In this document: positions 1 to 64,000 of the stretch, in pieces
Layout: each line of letters begins with the position of its first letter
Numbering within the stretch: the first letter of the stretch is position 1
DNA from: Rugalucina vietnamica
Lineage: Eukaryota; Mollusca; Bivalvia; Lucinida; Lucinidae
Direction: 5' to 3'
Length of the DNA stretch: 64,000 nucleotides
NCBI GenBank assembly: GCA_964017185.1
Contig: OZ024874.1
Coordinates: 31,968,721 to 32,032,720, forward strand
Made by a program: the position numbers and the translations under genes
Notes under the pieces: generated by a model
Databases searched by the model: none
Told to the model about the DNA's origin: nothing
Seen by the model: only the letters and a program-made list of their open reading frames with translations

Positions 1-144
1 TTGTTTGGACTCATAATTCAGCTACACGTCTTTACACAAACACGAGGGGTGGTCCGGTAAATCGTGTACTTTGTTGATATTTTCATTATTTGACGCCCTA
101 TTGCCATTAAACTTTTCAAATACCTTCAAATACCTTCCGCAATT

Positions 145-735
145 CAAAGGCCTAGGGAATTTAAGGCCTGATTTCGGCCTTATGTGTTGATAAAAAACTG
201 ATTTTTGGAATTTTGAGGAAAAACGTTTTGCAAAATGCAGGAATAGGTCCCTGCTTATAAATTCTAGCACAACTATCACATTCAAATTACACATGTTGCC
301 ATGGCAACACTTCGAAAAGCATAGAAATAGCACTTTTTGCAATTTTGGGTCTATTTTTCACCATTAAACATCATTTTCAACTACCGGCCCACGTGACGAA
401 CAATTTCTTATTGTGAAATAATTATGAAGTATCATCCAGAGATATTGTATGCTAAGTATCATTTTGTTCGGAGTGTGGGCTGGCACTTAAAAATTAAAAA
501 ATGTGTTCAGAAATGGTCAAAAATAGACCAAAAAGTGCAGAAAGTGCTTTATCTATGTTTCTTCTGGGTGTTGCCATGGCAACTCTTGTAGGATAAATGA
601 AGGGCTTGTTTTTGTTTTTAATAGAGGAGACATATGGCTGTTTTAAAGAACAGTTTTCTCGCCTAAATTCAAAAATTTATTTTTTAGCAAAATCTGAGGC
701 CAAAATCAGGCGTTAAATGCCCTAGTCCTTTAGTA
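145..735. repeat. Long diverged inverted repeat (foldback)
   Basis: The arm at about 145-360 recurs in reverse complement at about 515-735, both running from a CTAGGG-type outer block to a GTCTATTTTT inner block, with many mismatches and small gaps. The spacer is about 360-515. Each arm holds a perfect 14-base palindrome GTTGCCATGGCAAC (295-308 and 570-583), which fits the consensus of an RFX-family X-box. I see no clear target duplication, so the outer limits are approximate. It may be a decayed foldback DNA element. The X-box reading is motif matching only. Confidence 0.7.
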
Positions 736-2080
736 AAAAGAGGTGCATAAAAGTATACGTTATGTACAACTTGTAAAATGTGCATGGTTGATTAGGTCAG
801 CGTATGCGAACCAGGCGCAACCCAAACAAACACATTTAAATAATCTTCCGTGTGTTCAATAAAGTAATATTTTTCAGCCATTACAGTATTTTAGCGCCAA
901 AATGAGCTGTCTGCTCATAGCAATATTCTTTAAACATCGCCAGAGAAAATTTCAAACGTAACATATCATCTGTTTCAAAATGTCACACATTTTTAAATGT
1001 TGTCTGTTAAACTTACAACCTTATGAAAATGGCGACGTTAGAGGAAGAGAAAGCGCGACGAACGGCAATCAAGTTCTGTGTGCAGACCGGTATGACCTCA
1101 AATGATTCATTCAAGCATATGATATACAGTGGTATTTTGAGGAGCCTTTTTTAAAATGGCATGGTCGATTTAGACAAGGGTGGACATAAAGTACACAACA
1201 TGGACGGAAACCATTCATGAACGCCCGTAACGTACTTTCCGCAGATGAAGCCGTCGCATCTTGAGTTTAAACGTTTTCAGGGCAGAGAGAGGTTAATGTG
1301 AGCAATTCAACAGGTCATTACATAGTCTATGGTTCAGTGGCATGTTTCAAAAATTGGTACACCATCGCTTGTGTATCGCACACAACGGAGCGTACCTCTA
1401 TAAAGAGTAAACGGTAAGCACATGTAGTACATGAAGTTGACGCATACCAGTAGACGACGTCGTCAACGTGCGCCGGGTCTGCATGACTTGCAGTTTTGTA
1501 TTGTGCACTGAGATTTTATTCTTAGGTGTATTTTTCTAAAATTTTGTATGCATACCCAGAACATGTGTACGTAATATACTTTTAAATTGGAAGCCTGTGC
1601 ATTGAATAGTTTTTACACAGCAATCACAGTCCACGATTTACTGGGCCACCCTTCGTATGGTTTTACTTTCCCAAGCGACTTTGATGCTCTTCCTGCACTA
1701 GCACATACAGTATAAATACAACTACAAGTACCACTGACTTGTTTTGAGAATCTCATTTTTACATACCTATGAAAATAATATGCTTTCTTCGCATGCTTTC
1801 ATAATGGTATACTGTGTATGAAACTTCAATTCGCATCGACGGAATATTTCCATCGGTGTTGCGTTAGACTTCTCCTCACGGCAGTGGAGCGAGGTCACGA
1901 AGTACATCAGAGTGCAGATTAGCCAGCTGATCTATGTATGAAATTCATTCTACCATAATTTTATGCGTTATGGAATATAAGAAACAACAAAATTAATCAT
2001 TGTTTCCTTGTGAATTAATTCTAACATACATGTATGTTTAGTTTGATTTCATAATGTATTTTTTCTTCTAGACTACAGTT
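736..2080. other. No recognised feature
   Basis: This is AT-rich sequence with short frames only. I see no coding similarity, RNA gene or clear repeat, apart from the poly-pyrimidine run ending in TAG just before the membrane-protein pseudogene, which could be a relic splice acceptor. Confidence 0.4.
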
Positions 2081-2133
2081 GTAATGAGGTCACCAAGCAC
2101 AAGCAAGAATGTGCTTGAACAAAGTGAAGGTGT

Positions 2134-4048
2134 ATGTGTATAGAAGTAACTAGACATTCCGAGGAAGAATTTTCGAAGACAGTGCTGAAAAATAAGTATG
2201 AATTCGTTTACCTCAACCTTGTATTCAATGACGTGAACGTTAGTGAAGGTAAAGCAGTCATTTCCCACACAAAATGGATTTGGACATTCCGTGGAGAAAA
2301 TGGGGACAGCGAGCTCCTTTTGCTACCCATAGATTTTGGATACTTGTCTTTTGGTCTGCTATGGTCTCACACTCTGGTCAAACCATTGGACATCCACATC
2401 CAGTTGAAAAACAATTCACATTGTGGAAACCATATCGTGGGTGTTAGCGCTGATCAAATAATTGAGCCGCCTCATGGGAAAAACAACAATATGCATATGC
2501 GAAAACAAAGACGCAGATCAGCTTCGCGGTAACCGCGAAGCTGATCAGCGCCTTTGTTTTCGCTACTCTGATAGTACAATTCCTCTTCTACTAAAATCTG
2601 GAATTTCAAGCTTCTAGCTCTTTTCCGTGCTTGTACAGGCCGGTTTGTGTCGGACCTGTTCGGAAACCACAATATTGGTTTTCCCACGAGGCGGCTCAAT
2701 TTGGTGACACGCTTGGAAACACCAGAATATTACGATTAACAATCATAGTGTGTCCAGTGTGTTTAACAGTTGCTAGAATAGGTCTAGATTATTTATATAA
2801 CGATGATCTAATGAAAGCCGCTGTACATAAAGGCGCCCTTCTTGGATTCAGTGCAATGCTTCTCGGCTGTGATGCAAGCGCTAATCATTTCTTAAAGTTT
2901 TTCGGAAGTCCATGCGTAGCACTGCCATTGTTCGCACTGTTCGGATGTACCTTAATTGTAGTGCCGAGGTCTTTAGAAACAGTTCTCGAAGAAGGACTTA
3001 TTGAGTTCAAAGGAAAAGCATCGTATCTAATGACTTTGAGTGTAGAAAATAAAGCAAAACTTGCAGGAGTCAGGATGACTAATACAAGCGGATATAAACG
3101 ACTGCATTTGACTTTACTTTCACAGTGTTTGATGTTGCTGAATAGGTCATACTGGAAACAGACTTTCAAACTTTTCATTACACGATTTACGATGGGTGTG
3201 TATCCCACCCTAAGTACACTAACACGCAAGCTTTGCTGTGTCAGGATATTGGGGATTTTAGTGCTCACAGTCTATATTGTATTTTGTGTAATCGAGCTAG
3301 TGTTGTCGTCGATTTACTATGCCTTTCCGTGTTTCAGTTGCGTCTTTATTTTTATCAAGGCATATTTCAAACTGACGACGAAAATCGTTTCGGAGAGGAC
3401 AGATTTGAACCCGAGAGTATCACTCATACCAAATATACTTGTAATATGTATCCTTTTCTTCTCTTGGTATATGTACTGTATTATCTTCTTCGTCTCATTT
3501 TGGTTCTTGACCAAGATCGTCACCGTTACATTTACCGGTGTGATCGCTTACCCGAAATTGTCCTATAGTTTTTATGACAATATACTATATAAGTGAAAGT
3601 TTCAGAAAACATACCAATACCTTCTTTCTGTGAGTATTAAAGCATGCAAGAAAGTCAACGAGGACTTGGGGAGCACTCAGGCAGTATCTCTTCTTTACGA
3701 AAATGGAATCAATCAGAATTTATGGAACTTAATCATAAAACGTCATCGACCGAAGGGATTCAAGTGGCGTATACACTCTTTCAATTATTTGTGATAATTT
3801 TCGTCGTCAGCGTTTCATTAGAACTGCTGTTCAGATTTGATAAATTCCGAGACCTATCTTTATTGATACATGTCTTTACGGCGTTATTTATCTGTGCAAT
3901 GCCGAAAATTATTCAGTCGATGTGTACTGCCGATCACAGCAAGCGAGGACAGAAACAGAAACTTATTTCGGACATAAAGGAAACGATTAACGATTATTTG
4001 GACGGCGAAACTGAAACAGATTTCAATGTCTTTCAGTTTACAGATTAG
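2134..4048 (+). pseudogene. Multi-pass membrane protein, single-exon, disrupted (family not recognised)
   Basis: Four collinear open pieces read as one protein of roughly 560 residues: 2134-2463, 2700-3593, 3597-3791 and about 3776-4048. The second piece has at least six hydrophobic spans, starting with ILRLTIIVCPVCLTV and ending with SWYMYCIIFFVSFWFL. The fourth has two more (FQLFVIIFVVSV and LLIHVFTALFI), then a charged tail ending DFNVFQFTD. Between piece 2 and piece 3 only one in-frame TGA (3594-3596) intervenes, and piece 3 (KACKKVNEDLGSTQAVSLLY...) has clear coding character. A frameshift separates pieces 3 and 4 near 3780. A MITE sits between pieces 1 and 2, and removing it with one target copy still leaves the frame one base off. 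An upstream frame from 2084 (MRSPSTSKNVLEQSEG) may be the true start, joined by another frameshift near 2130. I do not recognise the family. An inactivated gene or an error-rich assembly are both possible. Confidence 0.65.
2464..2697. mobile_element. 234-bp MITE, copy 1 (in pseudogene reading frame)
   Basis: The terminal inverted repeats are GAGCCGCCTCATGGGAAAA and its near-perfect complement at the right end. AATT is duplicated at both sides (2460-2463 and 2698-2701). The interior has a strong palindrome around AGCTTCGCGGTAACCGCGAAGCT flanked by GCGAAAACAAAG and CTTTGTTTTCGC. Full copies of the same length lie at 16069 and 27632, and a shorter one at 24926. No coding capacity, so it is non-autonomous. 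The 4-bp AT-only duplication is supported by AATT here and ATAT at 27632. Confidence 0.88.
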
Positions 4049-4077
4049 AGGCATATCAAATCGTGCAAATGCCGCTG

Positions 4078-4148
4078 TCGTATCATCACACCGTTCATCC
4101 AGATAAAACAAACGCGGAAAGGTCTGCTAAACGCGGATGTAAACAATA
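4078..4148 (+). repeat. About 65-bp repeat, inverted copy at 10.4 kb
   Basis: The block TCACACCGTTCATCCAGATA followed by a GCGGAAAGGTCTGCTAAACGC core recurs almost identically in reverse complement at 10390-10462. It begins about 30 bp after the membrane pseudogene's stop codon. Nature unknown. Confidence 0.7.
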
Positions 4149-4385
4149 GTATTTTAGACGGCGAGAAAAAAGAGTGAGTATTTATTATCTTTAATTATAT
4201 CGACCGAGTTGATTTTTGTTTGACATACAGTGAAAAAGTACATCACTTTGAAAATGTTTGCCCAAAATCCTGCCTCACAAATTATATTAGTTTGAGAAAT
4301 ATAGGCTTCTAAATCTGTCTTGGCTGCACGAAAAGCGAAAAGTCTTGGTAGGAATGTCTGTAAATCATTATTAAAACACGAAAAT

Positions 4386-4711
4386 ATGGCCAAATTGGTG
4401 TTTTTCGGAGGATCGGGGATCGCTTCAAGTGTTGCCTTTACGAGAACTCTCGCAAAATTCTAGAAAGAGAATAAGAACTTTTTGAAAGTGAGTACTATCA
4501 TTTAATATGGTGCAACATACCACGGTTCAAATTCTCAAGCAGGTGAAACAAACTCGGACCATTCGCTACAACCGACACGGATGATGAAAACCAAATTCTG
4601 ATCTTCTGGCTGCAGTCATTGTTAAAACCAACTTTAAATGGTATAGAGTCCATAGATGATTGGTTGAATACCAATTATGGCGTGATAAAACCACAAGGAA
4701 CGTGCCGATGA
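4386..4711 (+). pseudogene. Open stretches with coding character, unrecognised
   Basis: A frame from ATG 4386 gives MAKLVFFGGSGIASSVAF and stops after about 24 codons. A second frame, 4547-4711, gives a soluble-looking segment (DENQILIFWLQSLLKP, then SIDDWLNTNYGVI) ending in TGA. Its composition resembles real protein more than the surrounding AT-rich DNA does. It lies about 0.5 kb downstream of the membrane pseudogene and could be a decayed continuation or separate relic. I recognise no family. Confidence 0.25.
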
Positions 4712-4762
4712 GCACTTTCACTACGCTTTGGCCACGGCATTAGGTTTATATGTTTATATGTT

Positions 4763-4818
4763 TTATAAAGCAGCTACATGTTAACCGAGAAGCTGTCCGT
4801 GCCTTTGTTTTCGCTCTT
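4763..4818. mobile_element. Fragment of the 234-bp MITE
   Basis: The piece ACCGAGAAGCTGTCCGTGCCTT followed by TGTTTTCGCT matches the central hairpin arm of the MITE at 2464. Terminal repeats are absent. Confidence 0.6.
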
Positions 4819-5094
4819 TAAATTTGACAAATTAAAAGCCTTAGCATGCAGTTTGAAAGTGTCAGATAAGGGTGGTCGGGTGGGAATATGGGCCCCGCCC
4901 ATTGGGGCCTAAAGAAATAGATGGGCTGCTTGTGCCTCCAGTCAAAGCTTGTACGATGCTGACTAGTTAACCGCTCAGGTCTGAGCCTGCCCAGGAAAAG
5001 TGGTTTCAAGTCGAACCATCCGCACATATAAGCCCTTTTGGCTTTGTTGGATGGTTATATTTGAAGCACTTGTTGGGTGTCATGACATCCTCAT

Positions 5095-5185
5095 TTTGGT
5101 TAAGAGTCTCATAAAGTGGAGGTAACGTCCCGATATGACCTTAGCTGTTGACTGGGACGTAAAGCATCAATTCAAACAAAACAAA
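5095..5185 (+). repeat. SINE-like tail fragment
   Basis: An AGTGGAGGTAACGTCCCGAT block is followed by ATGACCTTAGCTGTTGACTG, GGACGTAAAGCATC and a CAAACAAAA tail. Related segments occur at 28385, 38150, 44690, 57915, 62145 (reverse) and 62548, so this is an interspersed family. Around it (4820-5500) I see nothing else. Confidence 0.65.
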
Positions 5186-5501
5186 GCTTCGCCATTCTTA
5201 TTCAAACACCAACTCTACTACGAATGTCTGTAGATTATTACATGCAAAACATACGGTGTATGGATGCATTTCTTTCATGAAGATAAGGCCAAGAATACTG
5301 ATATTTGTCAGATTGTTTTTCTCACTCTTAAGTGTGGTGAAGTGGAAGACTAAATATGAAAGGCCCTCTGTGAAAAATGACTTGAAAACAAATTATGAAT
5401 ACCAAAGCACATAGATTACGTAGATTTAAGAAGAGCAGTTATTTGTGATGAAAAAAATGTGTACAAAGAATTGGTAATCATGCCTCTGGAAGCCTTTTGG
5501 T

Positions 5502-8145
5502 GTGAAAATAATGGCTGACCGTCCCTATACGACATTGGCTGTTGATCCTATACGTAATGAAAGGTGGGCAGAACACTTCAATAGTGTGCTTAATCGAGCA
5601 TCAAGCATCAATCAGGATGCAATCGACAGACTTCCACAGATAGAGTGCAATGTTCTGTTAGATGAATTTCCTACCGTTACGGAAACAAGAAAAGCAGTTC
5701 AACAACTATCATCTGGCAAAGCCCCAGGTGCAGATGCAATTCCTGCCGAAGTTTACAAGGCTGGGGGGCTACCCATGGCAGAGAAACTGACAGTTGTTTC
5801 ACTGTATGTGGAGGAAGGAGGCTATCCCACAAGAATTTAAGGATGCATCCATAATCCACCTATACAAGCGGAAAGGAAATCCTCAAGTCTGTGACAATCA
5901 CAGAGGCATCTCCCTCCTATCAATTGCTGGGAAGATACTTGCAAAAATTCTGTTGAATCGTCTGAATGCTCATCTTGATCAGACGGGACTTATCCCAGAA
6001 AGTCAATGTGGATTCAGAAAAGACAGAGGGACAATAGACATGATCTTCACAGCAAGACAGCTTCAGGAGAAATGCCAAGAACAGAATGTAGATCTATACA
6101 TGACGTTTGTTGACCTCACCAAAGCTTTTGACACTGTTAGTCGTGATGGACTCTGGAAAATCATGGCCAAGTTTGGCTGTCCACCCAGATTCATAGCTAT
6201 GGTGCGGCAGTTTCATGATGGCATGCAGGCACGTGTGCAGAATGATGGAGAGTTCTCTGAACCATTTGAAGTAACAAATGGGGTCAAACAAGGCTGTGTT
6301 CTGGCACCAACACTGTTCAGCATGATGTTTTCTGCCATGCTTATGGATGCTTTTCAGGACAGTGACACTGGTTTTCCAATCAAGTACCGTTTTGATGGCA
6401 ACATATTCAACCTCAGAAGGTTGCAAGCCAAAACTAAGGTCCAGACTGATGTGCTAGATGAGCTCCTCTATGCAGATGATATGGATAAGAATGCCAACAC
6501 AGAGGCAAAAATGCAAAGAGCCATGGATCAAGTCTCACAGTCATGTGATAACTATGATCTCACAATCAGCACAAAAAAGACAGAGGTTGTACACCAACCA
6601 GCCCCCGGAAAACCATATAATGAACCAACCATCACTGTGAATGGGCAAAAACTGAAAGTTGTTGACAAGTTCACCTACCTGGGAAGCACTCTCTCCAGAG
6701 CAGTGCATATTGATGACAAGTTGGCTTCTTTAAAAAGAAACCAATGAAAGGGTCAGCAGCCGTTTGTTTTAAGAGATTCCGTTTGATCTAGATTTCAGTG
6801 TTGTTGATTCTCTGGTTTGTCATTAATTTCGATTCTCATACGTTTCAGTTTCGTTTCTTATACATGAATGTCGTTTCTTGTTATGAACGCTTGACCAGTG
6901 TGTGTATCTGTCACTCAAGGCATTGACCAAAATTTCTGATGTTATGGAACCAAAGCCAGTACTAAAGGGAACACGATTACAATCAATATGCCGATGTGTA
7001 GAAAACCATTTTGCAGTGCAGTCAATTTGTGACAGAGTTCTGAATTTTGACCTGCAGCCTCACTACCAGAAACAGACCCATGGGACCGATGTGATGGACT
7101 AAAAGTCAGCCATATAGAGTTCCTATAATTTCTGTACCCCTCGTCAGGGTATCTACGATCTAAACCTAGATGCGCTATGATAAGCAGTCACCACGATCGA
7201 GACTGCTTGCTAGATTTTACCGCTATTTGACGGGGAGTGTCAAAAATGGATAAATTTAATTGATTGCGGTTAACTGTCTAATCAGTATAGACGGGTTCAC
7301 TAGTTTTTATTAAGCGCTTTATGTGACAAAACGCGTAATTGAGAGAGAGCAGTCGATCATGGGTAGAATTTTCTTCATATTCAAAGTAAACACTGTGGAA
7401 AAGGTCCTGAGGGACCTTTTCCAATGAGATCACTGCCAGAATTGCAAAAGCTAGTGTGGCATTCGGAAGACTCCGTGCAAATGTCTGGGAGCGAAATGGA
7501 ATCAAGCTTGACACCAAGCTGAAAGTCTACAAGGCTGTGGTACTGCCAACCCTCTTGTATGCATGTGAGACCTGGACAGTATACCAACGCCATGCAAAGA
7601 GACTTAACCATTTCCACTTAAGCTGTTTGAGAAAGTTGTTAAAAATCAAGTGGCAGGACAAGATTCCAGACACAGAGGTCCTGAGGAAAGCAGGGATGCA
7701 AAGCATGCATACAGTCTTAAAGCTAGCACAGCTAAGATGGACTGGCCATGTTATAAGAATGCCTGATGCGCGACTTCCAAAGAAAGTTTTCTATGGAGAA
7801 CTACAGGAGGGAAAGCGCTCTCAAGGTGGCCAGAAGAAACGCTACAAAGACACCCTCAAAGCCTCTCTGAAGGATTTCGAAATACCAATGGGGTCCTGGG
7901 AACAGACTGCACAGAAGCGATCAAAGTGGCGAGGTCTCATCAACAAAGGAGCAGCTCTCTATGAAAAGAAGTGAATCTGTGAAGCTGAAAGAAAGCGAAG
8001 AGAGCGCAAAGCCAAAACAAATGTGCCACCAGCAGACTCTATGACATTGACTTGCTCTACTTGCAACCGACAGTTTAGAGCCAGAATTGGCCTAGTCAGC
8101 CATCAAAGAACTCACCAACACACATCAGCACTATTCAAGAAATAA
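5502..8145 (+). pseudogene. Non-LTR retrotransposon reverse transcriptase, broken
   Basis: The translation covers the reverse transcriptase and C-terminal region of a LINE polyprotein. Landmarks in order: SSGKAPGADAIPAEVYK (about 5712), FVDLTKAFDTV with the first catalytic Asp (about 6106), GVKQGCVLAPTLF (about 6280) and LLYADDM with the YADD box (about 6463). Then follow the thumb region (YLGSTLSRAVHIDD; LPTLLYACETW; LNHFHLSCLRKLLKIKWQD) and a C-terminal C2H2 finger (CSTCNRQFRARIGLVSHQRTH, ends 8145). Lesions: a one-base frameshift near 5790, a 0.7-kb insertion at about 6721-7422 and a TGA at 7972-7974 before the finger. The endonuclease half is missing upstream. The family matches proteins often mislabelled 'craniofacial development protein 2-like' in databases. 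I do not assign a clade. Confidence 0.92.
6721..7422. mobile_element. About 0.7-kb insertion splitting the LINE
   Basis: LINE coding stops after VHIDD near 6720 and resumes at about 7423 (EITARIAKASVAF). The intervening DNA has no coding similarity. Near its right end is a perfect hairpin GGAAAAGGTCC-TGA-GGACCTTTTCC-type palindrome (about 7396-7421). I could not find convincing terminal repeats; ATGA beside both junctions is a possible short target duplication. The element type is unknown. Confidence 0.6.
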
Positions 8146-8284
8146 TGATGGTCTTTCTCATTAGTGAGAGACGAACTATCAATGACAGAACAAAACTTAT
8201 AGCAACGTGGCATCTCCTGATTCAGCGAGGCCGGGGGTGTGGGTGGCGCGAACCAGGCAGGTTCAAGATTATTTCAGCTCATAT

Positions 8285-8482
8285 GAAGGTACAAGTAGGC
8301 AAAGATCAGGAAAATGCGCAATCAGAAAGAGATTCCCACTCCAAAAAACAAGTCGGGAAAAAAACTAAAAAACAAACAAGCAGGTACTTATACCATGAAA
8401 ACATATCGTAAGTCGAATGAGCAGCTATTTTCCCAATAGGTGGCCACTCAGTTACCCAAACTTAACTAAAAATTTGAAAACA
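8285..8482 (+). repeat. About 190-bp interspersed repeat, copy 1
   Basis: It runs from AAGGTACAAGTAGGCAAAGA through TCCCACTCCAAAAAAC to GGCCACTCAGTTACC and AACTAAAAATTTGAAAAC. Copies occur at 49638-49825 (same strand) and 18160-18350 (opposite strand). No obvious terminal repeats or coding capacity. Confidence 0.8.
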
Positions 8483-8529
8483 CACATAAGGTGCAAACAG
8501 CACAAAAATTTCAGCTCATATGAAACTGA

Positions 8530-8718
8530 CAAATCAGTAGATTGTGCGAAAACGGGAGAACCTCGAGAAAAACCACCTGGCACACCCGCAGTCAGAACTT
8601 GGCTTGTCTCACATGTGCCCCGTATGGGTCTCGAACGAATACAACGGTGAGATGATCGAATGATTAAGCGGTAATGAAATATCAGCGCTCTTAACAACTT
8701 GGCCACGGGGGCCGCCTA
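8530..8718 (-). mobile_element. tRNA-derived SINE
   Basis: On the minus strand it begins CCCCCGTGGCCAAGTTGTTA (A-box region), then GTTCGAGACCC (B-box). It continues into a body with GGTTTTTCTCGAGGTTCTCC, typical of tRNA-Ser/Leu-headed SINEs. The cloverleaf is not intact, so this is not a tRNA gene. Confidence 0.6.
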
Positions 8719-8959
8719 GAGATTTATTCAAACGATGTCCAGTTTGCAATGATTGCAAATATTTCATGCATAACAATAGAAAACTGAAAAATACGTGTAA
8801 AGAAGTACAAATCCTTTGACCGTGATTTTTGACCTCACGGGATGAAGTTTTGTAAAAACCATAAAATTTTCAGACATGTTTTCCAGTGCCACGTGAAGCA
8901 AATTGTCATATATTGTTAGGAGTATGACGGGCAGTGTCAAAGTATTTGCACTATACAAA

Positions 8960-8989
8960 CTTACTTACTTATTTACTTACTTACTTACT
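8960..8989. repeat. (ACTT)n microsatellite
   Basis: This is a short imperfect run of ACTT units. A much longer array of the same tetranucleotide is at 12685-12869. Confidence 0.85.
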
Positions 8990-9183
8990 GGAGATAGACG
9001 ACAAGCTAGTCATTTCTACTTACCTAAGCAATTCTGCTTCTTAGACGCCGACTGTCTAGTGGTGGGGGAAAGCCAGGGCATTTCTCGACGTTCGGTGAAA
9101 CCACCGCGACCGGAAGGTGACATTGGTACATACCGATGCGGGAACCATTGATAGTTTTTTCAATATTTGATAATTTTTACTTG

Positions 9184-9276
9184 CGTCGCCAGTGGGATTC
9201 GAACCTACACGGCAGAGGTACCTAGCTAGTCAGAAGCCAAACGCGCTACCGACTGAGCTATCCGGGCGCCCCTTAC
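9184..9276 (-). mobile_element. tRNA-derived SINE head
   Basis: The minus strand reads GCCCGGATAGCTCAGTCGGT (A-box) and later GTAGGTTCGAATCCCAC (B-box), about 60 bases apart. The anticodon arm and acceptor ends do not pair as a functional tRNA, so I call a SINE head or tRNA pseudogene rather than a tRNA gene. Confidence 0.55.
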
Positions 9277-9289
9277 ATCAAATATTCCA

Positions 9290-10389
9290 CAAATGGGCTT
9301 TTTAAAGTTCCATCAAAGTTCTTCCGTGTTTATGGGCTGGGAGACTGGTCATAAAAGTAACACCGACAGGTTCACCAGTTCCTTAGGAAAGCTTTTGTCT
9401 GTTGAATAGATAGAACGCGGATTTCGCATATTAGCTCATTTCAAAACGGAGTTTGGTACCTGGGATAAAATGACTACCTTCTTGAAAGTTTTTTAAACTA
9501 CAGTAATTCATTTTGGCTCCATGTTGCCAAACCTTAAGGGTCACTGATGAAGCTTAAACAGCAGAAACCGCGGTATGGCCCATCACCATTCTTATTAATA
9601 TGCTCACTGCTCTTAAAGGATCTAAGTTTTTATTTTAAGCGTGTGATGTCTTTGTAGTTCGAAAGCAAAATAAATCATTTTGAGTGAAACGACTTATATG
9701 TCCAATTTCTGTATCTACAAGGGTATGACATGGGCGCAGTTTGATATCATTCGTGTTAGAATGGTTTCAATATATAGTGCAATATGACGTTAAATGTTGC
9801 CATTCCAGGATCCCCCCGAATTCGATAATATATCAAGTGAATAACCAACTATAGAAGCCAACATGATGCATTTATAGCACTTTTACCTTATAAAATCTAG
9901 CATTCTTCATTGTATTTTATTTAAAAAATGTTCTGCCAGTGTTTTGCAGGTTAAAACCAGGTTTTCGAATCCGAGTTTGTTTTACCCAAATTATTTGGAT
10001 CATCCGCGTTGTGTTGTATCAACGTCCGTGGTAAGTTGTACCTTGAAACAATCTAGGCCGATTTTTAAACATGGATTTCGACACACACAAAATCTTTTCC
10101 AGTTTGATGCTTGGTGTAGATATATTCTATAGATGTCGAAAATTAGTTTTGAAGAGATATTTGCACGAAACCAAACACACTATTTCTACAAATATCGAAA
10201 GAATAGGAAAAAAGGCGAAAAATAGTAATTTATGAATTAAAATCGCTTGTATCTATAGTTTACACAAATCTTTTGCTGTGATACTGTACCATTTTCAAGA
10301 TAAACCAGTTCGCATCAGCTCTGCATAAACACAGTTTATATAGGAACAATTTATAGGCTATATGTTGATGTTTTCTTACTTTGTGTATT
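9290..10389. other. No recognised feature
   Basis: This is AT-rich non-coding sequence. I see no gene, RNA or clear repeat until the inverted copy of the 4078 repeat at 10390. Confidence 0.4.
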
Positions 10390-10462
10390 CCTGCGATACA
10401 GTTGTTTATATCCGCGTTTAGCAGACCTTTCCGCGTTTGTTGTATCTGGATGAACGGTGTGA
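10390..10462 (-). repeat. Inverted copy of the 4078-4148 repeat
   Basis: The reverse complement reads TCACACCGTTCATCCAGATA and continues through the same GCGGAAAGG core with only a few differences from the copy at 4078. Confidence 0.7.
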
Positions 10463-10542
10463 TCATTGATATAAACATTCAATGGAAATATATCGGTCTA
10501 TAGCGGTGTATGAATAGATATATGCAAATAGTTGGTGAAAGT

Positions 10543-10805
10543 TAGTGTTGACTAACAAGCAACACTCCTTTTTGGTTGAGCATGCATTCCCACTGACGTG
10601 GGCTAAACTGTCGCTGGGCTCGGCTGTAAGGTACATTTAGTAGCAGCGATAGGATTATGCACCAGTCATTTGTAACCACTGCCTCCCCACCTACGGGGAT
10701 GGGCGGGGACAGCAACTTTTTACAAAATAAAGCCCTGCTATAACCCCCGCACTGTGGGGACATATTGGAGGTAAAAACACTGCTCTTTTTCCCCCACCCC
10801 CGGGG
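10543..10805. repeat. Fragment of the ATGCACCAGTCATTTGTAACC repeat family
   Basis: It contains ATGCACCAGTCATTTGTAAC followed by CCCC/GGGG-rich segments, as at 35280 and 44900, and a TTGGTTGAGCATGCATTCCCA block shared with the palindromes at 13446. It looks like overlapping or nested MITE remnants. Confidence 0.5.
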
Positions 10806-10970
10806 ACATGTAAAAAATTTTGATTGTAGATGTCAAATATTTCATCAACAAAAACATTTACCACTTTTATGTAAATACAATGCCCTGCAACAGATCTTTT
10901 TGCAGTACATCATTTTGTTAAAATTCAGTTGAAGTCTTAATACATGTAAACTGTCTGCATTGATTAATTA

Positions 10971-11728
10971 CACTCAGAGGCCATAAGTGAGATCTTTAGT
11001 CATTTTTTGTCAACATAATATAATTTCTATCATATTACATACCATCATGTAGGGAAAACATTTCCAAGCAATCTTAAAATATTTATATTATTCTTGATGC
11101 AAATGGAGCTTGTTGGTAAGCAATTTTACAACACCACATGAAATATCTAAAGCATCAGTCTGCTGTTTGTGGTTGCCATGGTAACAGTGGGGTGAGATGA
11201 AAGGTAAGATATTAGGCGCTAATCTATAAGTGACCTAAAGGTCTTAAAATAATGAAGTTTGAAATGGCACTAGTTATATGCAGCACAAATTCTGAGAATA
11301 CCTTCACTCCCATTGACTCCCATAATAATTTTGTCTTTTTTGCTTGACAAAAATTTAAAAGGCTGCAGTTTCATTTTGGCGTGTTCAAACTTGTCCAAAC
11401 ATATACTTATGCAAAGGTAAATACATAGTCCTTACTTTCAGTGGTAAATCAACCAGGTGTTAACATGTATGTTACCATGGCAACAATTTTAGTTGAACGG
11501 GTACCCATTTTTTTCAGTCACGTTTTTAAATTGCCTAGCAACCAGCCAAGAATTTAAGATCGCAGTTATGATCAACAAAACATTATTTTCTTTTACAAAA
11601 TTTTACTTTATAACATAACAAGACAAGAATTGTTTTGCAATATAATTAAAATGCATATTTCTATTCCCCAAATTCGCTTAAAAACTTGCATTTTTTCACT
11701 TTGGGAACTCATTTATGACCACTGAGTG
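10971..11728. mobile_element. TA-flanked inverted-repeat element (758 bp)
   Basis: The ends CACTCAGAGGCCATAAGTGA and the mirrored TCATTTATGACCACTGAGTG form imperfect terminal inverted repeats. TA flanks both sides (10969-10970 and 11729-11730), as for Tc1/mariner-type non-autonomous elements. Near the centre lie two mutually inverted X-box-like palindromes, GTTGCCATGGTAAC (11172) and GTTACCATGGCAAC (11471). No coding capacity. Confidence 0.75.
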
Positions 11729-11730
11729 TA

Positions 11731-12600
11731 CATCGATTCAAGGAGGGAATAAGCTCTCACTAGGATTTTGAGAACAGGATTCTAAGAAGTTGGAGAAGAA
11801 GAAGTTGGAGTCAGAAATGAAAACTTGGGAGTCAGAAATGAAAACTAGGAGTTTGACCATGAAAACTTGGGAGTTTTACCCTTAATAATATATTTCAAAA
11901 ACTTTTTTTTCAACTAGGATTCCACTGAAAATTTGCTCATGTCCATTTTTTTTTTTTTTTTTTTTTTTGTTTTTGTTTTTACAAAAGCCAATACTTGTTT
12001 TTTCCAGACGTAACAAAATTGTTAGAGAATACTGAAGTAGAAGCAGCCAAAATTTATAAATTAAGGTTTTTATCACACATGAAGGCAATTAAGACCAATA
12101 CCGATGCCAGGAGACAGCTGAATATTCATTTATACAAAAATAAAAATGCTTGTGCTTTAAAGGGACCGATGTAATGTCATTAGTTTTCGTGGCCGTAGAA
12201 AGGTGTGTTTTTTTTTCTCTTCTTTTCTGCCGATTTCTCATTCAGAAGTTCTTAAAATCTGAATCTGAATAGTTTACTGGTGACACGCCAAATAACATTA
12301 TTTCACCAGGACATTAAAAACATTGTGATTCATTCTCTCATTCAGAGAATTTTTATGCAAATAGTAGTGGAAACATGTGCAAAAAACGGGAAAATCGCAC
12401 AAGAAAACGATCTCTCTATTGTGTAAATTGTTCCGTCTCTGTGGCGAATTTTCCTTCCAAAATTTATATGACAACTGCCAGACCGGAATTACCTTACCCA
12501 TGTAGTCCCCAGGCCAATGTTCGGGGCGAGTCTATTATATAATTAGTTATGCTATTTTCAAATCAGGTAGTTTGTGATATCAGTGTTTAGCTGTTGCTTG
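11731..12600. other. Unannotated stretch with poly-T
   Basis: The only structure I see is a T-tract at 11947-11990 and three short near-repeats of AACTTGGGAGTCAGAAATGA-like sequence at about 11805-11880. No gene. Confidence 0.4.
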
Positions 12601-12684
12601 GTTCGGCTCACGGCACCAACTACCAAATCGGAGTTGCCATGCCCATGTAGTTCCGAGGCAAAGACTCGGGACCAGTCTTCTGGG

Positions 12685-12734
12685 AGCAAGCAAGCAAGCA
12701 AGCAAACAACAAAGCAAGCAAGCAAGCAAACAAC

Positions 12735-12798
<64 letters not shown>

Positions 12799-12804
12799 CA
12801 AGCA

Positions 12805-12869
<65 letters not shown>
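12685..12869. repeat. (AAGC)n/(AAGT)n microsatellite
   Basis: About 185 bp of tetranucleotide repeat, first mainly AAGC with AAAC interruptions, then a long AAGT run. It produces artificial LLTY-repeat frames on the minus strand. Confidence 0.97.
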
Positions 12870-13000
12870 TTATTAAAGTGTCATATATCAAAATTTACAC
12901 AACGTGTACGTGAACATATTAAAAAGCACTTTGATTAATATTGATATCCAGCCGATTATAAGACAATATAAGTTGTATACTTGAAATACCTTTTTATGTT

Positions 13001-13094
13001 AAGAGTTAAAGTACCGAGTAGAAAAAAATAAGTAAAATAAAGCGAGTCGAAGACGAGCTGTTTTTACTTATTTTTTCTACGAGGTCTTTAACTA
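13001..13094. repeat. Imperfect palindrome
   Basis: The arms GAGTTAAAGTACCGAGTAGA and TCTACGAGGTCTTTAACT surround an inner inverted pair of AAAAATAAGTAAAA and TTTTTACTTATTTTTT. It would fold into a long hairpin. Possibly a MITE core. Confidence 0.6.
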
Positions 13095-13445
13095 ACTTGT
13101 AGTATGACACAACACAAATGGGCAGATCCGTACCGTATCTTCCAATATCAGGAAGTTATTGTACGGCTTTCATCCCGCCTCTTTGCTTTGTAATAATATG
13201 TGGGCCCGCCTCTTTTCATATTGACTGGTATTGAATTTAATGTTATAAAAACTTCAAAGGAAAAAACAGAAAGTCATACTACAAGTACTATTAAGTTGCT
13301 GCAGAACAGTTCACATATAAATTCAACCGATCCATACACGTGCGCTACCAGAGACCCATAGTTTCCAAGCCATTGCACATATGCAGATATGTCAACTGGA
13401 CTGATCAGCAACTAAACTATAGGTTACGTTGTTCAATACATTCAA

Positions 13446-13602
13446 AGTGAACCATCCTTGGTTGTTGAGCATGCTTTTCCACCTGAAGGGTTTGCTATGG
13501 CTTAGCTTGAATCTCGTTACATTTAAATATAGCGTACATCCGATTCAAGCCACAGCAAACCCCGTCGGTGGAAAGGCATGCTCATCCACCACGGGTGGTT
13601 TA
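13446..13602. repeat. Palindromic repeat, copy 1
   Basis: The left arm TTGAGCATGCTTTTCCACCT...GGGTTTGCTATGGC is mirrored by GCCACAGCAAACCCCGTCGG...GGCATGCTCATCCACC. The centre is AT-rich (TTACATTTAAATATA). A second copy is at 13795. Confidence 0.75.
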
Positions 13603-13794
13603 CTGCGCCATATAGTCAACACTTATAGTCAACACATTATATCACAAACTACCGAACTCGTGACTACTTCCCCGCCGAGAAGACTTGTCTCAAGTATTGG
13701 CCTAAGAACTACATGGGTAAGACAATTCCGGTCTGGCAGTTGTCAGTATCCCATTATCCAAATCTAACATAAGCCGACCCAAGCAATAGCTAAA

Positions 13795-13936
13795 CACCGT
13801 CGGTGGAAAAGCATGCCCATCCACTAACGAGGTTTGCTGTGGCTTGAATCGGCTGTACGTTACATTTAAATATAACGAGAGCCAAGCCACAGCAAACCCC
13901 GTCGGTGGAAAAATATGCTTAACCACCAGATTTGTT
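13795..13936. repeat. Palindromic repeat, copy 2
   Basis: The arms CCGTCGGTGGAAAAGCATGC and GAGGTTTGCTGTGGC recur inverted in AGCCACAGCAAACCCCGTCG and the following GGTGGAAAAATATGCTT. Same family as 13446. A partial third copy (CCCACCGACGGAGTTAAA) is at about 13995-14070. Confidence 0.75.
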
Positions 13937-14121
13937 CTACTGCGCTGTTTTACTAACTTGTTTTACTAAGTGTTGACTGTATAGCACACTAAAGGACCCT
14001 GCTTTCCCACCGACGGAGTTAAATAGTGAAATAGCTGTTGCTGACTCGGATGTCCGTTACATTTATCCATACATACCACACCACTACAGATCTTGTAGAT
14101 TAGCCTTTAACCACTTGCGTG

Positions 14122-14230
<109 letters not shown>

Positions 14231-14324
14231 ATGTTGAGGCTCATATATTGAAAGTTTTATGTTTCCTCTCACTAGGGCCAATTAAGTTAACACTTAAATT
14301 ATGTGTGTATGTTTGAATGTTATA

Positions 14325-15342
14325 TACTCATCAAAAGAAGTTTTGCACCATTTAGATTTTTTCATATTTTTAAGTGACATTTTGACTAACAAATTTATAA
14401 CCTTGCTTTTTGAATTTGCACAGTCTGAAAGAGTTTGATAATGTGTTTGATAAGGCCAAAAATCGTTGCGGAAACAATTTTAGGAAAAATTGAAAATTCT
14501 CATTTTCTGTAATTGCTGAAAATTGGAAAATCGAAAAAATTCCACAAAAATGCCACAGCATTAAGAACACATTTTTGTCTCCAAATTTACAAACAAGAGC
14601 TCCAAAGCTAATGATTAAGCCTAAAAACAATTTCAAAAATCTCAAAATTTTAGTAAAAATTGCAATTTTTGAGAAAAATTGATAAATATTGGAAAAAATG
14701 AGTAAGCTCGAAATTCATTTCAATTTTGGATCACTATGAGATGTTTTGACACCAAAACCTGCCGCCTGTGTTCTTTCTGTTAAATGCAATCTCATGTCAA
14801 AGATGCTGCACGAGTACATTTTTGATATGCAGCTTTTTAAAAATTCTGAATTGGGATGGATTGAAAACCAGTACCTCCAGTTAAACATTAATGGGTGTTG
14901 CATGTTGTGTTTGAAAGAAAAACAACCCATTTTATTGGAGAGATGAGTTACTAAGCATTATCTTACAATTTAAACAAAATCTCAAAAGTCGTTATTTTTG
15001 GTCAAAAATAGTGTTTTTGTCCAAAAAATTCAATTTTTAGTTTTTTGCTTTAAATGATTGCTTTCAGTATCTCGAATGAGGATGTGAAACGAATTCGGGT
15101 TTGGAAGCCCAGATATAAAGATGTGGGCTTTTTTCTGCATCCCAAATTTTGGTGTTTTCCAAACATGCATTTTTGCACATTTTTATTTAATCTTTTTAAG
15201 AAAAAATATTGACTTGTTATTCAGAAAGTCCAGAACTTTAAGATGGTATTAAGTTTTAAAAAATTATTTGAAAAATATCTATACTAGACATTATTTTAAA
15301 ATGAGAAAAATCTAAATGGTGCAAAACTTCTTTTGATGAGTA
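14325..15342. mobile_element. TA-flanked DNA element with 37-bp perfect TIRs (1,018 bp)
   Basis: The left end TACTCATCAAAAGAAGTTTT (continuing GCACCATTTAGATTTTT) is repeated exactly in reverse complement at the right end. TA dinucleotides flank both sides (14323-14324, 15343-15344), as expected for Tc1/mariner insertion. The interior is AT-rich with no long coding frame, so it is non-autonomous or decayed. Confidence 0.9.
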
Positions 15343-15344
15343 TA

Positions 15345-16068
15345 ATTTGTACTGTCTTTCAGAACTGTCTGTTATTAAAGTAACGTATGCGTATTCACTA
15401 ACATCGTGCCAGTGATTCTTCCTTTCCTTAGATGGTGGCAGAAGCCGAAACAATTTAACTCTGGTAATTTAGAAAGTCAGAACCGTAGTTCCCGTGTAAA
15501 AAGATGAACTCCACAGTATGTAGAGATTTGTATCGTGCAAATGAGCGTGTTTTAGAGGATGTGGCGTGACTCGTAAAATTCCTATAGCTGGTTGTAAATG
15601 TGCATGTCCTATTTCGATTAAGAACTCTTTGCGGTTGCCTCTCCATCTCATGCTTCTTATGGAGCTACCTATTCCAAAATTATTGGAATAATTAGCCTAT
15701 GATGATCTTTGTTTCCCTTGTTAGATTTTCCTAAACTTATGCCTAGACTCTTCTTTCTTATGTTTTAGTTCGGAGCTTGGTCCTGAAGTTGTGTCATTTT
15801 TGCAATGACTTTATGCAGTATCATTCATAATTTTATCATTCATTTCATAATAATCATGATAGTATGTATTAGCATGTTCTGAAAGTGTCACTCTATCGAC
15901 ATGGGATTACACTGCATTTACAATGACCTGCACGTTTTGTAGCGTGACTGAGTACGATAGGGATTCTTCTTTGTCATACTCTTGATTTTATTTCGAGAAG
16001 GTTCATTCAAACGCGGTTTAGAGTTTAGCTGGAAGAGAATGTTGCTGTTTTTGCAAAGTCTAGGGATT
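15345..16068. other. No recognised feature
   Basis: This is intergenic sequence upstream of the MITE and the transporter start. I see no gene or convincing promoter motif. Confidence 0.35.
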
Positions 16069-16302
16069 GAGCCGCCTCGTGGGAAAACCAACAATGTGGT
16101 TTCCGAACAGGTCCGACACAAACCGACCTGTACAGTCACAGAAAAGAGCTAGAAGCTTGAAATTTCGGATTTAAGTAGAAGAGGAACTGTACTATCCGAG
16201 TAGCGAAAACAAAGGCGCTGATCAGCTTCGCAGTAACTGCGAAGCTGATCTGTGCCTTTGTTTTCGCCTATGCAGATTGTTGGTTTTCCCATGGGGCGGC
16301 TC
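16069..16302. mobile_element. 234-bp MITE, copy 2, just upstream of the transporter
   Basis: Same length and ends as the copy at 2464 (GAGCCGCCTCGTGGGAAAA left, GGGGCGGCTC right) and the same central hairpin, in the opposite internal orientation. No clear target duplication here. It ends 54 bp before the SLC22 start codon, so it may overlap the promoter or 5' UTR. Confidence 0.88.
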
Positions 16303-16356
16303 TTATGTTTGTTAGTTTTGTTTGCTCTTTCCAAAATACAAGGGAAGTAATCCAAG

Positions 16357-16499
16357 ATGAGTTTTGATTTGATTTACAAAGAAATCGGTGATACAGGGCG
16401 GTACCAGATCTATATTTTGCTGCTCGGTTGGGTCACGGGGATTTATGGCGGATTAATCTTCATCAATTCTGTGTTTTTACTTTATGTTCCTGAGCACAG
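16357..16499 (+). CDS. SLC22 exon 1 (residues 1-48)
   Basis: It starts at the ATG of MSFDLIYKEIGDTGRYQIYI and covers the cytosolic N-terminus and TM1 (about 17-44). The donor is CACAG|GTCTGT, phase 2. The IGDTGRYQ segment before TM1 is typical of the family, which supports this start. Confidence 0.9.
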
Positions 16500-16855
16500 G
16501 TCTGTATACCAGTTATATTTATAGAATTGTACTGTCATTTTTAAAACTGCCAAGATCTAATGGCGCATCGTGACCTAGACAAATAAAAGGGAATGCGGAT
16601 CGTGCGGCATCATTGAGTAGCATCGTCTTATTACCAGTTCCTTTGGCAATGTTCTCAATCTCCAGTCTACCCATAGCTTACTTTAAATCTTGAGTAAAAT
16701 AAGTGATGAAAAGAGACTAGAAAGTTAGCCTTTTTATTGTTTATTATTCTTAATTTAGTATCAAGGATTTTCATTTCGGCCCAGGGTCGTAAATCGCGCT
16801 ACTGATCCAAAGCTACCAGATTAATCACTTCTATGGCTAGTTAATTACAATTCAG

Positions 16856-17075
16856 ATGTGCTATACCAGGGTACGCAAATGACACGTTCGAGATCCAAAG
16901 TGAAGCCCACCAGAATATCATTAATCTGTCCATACCCCTAACTGCTGAAGGCGAGTATGAGAAGTGTCTGATAAACACAGTAACTACCAATGGAAGTGGC
17001 CTACCGATGGTAACACAGCGCTGTACTTCTTGGGTATATGACAGATCGTTGTTTACGTCGACTCTAGGAATGAAG
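16856..17075 (+). CDS. SLC22 exon 2 (extracellular loop)
   Basis: Acceptor TTACAATTCAG|A, donor AAG|GTACAT, phase 0. It encodes the large loop between TM1 and TM2, with sequons NDT (56), NLS (71) and NGS (93) and cysteines 49, 85 and 104, ending with CTSWVYDRSLFTSTLGMK. Confidence 0.92.
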
Positions 17076-17257
17076 GTACATGTTCTGACTAGAAATATCA
17101 TGAGCGTGATTCTTACAGTTTTAAAATCAATTTGATGCTGGTCTGTTTTTGTCTCAAATATATCTTATCCCTTTCTTGGAAACAAGAGGAAGACTTGAGA
17201 AATCTAAAATGAATTAAGATATTGGAAATATGTAGGTCTAGCAGAAACATGTATGCG

Positions 17258-17260
<3 letters not shown>

Positions 17261-17311
<51 letters not shown>
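17261..17311. repeat. (GA)n microsatellite in intron 2
   Basis: An uninterrupted AG dinucleotide run of about 50 bp. Confidence 0.97.
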
Positions 17312-17315
<4 letters not shown>

Positions 17316-17451
17316 CGTCGATTATTTTTCAGATGTTTATATTGATTTATAAAATAATATTGATAAAGTGAGTTATGTTGTTGACTTGTTTAAATATTTG
17401 AAATATATTTTACAGTTTTTTTGTTTTTTTTTATATATATTTTATTTCAAG

Positions 17452-17555
17452 TTTGATTTGGTATGTGATAAAGGCATTTTGAAGTCTACGGCACAAATGA
17501 TATTTTTCGCAGGACTACTTCTTGGGTCGTTCTTTTCTGGGCTGATTTCAGACAG
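17452..17555 (+). CDS. SLC22 exon 3 (TM2), GC-AG donor
   Basis: The acceptor is TTTATTTCAAG|T. The exon encodes FDLVCDKG and TM2 up to GLISD. The donor is GACAG|GCAAGT, a GC-type 5' splice site with otherwise perfect consensus. The frame continues exactly into DRFGRRP of exon 4. Confidence 0.9.
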
Positions 17556-17770
17556 GCAAGTAGTGATGCCCCCTTCCCTCAAGTATATACGCTTGCAAAA
17601 GTTGTGTACTTTGTCCAGTTATTACTAGTATTGTCTCCAGATAACGTACACATGCATAATACTCCAAGGGTGACACACTACACAAGAAATTATGACTGTC
17701 CATCTCTTCACCGATATGTGAAGTTAAATATTTTATCCCTTTCTGTATTTAAATCCCAAAAGGACATTTA

Positions 17771-17795
17771 CAAAAAAAAAAAAAAAAAAAAAAAA
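17771..17795. repeat. Poly-A tract in intron 3
   Basis: A homopolymer A run of about 25 bases. Confidence 0.9.
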
Positions 17796-18159
17796 TAATA
17801 ATTTCACTATTAAGATTCTTAATTTTATTTTAAACAGTCATTTTACAAACAAAATATTTTCTGTTTATATACTAGTTCCTTAAATGCGAATCTGATGGCA
17901 ATACCAAGTAGGTTTGCGGGTCATAAATTGACCAGCTAGAGATTCACCACGAGGACCGAACAACTACTGTAACTAAATGTTATGAACCGCTGCAGAAGCC
18001 GAGGGTGAGGTTAGGTACCTGTAAAAATCGATTTAAGCCCACCAGTAATTTTATATTACTGATCGTTCCAATGCGATACTTCTGTGGTGGTTCTTATTGT
18101 TTTATGTCTTGGTGTTTAAGTTTTTTGTGCTGTTGGCGCCTTATGTATGTTATCATATT

Positions 18160-18350
18160 TAGTTAAGTTTAGGTAACTGAGTGGCCACCTATTGGGAAAT
18201 AGCTGCTCATTCGGCATGTGATGTGTTTTCATGGTATGAGTACCTGATTGTTAATTTATTTTTTCCCACCTCGGTTTTTGGAGTGGGAATCTTTTTCTGA
18301 CTGCACCTTTTCCTGATCGTTGCCTACTTGTACCTTTTCCTTATTCAAGT
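18160..18350 (-). repeat. About 190-bp interspersed repeat, copy 2
   Basis: The reverse complement matches the repeats at 8285 and 49638 (GGCCACTCAGTTACC block through TCCCACTCCAAAAACC to AGGCAACGATCAGGAAAAGG). It lies in intron 3 of the transporter. Confidence 0.8.
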
Positions 18351-18464
18351 CACTGTCCTCGATGTCCAGTCTGTAAAGCAGCTTCACATGCTAACTTGAG
18401 TTTGGAATACACTAAGGGGGAGGGTACCTCCATAAACATCTCTTCTGTCTTATTTCCTTCCCAG

Positions 18465-18619
18465 GTTCGGTCGGCGACCAACTATTTGTACTTCTCTCAC
18501 CTTGTTAACTGGCGTGGCTCTAAGCATTGCCTGGACACCTAGTATAGAGGTTTATATGTTCCAAAGTGCCTTAGTGGGCTTTATCTCTGTCGGGTTCTTT
18601 ATGCCAATATTCGTCTTGG
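18465..18619 (+). CDS. SLC22 exon 4 (TM3-TM4)
   Basis: Acceptor CTTCCCAG|G, donor TTGG|GTAAGT, phase 1. It begins with FGRRPTICTSLTLLTGVALS and ends IFVLG, covering the MFS loop 2-3 signature and the next two membrane spans. Confidence 0.93.
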
Positions 18620-18896
18620 GTAAGTTTACTTATTTCATTTATCTATTTTATTTTTTTTTTACAGAAGTAAGGGGAAACATCTGGATAACCGAAACCAAGT
18701 ATACTGCTATGTTGGATCATATTTGTAACAAATCATATATGTAACACATTTGTTACGTACATGATCACATTCGTAAACAGATAAAGTGTGTTACAAATGT
18801 GTTTGTCCGAAATGGGGGTTGACATGAGAAGCATATATGTAACAGGTTTTGTTGTCTATTTGTATTCAAACAATTAACAGCAATAGCAACATCATT

Positions 18897-19111
18897 GCCA
18901 GTTTAGTGGCGTGAAGGTGACAGCCCACTGACTTTAAGTTGGCAGACTAGCAGTCATGTGTGGCAGTCTAGCGGCGTGGACTGCAGTCCAGCAACCTAGC
19001 ATCCTAGTGGCGTGGCGGCCTAGCGACTTGTTGGCCTAGACTGCCACACATGCCTGCTAGTCTGCCAACTTAATGCCACTAGGCTGTCACCTTCACGCCA
19101 CTAAACTGCCA
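18897..19111. repeat. Internal inverted repeat of the 18711 element
   Basis: The arm GCCAGTTTAGTGGCGTGAAG...GTTGGCAGACTAGCA is mirrored by TGCTAGTCTGCCAACTTAAT...CTTCACGCCACTAAACTGCC. The loop contains further CTAG-rich near-repeats. It folds into a long hairpin. Confidence 0.8.
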
Positions 19112-19720
19112 ACTTCGCAAACATTATCAAGACGGGCCATGATCAAGTTTCAGTACCATACCGAGATTTTTCAACATTATGTCAGTCATATTACGGCGGT
19201 CAGTTAACCTACCTACTCACAGTTCCTGGGTAGACTTAGGCCTCTGGCCTAAGGGGTTGACCAGTACAAAGTGCATATCTTCGCCAGTTTCTGACAGCTG
19301 TCCAACGTGAATCATCGGTAGGGGAAGAATGCGGTAGATATCTCATGACCAAACTTCACGAAGGTTATGCTTCAAGTGAAGCTTGAAGTTTATCTTAGCG
19401 CTATCCTCTAAATGCTGAGCAACAAGCAAGGGCTGCTTGTGTCATTTTTAACGTCTTCGGTAAGGCTCGACCGGGGATTGAATCTCCCGCACTCGGAACG
19501 GATGCTGTACCACTGGGTTATTAAATTCGTAACAAACAAGACAAAAAAAAAAAAAAAAAACGCAAAAAAGAACATACACATGTACATGTATAAGACTACT
19601 TTCGTTGCATATTCCATTTGTAACGTGTTATGTGATCATATATGTAACATGTGTTACATATATGATCACAAATGTAACATGTGTTACATATATGATCACA
19701 TATGTAACACATGTGTGTAA

Positions 19721-19721
<1 letters not shown>

Positions 19722-19773
<52 letters not shown>
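19722..19773. repeat. (AC)n microsatellite
   Basis: A dinucleotide run of about 50 bp within the 18711 element. Confidence 0.97.
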
Positions 19774-19775
<2 letters not shown>

Positions 19776-20411
19776 AACCTCAACGTGACAAAATGTACCT
19801 TCGGACATTCTGTCATCACTAGCAGAAAGCTGCAAAAAGAGGAAAAATCATGTAATGTAATGTTTTAAAAACATCACTGTAATTGTAATTTTTCAACTAT
19901 TTATTTCAATACTTGGAGTTATCTGCCCTTGTCTCAGCCCATTTTATATATTTTTCCTATATCTATCGTTACAAGGTAACCATAGCAACCACATCGCAAT
20001 AAAATACACAAAACAATTTCAACATATTGCCGTAACAATACGGGGTTGGATCAGTGCTTAAACAGTTTTAAGCAAATGCATCGAGTTTTGTAGGTTCTAC
20101 TAACACGCAGAAATGCATTACGCAACTTTGACTTCATTTTTCAGGTAAATGACGTTTGTAGGGTTCATATAGTAAATTGGTCATAACTCACAAAATAATC
20201 TGAATAATCTGTTCAAATAAAGACTAACATACTCCAGAAATATTATACATTCAAAATAACGTTGTTTATCAAATACTCACCAATTGTCCGAAGGTAGGCC
20301 TACATTTTCTCACGTTGTGGCCCATATATATGTGTTTATATATTATAAACAGAGAGCAGCCACGATACCGGACATTATATTCATGAATATCCTTTAAAGA
20401 GTTGAGGAAAT

Positions 20412-20516
20412 ATGGAGCGGACGCGAAAGAGTGACGTCGACGTCACCGCCGATGACGACGATGGACAAAGTGACACAATAAATCAGTATCAAGATATTGG
20501 CCCATCTGGTGAATAA
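20412..20516 (+). other. Exon-like short frame carried by the hAT-like element
   Basis: An ATG in good context (AAATATGG) opens a 34-codon acidic frame, MERTRKSDVDVTADDDD..., which is GC-richer than its surroundings. It ends at TGA in CTGGTGAATAA. A GTGAAT donor-like site follows the codon for Ser (CATCTG|GTGAAT), so it could be a captured first coding exon. Function unknown; chance is possible. Confidence 0.35.
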
Positions 20517-21337
20517 AAACCTGCTACAAATGTGTTTCAGATGTAAATATGCATTTTTTGTACTGTTTTTAAATCAAAATTGACCTGTGACATATGTGAT
20601 TTCATGTCACATCAAAAACCGGCATCGATCATATTCGTCACAAAATATGTTACATTTATGCTTGATTTCCGAGTCATATATGTAACACAATGTGTTACAT
20701 ATGTGATCATATATGTAACAGGTGTTACATATGATTTGTTACAAATATGATCCAACACTGCTATATATGAATTCAGTAAAGGGGTGAAGCAAGAAAATTA
20801 ATCAGTATATTTTAACGAAGTTTGTAGTTGTTTTCTCAGTTCATCTTTTTTCGTTTACCATAAAACTTGTTCAGTGGTCTCGACTACAGTACATGTATCT
20901 ATTTTTCACCAGAATACGCTGCAGTGCCAAATGGAGAAAAGCCTGACAAGGGTTACAAAATAACAGCTGATGCTTTCGCTGATAATTAATTGTGTACGAG
21001 GATCGGTCAAAACAAAAAGCTTGGCACTCACTCCCTCTACTTCTCAGTATCTATCATTCCAAAATATTTTAAATTATCTATATTTGAATACCATTTCTCT
21101 GGCTATAACCTTTGATAAAAAATTTGCGCGGCTGTTCTGGATGAAATACAAGTAGCCCAGGGGCAACGATCGCTCACCTGAGAGTCAACAAGTACAGCAA
21201 TTGGGGTTTTTACCATATGGGTATGGTGACCTTGAAACCCTACTTACATCAGCAGAAGAGCTCTTGTCTGGATTGTGTATCCTCTTTTCTGCCATTTTGG
21301 TTCACGTGAAAAAATCATCTAACAAGGTCAGGGTCCT

Positions 21338-22480
21338 ATAATGACCCCCGAGGTGGGGCCATATTTGACCCCAGGGGCAAGATTGGCAGGATTTATGTAG
21401 AGCTCCACATGACAATGTTGTATATCAAATATACAAGCTTTGTGTCATGCTGTTGCAGAGAAGATTTTTTCATATATGTATTTCCATTATAAGTCTATGG
21501 TAGATAATGACATGCCTGGGGCGTGGCCTGTATGGACCCCAGGGGCACCGTTGGCAGCATTCATAAAGGAGAATATTATACATTGGTCCACACAACATAT
21601 GAAAGCTCTGGGCCATATGGTTTCGGAGAAGAAGATTTTTTTTATGTTTTTCCCATGACGCCCCCGGTTGGGCACGGTTGGCAGGATTTATAAAGAGGAC
21701 CACTATACATTGCTACTGACAAAATATGAAAGCTCTGGGCCTTGTGGTTTCGGAGAAGAAGATTTTTTTATGTTTTTCCCATTGCAAGTCTATGGGAGCT
21801 AATGACCCCCGGGGCGGGGCCATTTTTGACCCCAGGGGCATGATTGGCAGGATTTATATAGAGGACCACTACACATTGCTACATACAAAATATGAAAGCT
21901 TTGGGCTTTGTGGTTTTGGAGAAGAATTTTTTATGTTTTTCCTAATGACCCCCAGGGCGGGGCCCGTATGGACCCCAGGGGCACAGTAGGCAGGATTTAT
22001 AAAGAGGACCATTATACATTGCTACACACAAAATATGAAAGCTCTGGGCCTTATGATTTCGGAGAAGAAGATTTTTTAAAGTTTTTTTCCCATGACGCCC
22101 CCGGGGCGGGGCCCGTATGGACCCCAGGGGCACGGTTGGCAGGATTTATAAAGAGGACAACTATACATTGCTACACACAAAATATGAAAGCTTTGGGTCT
22201 TGTGGTTTCGGAGACGAAGATTTTTTTGTATGTTTTTCCCATTGTAAGTCTATGGGAGCTAATGACCCCCGGGGCGGGGCCATTTTTGACCCCAGGGGCA
22301 TGATTGGCAGGATTTATATAGAAGACCACTAAACATTGCTTCATACAAAATATGAAAGCTCTGGGCCTTGTGGTTTCAGAGAAAAAGATTTTTTTATATT
22401 TTCCCAATGACGCCCCCGGGACGGGGCCTGTATGGACCCCAGGGGTATGATTGGCAGGATTTATGAAGAGGACCACTAGA
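21338..22480. repeat. Minisatellite, about 145-168 bp unit, about eight copies
   Basis: The unit begins TGACCCCCGGGGCGGGGCC, then GACCCCAGGGGCA, GGATTTATAAAGAGGACCAC, ATATGAAAGCTCTGGGCC and a TTCGGAGAAGAAGATTTTT run. Anchors occur near 21369, 21535, 21670 (shortened), 21828, 21971, 22120, 22288 and 22435. Some units have an extra 20-bp CATTGCAAGTCTATGGGAGC block, which explains two period lengths. The repeated open frame (GRIYKEDHYTLLHTKYES) is a by-product. It lies in intron 4. Confidence 0.93.
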
Positions 22481-23051
22481 CTGTTTAATTGTATCATCGT
22501 AGTGTGCTCTAAATTAAAATAATAATAATGCCAGCGAATATACTTGAAAAGTTACAGGGGTTGCGTATTTCAATGACGTCATCTATATCGTTTTGGCGTT
22601 GCGCTCGATGTTGGCGTACATTGTCAATTTGATTTTATTGCAGAAACGGCGAAAATAAACGCATTTTTCATAAAATATCAGAATAAACTTCAAGAATTAC
22701 TTAATCGAATGTTGAAAACTAAAATCTTATAACTCATTTCAGCTTCCTTTTAACTGAAGAAAAACAAACACAAACGTTATCAAAACGTCACGTAAGATGT
22801 AACAATTTAATGCTTATTCTATATAAAAAAAAGGTTATTAAAATTTTCTATCAATCATTTTTTTTTTCAAACCCTTATACTTATTTTCGCATAACTGAAC
22901 ATACTATATGTCAAAACAAGCATTTATTGCCAGGTATTCTGATAGGAGTATCAAACGTTTTTCAATGCATATGGCCTAAACGTAAGATTGGTATTTTGTA
23001 TTTTATCTTTTATTCAAACCCATCTGGACCACAGTTGCTAATAAAAACTAA

Positions 23052-23810
23052 AGTCCAATTCGCATGCGCAAAAAAATACACGCGTGTAAATATACTCCGG
23101 TGTGTATTTATACTCCGGTGTGCAAATCAACCTGAGAGTAAATTTAAATTGCGTTCGCATGGGTTTTATCTCCAGGAGTATTTTTGTAGGTAAATTTATC
23201 ATTTCTGGATTAAAACCTGTTCATTTAAGTTTTCTGTATTTGCAAAACAAGAAGAGGCTGCTTCAAGGTGTTCATGTAGACTTTGGCAGCAGAGGGGAAT
23301 CATGTAATGGTCAGGCTTAACCTTAGCAGTTATACAGTTCCCTTTTTTCATCCTTTCACAAGGAATTCCTGTTAAAATGCCCCAAGAATCCTAACCAAGA
23401 ATGATGAAGAAATAGTGTGGCTGTTTGCACACCATATGATCTAAAATGTTATGAATGGCAATAAACTCTTATTTAGCAACAATGTCCACAGTTTCAGCAA
23501 TTGTCATATAATCAGTTAGGAACAAAAACTGAGAAAATTCGTTATCTAAAAGCAGAATATTGACTTGAAATAAAAAATACTCATGGGTAAATTTTACTTT
23601 GCGTTCGCATGGGACATAATAGTAAATTTACACGTGTGTATTTGTAAAAATAAAATTTGCATCTGGTCAGACCCAGGAGTAAATTTACCCATATGCAAAT
23701 ATACTCCGGTGTGTATTTGCGTTCGCATGCGCCATTTACTTACCCCGAGTAAAATTTGCACACCGGAGTATATTTACACGTGTGTATTTTTGGCGCATGC
23801 GAATTGGACT
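23052..23810. mobile_element. TAA-flanked foldback element (759 bp)
   Basis: The ends AGTCCAATTCGCATGCGC and GCGCATGCGAATTGGACT are perfect inverted repeats, extended by shared CACGTGTAAATATACTCCGG. TAA flanks both sides (23049-23051, 23811-23813). A 3-bp TWA duplication suggests a PIF/Harbinger-type non-autonomous element. The internal motif TACTCCGGTGTG recurs several times in both orientations. No coding. Confidence 0.82.
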
Positions 23811-24314
23811 TAAGTTTGTATGGTTCAATGCTAAATTCATTGACAATAGTTTTGAATAATGTAATTAATGTTGAGTTTTGAATAATATACTATCTCTAAT
23901 TATTGCATTACGAAATCTAGCGACGATGTCACACCGCATAAAAACACGCAAGCAACTGTAGGCCGAAAACCTCCAGAAACTCATTTTAGAATGATATCTA
24001 TATGAAGTTCACCGATCAACCCATTCAGTAAAATGCATGAAGAAAAAATTTAACGGCTATGCACTTTTCGGCTAATTATTTCGTGAATCTAGCGGAAATG
24101 TCACACTGCCGAAAAAACACAACGTCTGCATGACGTTAATGAAAAAGGTTCAATACGCATTGCGGTTGGCAATCCAGATATACAAGATATTTAAAAACTT
24201 CTAAACTGAAGTATCAGCCAACAGAAAAATGTTTTCCTCGGTTATGTAGCTAGATAACCGGCTTGACTAACGTCAAGTAATTTAAAATGAAGTGTAAAGT
24301 CAACTACATAAATA

Positions 24315-24363
<49 letters not shown>
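24315..24363. repeat. Poly-A tract
   Basis: A run of about 49 A residues in intron 4, possibly the tail of a degraded retroposon, though I see no body next to it. Confidence 0.9.
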
Positions 24364-24364
<1 letters not shown>

Positions 24365-24711
24365 GGCTAGACGTCGGTTACGCAATTGATCGAGCGTAAC
24401 GCCTTAATTATACAGTCATCAGCGCACTGTTCACGTTTATTTCTGTCACATTGCTTTCCTAAATATTAAAGAATTTATTACTTAAAAGTTGAAGAACATG
24501 TGACCGGTACTTATAAAGATACAACACATGAAAGGCACAATATAAGGCTAACAATTTATAGAAAACATGCCAGTGGTTTCACCCACGTGTCTTTCAAGGC
24601 GAATACTTTTAACTACTTGTTTTCCTTTGACATGTTTTTGGTATCATAATAAAGGTAAAATGCTACCCTTTCAAATAATGTAAAATAAAATAAGTGTTTG
24701 CATTGTTGCAG

Positions 24712-24880
24712 GAAACGAGTTGGTTGGTCCATCGCAGCGTCTGTATTCTGGTCAGATCTATTCTCTGTTCTGGCCCTGTGGGTACCTGATAATGGCTGGC
24801 TTTGCCTACCTGATCCGTGACTGGTCAACTTTCCAGATTATATGTTCGACCCCTGGTGTTGTATTCCTATCATTCTGGGC
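24712..24880 (+). CDS. SLC22 exon 5 (TM5-TM6)
   Basis: Acceptor GTTGCAG|GA, donor GGGC|GTAAGC, phase 2. It encodes NELVGPSQRLYSGQIYSLFW and the LIRDWSTFQ segment between TM5 and TM6, both conserved positions of the family. Confidence 0.93.
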
Positions 24881-24925
24881 GTAAGCACTTCTGTAATCAA
24901 AAGCAAACTTTCTGCAACTACATAT

Positions 24926-25127
24926 GAGCCTGTGCGTGACAAAACCAACAACTTGTGTTTCCAACCAGGTCCTACACAAGCACATAAGATGGCAAGAGAC
25001 TGGCAATTTAGGCTTTAGAAAGAAGAGGAATTGTACTATCCGTGTAGCGAAAACAAAGTTACTGCGAAGCTGATCTGCGCCTTTGTTTTCGCTTATGCAG
25101 ATTGTTGGTTTTCTCACGCGAAGGCTC
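24926..25127. mobile_element. MITE copy 3 (202 bp) in intron 5
   Basis: The ends GAGCCTGTGCGTGACAAAAC and TTTTCTCACGCGAAGGCTC, with the same GCGAAAACAAAG/CTTTGTTTTCGC hairpin as the 234-bp copies. The central hairpin is shortened. AT flanks both sides. Confidence 0.82.
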
Positions 25128-25282
25128 ATTTTCTTTAAGATATGTCCATATATATTATTTCCCAGAATATAGTAATAGGATGCTTTTTATTTCTCTACAA
25201 AAATGCTATTCTTTATAAATACTAGGATTTTACAGGACCTGGAATCCATTGGAAATCATTAATGTTATCATTACCGTTATCA

Positions 25283-25355
25283 TTCTTCTTCTTCGTCCTC
25301 TTTCTTCTTCTTCTTCTTCTTCTTCTTCTTCTTCTAATGTTGTTGTTTTCTTCAG
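25283..25355. repeat. (CTT)n microsatellite serving as polypyrimidine tract
   Basis: A CTT trinucleotide run ends just before TTGTTGTTTTCTTCAG, the exon 6 acceptor, so an unstable repeat supplies much of the pyrimidine-rich 3' splice-site context. Confidence 0.85.
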
Positions 25356-25574
25356 TCTATATCCGGAATCTCCTAGATGGCTGTATTTCCAAGGTCGCCA
25401 CGAGGAACTAAAAACATTTATCCTGAAAACTGCCAAAGTTAATGGAAGAAAAGTGTCTGCCAATTTCTTCGAAAATTTGCCCATTCCTAGCAAAGAAGAA
25501 GGAAAAGTCGGTTTTCACAAATTATTTTCTCATAGACCATTGGCTGTTCGGACATGTGTTTTATATGTCAACTG
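25356..25574 (+). CDS. SLC22 exon 6 (PESPRWL and cytosolic loop)
   Basis: Acceptor TTCTTCAG|T, donor AACTG|GTAAGT, phase 2. It begins LYPESPRWLYFQGRHEELKT, the family hallmark after TM6, then the central cytosolic loop, and ends in RTCVLYVN at the start of TM7. Confidence 0.95.
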
Positions 25575-26094
25575 GTAAGTCCATGAAGCCGTTGAAGATA
25601 TTGAGAGATATCCAATAAAGAGAGATTGAACATTTAAGAATGGTATTCTAAGGATAACTGCAACATTTCCCATATGTCGTTGTGTAAGACATTACACTTA
25701 ACACGTTAACCTCAATTTTAGGCAATCGAAAAGAACCCAGGATGTACTCCCCATTCGCATAATTTATATTAGTTGAGAGAAAGCCACAAAATTACTGACT
25801 GCAAAAATTGAGAACAGTGCTGCCAAATTCCCTGGAATATTTTGCATTTGCTAAACTAAAGAGTTGTTGTTTTTTATGTTCTGATTGCACCAATTTCTTA
25901 TCATGACTTTCTTTCATATTTTCCTTTACGTCAACGTTCATAAAAAGAAAATCTCCAAATAAAAATATCTCAGAGAGAAATACCAGTCATTTAGAACATT
26001 CATTACGAAAACATGCCCATGCAATATACAGAGATTTGTAAAGTTGTAAAAAGTGAAAATTGTCAGTAGAAATTTTTCGATATTTCTTTTATTT

Positions 26095-26160
26095 TTGCTC
26101 AAAACATAGATTTGGTGTACACGTGAGTGGTTCTAACGAGTACCCAAAATCTATGTTTGG
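26095..26160. repeat. AAACATAGAT palindrome, copy 1
   Basis: AAAACATAGATTTGGTGTAC and GAGTACCCAAAATCTATGTTT form an inverted pair. Related short palindromes occur at 31118 and 43845. Confidence 0.65.
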
Positions 26161-26550
26161 GATCAAAAATAAGAATATTAGGTATACCCCTGCAAAACCC
26201 CAGTTTTTCTACATGAAAGTGGGGTTTAAGGGGGTGAACATTTCACGGACATGTTTTCTTGGTGTTTACTGCAAACCGACAGAAATGCATATATTTTGGA
26301 ATCTTTATCTACAAACTGAGGTAGAAATTCAAGTTATGAAAATATTGGAAACAAATAATATAAATGATTTGGAATAAGTATAGATCTGCAAACCAAGATT
26401 GTACATGTATTACCAATGATTTGGGATTTTTACCTGCAAACCAAGATCGAAGAAATATCTATGATTTTGGATTTTTATCTCATACGAAAAATATGGATTT
26501 TGATTTTTATCGGCAAACGAAGATACTTATCAAACATGTCCTCAATCTAG

Positions 26551-26648
26551 GATAGCAGTATGTTTGACGACCTATGGTCTGGCACTGAACAGCGATGGAC
26601 TTGGACGGGGAAGCGGAATCCACCTATATTTCGCCCTCCAGTGCTTAA
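26551..26648 (+). CDS. SLC22 exon 7, 5' part (TM7), ends at insertion
   Basis: The acceptor is CTCAATCTAG|G, matching the phase of exon 6. It encodes IAVCLTTYGLALNSDGLG and HLYFALQC, aligning with the YYGLSLNT-type TM7 segment of SLC22 proteins. Coding similarity stops at TTAA (26645-26648), where the inserted element begins. No splice donor lies at the junction. Confidence 0.9.
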
Positions 26649-26692
26649 AGTCTCATTATACTTTCAATCATTTTTTTCAATTTTGATAATTC

Positions 26693-27625
26693 TTGACATG
26701 TTCTAGTGCTTCGTTTGCCGAACATGGATCTGTCGAAAACTTCCCAAATGAATTACTGATAAACCAATTAAAGACTAATGAAAATTTGACAAAAATGAGT
26801 GACAGTGATAAATATATATTTTTGCCCGCCCTTCACACTCGAATTTTATGCGCAAAGGTCTGGAATACCGGAGGTAAATAGAAACACGTGCTAAACTCTA
26901 TTTACGACCAAAAGCAACTCGGAGTTATTAAAATAAACACATTTGAAAGTATGATCGTGTGCATAGACAAATCCTGTTCTTCACTACTTGTCCCATGCAT
27001 TGAAAGGCAATGGTGTGTACCACAAAGTGATATTTTTGTTGTACATATTTAATCGATTCTTGTCGATTTTGATTACGGAGAGGCGACATACGGGGAAATT
27101 AGGAAAGATAATAATAGGCGCGGTGAAAGACCGTTGAAGTACTCAATTTCACATTCTTTAAATGCATTACGTGAACGACGGTGCATTCATCTTTACACCA
27201 ACATCTTGGCCACGTCACATTTCCTCCTGTAGTAATGCTGTATTTTGCGGCCAGCATTCATACGGTGTGGCGCTGCAATAAAATCAAAGAAAACTTTATA
27301 CGTCTACCGCAACAATTCTTAATGCCCCGGGTTAAAAACGAGAATAAGGTTGTCAGTGATCGAGTATGAGCTATGTCGACCCGGGAACATCCAGAACTAA
27401 CCGTGTAAACTAGCTAACCGTCTAGGTTAAGCGCAGTTCCGATTCGCACATGCACACGTCATATACATGTATAAGAATGCGACGCAGCAGGTACTTCTAA
27501 TACGCTACCGTGCATCGGATGTACGTAACGATAAATACATGCAGATCACGAAAAGACGGTGTATGAATGGTGTAGATATCGCTGCTGCTCTTGCAGATCA
27601 TCAAACTACATTTTACTAAGCAATT
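26693..27625. other. Left interior of the 19.3-kb insertion, unassigned
   Basis: Short frames only (for example 26693-26881, MTCSSASFAEHGSVENFPNE...). I see no similarity to transposases or other known proteins. Confidence 0.35.
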
Positions 27626-27631
27626 ACATAT

Positions 27632-27865
27632 GGGCCTTCGCATGAAATAAATTCGTTGTTTTCGACCAGTTTTGACACAAACTGACCTGTACAATCACAG
27701 GAGAAGACTAGAAGCTTGAAATTTGGATTTAAGAAGATGGATAGGGGATAGTACTACCCGTGTAGCGAAAACAAAGGCGCTGATCAGCTGTGCAGTTACT
27801 GCACAGCTGATCTGCGCTTTTGTTTTTGGCATATGCAGATTGTTGATTATGTTATGTGGCGGCTC
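27632..27865. mobile_element. 234-bp MITE, copy 4
   Basis: Exactly 234 bp, with degenerate ends GGGCCTTCGCATG and ATGTGGCGGCTC, the common central hairpin (AGCTGTGCAGTTACTGCACAGCT core) and an ATAT duplication at both flanks (27628-27631, 27866-27869). Confidence 0.85.
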
Positions 27866-28102
27866 ATATAAACCCACTCGTAAGACCTCTTTTGAAACAT
27901 ATGTTTTGAAATTCAATCAATGTTTAAGCGACCAGAATGCCAACTGATCTCGGCCTCAGTACTATAATACTCAGTAATGATAGCATTGGGGTCGATCATT
28001 CTGTAAATATGGCGGCCTAGGACACATACGCCACAGGAACGTTAGAGGCACGTCACACATACCGTCGCAGCTGGAACATTTCACGTCATTGGTCTCAGTG
28101 TA

Positions 28103-28175
28103 TCAAGTCAAGTCAAAATCTCTTTATTCCCTCGTGCAAGGAAAATCTAGGGAGAACAGTATAAGTAGCTCGACA
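28103..28175 (-). mobile_element. 3' end of a LINE
   Basis: On the minus strand the segment reads AGGGAATAAAGAGATTTTGA followed by short TTGAC-type tandem units. This is the usual 3' terminus of CR1/L2-like elements. The rest of the element is not recognisable. Confidence 0.45.
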
Positions 28176-28384
28176 ATGACCCCAGACGGATCAAAGACCG
28201 GATAAGTATCGAAATTGACATGTACATGTCACTGTTACGTGACAGTAGGATATTTACTGGGATTGTATGGACTCACAAGATTTTATGAACATATCCTATC
28301 ATATTATTCATGTATCATGTACGAAAAATAGACCTATACATGGATCTCTGGGAAAAAAGCCTCCGTGGTGTGGTTTTACCTGGC

Positions 28385-28508
28385 AAAACAGGGGTATGTG
28401 CTCAACCCAGAGATCCTTTAGTCCTTCGGATGAGACATTAAATCGAGGTCTCGTCCTCGTACTACCATTGGCTGTTGACTGGGGCGTAAAACACCAAATC
28501 ATACAACC
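28385..28508 (+). repeat. SINE-like tail
   Basis: TCCTTCGGATGAGACATTAA, ATCGAGGTCTCGTCCTCGTA and TTGGCTGTTGACTGGGGCGT are followed by AAAACACCAAATCA, the conserved 3' domain also seen at 38150 and 57915. Confidence 0.65.
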
Positions 28509-28924
28509 CACTGAATGTACATGTTGTACGATTTCTTCGTGTCGCTAAAACTGTCTACATCATTCCATGATTTGGTCTTCCTTTCAAAATGACTTTTCCA
28601 CCCAAACTTTTACTCGTATCCCAGGGGTTCAGCATATCGCTATAAGCGTTTCCTGTTGGTGTGCGGGTTGTATTGCTTCAAATCCTCTACATTTTTATTT
28701 TAATATTATCTCTAAGATGTTTACTTTTAAGGTGTATACTTTTTCATCGAGCGTGTTGAAAACAGAATTGTCACAGGTGCGTAAAAATAAAAACAACAAC
28801 TGATGTTCCTTACGTTCTAAGACAATGAATGAATATCCAGATTTACACTAATGACTACCCAAAATTTCTGTTAAATATACATGTAGGAGTTTTAATTTCT
28901 GAAGTTTGTTAGTTTGCTATGTCT

Positions 28925-29075
28925 GGACGGCCCCAACGCTCCCGGGGTTTTCACCAGTACTCTGGTTTTAATGTGTCTTACTCAAGAACACAACACGGTG
29001 CCACCAGTGTGGATCGAACCCGGGACCGCTTAATCAGGAGTTCGATGCTCTAGCACTACGCCACCGCGGTCCCCT
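28925..29075 (-). mobile_element. tRNA-derived SINE
   Basis: The minus strand begins GGGACCGCGGTGGCGTAGTG (A-box), then CCCGGGTTCGATCCACACTG (B-box), then TTCTTGAGTAAGACACATTA, a motif common in tRNA-headed SINE bodies. Confidence 0.7.
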
Positions 29076-29079
29076 GTTT

Positions 29080-31100
29080 CTGAAGCGAAACAAATAAACT
29101 TTGATGAAGTCTATTGAATGGAAACGTCAGAAATAACCAAGAAATTACTGTAGAAATGTCGACTGACTTCATAGTCGGAAAGCAACGGAGCCGCGCAAGA
29201 ATATTATCAAACATTTGTAACCAAGAGAAACGTTCGAAATTTTTGTGGTCTTTTTTGAATCGACAGACCATCACCTTTCTTTCCACAATTCAAAGTCATG
29301 TTGTGATAGCTTTGCAAAGCTAAAAATATTCAAAGTGACTTTACAACATATCGTCGCATCTATTTATCATAATAAAACATCGATTCAAGCCACTAAATGC
29401 ATCGAAATGTACCATTCAAAAAACTGGAAATGGCTGTCGAAACAAAGCTCATCTTTGATTGTAAATAACTCAGCGTGTGAAATTGCTCCTATTGGCTCAC
29501 CCAGGTCATTAAAAAGTTCAGGGTATCTGCCTTCAAACGATACCAAGGGTTCTGGGCCAGGCTCTGGGGGATTTTTATGTTCCACTATTTACGAAAGGAC
29601 CCCTCTAAAAATGGAACTCTTTTCAAAATGGCAACGAGAGTCAGGCGAAAAACTCAACAAGCCTCCCGCTTGAGTACAGCTATTTCCCTCCCTACAAACA
29701 GAAAGGCAATGGATCAAAACACTTTAAAATGATGTGTTACCTTATTTGTTTTACTTTAATCCAAATGTACAACACGTTTGCTGTTTAAAACACCATTAAA
29801 TCCACACAGTTCCATGTTTTGTTTTTGGTTTCATTTCTTGGAATTGACTGACGTAATCAAGAAACGTCACAGGTTTTGCGCCGATATCGATTGTGTATTT
29901 ATTCGCTTATAAGTTAGCAATTATACTAAATCCAATTGTATTTGGCGAATGTCCACCCAAAAAATCACTCAAAAGAATCACTATACCCTTCTCAGTTTCA
30001 TTTAGGTATGCGCTTCAGGTGGACGGGCACCTGCTAATTAACTGACAGATTAATGGGCGCGCGGGCGAGGATATGTGGAAGGTGTTGTGTTATATATATG
30101 CATGATAATTTAAAAAAAAATGGATTGAAATACTAAAGGGGCTATTGAAGGGTGTTTAGATTTACACATGGTAGAGGGATAGGCCAATGAATTTGGAGTT
30201 TCCGAGAACTTTCAAGGGAGTCTGAACCCCACCCCCATCCCCTTTCAAACATCTTGAGCAATCCCCGGAGTGTACTCCCATATTAAAGCAGTACGGGTAT
30301 GTGCCGCAAAAAAAGCCCCCCTTTTTGAGATTTATTAGCTCTAAAAGCACCCACTTTTTCTGAATGTACCCATTTTTTTCCCACTTCGATCAGCTCTAAA
30401 GGTACAACTTTACCGTTCTTTCTTTTCAACTCTGAAAGCACCCATTTTTTTTTTCAGTTTTATCAGCTCCGTAAGCCCCCCCCCCCCTTTTTTTTTTGTT
30501 TAACCTAGGGCGACACATATATACCAATTTTATATGTGGGTACCCCCACCCCCGGGCCTCTATGATTGACAAGAAGGAAATCGACCGGCATTTACACATT
30601 CGTCTCCTATGGTTAACAGTAGATAACAGAAAAAAAAAGTTGTTGAATGAAGGGTGCTGGGCAAAATGATATTTCTTGTGACTCCATTGCCGTAGAAATG
30701 AGCAGATATTTTACCTTCGATTTTTCCCCAAGCATGAGTCGGGGTGAATGAAAACTTAGAAGGTTGCCTTGGGATATTAAGCAGGGATTTTACCGAAATG
30801 TGTGTCCCTGCAGTGCAGAGTTGTAAGTCGTATGGGGTGACCAAGGCTAGTTGATGCATGGGGTAGGTTGATGCAGTTTCAATAAATCGTCAACGAGGTT
30901 ATCTAAGACATCAGAACTACAAAATAAAGTTGTCCTTTGCTTAATACCATCTTTTCCGGAAGTTTGGTGGGGTTTTAAGAACAATATGAAAATTGTATCA
31001 ACTTGCCCCGATCTGATGAAATGTCTAGTCAACGCATCATCCGTGTAATATAATTATATTCCTTAACCCCATGTTTATGTAATGAAACTGGGTTATACGG
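29080..31100. other. No recognised gene
   Basis: The longest frame (29245-29673, + strand, 142 codons) has no recognisable domain and mixed composition, so I do not call it. At about 30310-30490 there are degenerate repeats of a unit like CAGCTCTAAAGGTAC with T-rich spacers. Confidence 0.35.
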
Positions 31101-31117
31101 GGTATTCAATTTTTTTT

Positions 31118-31185
31118 TCTAATCCAAAACATAGATTGTGGGTACTCGGCGAGACGATTTGAACGTGTACACACAACTGATGTTT
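31118..31185. repeat. AAACATAGAT palindrome, copy 2
   Basis: AAAACATAGATTGTGGGTAC and GTGTACACACAACTGATGTTT are inverted partners, related to 26095 and 43845. Confidence 0.6.
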
Positions 31186-31959
31186 TGTCAAATTTTCAAT
31201 TTTTACAGCTGAGAAAAATCTTTGTATATTTCATGGGCATGTTTTGGAGCTTACCCTAGTGTTACTATACAAAAATGGGGTGTAAGGGGGTATTCAATAC
31301 ACGGACATGTTATCCTGATAAAATTCCAGTGTGTGTGGGGGGGGGGGGGCTCACAACGGTTCTTCTGGGGTGGTTAGCGGCTAGTTGTTCAATCTTTCAA
31401 AGATTGCTAATTACCAGGGTGACGATGTTATGTTCTATAACATCAGCCTAATAAATCGGCGAATTAATCACTTATTCACGGGACAATACACAACTTTGCG
31501 ATATTTATTTCATCTTTGTGCTTCAATTTTGCTTAAGTTTCTACAGAGCATCCCATATCTGTAACAAAACCTTGAGATCTACACACGACTTTAGCTTACA
31601 TTTCAGGGGAAACAACAAATGCGTGACCTGGATTATTTATATACACATTGGTTTCCCCTTCCTATAGACGCTTCTTTTTATAGGCGGATGGACGACGAAC
31701 GGACACCGGAGCATGGGTACACTATAAGCTCACCTTGTGAGCTTAACGGCTAAGGTGAGCTAAAACGAGTCTGGAGATGCCCAATAATTAAAACATGTTC
31801 TGAGGAAAAACTATGTCACCCCAACCGACCAAATCTAACTAAACAGTCTAGTTTGTGCAATTTAGTTGAAATTAGCACAAACATGGCCTAGTGAACTTTC
31901 AGTAATGTTTCTGTTAAAATCCATCCATTGACTGATTCAGAATATATTGTGGCGGAAGT

Positions 31960-31960
<1 letters not shown>

Positions 31961-32032
<72 letters not shown>
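31961..32032. repeat. Poly-T tract (about 72 bases)
   Basis: A homopolymer T run, possibly a retroposon tail on the minus strand. The length is likely unreliable in assembly. Confidence 0.9.
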
Positions 32033-32577
32033 CAGTTTTAAGGGGCGTTTGCAAAGAAAATTAGGTCGAGGCCACCAAAATCTAAATTCTTTCAGCTATA
32101 TTCCAACCATGACTGTATATAGGCTGTGAAAGTTTACTGTCAAAATCCAGACACTGTTCCAAGACATCCCATCAGAAAGAAGCTATGCGGACACCAACAG
32201 GATCAGCACCAGAGATAATATGATCACTCTTCTTTCGGGGTGGAGGGAAGGGGGGACATAATAAGAATATGATACTTCATGTCAAAATTTGGCTTCGACT
32301 GGCAAAGAGGTTTAAGATCTTTTAAAATTGTGGATGACTGCCTATCTAATAAGCTCTCACCTATGAGCCTTTGGTGAGCTTAACTGAGAAAGGAAATGGT
32401 TGATAAGAAATGAAAGAAAACAACAACACATCATTTTATACCAGTTTGAATGTCTGTTGTAATTATGCGCATACATGACATTGGACAATCAACAAAATTT
32501 CAACAAAATCTGGCTGCTTAGGCACAATACGTAGATGCTTGAAATTTCAAATTTGCGCTGCTAAATAAGAACACCAT

Positions 32578-32750
32578 CAATATGCATAGGCAAAATGAAA
32601 GGCACATATCAGCTGTCCAGTAACTGCACAGCTGATCAGCATCTTTGTTATCGTTACAGGTAGTACAACCACTTTTCTTCAATCCAAAATTTCAAGCTTC
32701 TAGCCTTCTTCTGTGATTGCATAGGCCGGATTGTGTCAGACATGGTTGGC
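32578..32750. mobile_element. Degenerate copy of the 234-bp MITE
   Basis: The central hairpin (ATCAGCTGTCCAGTAACTGC, ACAGCTGATCAGCATCTTTG) and the AAATTTCAAGCTTCTAGCC block are recognisable. The terminal repeats have decayed. Confidence 0.65.
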
Positions 32751-35140
32751 AGCGAAGACAGTCGAAATGTACTAGTACTGAGACAGAAATAGCTCAGACG
32801 GGCATACAATGAGATATGGTTGTCTGATGGGTGAGAAAAGTTCAACTGTTATCCCAAAGGGTTAAGTTCAGTTCTCATTTTGCCATGAATCAATCTGCAA
32901 ACATTGAAGAAATTGTATGAATAACATTAATTCTTTATCACTATGAATGGCTTTAGAAATACATAACATTTGAGTTGTCTCCCTTCCAATTAAACATTGA
33001 AATTTGTTGTTGTTGGTTCCTGGTGCGTTTTTTCTTATTATTGAGAATGTAGCTGTTATCTGTTTTTGAGGATTTTAATTTTTGGATTGGAATGTGTGCA
33101 CATGCACGAAGCATTCCCATTGTTTTTCATCAACAGAATAATAAGAAAATGACAATTATGTACAAGACAACCAATGCTTATTGAATGAAGACAGCTACAT
33201 GTATACCTTACAATTTGACACAACATACAATCCTCAACATGTCTTATTTAAGAACAAAGGTGTGCAAAAAGTGTTAACAACAAATATATTTTATATTATG
33301 AAACTTTTGAAAACAATCATTTTGCAGTATACTTGATATGCACCATGAAAACAGTGTGAAAGTTTTATTTTACAATGCACCGTAAGGAAAATACACATGT
33401 AAATTCTGGTATGCTGGGTCACAATCTTCTCCATTACTTAGTACTTAGTAATGATACATCTTGTTCCTGGGTTTATTTGCATAATGCATCTTTGGTACAA
33501 CCATGGCAGGTGAGAAGTATATGTCAACCAACAAACTTTAACCCTCCTCTGTCTTCTTGGCCTAAAAATAAACAGGGAATAACAATTTTTATGCAATTTG
33601 TCATGTAGCTCTGTCTCATATATAGCCCTGAATTTAAAATTACCAATGCACACTCTTCGTTAGAATAAAGTATCATTAGGAAAACACTTTCGAGTAATAC
33701 CCACATTTTTCTTGCAGCAATAAAAATTTTCTTTTCGTCTGTTTCAATTTTCTTTTTTTTTGCTTCTGATCATATATTGAACAGCCACCATGACATTACA
33801 GAGACATATTCCAATGAATATATGCATTAACAGATTCTTGTAAGTACAACTAAATTAATTGAACTTTGCAAAAACAATGCAAACCCTCAAGTATCTTTAT
33901 GTTTCTCATAATAATGAAATCTGAATTGATATTTGTATGCTTAAACTCAGATCTAATAATCCTGGATATGTAACTACTGTGAATGTATGGTATTTATTAG
34001 AAATATGTTGTCTTGGCTAGGTTGTCAAATCTGTAATTGATAAGTTGACAAGCTGATAATTCAATTATATGAGCAAATATCCAAGATTATTTTTTTTATT
34101 AAGCAATAGCTTTAATATATTAAAATCAAGCAAAGACAACATAAATTGACATTTGCTTTAGTGCCATATCCAGGTTATTTTAGATCTGAGGTATAATACA
34201 CATGTATATTAAAAGAAAATTGCATGTTAAACATACAAACAATTCAGATACCATCACTGACTTACCTGCATAGGTTTTGTTTGTTAATGTATTGGGCAGT
34301 GGTGGCTTCATCTTAGCTTCCTGTTCAAATGGGGTGGTGGTGGCTGTTCATTTGATGTTCGGCATGAACTCCTTGTTTTACTAAAATCAGAATAAAAATC
34401 ATATAGCATCCGACCACAGAATTAAACAGTCATGGTATCACAGTCAACAACTGGAAGTTTGTAATTTAAAAACAAACAAAAATGATAATTAATGACACTT
34501 GCAAAAATGGTAATGATAGCAGAAATTCTGGTTATGGGGGGTACAGGGGTGTATAGAACATCAGGTGTTAGGTGGGGTTGGGGTTGAGCAAACATGCTGA
34601 CGGGAAAATTGCCCATAATCAATATTCTGATCAAAATGTCTATTTATTTCACTGAAAATTTTCATTTTTTTTACAGCAGAAAAAAATATTGCATGACCAA
34701 GTTATCAAAGTTATCATAATATTAAAATATGATGACATATGTAATGAGTCATTGTAAGTTGTAGCCCCACCCTACCAGCCTGCTGCACCCCCCCCCCACA
34801 CACACACATATATGGATACTACTGGGTAGAGTGGGGATATCCAGATTAAAGTGCAATCACTTTTTGTCCCTGCAGCGGCAGTGCAGGGAAGATGCCAGGT
34901 TTTTACAGTATTATCCTTACCCCAATGAGGCAGGGCAAAGATCATGGGTTTGACCTCAAGTGTCTCCTGAGACAATGGGGTTGACTTATTGCAGGGCACC
35001 GAAAACTGGAATGTCATAATCCCCGCCCTTCCCCACAGTTTAGGGTGGAGGGGCATGTTCCTATTTGTGTAGAAAATTACGCTTGGCATTTCGCAGAGTA
35101 ACTTGAGATGATGATCAGAAATTGATCGCCTCAGTATATG
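32751..35140. other. No recognised gene
   Basis: This is AT-rich interior of the 19.3-kb insertion with short frames only. Confidence 0.35.
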
Positions 35141-35149
35141 AAGATATAA

Positions 35150-35268
35150 AGTGGAGCGGACTGATGCAGGGGTAGAGTGGTTGATTCCCGTCTTGGCGGT
35201 CCCAGGCTCAATCCTCAGCTGGGGCACTTTTAGTTGTGGCCTTGAGCAAGTCACATTTTCCACAGCTC
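35150..35268 (+). mobile_element. tRNA-derived SINE
   Basis: GATGCAGGGGTAGAGTGGTT (A-box-like), CCCAGGCTCAATCCTCAGCT (degenerate B-box) and GTGGCCTTGAGCAAGTCACA (SINE body motif) in order. Confidence 0.55.
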
Positions 35269-35279
35269 CTAAGGTTATG

Positions 35280-35576
35280 CACCAGTCATTTGTAAACACT
35301 GCACCCCCCCCCACACACACACACCTAGGGAAAGGGTGGGGGAAATTAACAGGGCTGAAGTGCGGGGCAATTACTTTTCAAGTGTCCCGGCAGTGCATGC
35401 GAAATAACGGGGTTTGACATTAAGATCTTTACCCCAAAGAGATTTTCTACTGCGAAGGGCGGTTTTGACCTCCAGTTTGCCCCCTGGGTGGGGCTCAGAG
35501 CAGAGACCTGAAACTGAAAAGTCATAATCGCTGCCCTTCCCCGTAGGTGGGGGAGCAGTGGTTACAAATGACTGGT
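35280..35576. mobile_element. MITE-like element with CACCAGTCATTTGTAA ends
   Basis: The left end ACCAGTCATTTGTAAACACT is mirrored by AGTGGTTACAAATGACTGGT. Between are C- and G-rich runs. Same family as 44900; a fragment is at 10650. Confidence 0.7.
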
Positions 35577-36406
35577 TCATAATGGTCAGAAATTGATTGA
35601 CTCAGTAAACGGTAAAGAAAAAACAAAACAAAAATGTCTGACTTGGCAATGCTGCGCGTCAATGTTGACCGATCGGATGTCATTTCTTTCCAACAAAGAT
35701 TTTGAGAAATATTTTGGAAAGTGCAGAACAGTAGTCGAATTAAACTCTTCTGAGAATAACGCTGTAAAACAACACTGAATGGCTTTATCGTGTTTATTCC
35801 ATTTCTTACCACTTTTGTGGATTCTTTCTTTCCCAGGTGTTGTCAAACTTATCGATTTTGTTTTTTTACACATTCCGGAAGCTCAACTTTGATGACGATT
35901 TCCTCAATAAATTGGACTTCTCCCGCGTAGCTACTCAGCTATAAGACGGACTAGAGTTTACACTTCGAGTTTTTGATAAATGTTCCGTTATTCCTTCTGG
36001 GGGATTTTTTTGTTTCATTATTTTCAAAGACATGTCTCTCAAGATAATAATTTTCGAGAACTCAGGTGCTTCTTTTCCCATTGCATTTAGATAGCGTTCC
36101 TTGATCTGTTAAAGTTAAAAATGTTAAAAATAGATGTAAATAGGATTGAAAAAAGTAAACAAATATCAAGACAGAACTGACACTTCAAGTTACTCGCAAA
36201 ATAAAGCCCATAAATTAGGGAGATTTTCGCGCCATTTTCATGACGCCATTTTGAAGGGATTATTTTTTGACGCGCTTGGTGACGTTTTGTAAATACTTTC
36301 ACAACTTTTGACGTCGTTGCCGTTCGACTATCAATCAACAGAGAAAATATCAATATCATTCCATTGGTGAAAACACTATTTTTTATAAAAAATATAATTT
36401 TGTTAA

Positions 36407-36900
36407 AGGAATAGGCCCACAAACTATTGTGTGTGCGTTTTATGAAAGCCTTCATGTAGCTGAACAGTTTGCAACAAATTTTATGAAAATCAACCAAGGT
36501 CTAAGAAAATTATAGGGATTTGAAAATTTTGATGGCCCAAATCCAGAACGAGGCTATGAGGGTATGACGTCACTCCCTCACAATCATGGAATTGTAAATA
36601 TGTGCCATTTCCATGCATATTAAAGTATGAAAGTTGTTGAAATACTTTTCATCCACTTAATAGAATCATACTGATCTGTTTTCAAATGTAAAAATTAAGT
36701 CTACTACTGTAAATAAGCATTTTTCCTTTTTGGTCACGTGACTGGCTAAACAAAATGGCGGCCACCATAGGCGGCCATTGTTGAATATTAAGACTTTCTT
36801 CAAAACCACTTAACCGATTTTAATAAATGTGGTGTCAAAATGTTTGTTTCGCTGATCTCTTTCTTTTGAAATGAAGTATAATGTTTGTAAACCTATTCCT
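36407..36900. mobile_element. TTAA-flanked MITE (494 bp)
   Basis: TTAA flanks both sides (36403-36406, 36901-36904). The ends AGGAATAGGCCCACAAAC and GTTTGTAAACCTATTCCT form imperfect inverted repeats. The ends differ from the 19.3-kb host insertion, so this is a different TTAA family. A TA duplication is an alternative reading. Confidence 0.75.
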
Positions 36901-36927
36901 TTAATATCTTCATTGACTTCACTGCTA

Positions 36928-38077
36928 CACTCCCGCTTGTGTAATTGTACTCATTGAATGCGCGTAACATACGTGGGTAATACTCGCGTAATACGCGCCT
37001 CTTTCATACGCGTATGTGTCAATAGCCAGTCAAAATTAAATTCTTCTTACGCATGTGATACGCGTAATGCGCGTACATTACGCGTAATGACTTTATCCAA
37101 TGAGCGGTGAAATAGAAAAGCAAGTCATTACGCGTATTTGGAGTATATACGCGTAATATATACGTATTGTTTAACCCATCGAGAGTTAAAGTCTTACGTA
37201 AAAACTACGCGTAATATACGCGTAATGAATGAGTCAATAATCTTGTGATTGTATTGTTAAACCCAAATCCCGGTTTTGCTTTAGACCAAAACAATATCAA
37301 ATCATTTTGAAACTAAGACCTGCAGTATTAACGGCCTCGAACACTTCATGAATGCAAAATAACATGTAACAGATCTCCCCCATTAGAAATATTTTAAAAG
37401 CTTCATAACATGCATTATATCGTTCGGTAGTGACTCTAAAAATAGAGGAGGAACTCCACAGCAATGAAAAAAAAATGAATAAAACTGAACATGGCTACCT
37501 ACAATTTACTTAGTGTCTTATTTATCTGTCCACTTGTCTTCCCGAGAAGCTTAAAATCTAAAATAATGTTCCTCACTTCGATATTCATGTTGATTGTTTT
37601 CGCCATCTTGGGTTCAATGAATTTCCGATTTACTTTGAACGAAATTTAACTCACTCGTTAACACGTTATCTTAGGGTCACAGCTACATAAAACATTTTGA
37701 CAATAACTTGAATAAGGTCACACCATTTTCACGATCACGATAAAATCCATTAAACCTGCACATTTTTATTTTCGATGGAATAATAAAATCAACCGTTATG
37801 TACTTAAGCTTTTATACTCGTTGTCATTACGCGTATGATACGCGTAAATACACGTAGACGTATTGCCTATCTGATTGGCCGATACTTCATACGCGTAATG
37901 ACTGAACCTTTCGCGCATCGACGCATTTATCTCTGCTTATGAATATTAATTAGATATGTTACGCGTAAATGCGCCCATAGTTACGCGTAAATGCGCGTAA
38001 TTGGTCTTACGCACGTAATACTCACGTAATACTCGCGTAATACGCGTAAATGGAGTACAAATACGCAGGCGGGAGTG
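36928..38077. mobile_element. TA-flanked element rich in ACGCGTAA motifs (1,150 bp)
   Basis: The ends CACTCCCGC and GCGGGAGTG sit inside TA dinucleotides (36926-36927, 38078-38079). For about 250 bp inside each end the sequence is packed with TACGCGTAA and CGCGTAAT variants, palindromic around ACGCGT, in both orientations. The central 500 bp lacks them. Non-coding. Confidence 0.82.
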
Positions 38078-38149
38078 TAAGTTAAATCTTGTAAAAGATA
38101 GATCCGTTGGAGCTCGGTCACTGACGAGACTCAAGTAGCCGAAAACATG

Positions 38150-38310
38150 GTATGGTGCAGTGGTTATGTCACTCGCCTTGTAAACCAGGGGGTCGCAGGT
38201 TCGACCCCGGGCTTCTCCAGCCCGTTGGATGGGACTATAAACCGAGGTCCCGTCTCCATATGACCTTAGCTGATGGTGTGACGTTAATCCCCAATCGACC
38301 AACTTTCTCA
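38150..38310 (+). mobile_element. tRNA-derived SINE, near complete
   Basis: TGGTGCAGTGGTTATGTCAC (A-box) and GTCGCAGGTTCGACCCCGGG (B-box) are followed by the body GGACTATAAACCGAGGTCCC and ATGACCTTAGCTGATGGTGT. This links the tRNA head to the tail motif found elsewhere as fragments. Confidence 0.75.
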
Positions 38311-38369
38311 TTAATATGTTCACTGCTCTTAAAGGGTCTCTGTTTACATTTTCATTGCTGCGTTCTAAC

Positions 38370-38853
38370 AATTTCGTCACGGTGCAGGCAGGTGGGTCCC
38401 GGTTTTATTTCCGAATCGGTAGAACCCGATGTTAAACTGGTTGGTTCTTAAGGGTGTCGAGTCATGCAACGGTCTTGTGCTGGTGTTTCACGTTGTTGAA
38501 GAAAGTAGCAACCACTGAGATTCACGGGGTGAACCGGGACTCCAACGGATCCAAAACGGGCTTCAAGGTAGGAAAACTTTTAAAGGCCCCTGTTCATTAA
38601 GGTGGAATCCCGGTGAAGGCCCGGTTTGTGTCGAATGGCACGGTGTCGTCCCATTTACCCACAGTTTACTTTTGATCATCCCGGTTTATCATGGTCGAAC
38701 CCCGGTGGTATAACGTTTTGCACTCGGTGTCGCCCATGGCCAGTTCTGCAACGGAATTTCCCGGCTTGCCACGCATGTCTACGGTGACGTTATGGTTCTA
38801 CTCCGGTTCAACACGAGTCATCCTGGTTAACCGTAAATAATCCAGGACTGTGA
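38370..38853. repeat. CCCGGTT-rich repeat, left of LINE
   Basis: Spaced CCCGGTTT/CCCCGGT motifs with AACC blocks. It ends GGACTGTGAGAACA, which resembles GGGACAGTGAGAACA at 43490-43506 on the far side of the LINE. Confidence 0.55.
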
Positions 38854-41800
38854 GAACATAGCTTATAATAATAATAATGTCTTTATTTAAAGAGGATGAC
38901 ATATTTAGTACAAAAACTAATCTCACATATGGTCCTCTGAAGAGTAAAACATATATGAATATGGTTATATACATATGTACAAAATATGATGTCTGGAATA
39001 CCTATCAAAATATGTACACTTTTTGCTCTTAAATGAGGCATAGAATTAAAATGAAAAATACAACTTAAGGACACTCAGATATATCTGTGATTACAGATTT
39101 GAGGTAATATGTGATTCATCGTGAGTACAGGAGACTTTTGATCCATACAGAATTTAAAAAATATATCATCTTTATAAGTGCATGACTAGTGAAATTTTCT
39201 AAATAAAACCATTTTTCACCATAACCATTTATATTTATTGACCCCTGATCGACAGGCAGGGGCCACATTGGTGTTTACTTGCTAATTGAGTTGAGGAAAG
39301 ATACTGGGTGTCCTCAAGTATAAAAAGCTGTCCCGTTGAATGAATGATACAAATTAAAATAGAACTGAGAGACTCATCGATGGCATGCGTTAGCAAGCTG
39401 TCTGGCTGGGTGGTTTCCCTACCTAGGTCGTTGCTACCGAAAACCTCCAATAAATCTCTAAGCCCTATGTTTGCAGTCAGCTAGACTGTGTCCAGCAACC
39501 GCGAGCAACAATACAAAACATGAAATAACATGCAATATCAAAGTGGGGACAACAATACAATTATACTAGTAATATAGCAAGATCCAGTCAAGTTTGAGAA
39601 CATGAAGAGACCAAGGGGTTGATATACAATTTAACCTGCGTGTATTTGCCAGTCGGGACAGCGGTAATGTGGCGGAAACCAATGTCCAGACAGCATACCA
39701 CTGCCCCAAAAGTTACAAGTAAGTGCTTTGTGACTGGGTATGTGTGCAACATGTTTATGCCTCGTTAAATGGTTTACTTAATATTTCATCGCGACGTTTT
39801 GAATAGGTTTAAACTTGTTGATGTTCTATAGTATTTGCCAATCGGGACAGTGGTAGTGTGGCGGAAACCAATGTCCAGACAGCACACCACTGTCCCAACA
39901 ATTATAGATATGTGCTTTATGGCTGGCTATGCATGCAACGTAGTCTATGTCTCGTTAAGTTGTTTATTTAAATAGTATTTCTTTACAGACGTTTTGAAAG
40001 TGGCAAGACTTGTTGATTTTCTAATTTCTAGTGGCAAAGCATTCCATAGTTTTGGACCCGTGACAGAAAAAGATTTTTTATAATATGCCGTTCGTGCAAA
40101 TGGAACTTTCAGAATTTCCTGTTCACTAGAACGTAAATTTCTAGTGTTTGTTTCAGAAGATTTCGTAAGAAGGCTTGATAAATACTCAGGGGCTTGGCCA
40201 TTAAGAGACTTAAAAACCATAATGCAAATATGATATTCCACTCTGTTAGTAAATGTAAGCCAGCCTAGCTCTCGGAACATTTCTTTTGATGGTGTCATGA
40301 AGTCTGCTTGAAGAATAATTCGCGCTGCTCGTTTCTGTAACTTTAGCACTCTGTTGATATTGTATGTTGAACACTGTCCCCAAATCATGCAGCCGTAGTC
40401 AAAGATAGGTAGAATATAGGAGTTATAGTAAAGTTTAAGATTGGACATGTCCACATATTTGGATAGTAGTTTTAAAAGAGTTATTCGTCTTGTGATATTA
40501 AGACAAACAGAGTCGATTTGTTTATCCCAGGAGAGCGTTTTATCGATGATTATCCCCAGCAGTTTTTGGTTGTCAACGTTTGAGATATCTTCATTATCAA
40601 TTGTAATATTTAATTTATCATAATTGGATAAATTTTGCCTACTTCCTATAGACATAGAAGATGTTTTGGTTAAGTTTACAAACATTTTGTGTACAACGCA
40701 CCAAAATTTGAAATCAGTTGAACTACCCTGGAGTTTTACTTGAACAACATTTTGGTCTTTATGAGCTGTATGTGCAGTTGTATCATCCGCATAGATTTCG
40801 GCATATGCCTCATTGATATATAAAGGCATGTCATTAATGAAAATAAGAAAGAGCACAGGGCCGAGTACAGAGCCCTGTGGCACACCAGATGTAACTTGCT
40901 GGAAAGAAGAGGTTGCTGTTTTATCTACAATGCATTGTCTTCTATTTGTCAGGTACGATGTCATCCATTCCATAGTGCGATTGTCAAATTTGTGGGACTT
41001 AAGTTTCTTTAGTAAAATTTCATGGTCAACAACATCAAATGCTTTTCTTAGGTCAAAGAAAACTGCGCCTGTGAGTTCTCCTTTTTCAATATTTTTCAGC
41101 CATTTGTCTAATAAGCCTAGTAATGCAGTATTGCATGAATGATTTTTTCTAAACCCTGACTGAGACTTGTGTAGGATGTCATACTTTTTTAGATAGGCGA
41201 ACAGGTGCTTTGTAACATGTTTTTCAACTATTTTAGATATTACTGGGAGAACTGAGATAGGGCGATAATTTGAAGGGTCCGATTTTGTACCTCCTTTATG
41301 AATCGGTTTGATTTTGGCAAGTTTAAGTGATTCCGGGAATTGGCCATTGATCAGGCTTAAATTTATTATTTCTAACAGAGTTGGTGCTACTGTTTCGGCT
41401 GATGTCTTCAAAATTCTAGGAGTAATACCATCGAGACCTGTAGCTTTTGTTACATCAAGCGACTTCAAAGATGTTATGAGATTGGTCATTTTCATGAGAG
41501 GGATGCCAAACTGGACTGTATTTGGTATTTTAGTTTTTATGTAATTATCAAGAGTACTTGTCTCAAACTGTGGATTGTCTTGTGGGTTTTCAGTCTTAAG
41601 TTTATCACTTATTGTTGAAAAGAAGGTATTCAGGCATTCTGAAATAATGTGTGGATCAGTCGTAGAATTTCCGTTTACTGTCAGTTCATCGGGAAGCTTA
41701 TTTTCTTTTGATTTACCATTTATGTCTTTTATATGTTTCCATAAATATGTATTGTCTTTATTTTCGGCAATTGACTTTGCAAAAAAACCTTTCTTTGAAG

Positions 41801-43348
41801 TACGTATCAACTGTATGGTTTTATTTCGCCAATGTTTGTACTGAGGCCAGTTTCGTGACTTATGGTACATATCTCTCTGTTTACTAGCAAATTTGATATC
41901 CTCGTTAAACCAGTCTGGTTGAGATTCTTTTTTCACCCGCTTTGTCTTGATTGGGGCATGCTTGTCAAAAACGGTCATAAAGGTTTGGATAAAGGTTTCA
42001 AAATTTTGATCCGAGTCCACAGGAGAAATATTGATATTTGTCATAGTGTCTGTCATATCTGAGAGAAAATGTTCTTCGTTGAAAGCCTTATATGACCGGT
42101 ATTGTATCGTTGTATGCATATTTCGTTTAATGTTAGATTTTCCGGTAACACGTGTAAATTGTATAGGAAAATGGTCACTAACTGCAATATTAGGTACCGA
42201 TAAATCAACAACTAGATCAGGTTTGGATGCATAAAGATGGTCTATGATTGTTGAGGAATTAGCTGTGATTCGCGTTGGTTCTTTGATAAGCTGTTTTAAG
42301 TCATTAATTTCCATTGCATGTTTCCATTTAGTGTTGCATAATTGTTCATCTTTTATATCTATATTGAAGTCACCCATGAGATAAATTTCATCGGTGAAAG
42401 TAAGCGATTTTTCGATCTGTCTTGAAAATTTATCTGTCCATTCTGTTGGAGATGAAGGTGGACGATAGGCCGAACATACTAAGAAGGAATTTGATTGTCT
42501 TATTTTGACTTCAATCCAAATAGATTCTACGTCCGACGTTTCAATGTCGTTTCTTCTAACATAGTCAAGTCCCTCTCTTAAATAAATAAGAATGCCCCCG
42601 CCATTATTGGATGAAATTTCTGAACAATCTTCTCTATCTTTTCGTTCGTGTGTATATCCATTAACATGAAGTGTTTCATCATTTATTGCTTTGTTCAAAA
42701 ATGTTTCACAAACGCCGAAAATATCAACAGCAGATCCTTGTAGCATAATTTTTACTTGATCAAGTTTAGGTTTTAGGTGACGGATGTTAAAGTTTGCTAT
42801 ATGGACGCCCCTACGACTAAATTTGAACTCATTTAGAAAATCTTGTGACACAGTTGTTATATTGCCGTCGTCATGGTTTCTACACGCTATGTGTTCATTT
42901 GAATCGCGACTTGTGTTTGAGGATTCAGAATGTGTGCTGTTTGTAATATTATTAGTTGTTATGTTGCCAGGGACATTTTCTTGAAGCTGTACGGTATTGG
43001 ATATTGAAGAGCATGTTTTTTGTTGATTCGAGTTGTTACATTGTGGGTCATTGCATTCACTGCATAGCCAGCTTAGCAGATGATATTTGGCATTTGACAG
43101 GTCCCCAGACACTAATTCCTAATGTCTATTGTTACCTCTGATGTTGTGTCTGTTAATCACCTGCTGATTACGTTTTTCTGATGGGTTTATTCCTTGGAAA
43201 GAAGAAAAGTGTCTACTGGGGAGAATTGCACAGGCCCCGTTTATATTATGTACTAGTTTTTGTATCCCAGGGAATCTGAGATTTGTCATGTCAGCATGGT
43301 AAAGGTAGCTTGGCAATTCGCCTGAGGCTAATACAAAAGAGTCAAACA
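38854..43348 (-). mobile_element. CR1/Jockey-group LINE, about 4.5 kb
   Basis: The minus-strand 3' end is an AATAAAGACATTATTATTAT tail at 38860-38885. The coding frame is 39945-43112. The 5' limit is inferred from the flanks: GTGAGAACA on the left and AAACATCTTCCAAACACCG on the right recreate GTGAGAACAGGACC...AAACATCTCCCAGACACCG of the repeat at 43496-43536. No obvious target duplication. It lies inside the 19.3-kb insertion. Confidence 0.8.
39945..43112 (-). CDS. LINE endonuclease-reverse transcriptase, uninterrupted
   Basis: The frame of 1,055 codons (counted from a GTG; the true start is uncertain) has no stop or shift. The N-terminal APE-type endonuclease shows NFNIRH, VCETFLN (catalytic Glu), SAYRPPSS, LMGDFNIDI (Asp/Asn) and AVSDHFPI (Asp-His). 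The reverse transcriptase shows KPIHKGGTKSDPSNYRPISV, FFDLRKAFDVVDH (first Asp), SGVPQGSVLGPVLFLIFIND and AEIYADDTT (YADD). The C-terminal part has SYILPIFDYGCMIWG and LQKRAARIIL, usual for CR1/Jockey-group elements. All catalytic motifs are present, so it could encode an active enzyme and must be fairly young. Confidence 0.95.
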   Translation of the reverse strand: MSGDLSNAKYHLLSWLCSECNDPQCNNSNQQKTCSSISNTVQLQENVPGNITTNNITNSTHSESSNTSRDSNEHIACRNHDDGNITTVSQDFLNEFKFSRRGVHIANFNIRHLKPKLDQVKIMLQGSAVDIFGVCETFLNKAINDETLHVNGYTHERKDREDCSEISSNNGGGILIYLREGLDYVRRNDIETSDVESIWIEVKIRQSNSFLVCSAYRPPSSPTEWTDKFSRQIEKSLTFTDEIYLMGDFNIDIKDEQLCNTKWKHAMEINDLKQLIKEPTRITANSSTIIDHLYASKPDLVVDLSVPNIAVSDHFPIQFTRVTGKSNIKRNMHTTIQYRSYKAFNEEHFLSDMTDTMTNINISPVDSDQNFETFIQTFMTVFDKHAPIKTKRVKKESQPDWFNEDIKFASKQRDMYHKSRNWPQYKHWRNKTIQLIRTSKKGFFAKSIAENKDNTYLWKHIKDINGKSKENKLPDELTVNGNSTTDPHIISECLNTFFSTISDKLKTENPQDNPQFETSTLDNYIKTKIPNTVQFGIPLMKMTNLITSLKSLDVTKATGLDGITPRILKTSAETVAPTLLEIINLSLINGQFPESLKLAKIKPIHKGGTKSDPSNYRPISVLPVISKIVEKHVTKHLFAYLKKYDILHKSQSGFRKNHSCNTALLGLLDKWLKNIEKGELTGAVFFDLRKAFDVVDHEILLKKLKSHKFDNRTMEWMTSYLTNRRQCIVDKTATSSFQQVTSGVPQGSVLGPVLFLIFINDMPLYINEAYAEIYADDTTAHTAHKDQNVVQVKLQGSSTDFKFWCVVHKMFVNLTKTSSMSIGSRQNLSNYDKLNITIDNEDISNVDNQKLLGIIIDKTLSWDKQIDSVCLNITRRITLLKLLSKYVDMSNLKLYYNSYILPIFDYGCMIWGQCSTYNINRVLKLQKRAARIILQADFMTPSKEMFRELGWLTFTNRVEYHICIMVFKSLNGQAPEYLSSLLTKSSETNTRNLRSSEQEILKVPFARTAYYKKSFSVTGPKLWNALPLEIRKSTSLATFKTSVKKYYLNKQLNET

Positions 43349-43349
43349 T
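43119..43349 (-). CDS. Upstream LINE frame, same phase, separated by one TAG
   Basis: This 76-codon frame (MFDSFVLASGELPSYLYHAD...) ends with TAG and is in phase with the main LINE frame, which continues ELVSGDLSNAKY. It may be the end of ORF1, or the start of the polyprotein with a single nonsense mutation. It has no zinc-knuckle or other recognisable motif. Confidence 0.45.
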   Translation of the reverse strand: MFDSFVLASGELPSYLYHADMTNLRFPGIQKLVHNINGACAILPSRHFSSFQGINPSEKRNQQVINRHNIRGNNRH

Positions 43350-43570
43350 CTTCCAAACACCGTTTGATTAATACAAATGTGACGGCTCGCCAGTAAACCC
43401 CGGTTCGTCCCTGTATGCCAAAGATTTCCACGTTTGCGTCACGGTTTATCCCTGTCAGTTGACGCGGTTCATTCCACTTTACAGCGTAAAACGGGACAGT
43501 GAGAACAGGACCAAAACATCTCCCAGACACCGCCTGTCCAACTTTTAGCTGAATCATCCTGAACTTAACT
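43350..43570. repeat. CCCGGTT-rich repeat, right of LINE
   Basis: It contains GGGACAGTGAGAACAGGACC and AAACATCTCCCAGACACCGC, near-repeats of the sequences abutting the two LINE ends. This supports insertion of the LINE into this repeat. Confidence 0.55.
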
Positions 43571-43844
43571 TTGGTTGGTATCTGATTGAAGTCGCTCATA
43601 ATCAGCCAACATCGTCTTCGGTGCTATGTTCGTTATCCTTCCCGTGTACTCCGGCATTAGACTTTCTCCTACTGTGTAAGTTGGCAACGTCTTTTGTTTG
43701 AAGGCTTTGCCTACAAGCATAATTTTAATAACAGTAATAAATTTTAAGATCAGGAGACATATCCATGACAAGTATAAGCCAAAATCCCTAACTTTACGTT
43801 GTAAAACCGGGGTATGCAGATGTTTACATGTTTTTAATACCAAA

Positions 43845-43916
43845 CATAGATTTTGTTTACTCGTTAGAACAGCCTCGGCGAGGCGGCTCTAACGTGCACA
43901 AACAATCTATGTTTTA
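43845..43916. repeat. AAACATAGAT palindrome, copy 3
   Basis: AAACATAGATTTTGTTTACT...AGAACAGCC and GGCGGCTCTAACGTGCACAA followed by ACAATCTATGTTTT form near-perfect arms around CTCGGCGAG. Confidence 0.75.
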
Positions 43917-43919
43917 AGC

Positions 43920-44588
43920 AAAATTATTCAACATATCAAATTTTTCTATGAAATTTTCATTTTTTACAAATGAAAAAAAAAGAATCACTGTATATTGGAT
44001 GGGCAAGTTTTCGTAACGATAAGGTAATCTTTTGCAAACTAGCATAATTAGTGGTAGTGGGCAAGTCTGCAGCAAGAGCTAGGCACGGTAACTACTTCCG
44101 CCGTGTAGTGTTCTTCAACGAGGCACTTGATAAAGCTTCGCATATTACTGGTTGACACCCGAAAACCGCTGGCGTCGTCCCAAGATGACTGAAACATTGT
44201 TGATAGTGGTGTGAAGCCATAGCCAAACCAACGCTGATGTTACCTACTCTCAAAAATTGTGAGTGAAGGGTATTTTAGGCCGCACACGAAATTATGACAT
44301 TCACTTTCTCTGACTTTTTTGATGTTGCTGCTGCTTTGCTTTTAAAGCGAAATGTTTGTTTTTCTTTAATGAATGCTTATGTCTTGCAACATATTCCAAA
44401 AAACTTGAGAAATTGCAGATTTACCTTGCCTGCGTTCGTTTGTATTGAGGTTTAACATTTTCTAGCCGCTTCAAACAAACTATCATCATTTGATTATGGG
44501 TCGCCAGCAATATTGCGAAACTAATCTTGTAGACTAAATTCAAAAGATTAAGAATGAAAATGAGAGAAAGCCACGTTAGCAAAACATT

Positions 44589-44589
<1 letters not shown>
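43920..44589. other. No recognised feature
   Basis: Non-coding sequence within the 19.3-kb insertion. Confidence 0.35.

Positions 44590-44647
<58 letters not shown>
44590..44647. repeat. (GA)n microsatellite
   Basis: A dinucleotide run of about 57 bp. Confidence 0.97.
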
Positions 44648-44650
<3 letters not shown>

Positions 44651-44689
44651 ATTCCACCCCAAGAGTTCATATCACGACTCCAAATGATT

Positions 44690-44760
44690 GGAAGAAGTCC
44701 AATTAAATGGAGGCACCGTCCCGACATGACCATAGCTATTGAATGTGACGTATTGGATAT
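44690..44760 (+). repeat. SINE-like tail fragment
   Basis: GTCCAATTAAATGGAGGCAC, CGTCCCGACATGACCATAGC and TATTGAATGTGACGTA match the tail family of 57915. Confidence 0.6.
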
Positions 44761-44899
44761 ATTGCGTGAGAGTGAAAATAGGACTTACATCTGGGCCCTC
44801 TTGATAGGCATTGACAGTCTCTGTGTCCGATTTTCACTAACAATGCCTAAAACGATAAAAGCATAACATGGAATATTACGTGAATGCATTGTTGTTATG

Positions 44900-45176
44900 C
44901 ACTAGTCATTTGTAACCAGGGCCCTAACTCTTAACCCCGGTGAATAGCGGGGACCTTGACGTTTGGTCCAGCAAATTCCTGCTAAAAGCCACCCTGTGGG
45001 GACTGCTAGTTGGTAAAACCACTGCTGTTTTCCCCCGTTGCCTGCTATATTTTCATTTCACCGACCTTTATGCCTACATAAAGCAAACCCCAGATATTTC
45101 CCCCACGCCGCCGTGGCCAAACTTTGGTCAAAGCCCCGCTCATATTCCGGGGGAGCGTGGTTACAAATGACAAGAG
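44900..45176. mobile_element. MITE-like element with CACTAGTCATTTGTAA ends
   Basis: CACTAGTCATTTGTAACCA is mirrored by GTGGTTACAAATGACAAGAG. Internal C/G-rich blocks as in 35280. Confidence 0.7.
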
Positions 45177-45179
45177 CAT

Positions 45180-45960
45180 TACTGGCTATGGGCACAGTGT
45201 GATGATCTGTGATTATCGATAAAAATCTCAAAGTACAGCTCGACACTTGTTATTATTAATGGTTTTTTTGAGAAGCGAATTCTTGTCTTAAGTAGACATA
45301 CCCCACTGTGAACCTCAATTAAAATTAATGTACATGTACATGATAATAAAATCATGTTCTTATACCACTTTCAATTGTTACAATCATGTCTAAATTTGCA
45401 TGGTGGACAATGTGCGATTCAACAGATTTATATCCACGTCCATTTATGGGGCATCTTGGCTCTTTAAGCAGGATGCACAAAGCTAAAAGCATTCAATATA
45501 CATGGGTTATTCTTAGTTTTATACATGTTTGATAAACAGAACTGAGACTGAACCCTTACCACATGTCTAGAAGTTTTGAAGACGCCTCGTCATGGGACCT
45601 CGCATAATATTCCTCCTCTTCCCTAAGCTTCTCCTCCATATCCCGTTAAAGAATCACTGACTTCTATTATTGCCTCCACACTGACGAACCGCTCATGGAT
45701 ACATGTTGTTTATATTTTAAAGATGACGCGAGACTATTTGAGTGCGCAAGCCTACTACGTTTCCACGCCTCTAGTCACGCCTTTAACTCATTTTAATAAT
45801 TTGGCTTAAGACGAAAAATGTAAATGAAGCAAAATTAAGGTATTTCCCTTAATTTTAGCTCAAATTAAGGCGCGTAAATGAGAATTGTAATGCCCATGTT
45901 TAGGCACCATTTTAGCACGAAACTTATAACCCAAAAAAATATTTTTCACATATAAAATTG
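45180..45960. other. Right interior of the 19.3-kb insertion, unassigned
   Basis: No coding similarity is visible up to the right inverted repeat at 45959-45980. The region at 45800-45890 has short repeats of AAATTAAGG. Confidence 0.35.
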
Positions 45961-45984
45961 ATTGAAAGTATAATGAGACTTTAA

Positions 45985-46119
45985 TGGACATACCGGCCTG
46001 CATTATTGTTTTAGTTTTAGCAGACAGAACTGGACGAAAACGCCTAATGATTGCTAGTATGCTGACAGGGGGATTGACATGCATTGGAACCATTTTTACG
46101 ACACTTTATGGGGGGAAAG
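45985..46119 (+). CDS. SLC22 exon 7, 3' part (TM8-TM9)
   Basis: Coding resumes directly after TTAA with DIPACIIVLVLADRTGRKRL, the conserved TM8 and loop 8-9 signature, followed by TM9. The donor is GAAAG|GTATCA, phase 1. There is no acceptor or pyrimidine tract at 45984, so it is not an independent exon. With the 5' part at 26551 and one TTAA it makes a 233-bp exon in phase with both neighbours. Confidence 0.92.
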
Positions 46120-46364
46120 GTATCACATTACAAATGTATAAATTTTCATTTTTATACGTGTATTTGTATTATTAACAAATTTAACTACTCTTAAAATTGC
46201 CTAAATCATTTAAAAAAAAAAAAAAAACATACAAGAATGCATCGATCCTAACAGACTATGTTTTGAAACCCGAAGTGAGGCGCAAACAAAATCAAATTTA
46301 AAGATTATGTTTTCAATGTTTTTATCGTACCTGCTTATAGCAGGGTGCGATATAGGGGTCCAAA

Positions 46365-46420
46365 TTTCTGTCCGTCCGTACGTTCGTTCGGCCGTTCGTT
46401 CGTTCGTCCGTCCGTCAACA
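46365..46420. repeat. CGTT/CGTC-rich simple repeat
   Basis: A GTCCGTCCGTACGTTCGTTC-like degenerate tetranucleotide run at the head of the tandem array in intron 7. Confidence 0.85.
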
Positions 46421-46429
46421 TTTACGTCG

Positions 46430-47160
46430 AAGTTTGGTTTTCTCGACATCAATGATAGCTGCGAGTCTCAAACCTTGCATACTAATTGTCCTTGACATAC
46501 CCTTCAAGCACGCACCTTGACCCGCTGACCTTGACGGTCCACTGACTTTGACAAATCGGTCCACGGTCCACTGACTTTGACTTCACGGTCCACTGACTTT
46601 GACAAATTTTACGTCGAAGTTTGGTTTTCTCGACATCAGTGACAGCTGCGAGTCTCAAACCTTGCATAGTAATTGTCCTTGACATACCCTTCAAGCACGC
46701 ACCTTGACCCGTTGACCTTGGACCTATATTTCACGGTCCACTGACTTTGACAAATTTTACGTCGAAGTTTGGTTTTCTCGACATCAGTGATAGCTGCGAG
46801 TCTCAAACCTTGCATAGTAATTGTCCCTGACATACCCTTCAAGCACGCACCTTGAACTGCTGACCTTGACCTATGTTTCATGGTCCATTGACTTTGTTAA
46901 TTTTCATGTGGAAGTTTTTTTCTGCATCCATCATAGCTGCGAGTGTGACATAGTAATTGTCCTTGACATACCCTTCAAGCATGCACCTTGACCCGGTGCC
47001 CTTGACCTATAGTTCATTGTCCATTGACTTTGTTAATCTTTACGTCAAAGTTTGGTTTTCTCTGCACCTGTGATAGCTGCAAGTGTGCAACCTAGTATAG
47101 TAATTGTCCTTGACCCTTTTAGAGCACACCTTGACCTGGTGCCCTTGACGTATATTTCAC
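46430..47160. repeat. Tandem array, about 140-185 bp unit, about five copies
   Basis: Unit landmarks are AAGTTTGGTTTTCTCGACAT, GATAGCTGCGAGTCTCAAAC, GTAATTGTCCTTGACATACC, CTTCAAGCACGCACCTTGAC and GGTCCACTGACTTTGACAAA. Anchors lie near 46431, 46616, 46763, 46909 and 47047. The later copies are more diverged. It fills most of the intron between exons 7 and 8. Confidence 0.92.
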
Positions 47161-47186
47161 GTTTTTAGTTATTTTGCCCAATGCAG

Positions 47187-47449
47187 GTGCGATATCGACC
47201 TCCGCGGCTTTCTTGTCTCTTATAAATATACCTCGAAGACCGTCAATAATTTTGCCCATAATTACAGCGGCATATGTATCAACCCTAGTTCTGGCTCTCA
47301 CTGGAAAGTTCGGAGCAGCTACTGGCTTTCATCTGATATACCAATATTCTGCCGAACTATTTCCTACTGTTGTACGGAATTCTGGCATGGGCTCTTGCTC
47401 CTGTATGGCAAGAATCGGAGGAATTGTAGCCCCTTTGGTCGCCGATCTG
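47187..47449 (+). CDS. SLC22 exon 8 (TM10-TM11)
   Basis: Acceptor CAATGCAG|GT, donor GATCTG|GTAAGA, phase 0. It encodes AISTSAAFLSL..., the GKFGAATGFHLIYQYSAELF segment before TM11 and VRNSGMGSCSCMARIGGIVA, all strongly family-typical. Confidence 0.95.
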
Positions 47450-47932
47450 GTAAGAAATTTTCTAGGTATACCTCGTATTTGGACTTGAAGAAATAAAACT
47501 GGTCAAAATATGTTCCGTGTGAAGATTTTGGTATGCATTATCCATCGACACGTATGTCAATGAATTAGCAACAATGCGTTCTCTATGATCTATGCAACAC
47601 CTAAGCTTTTCAGTGGGTTTATAACCCCCGACTTGTTCTTTATATATCCTTAACTTCTGCATATAACTTACTTAAACCTGACGTACTTATTCTTTGTACG
47701 CTATTTTCTAGTAATTTGCGAGATTACAATGGAAGCGTTTCTACAGCTAACTGACTTCTACTTTCCGCTACTGTAGAGCTGGCAACAAACTTTCAACGGT
47801 GTGCTGACGGTAAAGATGCATAGAGACAGCCAGGAGCTCGTCACTTCTTATGCTATCTTTTCGCATACTTCACATATACTATTTCATCCACATTATGGAT
47901 CTGAAAACATGATACAGTGCATTTATTTACAG

Positions 47933-48084
47933 GATCGTCTTGTGGGTGGAAGTATTGGAAAGGCGTTACCACTGCTAGTGTTCGGTGTAATTTGTGTTAT
48001 TGCTGGTCTCCTGATATTTTTACTTCCTGAAACAGCTGGCAAAGAGCTCCCAGGAACCATTCAGGATGGTATACAGTTCGGACG
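47933..48084 (+). CDS. SLC22 exon 9 (TM12)
   Basis: Acceptor TTTATTTACAG|G, donor GACG|GTAACA, phase 2. It encodes TM12 and the closing LLPETAGKELPGTIQD motif. Confidence 0.95.
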
Positions 48085-48261
48085 GTAACATTTAGATTGC
48101 ATTTTAAATACACGTTTTCAGTTTTACATTGATAATCTGGGTCCCCTCGAGTTGAGCCTATAGTTTTCAACGCCCACGATACATTAGATACCAACCATTC
48201 TACATCTCAATTTCAAGACATGAAGGCAGTTTTTTTTTTTATAAAAGTGTTTTCTTTTCAG

Positions 48262-48331
48262 ATTGTCAAACGACGAAGACTTGGCAATGCAATCACTGGT
48301 AAATTGCAAACGGAACAAAATTATAAAATGA
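48262..48331 (+). CDS. SLC22 exon 10 (C-terminal tail and stop)
   Basis: Acceptor TTTCTTTTCAG|A completes Arg553. It then encodes LSNDEDLAMQSLVNCKRNKI and ends at TGA 48329-48331. A short charged cytosolic tail. Confidence 0.82.
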
Positions 48332-49637
48332 CAGAGCAATCCTAAGAGAAACGGTGCCATGAAGTTGTGATTTCAAAATACGGATATAGTGAAACGTTGC
48401 AACCAACACACACGAGGACAAATGACAATCATTATAAAGAACATACAAAATGTGTTTTAATGAGTAATTGACACGTGTTTTCACTTGAAAAAAAATCGGC
48501 ATGCTTTCAATTAAACGCATTTCCAAAAAGATGTAATTCAATTTATAGATGGAAACAAAGCTGTCCATACTTGGTAAAAAATGTAAAAATGCATATAGAA
48601 GGATCAGAAATTGGTCCAGTTAAATTATATATCCCAAAAAAATTAAAAGAACGACATGACAACACAAGGCACCACCAAAATTTAACATCACGCGTGAAGA
48701 GCAAGATGACTGGGCTAAGCTTCCCAGCAAGGTAGCAATTCGACTAGCATCAGCTTCTGACAAAGATGACAAATACAACATAGAGACGGAAGAACAAAAA
48801 AAAATATTACCCGGAAATTTCTTGAAGGCTTAAGTCGGTTTTACATGGCCACATTCTTTGGCCTTAGTCCCGGCGCTGCGAAATTCCATGATGCTTATGA
48901 CAAAAGCTGCGAAGTTAGGGGCAGAGAGGGGATCGGAGTGAGTCAAATCTTCCCATGTGGATATCTCTTCTTCCAAGAAAGCATGCTAGTGTTTCATGTG
49001 ATTGATAAGTGTTTTCAGCGGATTCCCTTATGCATTCAAGTATCATAGATGATTTCTTCTTCATACCATTTAATATAAGTAAGTTTTTCGGTCTGATCAA
49101 AATCACGTGTCATGGAGGGGATCGTTATTAACGTCAGTCTATTCCATGGGTAGAAAACCTAGGAAATATCACGAAAATAAACATAAACGTTGGTGTCATT
49201 ATAGATTGATTCATTTTTAATATCATTATTAATCCACATGAGGTTACATGAGTGTCTTAGCCTCAATACAGGCTGTATCTTGCTTGTTGTTAGAAATTAT
49301 TTGATTGAAAAAAAAAATCATTGGCACTACCTCCTGAGTGTGGTAAGAGAACGAATTTATAAAGATTTTACGTATTATGCGTATAATCACATTAAATATT
49401 TTTTGATTCCCCACCCAAATCCCATAAGGGGGTGACCATTTTATCTTTATGTAAGGGTGTAGGACTGGGAGTCTTCAAGATGGTTTTGACCTGGAAATTG
49501 TTCCACGACACGATCCTGTCTTGTTAACTGTATATAATTACAAAGCGTACAAACAAAAGGTGCAATTGAATTTACCCTGTCCTGCATACACACCCTTTCA
49601 CTCGAGTTTGCCGTTTGAGCATTTGCATCACACAAAA
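48332..49637. other. Downstream region, one open stretch of unclear meaning
   Basis: The 3' UTR is expected here, but no single polyadenylation site stands out. A frame at 48475-48735 (IEGSEIGPVKLYIPKKLKER and NLTSRVKSKM) is lysine-rich and unrecognised, and I do not call it as a gene. Confidence 0.3.
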
Positions 49638-49828
49638 AGGTACAAGTAGGCAAAGATCAGGAAAAGGCGCAATCAGAAAAAGATTCCCACTCCAAAAACC
49701 GAGGTGGGAAAAAACCAAACTAACAATCAGGTACTTATATCATGAAACATATCGTAAGCCGAATGAGCAGCTATTTTCCCAATAGGTGGCCACTCAGTTA
49801 CCTTAACTTAACTAAAAATATGAAAACA
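49638..49828 (+). repeat. About 190-bp interspersed repeat, copy 3
   Basis: AAGGTACAAGTAGGCAAAGA through TCCCACTCCAAAAACCGAGG to GGCCACTCAGTTACC, as at 8285 and (reverse) 18160. Confidence 0.8.
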
Positions 49829-49829
49829 A

Positions 49830-50680
49830 AAGACCATGTGTTCCGAAGATCTGAGTTTCCTTTCATGTTGTCCTCAAAGACATCTGGATTGATTGATCTG
49901 CTGATTTGAGCGACAGCTTCAAACTAAATGGCCTTTATAAACGGCAAACTCGAGCGAAATTTTTAACTTCCTGTGTGGAGTTTTTGCCATGTAGATATTG
50001 ATCAGGTAACTGCTTAAATTGATAAAATTCTGCTTTTGTCTCTATCTTGTTACAAATGTGTGTTCTTAATATGCATTGTATATGTTATGCAAAGAATTTT
50101 GAAATAAAAATGTGCTTTATCCAAGCATTTATAATGTTTTTATCAGAAGAGGTGACATCTTTACCTAAAGATAAATGCTGAATAGATTTTAAGAACACCT
50201 GACACTTGGGACACCGTTTCAGTTCTAAAATAGAATAAAAAATACCTGATTTACAAACAAACGGCAAACTGCGTGAACAAATTTGATTGACCTAAATGCT
50301 CAAACGACAAAGTCGATTGAAAGGGGCTGTATTTTCTTCTGGAATATTTCATCATGGATTTTTTTCTCTCGAAAAATCCCCCTCCCCCCACCCCCCACCC
50401 CACACACACACCACACACTCTTAAAAATCAAATTATTACCCCTTATGATACTCGCGAAATAATTTTCATATCAGTCATTTTCAGGAAAACGAAACTGAAA
50501 CTACATATTTAATCAATTAGCCTCGTTTTCAGTGTATATGCCATATCACCAACAATCTTTTACATGATTTATACACAAAGGAGTGGGAAAACGAGGTTCA
50601 TTCTCAGATTCTAGAATAAGTAAATATATACTCAAGTCATGGAAATATAAGCGAAAGCAGGTAAATATATAGAGGATATT
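49830..50680. other. No recognised feature
   Basis: Non-coding. A C/A-rich run is at 50376-50420. AACGGCAAACTCGAG and its near-inverse occur at 49600-49620 and about 49940, a weak inverted pair. Confidence 0.35.
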
Positions 50681-50687
50681 CAAGTTT

Positions 50688-50834
50688 TTGGAGTGAATAT
50701 GAGTTTTATTTCATTGAGTGAAGTGAAAATTTTTTATATTTCATGAGTGCCGAAGGCACGAATGAAATATATAATTTTTCACTTCACGAGATGAAATAAA
50801 AGTCATATTCACGACAAAAACTTGAATTTTCTTT
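50688..50834. repeat. Near-perfect palindrome (about 147 bp)
   Basis: ATTCAAGTTTTTGGAGTGAA, TTTTATTTCATTGAGTGAAG and TGAAAATTTTTTATATTTCA are mirrored by TTTTCACTTCACGAGATGAA, ATAAAAGTCATATTCACGAC and AAAAACTTGAATTTTC. The centre is GAGTGCCGAAGGCACGAA. A strong hairpin, probably a MITE. Confidence 0.8.
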
Positions 50835-51271
50835 TTATTATATTGCATGTAGTCATTGTAACGTTGCGCGCTAAAGCATATGACGTCAAAATCTTAAATG
50901 ACGTCATTACGTCACGTCATTACGTCGCTATTGTGTGTGAACGTTCATTGCGTCAACAATAGCATAGATTATAAAATTTAGTTATATATAAATTAGAAAT
51001 GAAACGGTGGACTCGTAATTTGCGTATTCCCAAATCTTTTTTATATTTTCACATGTGAAAATATAACTTTTTCAAATATTGGTTATATTTAATACATATT
51101 TCTCTATATTTCATCACTTGCCATATAATAAAACTCAGTAATATATCTCAGTAGATATTTCAGCGGATTAGACACAAGTGTCATCGAGTCACTTAGAACA
51201 AAATGGCTACCTAACAACAAGGAAATAGACATGGAAACATTTGAATCAGCGATGTAATTATGATCAGTTAA

Positions 51272-52696
51272 GGATGTTCGCTGCCAATGAAAAAGTATTC
51301 AAACGTTTTTTCTAACCGCTCTTTTAAATTCAAAAATATAAGATAAGACATGAAAACAAAATAATTCTAACACACCTCGCCTATATAGCCAATGGTAAAA
51401 AACGTGTTATATTGTGCAACAATTTCACTGGGCGAATAAGCGTGACGTTACTTTGCGGCATTTGTGACGTCAGCTATCCCACAAAGCAGCGTTAGACGGT
51501 GAAACGTCGTTTTAGCGCACAACAAACGTAATAAGTGTGTGTAAATACCAGCATTACAGTCAAATATTTGGCGGGATATCTGCAATGCAATGGCGGAAAG
51601 CTGAACGATATCGACGGTTTCAGCAACATTTATTCCGTTTATTGTGTGTTAGAATCGAAATAGATCAGATCAAGTGCGTGAATTGTTGAGTAATAATTCA
51701 CTGTTTGTCGGTCAGTTGTAAGAAGATAAATCACTCGCGCTACGCGCTCGTGATTTGATCTTCTTTACAACTGACCTCCAAACAGTGAATTATTACTCAA
51801 CAATTCACTGCTAGAGCTGATCTATTTCTTAAATATAGGGCAGTGTGCATTAATGATTTTTTCAAGCTACAGGCCTCCGAGTGAGACCTCTAAACAACAT
51901 GTTTGAAAATTAGAAAAATAAATTTAATTATCAGTTCTTTCACATATACCTTCCTGGACAAACAATACATCACAAATGCTTTCAAAAGTCACGTTGTTTA
52001 AATAACGCTGAATATCTTTGACCTAAAACAAATTTTCATCTTGAAGTGATGACAATTTTTTTCGACTCATTTAACAACCCTACCCCCTAATTTGAAAAGT
52101 CGGGAAAGTCCCATATTTATAAATGTGTCAAATCAATATTTGTAGATTCTAACTTTTTCTTGCACTTTTACAAAACATAGAACTTATTGATATTTTTCGA
52201 TTAAAAGAATGAACAATATAGGGTAGTGTGCATATAAGAGAGAAACAACAACTTAAAAATCGCAATTTTAAGCCTTTTTTCTGCTGTTTTATTTCTTAAA
52301 CCCCATTTCATAAAACCACCCAAAATTTTAAAACTAGCACACCTAACAAAGAAATACTGATAAAGAAGACCTTGTATACGTCTTCTTCTGCTAAAATAAG
52401 CATCAAATAAGTGCAAGTAATTTGAAGTTGTCAATGTGTAATATTGAAGTTAATATTTACCCTACCCCCTGAATTTTGCTGACACTTTAAATTTTTTAAA
52501 AAGTTGCAGAAAATGAAGCGTAAAAATGAAGTTCCTTGGATTGACAATTTTCATGACTCGTTCACTGCATATCATTAGTATGTATTCAAATATAAAATAT
52601 CAGGAAAATATCAGCAATATCAGCAACCGTTTACGAGATTTTCAACAAAATAAAAACCGGAAGTTCCGAAATGTCAAATGTTAGCAGCGAACATCC
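51272..52696. mobile_element. TTAA-flanked element (1,425 bp)
   Basis: TTAA lies at both edges (51268-51271, 52697-52700) with inverted ends GGATGTTCGCTGC and GCAGCGAACATCC. The interior carries a palindrome at 51655-51838. No transposase frame. PiggyBac-type non-autonomous element is the best guess; TA duplication is the alternative. Confidence 0.8.
51655..51838. repeat. Palindrome nested in the 51272 element
   Basis: GTGAATTGTTGAGTAATAAT and TCACTGTTTGTCGGTCAGTT are mirrored by AACTGACCTCCAAACAGTGA and ATTATTACTCAACAATTCAC around ACTCGCGCTACGCGCTCGTG. Probably a younger insertion within the older element. Confidence 0.8.
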
Positions 52697-53029
52697 TTAA
52701 AGTATTTTGTACATAATCGTTTAGTGATAAACCAAACTGATGATCACGTTTTACACGTAATGACAGAAAAAAATCGGCTATTTCGAGCATGTTACAAACA
52801 TACATCGAACTTTTGTGTTCTTTTATCATAGCCAAAACCTTGGTTTGTCAAGATTTTGATTTCTCATATTTTGGCATGAGAAAGGACGTGGGTGTGGGAC
52901 TTCAATGTTGAATAGCACAAATCATTCACAACCATTATCAGTCTTTGACTGAAGGACAGATAATTGCTATGTCCTTCTCCTTACTGTCTTAATGTATTTC
53001 TCAATGTATTTATTTACTTTTTATCCAGC

Positions 53030-53755
53030 AGTCTGCACCGAGGTCTGCACATAGTCTTTGTCACTCTGATATCCTGCCTGTCTGTTCTCCGCACTATGAG
53101 ATGCCAATGTTTGGAACTTGGATGCATCCAGGATGTTTTATTTCTGTTAGGTAGACGAAAGACTGTGATGGTGATTATAAGATCATGTTCAGCACACTTC
53201 CTTAGAAGCAAGAGACCATTGCTGTTGCACTTTCCAACACCTTCTGGACCTATAACTCCTTCCCAGGTCTGGTGGTCTGTACCAACACTGGTATTAAAGT
53301 CGCCAAGAAGGATACGCTTGTCTATACGGCGTGTTGCAGAAATAACGTCGTCTAAGTCATTATAGAACTTGTCCTTAACCTCATCTGGATTGGTCATAGT
53401 GGGTGCATAGGCACTGACAATAGCTGCATGTTCATTGCCTGACAGAGGAAGACTCAATGTCATTAGGCGGTCATTGATGCCTTTTGGCAATCCTGAAAGC
53501 TTACCAACAAGTTCTGTGTTAATGGCAAAACCAACTCCTGCTTCACGCCTCTCTTCATTTTTACGTCCACTCCAGAAGAAGGTGTATCCAATACCAATTT
53601 CTTTGATCTCCCCAACATCTACAACCAAGTCTTACTCAGTGCAGCTATCCGACTTCCATACCTCCCAAGTTCTCGGCCCACAAGGGCCGTTCTATGCTGC
53701 GGTCTATCTGACCCAGCACTGTCCTTCAGTGTTCGCACATTCTATGCGCCAATCC
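53030..53755 (-). pseudogene. LINE APE-type endonuclease fragment
   Basis: The minus-strand translation gives the N-terminal endonuclease of the LINE family whose reverse transcriptase is at 5502: NVRTLKDSAGSDRPQHRTAL and ELGRYGSRIAALS (53640-53755, shifted frame), then GYTFFWSGRKNEERREAGVG, VSAYAPTMTNPDEVKDKFYN and ILLGDFNTSVGTDHQTWEGV (53030-53628). The Asp-Phe-Asn motif of the active site is present. A frameshift near 53630 breaks it, and the reverse transcriptase is absent downstream. Confidence 0.9.
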
Positions 53756-54022
53756 TCAATGGGGAGAAAACAAGTAAATTTCAAATAAATGACAATGAAA
53801 CATGTAAAATGAAACTCGCCTAGGGACGAGAATTACGGTTAAGGTATACACGATGTTTCTTGTGCGTGTCTTATGCGCTTGCGAGAAAATCATCAGGGAC
53901 AAGGATTGCTTTATGGATAATGACCCATATACTCTACTGTATATACAGCTTATCTTGGACACTATCCTATTGTTGAATAATGCGCGCATAACATGACCTA
54001 GGTAGTAAAAGCAATCCTGGTC

Positions 54023-54191
54023 CTGACGCAGCCGAGAAGTCTGCCTATAGCATCGTCATTGATACTTGATGGTCGATGAAGCACACTATTCAATTATTCT
54101 GTCAGCTGACTCAGCCGAGAAATCTGCCTATAGCATCGTCATTGATACTTGATTGTCGATGAAGCACACTATATTCAATTGTTCTGTCAAC
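54023..54191. repeat. Tandem duplication, about 85-bp unit, two copies
   Basis: CAGCCGAGAAGTCTGCCTAT, AGCATCGTCATTGATACTTG and GGTCGATGAAGCACACTATT occur twice head to tail with few differences. ATAGCATCGTCAT appears a third time just after. Confidence 0.88.
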
Positions 54192-55556
54192 GTAAGTTTC
54201 CAAAATAGCATCGTCATCTGTCAAAAAAGAGCTTCCAGTACTATAAGCATTGTTGTCTTTCTAGGGTCATAAAAGGCTAACAGTGATTATGGAGATTCTA
54301 CATGTCTTTTCAGCCCACAAAAGTGTAAAGTTTGCTGACATCTAGTCTGTGGTCTGCCAGACAGCCAGCATCATGTCACTATGACACTGCTATCTATGGC
54401 AGGGTCTATAAGACACCACTATTTTGGTCGTTTATGAATCTAAATCAAAGACATAGTGATTAATATTTTCGGTCAGGTCTATGGTCGTCAAATTATGGAC
54501 CATTCAAGCCATCAAGTACACTTATATTTCGGCCTGGAGGTTCTTATATTATCATATGGAGATCATGTGTCGATTTTTGCTTCTCACGGAAAAGCGCAGA
54601 CCTGAACTTTTCATTACACACAAGGTATGTGGCAGGATAAGTTAGGTTGTTTTCCTCATGTTCTTCAATTTCCTCCACTACGTATGATCACGCGCCTTCA
54701 AGAACACTCAGATAAGTTCCATGAGCTTTCTGTGTAAAAAGTTCTATTTAAATGTTTTTCGTTTAGATTCCACCTACACCACTGTTTACTAGATATGCTT
54801 ACAACTGTCGGTAACTTGTGCTCTTCATAGCGACTTGACTTGCTATTCTTAAACCTCGGTCAGATGGACTTCCAATTCATCGTGTTCCGTTGGCCTCAGC
54901 TCCTACACCCTTAGCACTAGTGTCCCTGAACATGAACCACACACTATCCTCAAGAGCGATTTGACGGTCACATGTACAATTAGAAATGTTGTATTGGGTA
55001 ACCTTTTCTTTTGCAGTTGCAGGGCTCACAAACTTGGCAAGTTTCCCCACAAACTGGGTCAATATTCACAAAACGGAACATCCTACAAACAGGACTAAAT
55101 TCAGAGCCGATTTCAACAAAATTTGTCAGTTGAGTAGCTTGTATGCAACTCTAACACTAGAGTTGAAGCTCGCTCTCCGTCTGGTCAGGTACAGTCCTGC
55201 AAGGTATTGCCATCATGTTCCGAAAACATTTCTACCAAATCGATTACCAGTTCCGTGTGAGAAAATAAGGATAGCGGAATCGATCTGCTTGTGGGAATGA
55301 CGCGACGCTGTTTATCGAAATGGTCAAGTTTGTGGAAACGACGTCACGTTATCAAAGTAGCCCATTTTCGGGAATGACGTACAATATTCTGGGAATATGA
55401 CCCACTAAGTGGGAATTCAAAATATTTTAGAATAATTTGTAGAATTGGTCCAGTTTGAAGGCATTGGTCCTGTTTGCGAGTCTTGACTATCAAGAGGAAT
55501 TGCGGTATTTAAAAAGCTAAAAAAAAGCTTCAGAAATTTCCTTATCCAAATTTAAG
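54192..55556. other. No recognised gene
   Basis: The 104-codon frame at 54986-55300 has no recognisable domain. Non-coding otherwise. Confidence 0.35.
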
Positions 55557-56049
55557 TACTCCTCGATACAGAGTGCTCAGCATGCTTCATCTTGTTCTAC
55601 AGTGATCAAATCTATTCAGACTTATGTCCCAGTGCAGTGATTTATCTTCTTGATACACCTGTTTTTTTTTTTTTTTTTTTTTTTTTTTTGTTTTTTTTTT
55701 TGTTTTTTTTTTTTGTTTTTTTTTTTGTCTGCCTCGTTGCCTTTGGTTTTGGTTGAGACACAGCTGGGTGGATACCGTATTGGGAAAGAACTAGTCATCT
55801 TGCTCTTCAAGTGTGTTGTCGTAGAAACGTTTTGTGGTGTATTTTCTTTCCTGTCGTGTATCTATGTTGGAACTCTTGCATCGATTCCTGGTTGCTCTTT
55901 TCTTACTCTGTATATTTTCTATATGAAAGATAAATAAAGATATACAAATGTTCTAAAGCGTCATTGTCTTTAAGGGGCACTTTTTGTTTGACATAATATT
56001 GAAGATTTTGATATAACCATAATCTGATAATTAATCTGATAATCAACCG

Positions 56050-56842
56050 TCGATACATCTACTTATGGCACAAATTACAGACTTTTTAAAGATGAATTCG
56101 GTTTTAGTGAATACTTGTGTACCCAAATACATCTCTAAAGTTTTACTATTGTTTCGGACAAGAAATCATAGATTTCCTATAGAACTGGGTCGATGGTCTA
56201 GTATTGCTATAAATGAAAGAATATATCATTTTTGTCACAAAGATATCGGTGACGAGTTTCATTATATTTTAACATGTAAATATTTTCAGGAAGAACGGCA
56301 CAATTACATAAAACCATATTTTCAAAGACACCCTATCAAGCAGTTAATGAACTCAACAAACATCACTGAATTAAAAAAGTTATGCAAATGTATTCAAAAT
56401 ATAACGGCGAGTAACCATTAGAATTACGAACTGTTATTAGATATGTTGTAATAATTGTTTTCATTATATTACCAATAATATAGCTACACTATTCTATGTG
56501 ATAAACTTATAAGAGACAAATTTTATATGGAGTTGGGTTTTGTGGTTGAACTGTTGAGACCGATCAATTGGACATAGTACTGCAACTGCCAGTCTAAATA
56601 ACTGTGCTCATATTACATGTCTCTGATATATTCATGAAATTTAGTAGGTATAATTTATATTTTTCTGCTATATGCCCCTTCAAGATATCTTTTGGGTCAA
56701 ACGGGAGTAATTTCCCAAATGTGTATGTGACCACATGGTTACCAACTTTTTGCATGTTTTATGTACATGTATATATGTATGTACCTCCTGTTGTTACATG
56801 AAACTGCTTCCTAGAGAGAATAAAGAATTGAATTGAATTGAC
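56050..56842 (+). mobile_element. LINE 3' fragment with C-terminal zinc-binding region
   Basis: The frame 56065-56421 gives the end of a LINE polyprotein: KVLLLFRTRNHRFPIELGRW, INERIYHFCHKDIGDEFHYI and LTCKYFQEER, a Cys/His motif (C..D.GDEFHY...C) usual at the C-terminus of CR1/Jockey-group proteins. The 3' UTR ends AATAAAGAATTGAATTGAAT, a typical tandem-tail terminus. It is 5'-truncated and absent from the sister duplicate. Confidence 0.85.
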
Positions 56843-57573
56843 ATTCAAGTGTCAAAATAGATTTATTGTACTTTACATGTTTGCCTGACCAAATATAATA
56901 CATTATGTCATTATCGATAGAATAGTTTTCAGTGAATGTTTTTTGAAAATATAATTTGAAAATGAATACCTGGAACCACTTATTTTGTCAATATACCCAA
57001 CAATCAAAAACATGCAATAAAACAAAACACCCAAAATAATTCGCTTTTGACAGACAAGTTAAAGATAGAATTTGATGATCAAAGTCAAAGGAATATACAT
57101 TTTTCATTATTTCTAGATTAGATCGTAAGTATCTTTTTTCTTGTGCTGTGTCAGGGAGTTTGATTTTTATATTCTAATTCCAAGGACCCACAACACTAGC
57201 TGTGATTATCAAACAGATTTTGTCGAAATATTCTGTATACTTATTGAATAAAACATTTTAGCAAAATAACGTATTACTGAATTAATCTCGACTAACAAGT
57301 AGCCGAGAGGGTAGCGATCGCACACCTGAGAGCCTTTGACTATCGCTACTTTTAACGCCGGCGAGGACAGCTAACGTAGCATTCCATGGAACTATCAGTC
57401 TTAAATCCAAATTCTTGCATGCACTTGTGTACGGCCTTCATTCAGTAAAGAGGTATTACTGTGCCTGTAGGTCGAGCACAGCCAGTGTAGACGTATTAAA
57501 TCTGGCTGTTAATGGTTCACATTCAGTTTAGAAGTATGAACTGGGGCTCACAGCCATTGACGATTTATATACT

Positions 57574-57810
57574 GTGACTGTAGATCGTTCACAATCAATA
57601 CAGTCAGCTTTTGTTTTTACTTTGACTGTCACAGTACAAACTTCTACACTGAATGAATTGTCTGTGAACCACCTACAATCACAACATAATATCTATTCAC
57701 TGGTTGTGAACACCACACTAACAGTCACAGTACATGCCTCCCCGCTCAATTTGGACTTTGAACCACCAACAGTCACAGAACATACCTCCACACACCGGAT
57801 ATAAACCACT
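57574..57810. repeat. Degenerate short repeats around GTGAACCACC..ACAGTCACAG
   Basis: ACAGTCACAGTACATGCCTC, ACAGTCACAGAACATACCTC and TGTCACAGTACAAACTTCTA, each near a GTGAACCAC or TTGAACCACC block, form an irregular array. The same array occurs at 62270-62520 in the other duplicate. Confidence 0.6.
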
Positions 57811-57914
57811 TACAATCAAAGTACATGCCTCTACATTGACCGCATAATACGGCAATGTAATATGAAAGAGTGGCACATTTCGCATGTCATGACACCCATC
57901 CCAATGTTGGTTGG

Positions 57915-57992
57915 AAGTCCCATAAAATAGAGGCAACATCCCGACATGACCATAGCTGTTGACTATGACGTAAAGCAACAAACAAACAAAAT
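57915..57992 (+). repeat. SINE-like tail
   Basis: GTCCCATAAAATAGAGGCAA, CATCCCGACATGACCATAGC, TGTTGACTATGACGTAAAGC and a CAACAAACAAACAAAATC tail. Confidence 0.7.
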
Positions 57993-59011
57993 CATGGGAC
58001 ATCCTGGTGATCTAACACTTAACTTTTGCTATAGATACGTAGCAGAACTATCACTGTGCAATCATTCAATCTTTTTTCGCGTTTTTTTCTCGGAGACTTG
58101 CAGAAATGATGGACCCCCTCCCCCTCCCCCCCCCCCCCACCGAAATTGAAGTTGTCAGTGACCCTATACAATTCAGTCATTCATCCCCTCTGGTTCATTC
58201 AGCTGCAAAACTGTTTTGATAATCGAAATGTCGATACTTTTACATGTATGTCTAAAATTCACTTTGGGAAAATTTCAGAAATCTGTGACTTTTGGTTAAA
58301 ATACGATTTTTACCCCATTTTTTGTCGCTTTAAATGTTGTCCTTTGGGCTGCAAGTTTGGAACAGAAAAAAAAAACAATTTGAGCTACGGGCATTGGTTT
58401 AGATTTTACATCGTTTTTGAAAAACGTTTGTCATCAGACTGAGCATTTTCTTAATGGAAATTTGCACTATGTGAATAAAACATTTGACAACACATTTTAA
58501 AAACTTTGTTATGAGCCAACCAGAGTGCGTAATCAAAATCGTTTTTCACTTTCATACTCACGATGCAAAGGAGAACATTTTGAGCGGAAAAAATATTTTT
58601 CGATTTTTTTTTTCAGGTTGGTTGGGGTCGGGGGATGGTGGGGGGGGGGGGGGTGGTAAAAACGCATTTTTACCAAAAATTTACAAATGTTTGGATTTTT
58701 TTTAAAATCTCTGTTTTATCACTTGGATATCAAACTTTACACACAAAGAAACATTTTTGTGATGAAATGTTTCTTGAAATTAGTGTAAGGGAAAATGGCC
58801 AACCCTCTTGGTTTTTACATGGATAAATGTCCCACACAAATATGTAAGCATTTTAAAATATATTGGTAATAGCCACCCCACCCCCTGGCATAATACTGAA
58901 AAAGTGATCCTTATCAAATAGTTAGTAGAATACATGGGTCAGTGATTCAAGATGCTCAATGAGTGTTTTACCTGTGCGCTCAGATAAATAGGATTATTCT
59001 AGGTACCTGTA
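57993..59011. other. No recognised gene
   Basis: It has a C-run at 58110-58140 and a G-run at 58635-58655. Around them are T-rich segments of similar wording (TTTTACCAAAAATTTACAAA). No coding call. Confidence 0.35.
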
Positions 59012-59013
59012 AT

Positions 59014-60196
59014 ATATGAGGGTCTGGATGGGGGGTCCTGGTATTCACTAATCACTAAAAATTTAGCCATTTATTCACTGTCATTAAAATTTTGGCTTAT
59101 TCATTAAAATTAGCTCGATTATTCATTAAAATATTACTAGTCGCGCCTTCTTCGCCAAGCTAATAAGCATAAGCAAAAAGGTGTTCCCCACCTAAGACAT
59201 CCCTTAACTCAAGCCACAAGGACCGATTGTTTTAGCCTTTTAAATCTGTTGGGAGTATAATCCCCTCCACCTTAAATACTAAATACCCTGAATCTTTCTC
59301 CTCAATTATGAATACCAAAGGTTATTAAAAAAAAAAGTAACATCAGGGGTAAAGGTATAATAAAATGGTGTTGTTTTTATTTAGCAAACTAGTTAGCATA
59401 GGAGTAATATGTGATGAATGGATTTGAGCTTGCGCCTGATTGTACAATACATTTTATTTATGTCTTAAATACCGAGCGAGCGAAGCGAGCGAGGAAAAAA
59501 AATATGTAGTGCCATTTAAATTGTCAGATGAATTGGCATGAACATTCTTTGTGCTGCCTTGTTTCTGATTGCAAAATGCACTATAATTATGGTCTGTCAT
59601 ATAAGACACCAAGATGATGTCCATCCACAGAAAATATTATCATTATAGGATTGGAACATACATAATAAGGACAAAGTGGGGTAATAGAATAAAACGAAAA
59701 TACATATGCATAAGCAAACGAAACAGTGGGATAGTATCTGGCTCAGTGAACATCCAGAATGATTTAATTCATTTTTCTCTGCCTTCAAATGACACATTTT
59801 CAATTGGCCCACGAGGTGAGTCCCTACATGCTTGGCTTCCAGACATATGTATTTCCAAACATTCAAGGATTTCTAAAATATGAATACAACATTTGAACTT
59901 AATCGGGTCTGGGGGCGTCCAGACCCCAAACCCAAGAAAAAAATGAAATTCTGGAATGTCAGGGAGGTCATCTAAGACCATTCCATATCAAAATTTTAGC
60001 ATATTCATTATTCTTTAAAATGTTATTATTCACTATTCATTATATTATTCTGCTATTCATTAAAAATTTACATTTATTCATTATTCTTTAGGACCTCATT
60101 ATTCACTAATCATTATTTTTTTTGCTCTTTATTCACTCTCATTAAAAAATTTAGGCCATTATTCATTAATCATTATACCCCATCCAGACCCTCATA
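59014..60196. mobile_element. Inverted-repeat element rich in ATTCATTA (about 1.18 kb)
   Basis: The ends ATATGAGGGTCTGGATGGGG and CCCCATCCAGACCCTCATAT are perfect inverted repeats. Subterminal zones on both sides are full of TTATTCATTAAAAT-type repeats. A short TA/AT duplication is likely but ambiguous because the flanks are AT repeats. Non-coding. Confidence 0.85.
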
Positions 60197-60385
60197 TATA
60201 AGTAACGGCATAAGCTTGTGTCATTGGAAGCTTGATTTGAACTTTTCTTCTGATATCCCTTACAAGACCAATATTTTGACTATTCTTGTTCGCTTTTATG
60301 TTTTCGATTTATATTCATTCAAGTTGTAATGTTATATTCTATGTAAAAGACAGTAACGATTTCAAATAAATCTAACTTAACAGAG

Positions 60386-60450
60386 CACGGTGGCTTAGTG
60401 GTAGAGCAACATACCCTAATAATAAACCATGGCGGCGTGGAGTTGCGTTT
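60386..60450 (+). mobile_element. SINE head fragment
   Basis: GAGCACGGTGGCTTAGTGGT followed by AGAGCAAC is an A-box-type tRNA head. The B-box (GTGGAGTTGCGTTTATG) is degenerate. It abuts the second segmental duplicate. Confidence 0.5.
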
Positions 60451-60890
60451 ATGTACTCTTCGGTATAGAGTGCTCAGCATGCTCCGTCTTATTTAACAGT
60501 GATCAAATTTATTAAGACTATGTCCCGTTGCAATGATTTATCTTCTTGATACATCTGTATTTTTTTTTCTGTCTGCCTTGTTGCCATTATTTTTGGTTGA
60601 GAAGCAGCCTGGTGGCTACCTTGTTGGCAAAGACCAAGTCATCTTGCTCTTCTAGTATGTTGTCGTAAAATGTTTTGGGATATTTTGGGATATACTTTCT
60701 CTCCCGCCTTGTGTCTATGTTGAAACTCTTGCCACGATTCCTGGTCCCTATTTTCTTATTCTGTATATTTTCTATATCAAATGTGAATCGAGATATAAAG
60801 ACATATGTAATGTTCTAAAGCGTCATTGTCTATAAAGGCTTAGCTGTTTACCCCTGCTGGTGCAATATGGTCTAGAAATCAAAGGACTGT

Positions 60891-61230
60891 CATTATCACT
60901 GGGTGCTTCCTTCTTCTCGATATAAAAAGGTTTTGTTTGATTTTTACTATAGATCCCGATAGGATTTAGTTTTGTTTGATTTTGGTATCAGATTATTTTC
61001 CTACAATAATTCCTAGAATTTGATTTGATTTGATTCTAAGTTATGACGTCATTGAAAGAATTTCAAGTCATAATATAGTGCTTTGAATGCAATTTTATAG
61101 TCAGATTTAATTTAATTCGTTAAAAAGTGACGAGTCTGTTTTGTGGAGATTTACTGTGTAATAAAAGCAGAACAAAATCCGTTACCAAAAAGTCAAACAA
61201 AACGGACCAAGGAAGCACCCAGTGATAATG
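60891..61230. mobile_element. MITE-like element in duplicate copy 2
   Basis: CATTATCACTGGGTGCTTCC and GGAAGCACCCAGTGATAATG are perfect inverted ends. The copy-1 duplicate lacks the segment, so it is a later insertion. The extra DNA in copy 2 (about 60842-61435) is longer than the inverted-repeat unit. Confidence 0.75.
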
Positions 61231-62144
61231 AGGTGATTATCTCATCTCTGCAGGGGGTAATAAAAAGGCCTTTAAAGGATAATGGTCCCTGCATAACATG
61301 TGCAATAAAACTTCATCCCCTGCAATCAATATTGATTTTTTTTCTGTTTGGCCCCTGAATTTTGATTCATTGTGAGGCCACCAAGTTTTCTAGTGACCTG
61401 TCCCTTGCAATAACTCTCAACAGACAGGAACATGGGTACTTTTTGTTTGACATAATATTGAAAACTCTGATTAAACATTTATCTGTCACAATGGATTTAT
61501 TGTACTTTGCATGTTTGTCTCATGACTGAACAAATATAATAAATTGTTATAATCGATAGAGCAGTTTTCAATGAATAGTTTTTGAAAATTGAAAATGAAT
61601 ACCTGGAACCACTTACAATGTATTTTGTCAATAAACCCAACAGTATAAGACATACAATAAAACAAAACACCCAAAATAATTAGTTGTTGATCAAAGTTAA
61701 AGGAATATACATTTTTTTCTCATTATTTCTAGATTAGATCGTAAGTATCTTTTTTCTTGTGCTGTGTCAGGGAGTTTGATTTTTTTTTATATTCTAATTC
61801 CAACTGTGATTATCAAATCGATTTTGTGGAAATATTCTGTAAACTCATTGAATAAAATATATTTTAGCAAGATAAAATATAGCTGAATTATCTCGACTAA
61901 CAAGTAGCCCAGAGGGTAGCGATCGCTCACCTGAGAGCCTTTGACTATCGCTACTTTTGGCACCGGCAAGGACAGCTAACGTAGCATTCTGTGGAACTAC
62001 CAGCCTTAAATCCAAATTTTTGCATGCAATTGTGTACGGCCTTCATTCAGTGAAGTGGTATTACTGTGCCTGTAGATCGAGCACAGCCAGTGTAGACGTA
62101 TTAAATCTTGCTGTGGTTCACAGTCAGGTTAGATGAATTTGTTT

Positions 62145-62225
62145 GTTTAAATTGATGCTTTACGTCCCAGTCAACAGCAGTGCTCATGTCGGAACGTTGC
62201 CTCCATTTTATGGGACTTTTACCTA
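62145..62225 (-). repeat. SINE-like tail, reverse, in duplicate copy 2
   Basis: The minus strand reads GTCCCATAAAATGGAGGCAA, then GTTGACTGGGACGTAAAGCA and AACAAACAA. It is absent at the equivalent point of copy 1 (about 57515). Confidence 0.7.
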
Positions 62226-62547
62226 ACATTAGGATAAAGGTATGAACTGTGGCTCACAGCCAGTGACGACTTATATACTGTGACTGTAGATGGTTCACAA
62301 TCAATACAGTCAGCTTTTTTACTTTGACTGTAGGTGAACCAATTACAGTAACAGTACAAACTTCTACACTGACTGAATTGTCTGTGAACCACCTACAATC
62401 ACAAAATAATACCTCTTCACTGGTTGTGAACACCACTAACAGTCACAGTACATGCCTCCCCGATCACTGTATTGACTTTGAACCACCAACAGTCACAGAA
62501 CATACCTCCACACACCGGATGTCATGACATCCCAATGTTGATAAGAA

Positions 62548-62622
62548 GTCCCATAAAATAGAGGCAACATCTCGACATGACCAAACTGTTGACTAGGACG
62601 TAAAACAACAAACAAACAAAAT
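62548..62622 (+). repeat. SINE-like tail
   Basis: GTCCCATAAAATAGAGGCAA through GACGTAAAACAACAAACAAA, in the position equivalent to 57915-57992 of copy 1. Confidence 0.7.
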
Positions 62623-63382
62623 CAAAAGTGTGATGTAAACAAAGCATATAATAGGAGAAAATGACCGGATTGTACAAACTGACTGTCCCCTCAGTGAGAG
62701 GATTTTAGCATGGGATTTATGTACAAAATCCCGGACAGGGGCTATGATTACAAACTACTAGTGCAGAAGGTCACCTGAAGAGCCTTCGACTCAGATGAGC
62801 TATCAAAATTAGTTGGATAAATCGAGAAGAGTATTAAAGCAAATTCATACTGGCATTGTAATAAGTCTAAATTTTAACTTTCCAACTCGTTATTTCGACA
62901 TTTCATATCGAAAAGTTGCATAATATAAATACATGTAGAAAAATGACTACTATCCTGTTTTGCAAGTTAATTAAAATCGACTATCGTGATAATTGCAGCC
63001 GAGAAGATTATAGCAACTTTAAATTCGATCTGGATTTGCACCATTCCAAAATTACATCTAGACATTTATTTGTCTAGATGTAACGATCTAACTTTACAAA
63101 TCGACAAACGTCTACCCTTCCATATAATCGAGTTGGTACAGACTGAAGATGGTGCAGACTCTGCACTGATATGCTTCCGTATTAATACGAAAAGCTTACC
63201 GTTAATTTACTAGGTTATCACATAGTATATGGCAGAGGTGCACCATGCCGGGGATTTTTGTAGACATATATTTTCTGAAAGCCAGTACCCTAAGCTACTA
63301 AATGCCGCTTGTTAGCACTCTGACTGTTGGGGCTTTATCGTGTCAGAGCGCGTTACGTACGTTACCGATGTATGATTTTTAA

Positions 63383-63596
63383 ATTCAAGCTGCTAAGGGG
63401 ATCACCAAAATTTGTGACAAAAAGCAAATATTTGACAAGAACTTTACCTTTAAATATGTAGCAGAGATGTTACCTAATCTAACAGGACCAAATTCAATAA
63501 TATTTAGATTTCATGCCTTCTGGTACAACAGAAGTAACGTAAATAACCCGTGTAATTTGGCATATCTACCGTGTTTCGTTTCTTATAGAATATAGC
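63383..63596 (+). other. Open stretch with some coding character, unrecognised
   Basis: A 70-codon stop-to-stop frame (IFDKNFTFKYVAEMLPNLTG, then SIIFRFHAFWYNRS) ends at TAG. A second unrelated-looking frame at 62986-63213 lies upstream. Either could be an exon or relic running out of the window. I recognise no family. Confidence 0.2.
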
Positions 63597-64000
63597 TCAG
63601 ACCAAATAACAAAATACAATTTTTATTATAGTTATCTACAATCCTTGTCCTTTAAAATGACATATCGTAGAGCTCTCTGTGACCTTCCATCACTCCACAG
63701 ATGCTGATTGTCTTCCCCTACCCCCATTTAAATAGTATGCCCATTAATAAACATAACGCAACAGAAACAGAACAAAGACACTTCCTTTCCTGAACAACAT
63801 CCCAGTTTTCAAAATAAAACTTCCATAGATATTAAAAGCACACGAAAAATCAACTACAGACCATGCTTCGAGATAATGGTAACATATTTTACGTAATGTC
63901 ATGGTAACGTATGTAACAATTTTGTATTTTCACTATAGAATCATATACTTATTATCAATTGCAGAGTATCATTTTTCTCTCACAGCTAGTTCAGTTAGGA

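Follow-up and report, generated by a model that had tools for sequence, protein, structure and literature searches.

The interrupted SLC22 gene

The window (a 64,000-nt stretch of the genome of the lucinid bivalve Rugalucina vietnamica) carries a nine-exon gene of the SLC22 (organic cation transporter) type, of which exon 7 is split:

16357-16499, + strand: exon 1 (ATG)
16856-17075, + strand: exon 2
17452-17555, + strand: exon 3 (GC donor)
18465-18619, + strand: exon 4
24712-24880, + strand: exon 5
25356-25574, + strand: exon 6
26551-26648, + strand: exon 7, 5′ part
45985-46119, + strand: exon 7, 3′ part
47187-47449, + strand: exon 8
47933-48088, + strand: exon 9 (TAA)

Its introns are GT-AG, with one GC-AG. 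Exon 7 is interrupted at the TTAA at 26645-26648 and continues after the TTAA at 45981-45984, in agreement with an earlier note on this DNA, which described an exon broken at one TTAA and resuming at another 19.3 kb on, and claimed that rejoining at a single TTAA restores the phase. It does: once the two halves are joined at one TTAA and the other eight exons are added, a single open frame of 553 residues runs from ATG to TAA. The restored join reads FALQ-CLMD-IPA, against FFLQCLMDIPG in the closest homologue (P0001). The five best homologues span 100% of the query, three of them being named organic cation transporter protein-like, and TIGR00898 matches the product with an E value of 2.6e-92, although the 310 bits fall short of the model's curated cut-off of 551. 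By this full-length match to SLC22-type transporters, the product is predicted to belong to the SLC22/organic cation transporter family.

A search of the assembly with the 233-nt joined exon revealed no empty site. Both matches obtained (two of two) are the halves in the window, giving one copy of the exon, and an additional allele or paralogue of exon 7 in the assembly was rejected on this basis.

The insertion is delimited as follows:

26645-45984, no strand: whole insertion, both TTAA copies included, 19,340 bp
26645-26670, + strand: left TTAA and 22-bp terminal inverted repeat (5′-AGTCTC...), the repeat being found at 142 places genome-wide with at most 1 mismatch
45959-45984, - strand: right 22-bp terminal inverted repeat and TTAA

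The TTAA and adjoining 22 bp at the left are identical, in inverted orientation, to those at the right; the note's flanks of at least 22 bp are thus perfect over that length, and the match extends to 31 nt with one mismatch. The end pattern has just 2 matches within the window at up to 3 mismatches, and 0 in 100 shuffles. An inverted pair at 27.7/32.7 kb was rejected as the end pair, being two copies of one dispersed repeat. There are no N bases in the window, and Rfam (gathering-threshold) and tRNA searches of it gave no matches.

A carrier body with three nested insertions

The window copy consists of a carrier body (6,557 bp) and three nested insertions (7,155, 1,150, and 4,478 bp):

26645-29170, + strand: carrier body, piece 1, common to other copies
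29171-36325, + strand: nested 7,155-bp DNA element (terminal inverted repeat TAGTCG.., target site duplication TCA)
36326-36927, + strand: carrier body, piece 2
36403-36904, no strand: miniature element AGGAATAGG.., flanked by TTAA and lying within the carrier body; its ends, in which 13 of 16 terminal bases pair, are Kolobok/T2-like
36928-38077, + strand: nested 1,150-bp TA-flanked element, CACTCCCGC..GGGAGTG
38078-38865, + strand: carrier body, piece 3
38866-43343, - strand: nested 4,478-bp non-LTR retrotransposon
39945-43118, - strand: 1,057-codon open frame of the non-LTR element (endonuclease and reverse transcriptase)
43344-45984, + strand: carrier body, piece 4, up to the right end

At the same threshold of one mismatch at which the ends occur at 142 places, a reversed-pattern control gave 0. 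The genome-wide search for paired inverted ends that had been suggested was run: neighbouring exact ends, among 100 listed of the 142, form 31 correctly ordered pairs and 3 wrongly ordered ones within 60 kb. The 31 paired units among these listed ends measure 6,144-32,957 bp (median 7,374), and 25 of them are shorter than 10 kb. Since the ends pair genome-wide, the idea that each end belongs to a separate, unrelated short element was rejected.

One non-coding body is common to 11 other copies (nine read whole, two partly), the simplest of them 6,504 bp long. Eight other units read end to end have body and ends in common with the window copy; TTAA is present at both ends in seven of the eight, the other having TAAA on the left, and the ends are AG...CT in all nine units, the window copy included. 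The ninth copy read whole (C3:78.18 Mb) is 33 kb long, with body pieces 85-90% identical and LTR-retroelement-like frames inside. The copies at C7:45.57 Mb (10,000 of 10,620 bases read) and C4:61.49 Mb (10,000 of 13,557) also contain the carrier body. These three long units were rejected as the autonomous partner; they are carrier body plus further insertions. The ends of the carrier family have the sequence AGTCTCATTATAC, and the terminal repeat AGTCTCATTATACTTTCAATCA is the family's own.

The 7.2-kb and 4.5-kb inserts each belong to a family of their own elsewhere in the genome. Their junctions were found only here among the matches scored (40 of 194 candidates for the 7.2-kb insert and 40 of 89 for the 4.5-kb insert): in each search 1 of the 40 spans the junction, and it is the window itself. 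The 7.2-kb insert has no one-piece match among its scored relatives; those that cover its region are interrupted near position 2,070, where most have about 0.8 kb or more of extra sequence. The site of the 1,150-bp element is also filled in the copies at C7:19.06 Mb and C7:45.57 Mb, is footprint-like in five copies, and is a single TA in one, and this passenger site is therefore seen in three states within the carrier family: single TA, filled, and footprint-like remnant.

Superfamily, age, and growth of the element

When the 19.3 kb was translated in six frames (as two halves, with stops as X) and scanned with Pfam, no transposase was detected, as the earlier note had also reported. Only an endonuclease and a reverse transcriptase, both from one non-LTR element, exceeded their cut-offs; five other matches were weak and sub-cut-off (Atrophin-1, DUF3915, SIR4_SID, EOS1, and PDXDC1-like). 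Neither the window copy nor the 6.5-kb C2 copy yielded a DDD/E transposase with THAP and H2CH in any of the six frames. The C2 frames gave one weak sub-threshold Atrophin-1 match, and the idea that the body contains the relic of a transposase was rejected. The genome does contain Kolobok transposases, but none within a unit that the 100 listed ends delimit: all 57 Kolobok-type matches lie outside the paired units, the nearest being a broken fragment on C7, 15.3 kb from an end and on its outer side, and the next 388 kb away. The same holds for 126 THAP matches, which come no closer than 197 kb to a listed end, and for 56 P2RX7_C matches, which come no closer than 266 kb; no autonomous copy with these 22-bp ends was found among units bounded by the listed ends. 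A unit of 6,020 bp in the same genome is flanked by TTAA, has AGGATTCTAGAA ends, and contains a THAP exon as well as a P2RX7_C match. Because no transposase was found with the carrier's ends, the carrier is presumed to rely on a transposase that recognises its 22-bp repeats and acts in trans.

The earlier note had attributed the TTAA duplication to piggyBac; Sola3 would be another TTAA candidate for the carrier. According to passages of PMC9587614, TTAA duplication is common to piggyBac and Kolobok, while 5′-RR...YY-3′ ends are characteristic of Kolobok. The window copy has the TTAA target site duplication and both the 5′-RR and the YY-3′ termini; its AG...CT ends therefore fit Kolobok rather than piggyBac, and the carrier is most simply viewed as a putative non-autonomous Kolobok-like element, judging by these terminal features. 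A piggyBac-type non-autonomous element, which would share the TTAA duplication and for which transposase genes with long open frames are present in the host genome, seems distinctly improbable: the ends match a rule that PMC9587614, in those passages, states in contrast to piggyBac, and no piggyBac transposase (PF13843) was found in an element with the same ends, the 31 places (measured from 40 listed matches, the remainder being neighbours of these) all lying at least 217 kb from the 100 listed ends. The piggyBac label finds no support here.

Divergence was counted over eight copies (C5b was omitted as a near-duplicate of C5), in columns with at least five copies. The window copy has 27 private substitutions in 6,540 columns (0.41%), consistent with the recent event proposed in the note. 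The two copies of the C5 pair, 8.7 kb apart at different sites, are nearly identical: over 6,576 columns, 1 substitution and 2 gaps separate them, which marks the carrier family as recently active. Between the nested non-LTR copy and the best-scoring of the other copies there are 20 substitutions in 4,478, or about 0.22% per branch.

In the reading that we consider probable, a Kolobok-like carrier landed in SLC22 exon 7, and the 7.2-kb and 4.5-kb elements then nested into this one copy. A long non-autonomous cut-and-paste element, of a recently active family moved in trans, would have entered the TTAA and duplicated it, being about 7.7 kb long at landing if it carried only the inherited 1.15-kb passenger; the 7.2-kb DNA element and the 4.5-kb non-LTR retrotransposon would have inserted on the private branch of the window copy, bringing it to 19.3 kb. 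A founding unit of 6-7 kb, or of about 7.7 kb for the window lineage, would fit the sequences compared. The note had envisaged a single very large unit, either a giant or composite element with cargo or a small element grown by nesting: the nesting holds, a giant or composite element is not needed, and the founder, at 6-7 kb, was not small.

That the growth came after landing rather than before is an inference. Alternatively, the element could have acquired the 7.2-kb and 4.5-kb insertions at a donor site, and the whole 19.3 kb could then have moved into the exon as a single unit. Either insertion could precede the landing, because both fit within the 0.41% private branch (the non-LTR copy at about 0.22% per branch), and the 1.15-kb passenger, which three copies share at one site, seems to have moved together with its carrier. 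However, neither junction occurs in any other copy among the scored matches, the long copies read and compared with the window copy carry neither its 7.2-kb nor its 4.5-kb insert, and most paired units (25 of 31, among the 100 listed ends) are under 10 kb, so that a loaded jump is the less likely course, if a conceivable one. An assembly artefact joining two unrelated loci, which nothing in the sequence favours, is scarcely credible given the exact TTAA duplication, the exact restoration of the frame, ends identical to those of a genome-wide family, and the lack of N in the window.

This SLC22 allele has probably lost its function. The note's statement that the gene shows no other decay is correct as far as its frame and its splice sites go. 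Since a private branch of 0.41% predicts only about 7 substitutions per 1.66 kb of coding sequence, however, an intact frame does not argue strongly for function. The gene might still work if the insertion were spliced out or skipped, as the intact remaining exons and splice sites would allow; by eye, the frame running into the element stays open for 12 codons beyond the TTA codon. Inspection by hand showed no GT-AG pair at the extreme ends of the insertion that would preserve the frame, however, and an intact frame is also expected after recent loss, which makes a working gene very unlikely.

No new kind of mobile element is needed for this gene disruption. The insertion is a clean, datable case of the recent breaking of a coding exon by a DNA transposon in a bivalve, and the family, with its long non-coding carriers and their passengers, offers a good test bed for the growth and continued movement of non-autonomous TTAA elements. 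If the loaded jump were true instead, a transposase acting in trans on 22-bp ends would have moved a complete non-LTR retrotransposon along with a 7-kb DNA element as passengers, and the carrier family would spread other mobile elements besides itself.

Relation to known TTAA elements

The carrier resembles piggyBac elements, including the giant form Teratorn (PMC5601938, in the parts describing it), in its TTAA duplication and large unit. It differs from piggyBac in having ends of another kind and no transposase, and from Teratorn, as described there, in owing its length to nested repeats and not to a viral genome.

With the KolobokP elements of bivalves, as presented in sections of PMC9587614, it has in common bivalve hosts, TTAA, RR...YY ends, and short inverted ends. 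Unlike those elements, for which the same sections give long terminal direct repeats (about 450 or 660 bp), the window copy has no long direct repeat between its two end regions, for which reason KolobokP was rejected; nor was a transposase or His-Me nuclease found in the carrier.

The carrier is also close in kind to the Kolobok superfamily and its non-autonomous relatives, such as the Xenopus T2-MITEs. Unlike Kolobok, the scanned copies (window copy and C2) have no transposase or KolX match, and the carrier body is unrelated non-coding DNA of 6-7 kb with a terminal repeat of its own. The TTAA duplication and 5′-RR...YY-3′ ends are alike: in the ten full-length Xenopus rows (6.8-13.9 kb) in a part of PMC6004289, the left ends also begin with AG. 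For the non-autonomous members of Kolobok, as for the carrier, mobilisation in trans is presumed.

Insertion in an SLC22 exon

The earlier note had described an SLC22 exon broken at a TTAA and resuming 19.3 kb on at another, with at least 22 bp of inverted sequence inside each, and both observations held. The insertion occupies 26645-45984 of the window (19,340 bp, including both TTAA), and TTAA plus 22 bp are identical in inverted orientation at its two ends; no further match to this sequence with up to 3 mismatches was found in the window, and 100 shuffles gave 0. Nine exons make up the host gene (16357-48088). Once exon 7 is rejoined at one TTAA, a single frame runs through them, ATG to TAA, and encodes 553 residues. 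Each of the five best homologues covers 100% of a 505-residue query (the protein without exon 1), the nearest (P0001) at 62% identity and the next, from Ruditapes philippinarum, at 51%. The residues across the join are LQCLMDIPA, against LQCLMDIPG in P0001. These homologies make a bivalve the most likely host. The disruption is real, a neat example of an ordinary type of event.

The intron between exons 7 and 8 contains a tandem repeat of ~148 bp (46421-47161) that stops just short of exon 8. Also outside the insertion, at 5478-7971 and 53017-53631, are open frames resembling, by eye, those of other non-LTR reverse transcriptases/endonucleases.

A family of carriers with nested inserts

The insertion belongs to a family of TTAA elements that are long and non-autonomous, and this copy struck the SLC22 exon. 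In searches of the 1.09-Gb assembly containing the window, its first 200 bp gave 40 scored matches (out of 227 candidates) at 94-100% identity, the window included, and its 26-bp end was found at 77 forward and 65 reversed places with at most 1 mismatch (reversed-pattern control, 0). Pairing used the first 100 places listed for this end, all exact. Among these, 31 neighbor pairs within 60 kb were correctly ordered and 3 wrongly ordered, while 38 ends had no partner among the exact ends; the 31 spans ran from 6,144 to 32,957 bp (median 7,374), the window unit being the third longest among the ends listed. Four listed ends on C2 (64500851, 64589203, 64686228, and 64774604; C numbers denote host-genome sequences bearing other copies) lie on the same strand at spacings of ~88-97 kb, possibly reflecting a tandem segmental duplication that carries the element.

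Eight units lying in seven regions elsewhere (C1, C2, two on C5, C7, C8, C13, and C16) served for comparison; relative to them, the window copy has extra bases in three places.

Extra bases in the window copy relative to the eight other units
29171-36325: 7,155 bp, DNA element with TAGTCG ends and a TCA duplication (by eye)
36928-38077: 1,150 bp, TA-flanked element
38866-43343: 4,478 bp, non-LTR retrotransposon

The carrier pieces between and around them total 6,557 bp, and the simplest of the other units, on C2, is 6,504 bp long. A 6.6-kb carrier plus three inserts makes up the window copy, which nested insertions have brought to about three times its founding length; of the earlier suggestion of a piggyBac-like unit, either a single giant or a small element grown by nesting, the nesting fits. 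Three more units have the same body with different insertions: one on C3 (33 kb, read whole), and those at C7:45.57 Mb and C4:61.49 Mb (read in part). The C3 unit (78182262-78215218) is older, with body pieces 85-90% identical, and includes two copies of long frames resembling an LTR retroelement.

The 7,155-bp insert is a separate family in itself: several relatives begin at the same base, and several finish within 2 bp of its end. No scored relative matched it in one piece; those extending over the affected stretch are broken near position 2,070, where most carry ~0.8 kb or more of additional sequence. In these relatives the interruption has a 7-base overlap; the window copy runs through uninterrupted. 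The insert's junction with the carrier is spanned by just one of 40 scored matches, the window itself; of the others, 3 match on the carrier side and 36 on the insert side, where one extends 29 bases beyond the junction at 91%. The 4,478-bp insert has endonuclease and reverse transcriptase within one long frame, and is matched elsewhere by four complete copies and a fifth lacking 2 bp (99-100% identity), with one additional full-length match at 92%. Its junction is likewise spanned by one of 40 scored matches, again the window (27 others on the carrier side, 12 on the insert side).

The 1,150-bp element seems to have traveled as a passenger of the carrier: the same site is filled in the window copy and two C7 copies. 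The site is a single TA in C16, TA-CATG-TA in C5, C8, and C13, TA-CATG-CA in C1, and TA-CATTTG-TA in C2. These states are most simply read as an empty site, a filled one, and one left with a footprint after excision, the last by analogy with the excision behavior of Tc1/mariner elements.

Age and order of events

In a comparison of eight copies, 27 substitutions in 6,540 columns (0.41%) are private to the window copy. At this branch length the ~1.66 kb of SLC22 coding sequence should have gained ~7 substitutions, few of them stops; an intact frame thus fits a recent loss and is no proof of function. A search of the assembly found no empty exon 7 site, and the insertion is judged recent from its divergence. 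Two C5 units (37829320-37835889 and 37844592-37851166) lie 8.7 kb apart, inverted relative to each other and at separate TTAA sites; one substitution and two gaps distinguish them across 6,576 columns, and their flanks have in common only a dispersed repeat ~300-500 bp away. The family has therefore moved very recently, and the C5 pair is a recent local transposition.

The 4,478-bp insert differs from its best-scoring other copy by 20 substitutions and one gap, or ~0.22% per branch if the divergence is split equally. As these data fit either order of landing and nesting, the stack may already have been nested before it landed in the exon, a loaded jump that we consider unlikely.

Superfamily and possible helpers

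No transposase bearing the ends of the exon-splitting family was found, judging by distances to the 100 listed ends. No piggyBac place lies within 217 kb of any of these, no THAP match within 196 kb, and no P2RX7_C match within 265 kb. The nearest of 57 Kolobok transposase matches is a stop-containing fragment 15.3 kb outward of an unpaired C7 end; the second-nearest is 388 kb away. The same genome has 19 THAP/P2RX7_C neighbor pairs within 25 kb, which are Kolobok-type elements; one of these was read as a TTAA-flanked unit of 6,020 bp that contains a THAP exon and has AGGATTCTAGAA at its ends, where 13 of 16 terminal bases pair. Kolobok (Kol0-type) elements here have long open transposase frames, four with nearly equal THAP-to-P2RX7_C spacing.

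TTAA duplication cannot tell piggyBac from Kolobok, both of which make it according to PMC9587614. Judged by its termini, the family would be better labeled Kolobok-like than piggyBac, as the earlier note had it: the elements end in AG and CT, in line with the 5′-RR and YY-3′ given for Kolobok in PMC9587614, and ten Xenopus Kolobok rows in PMC6004289 start with AG and span 6.8-13.9 kb.
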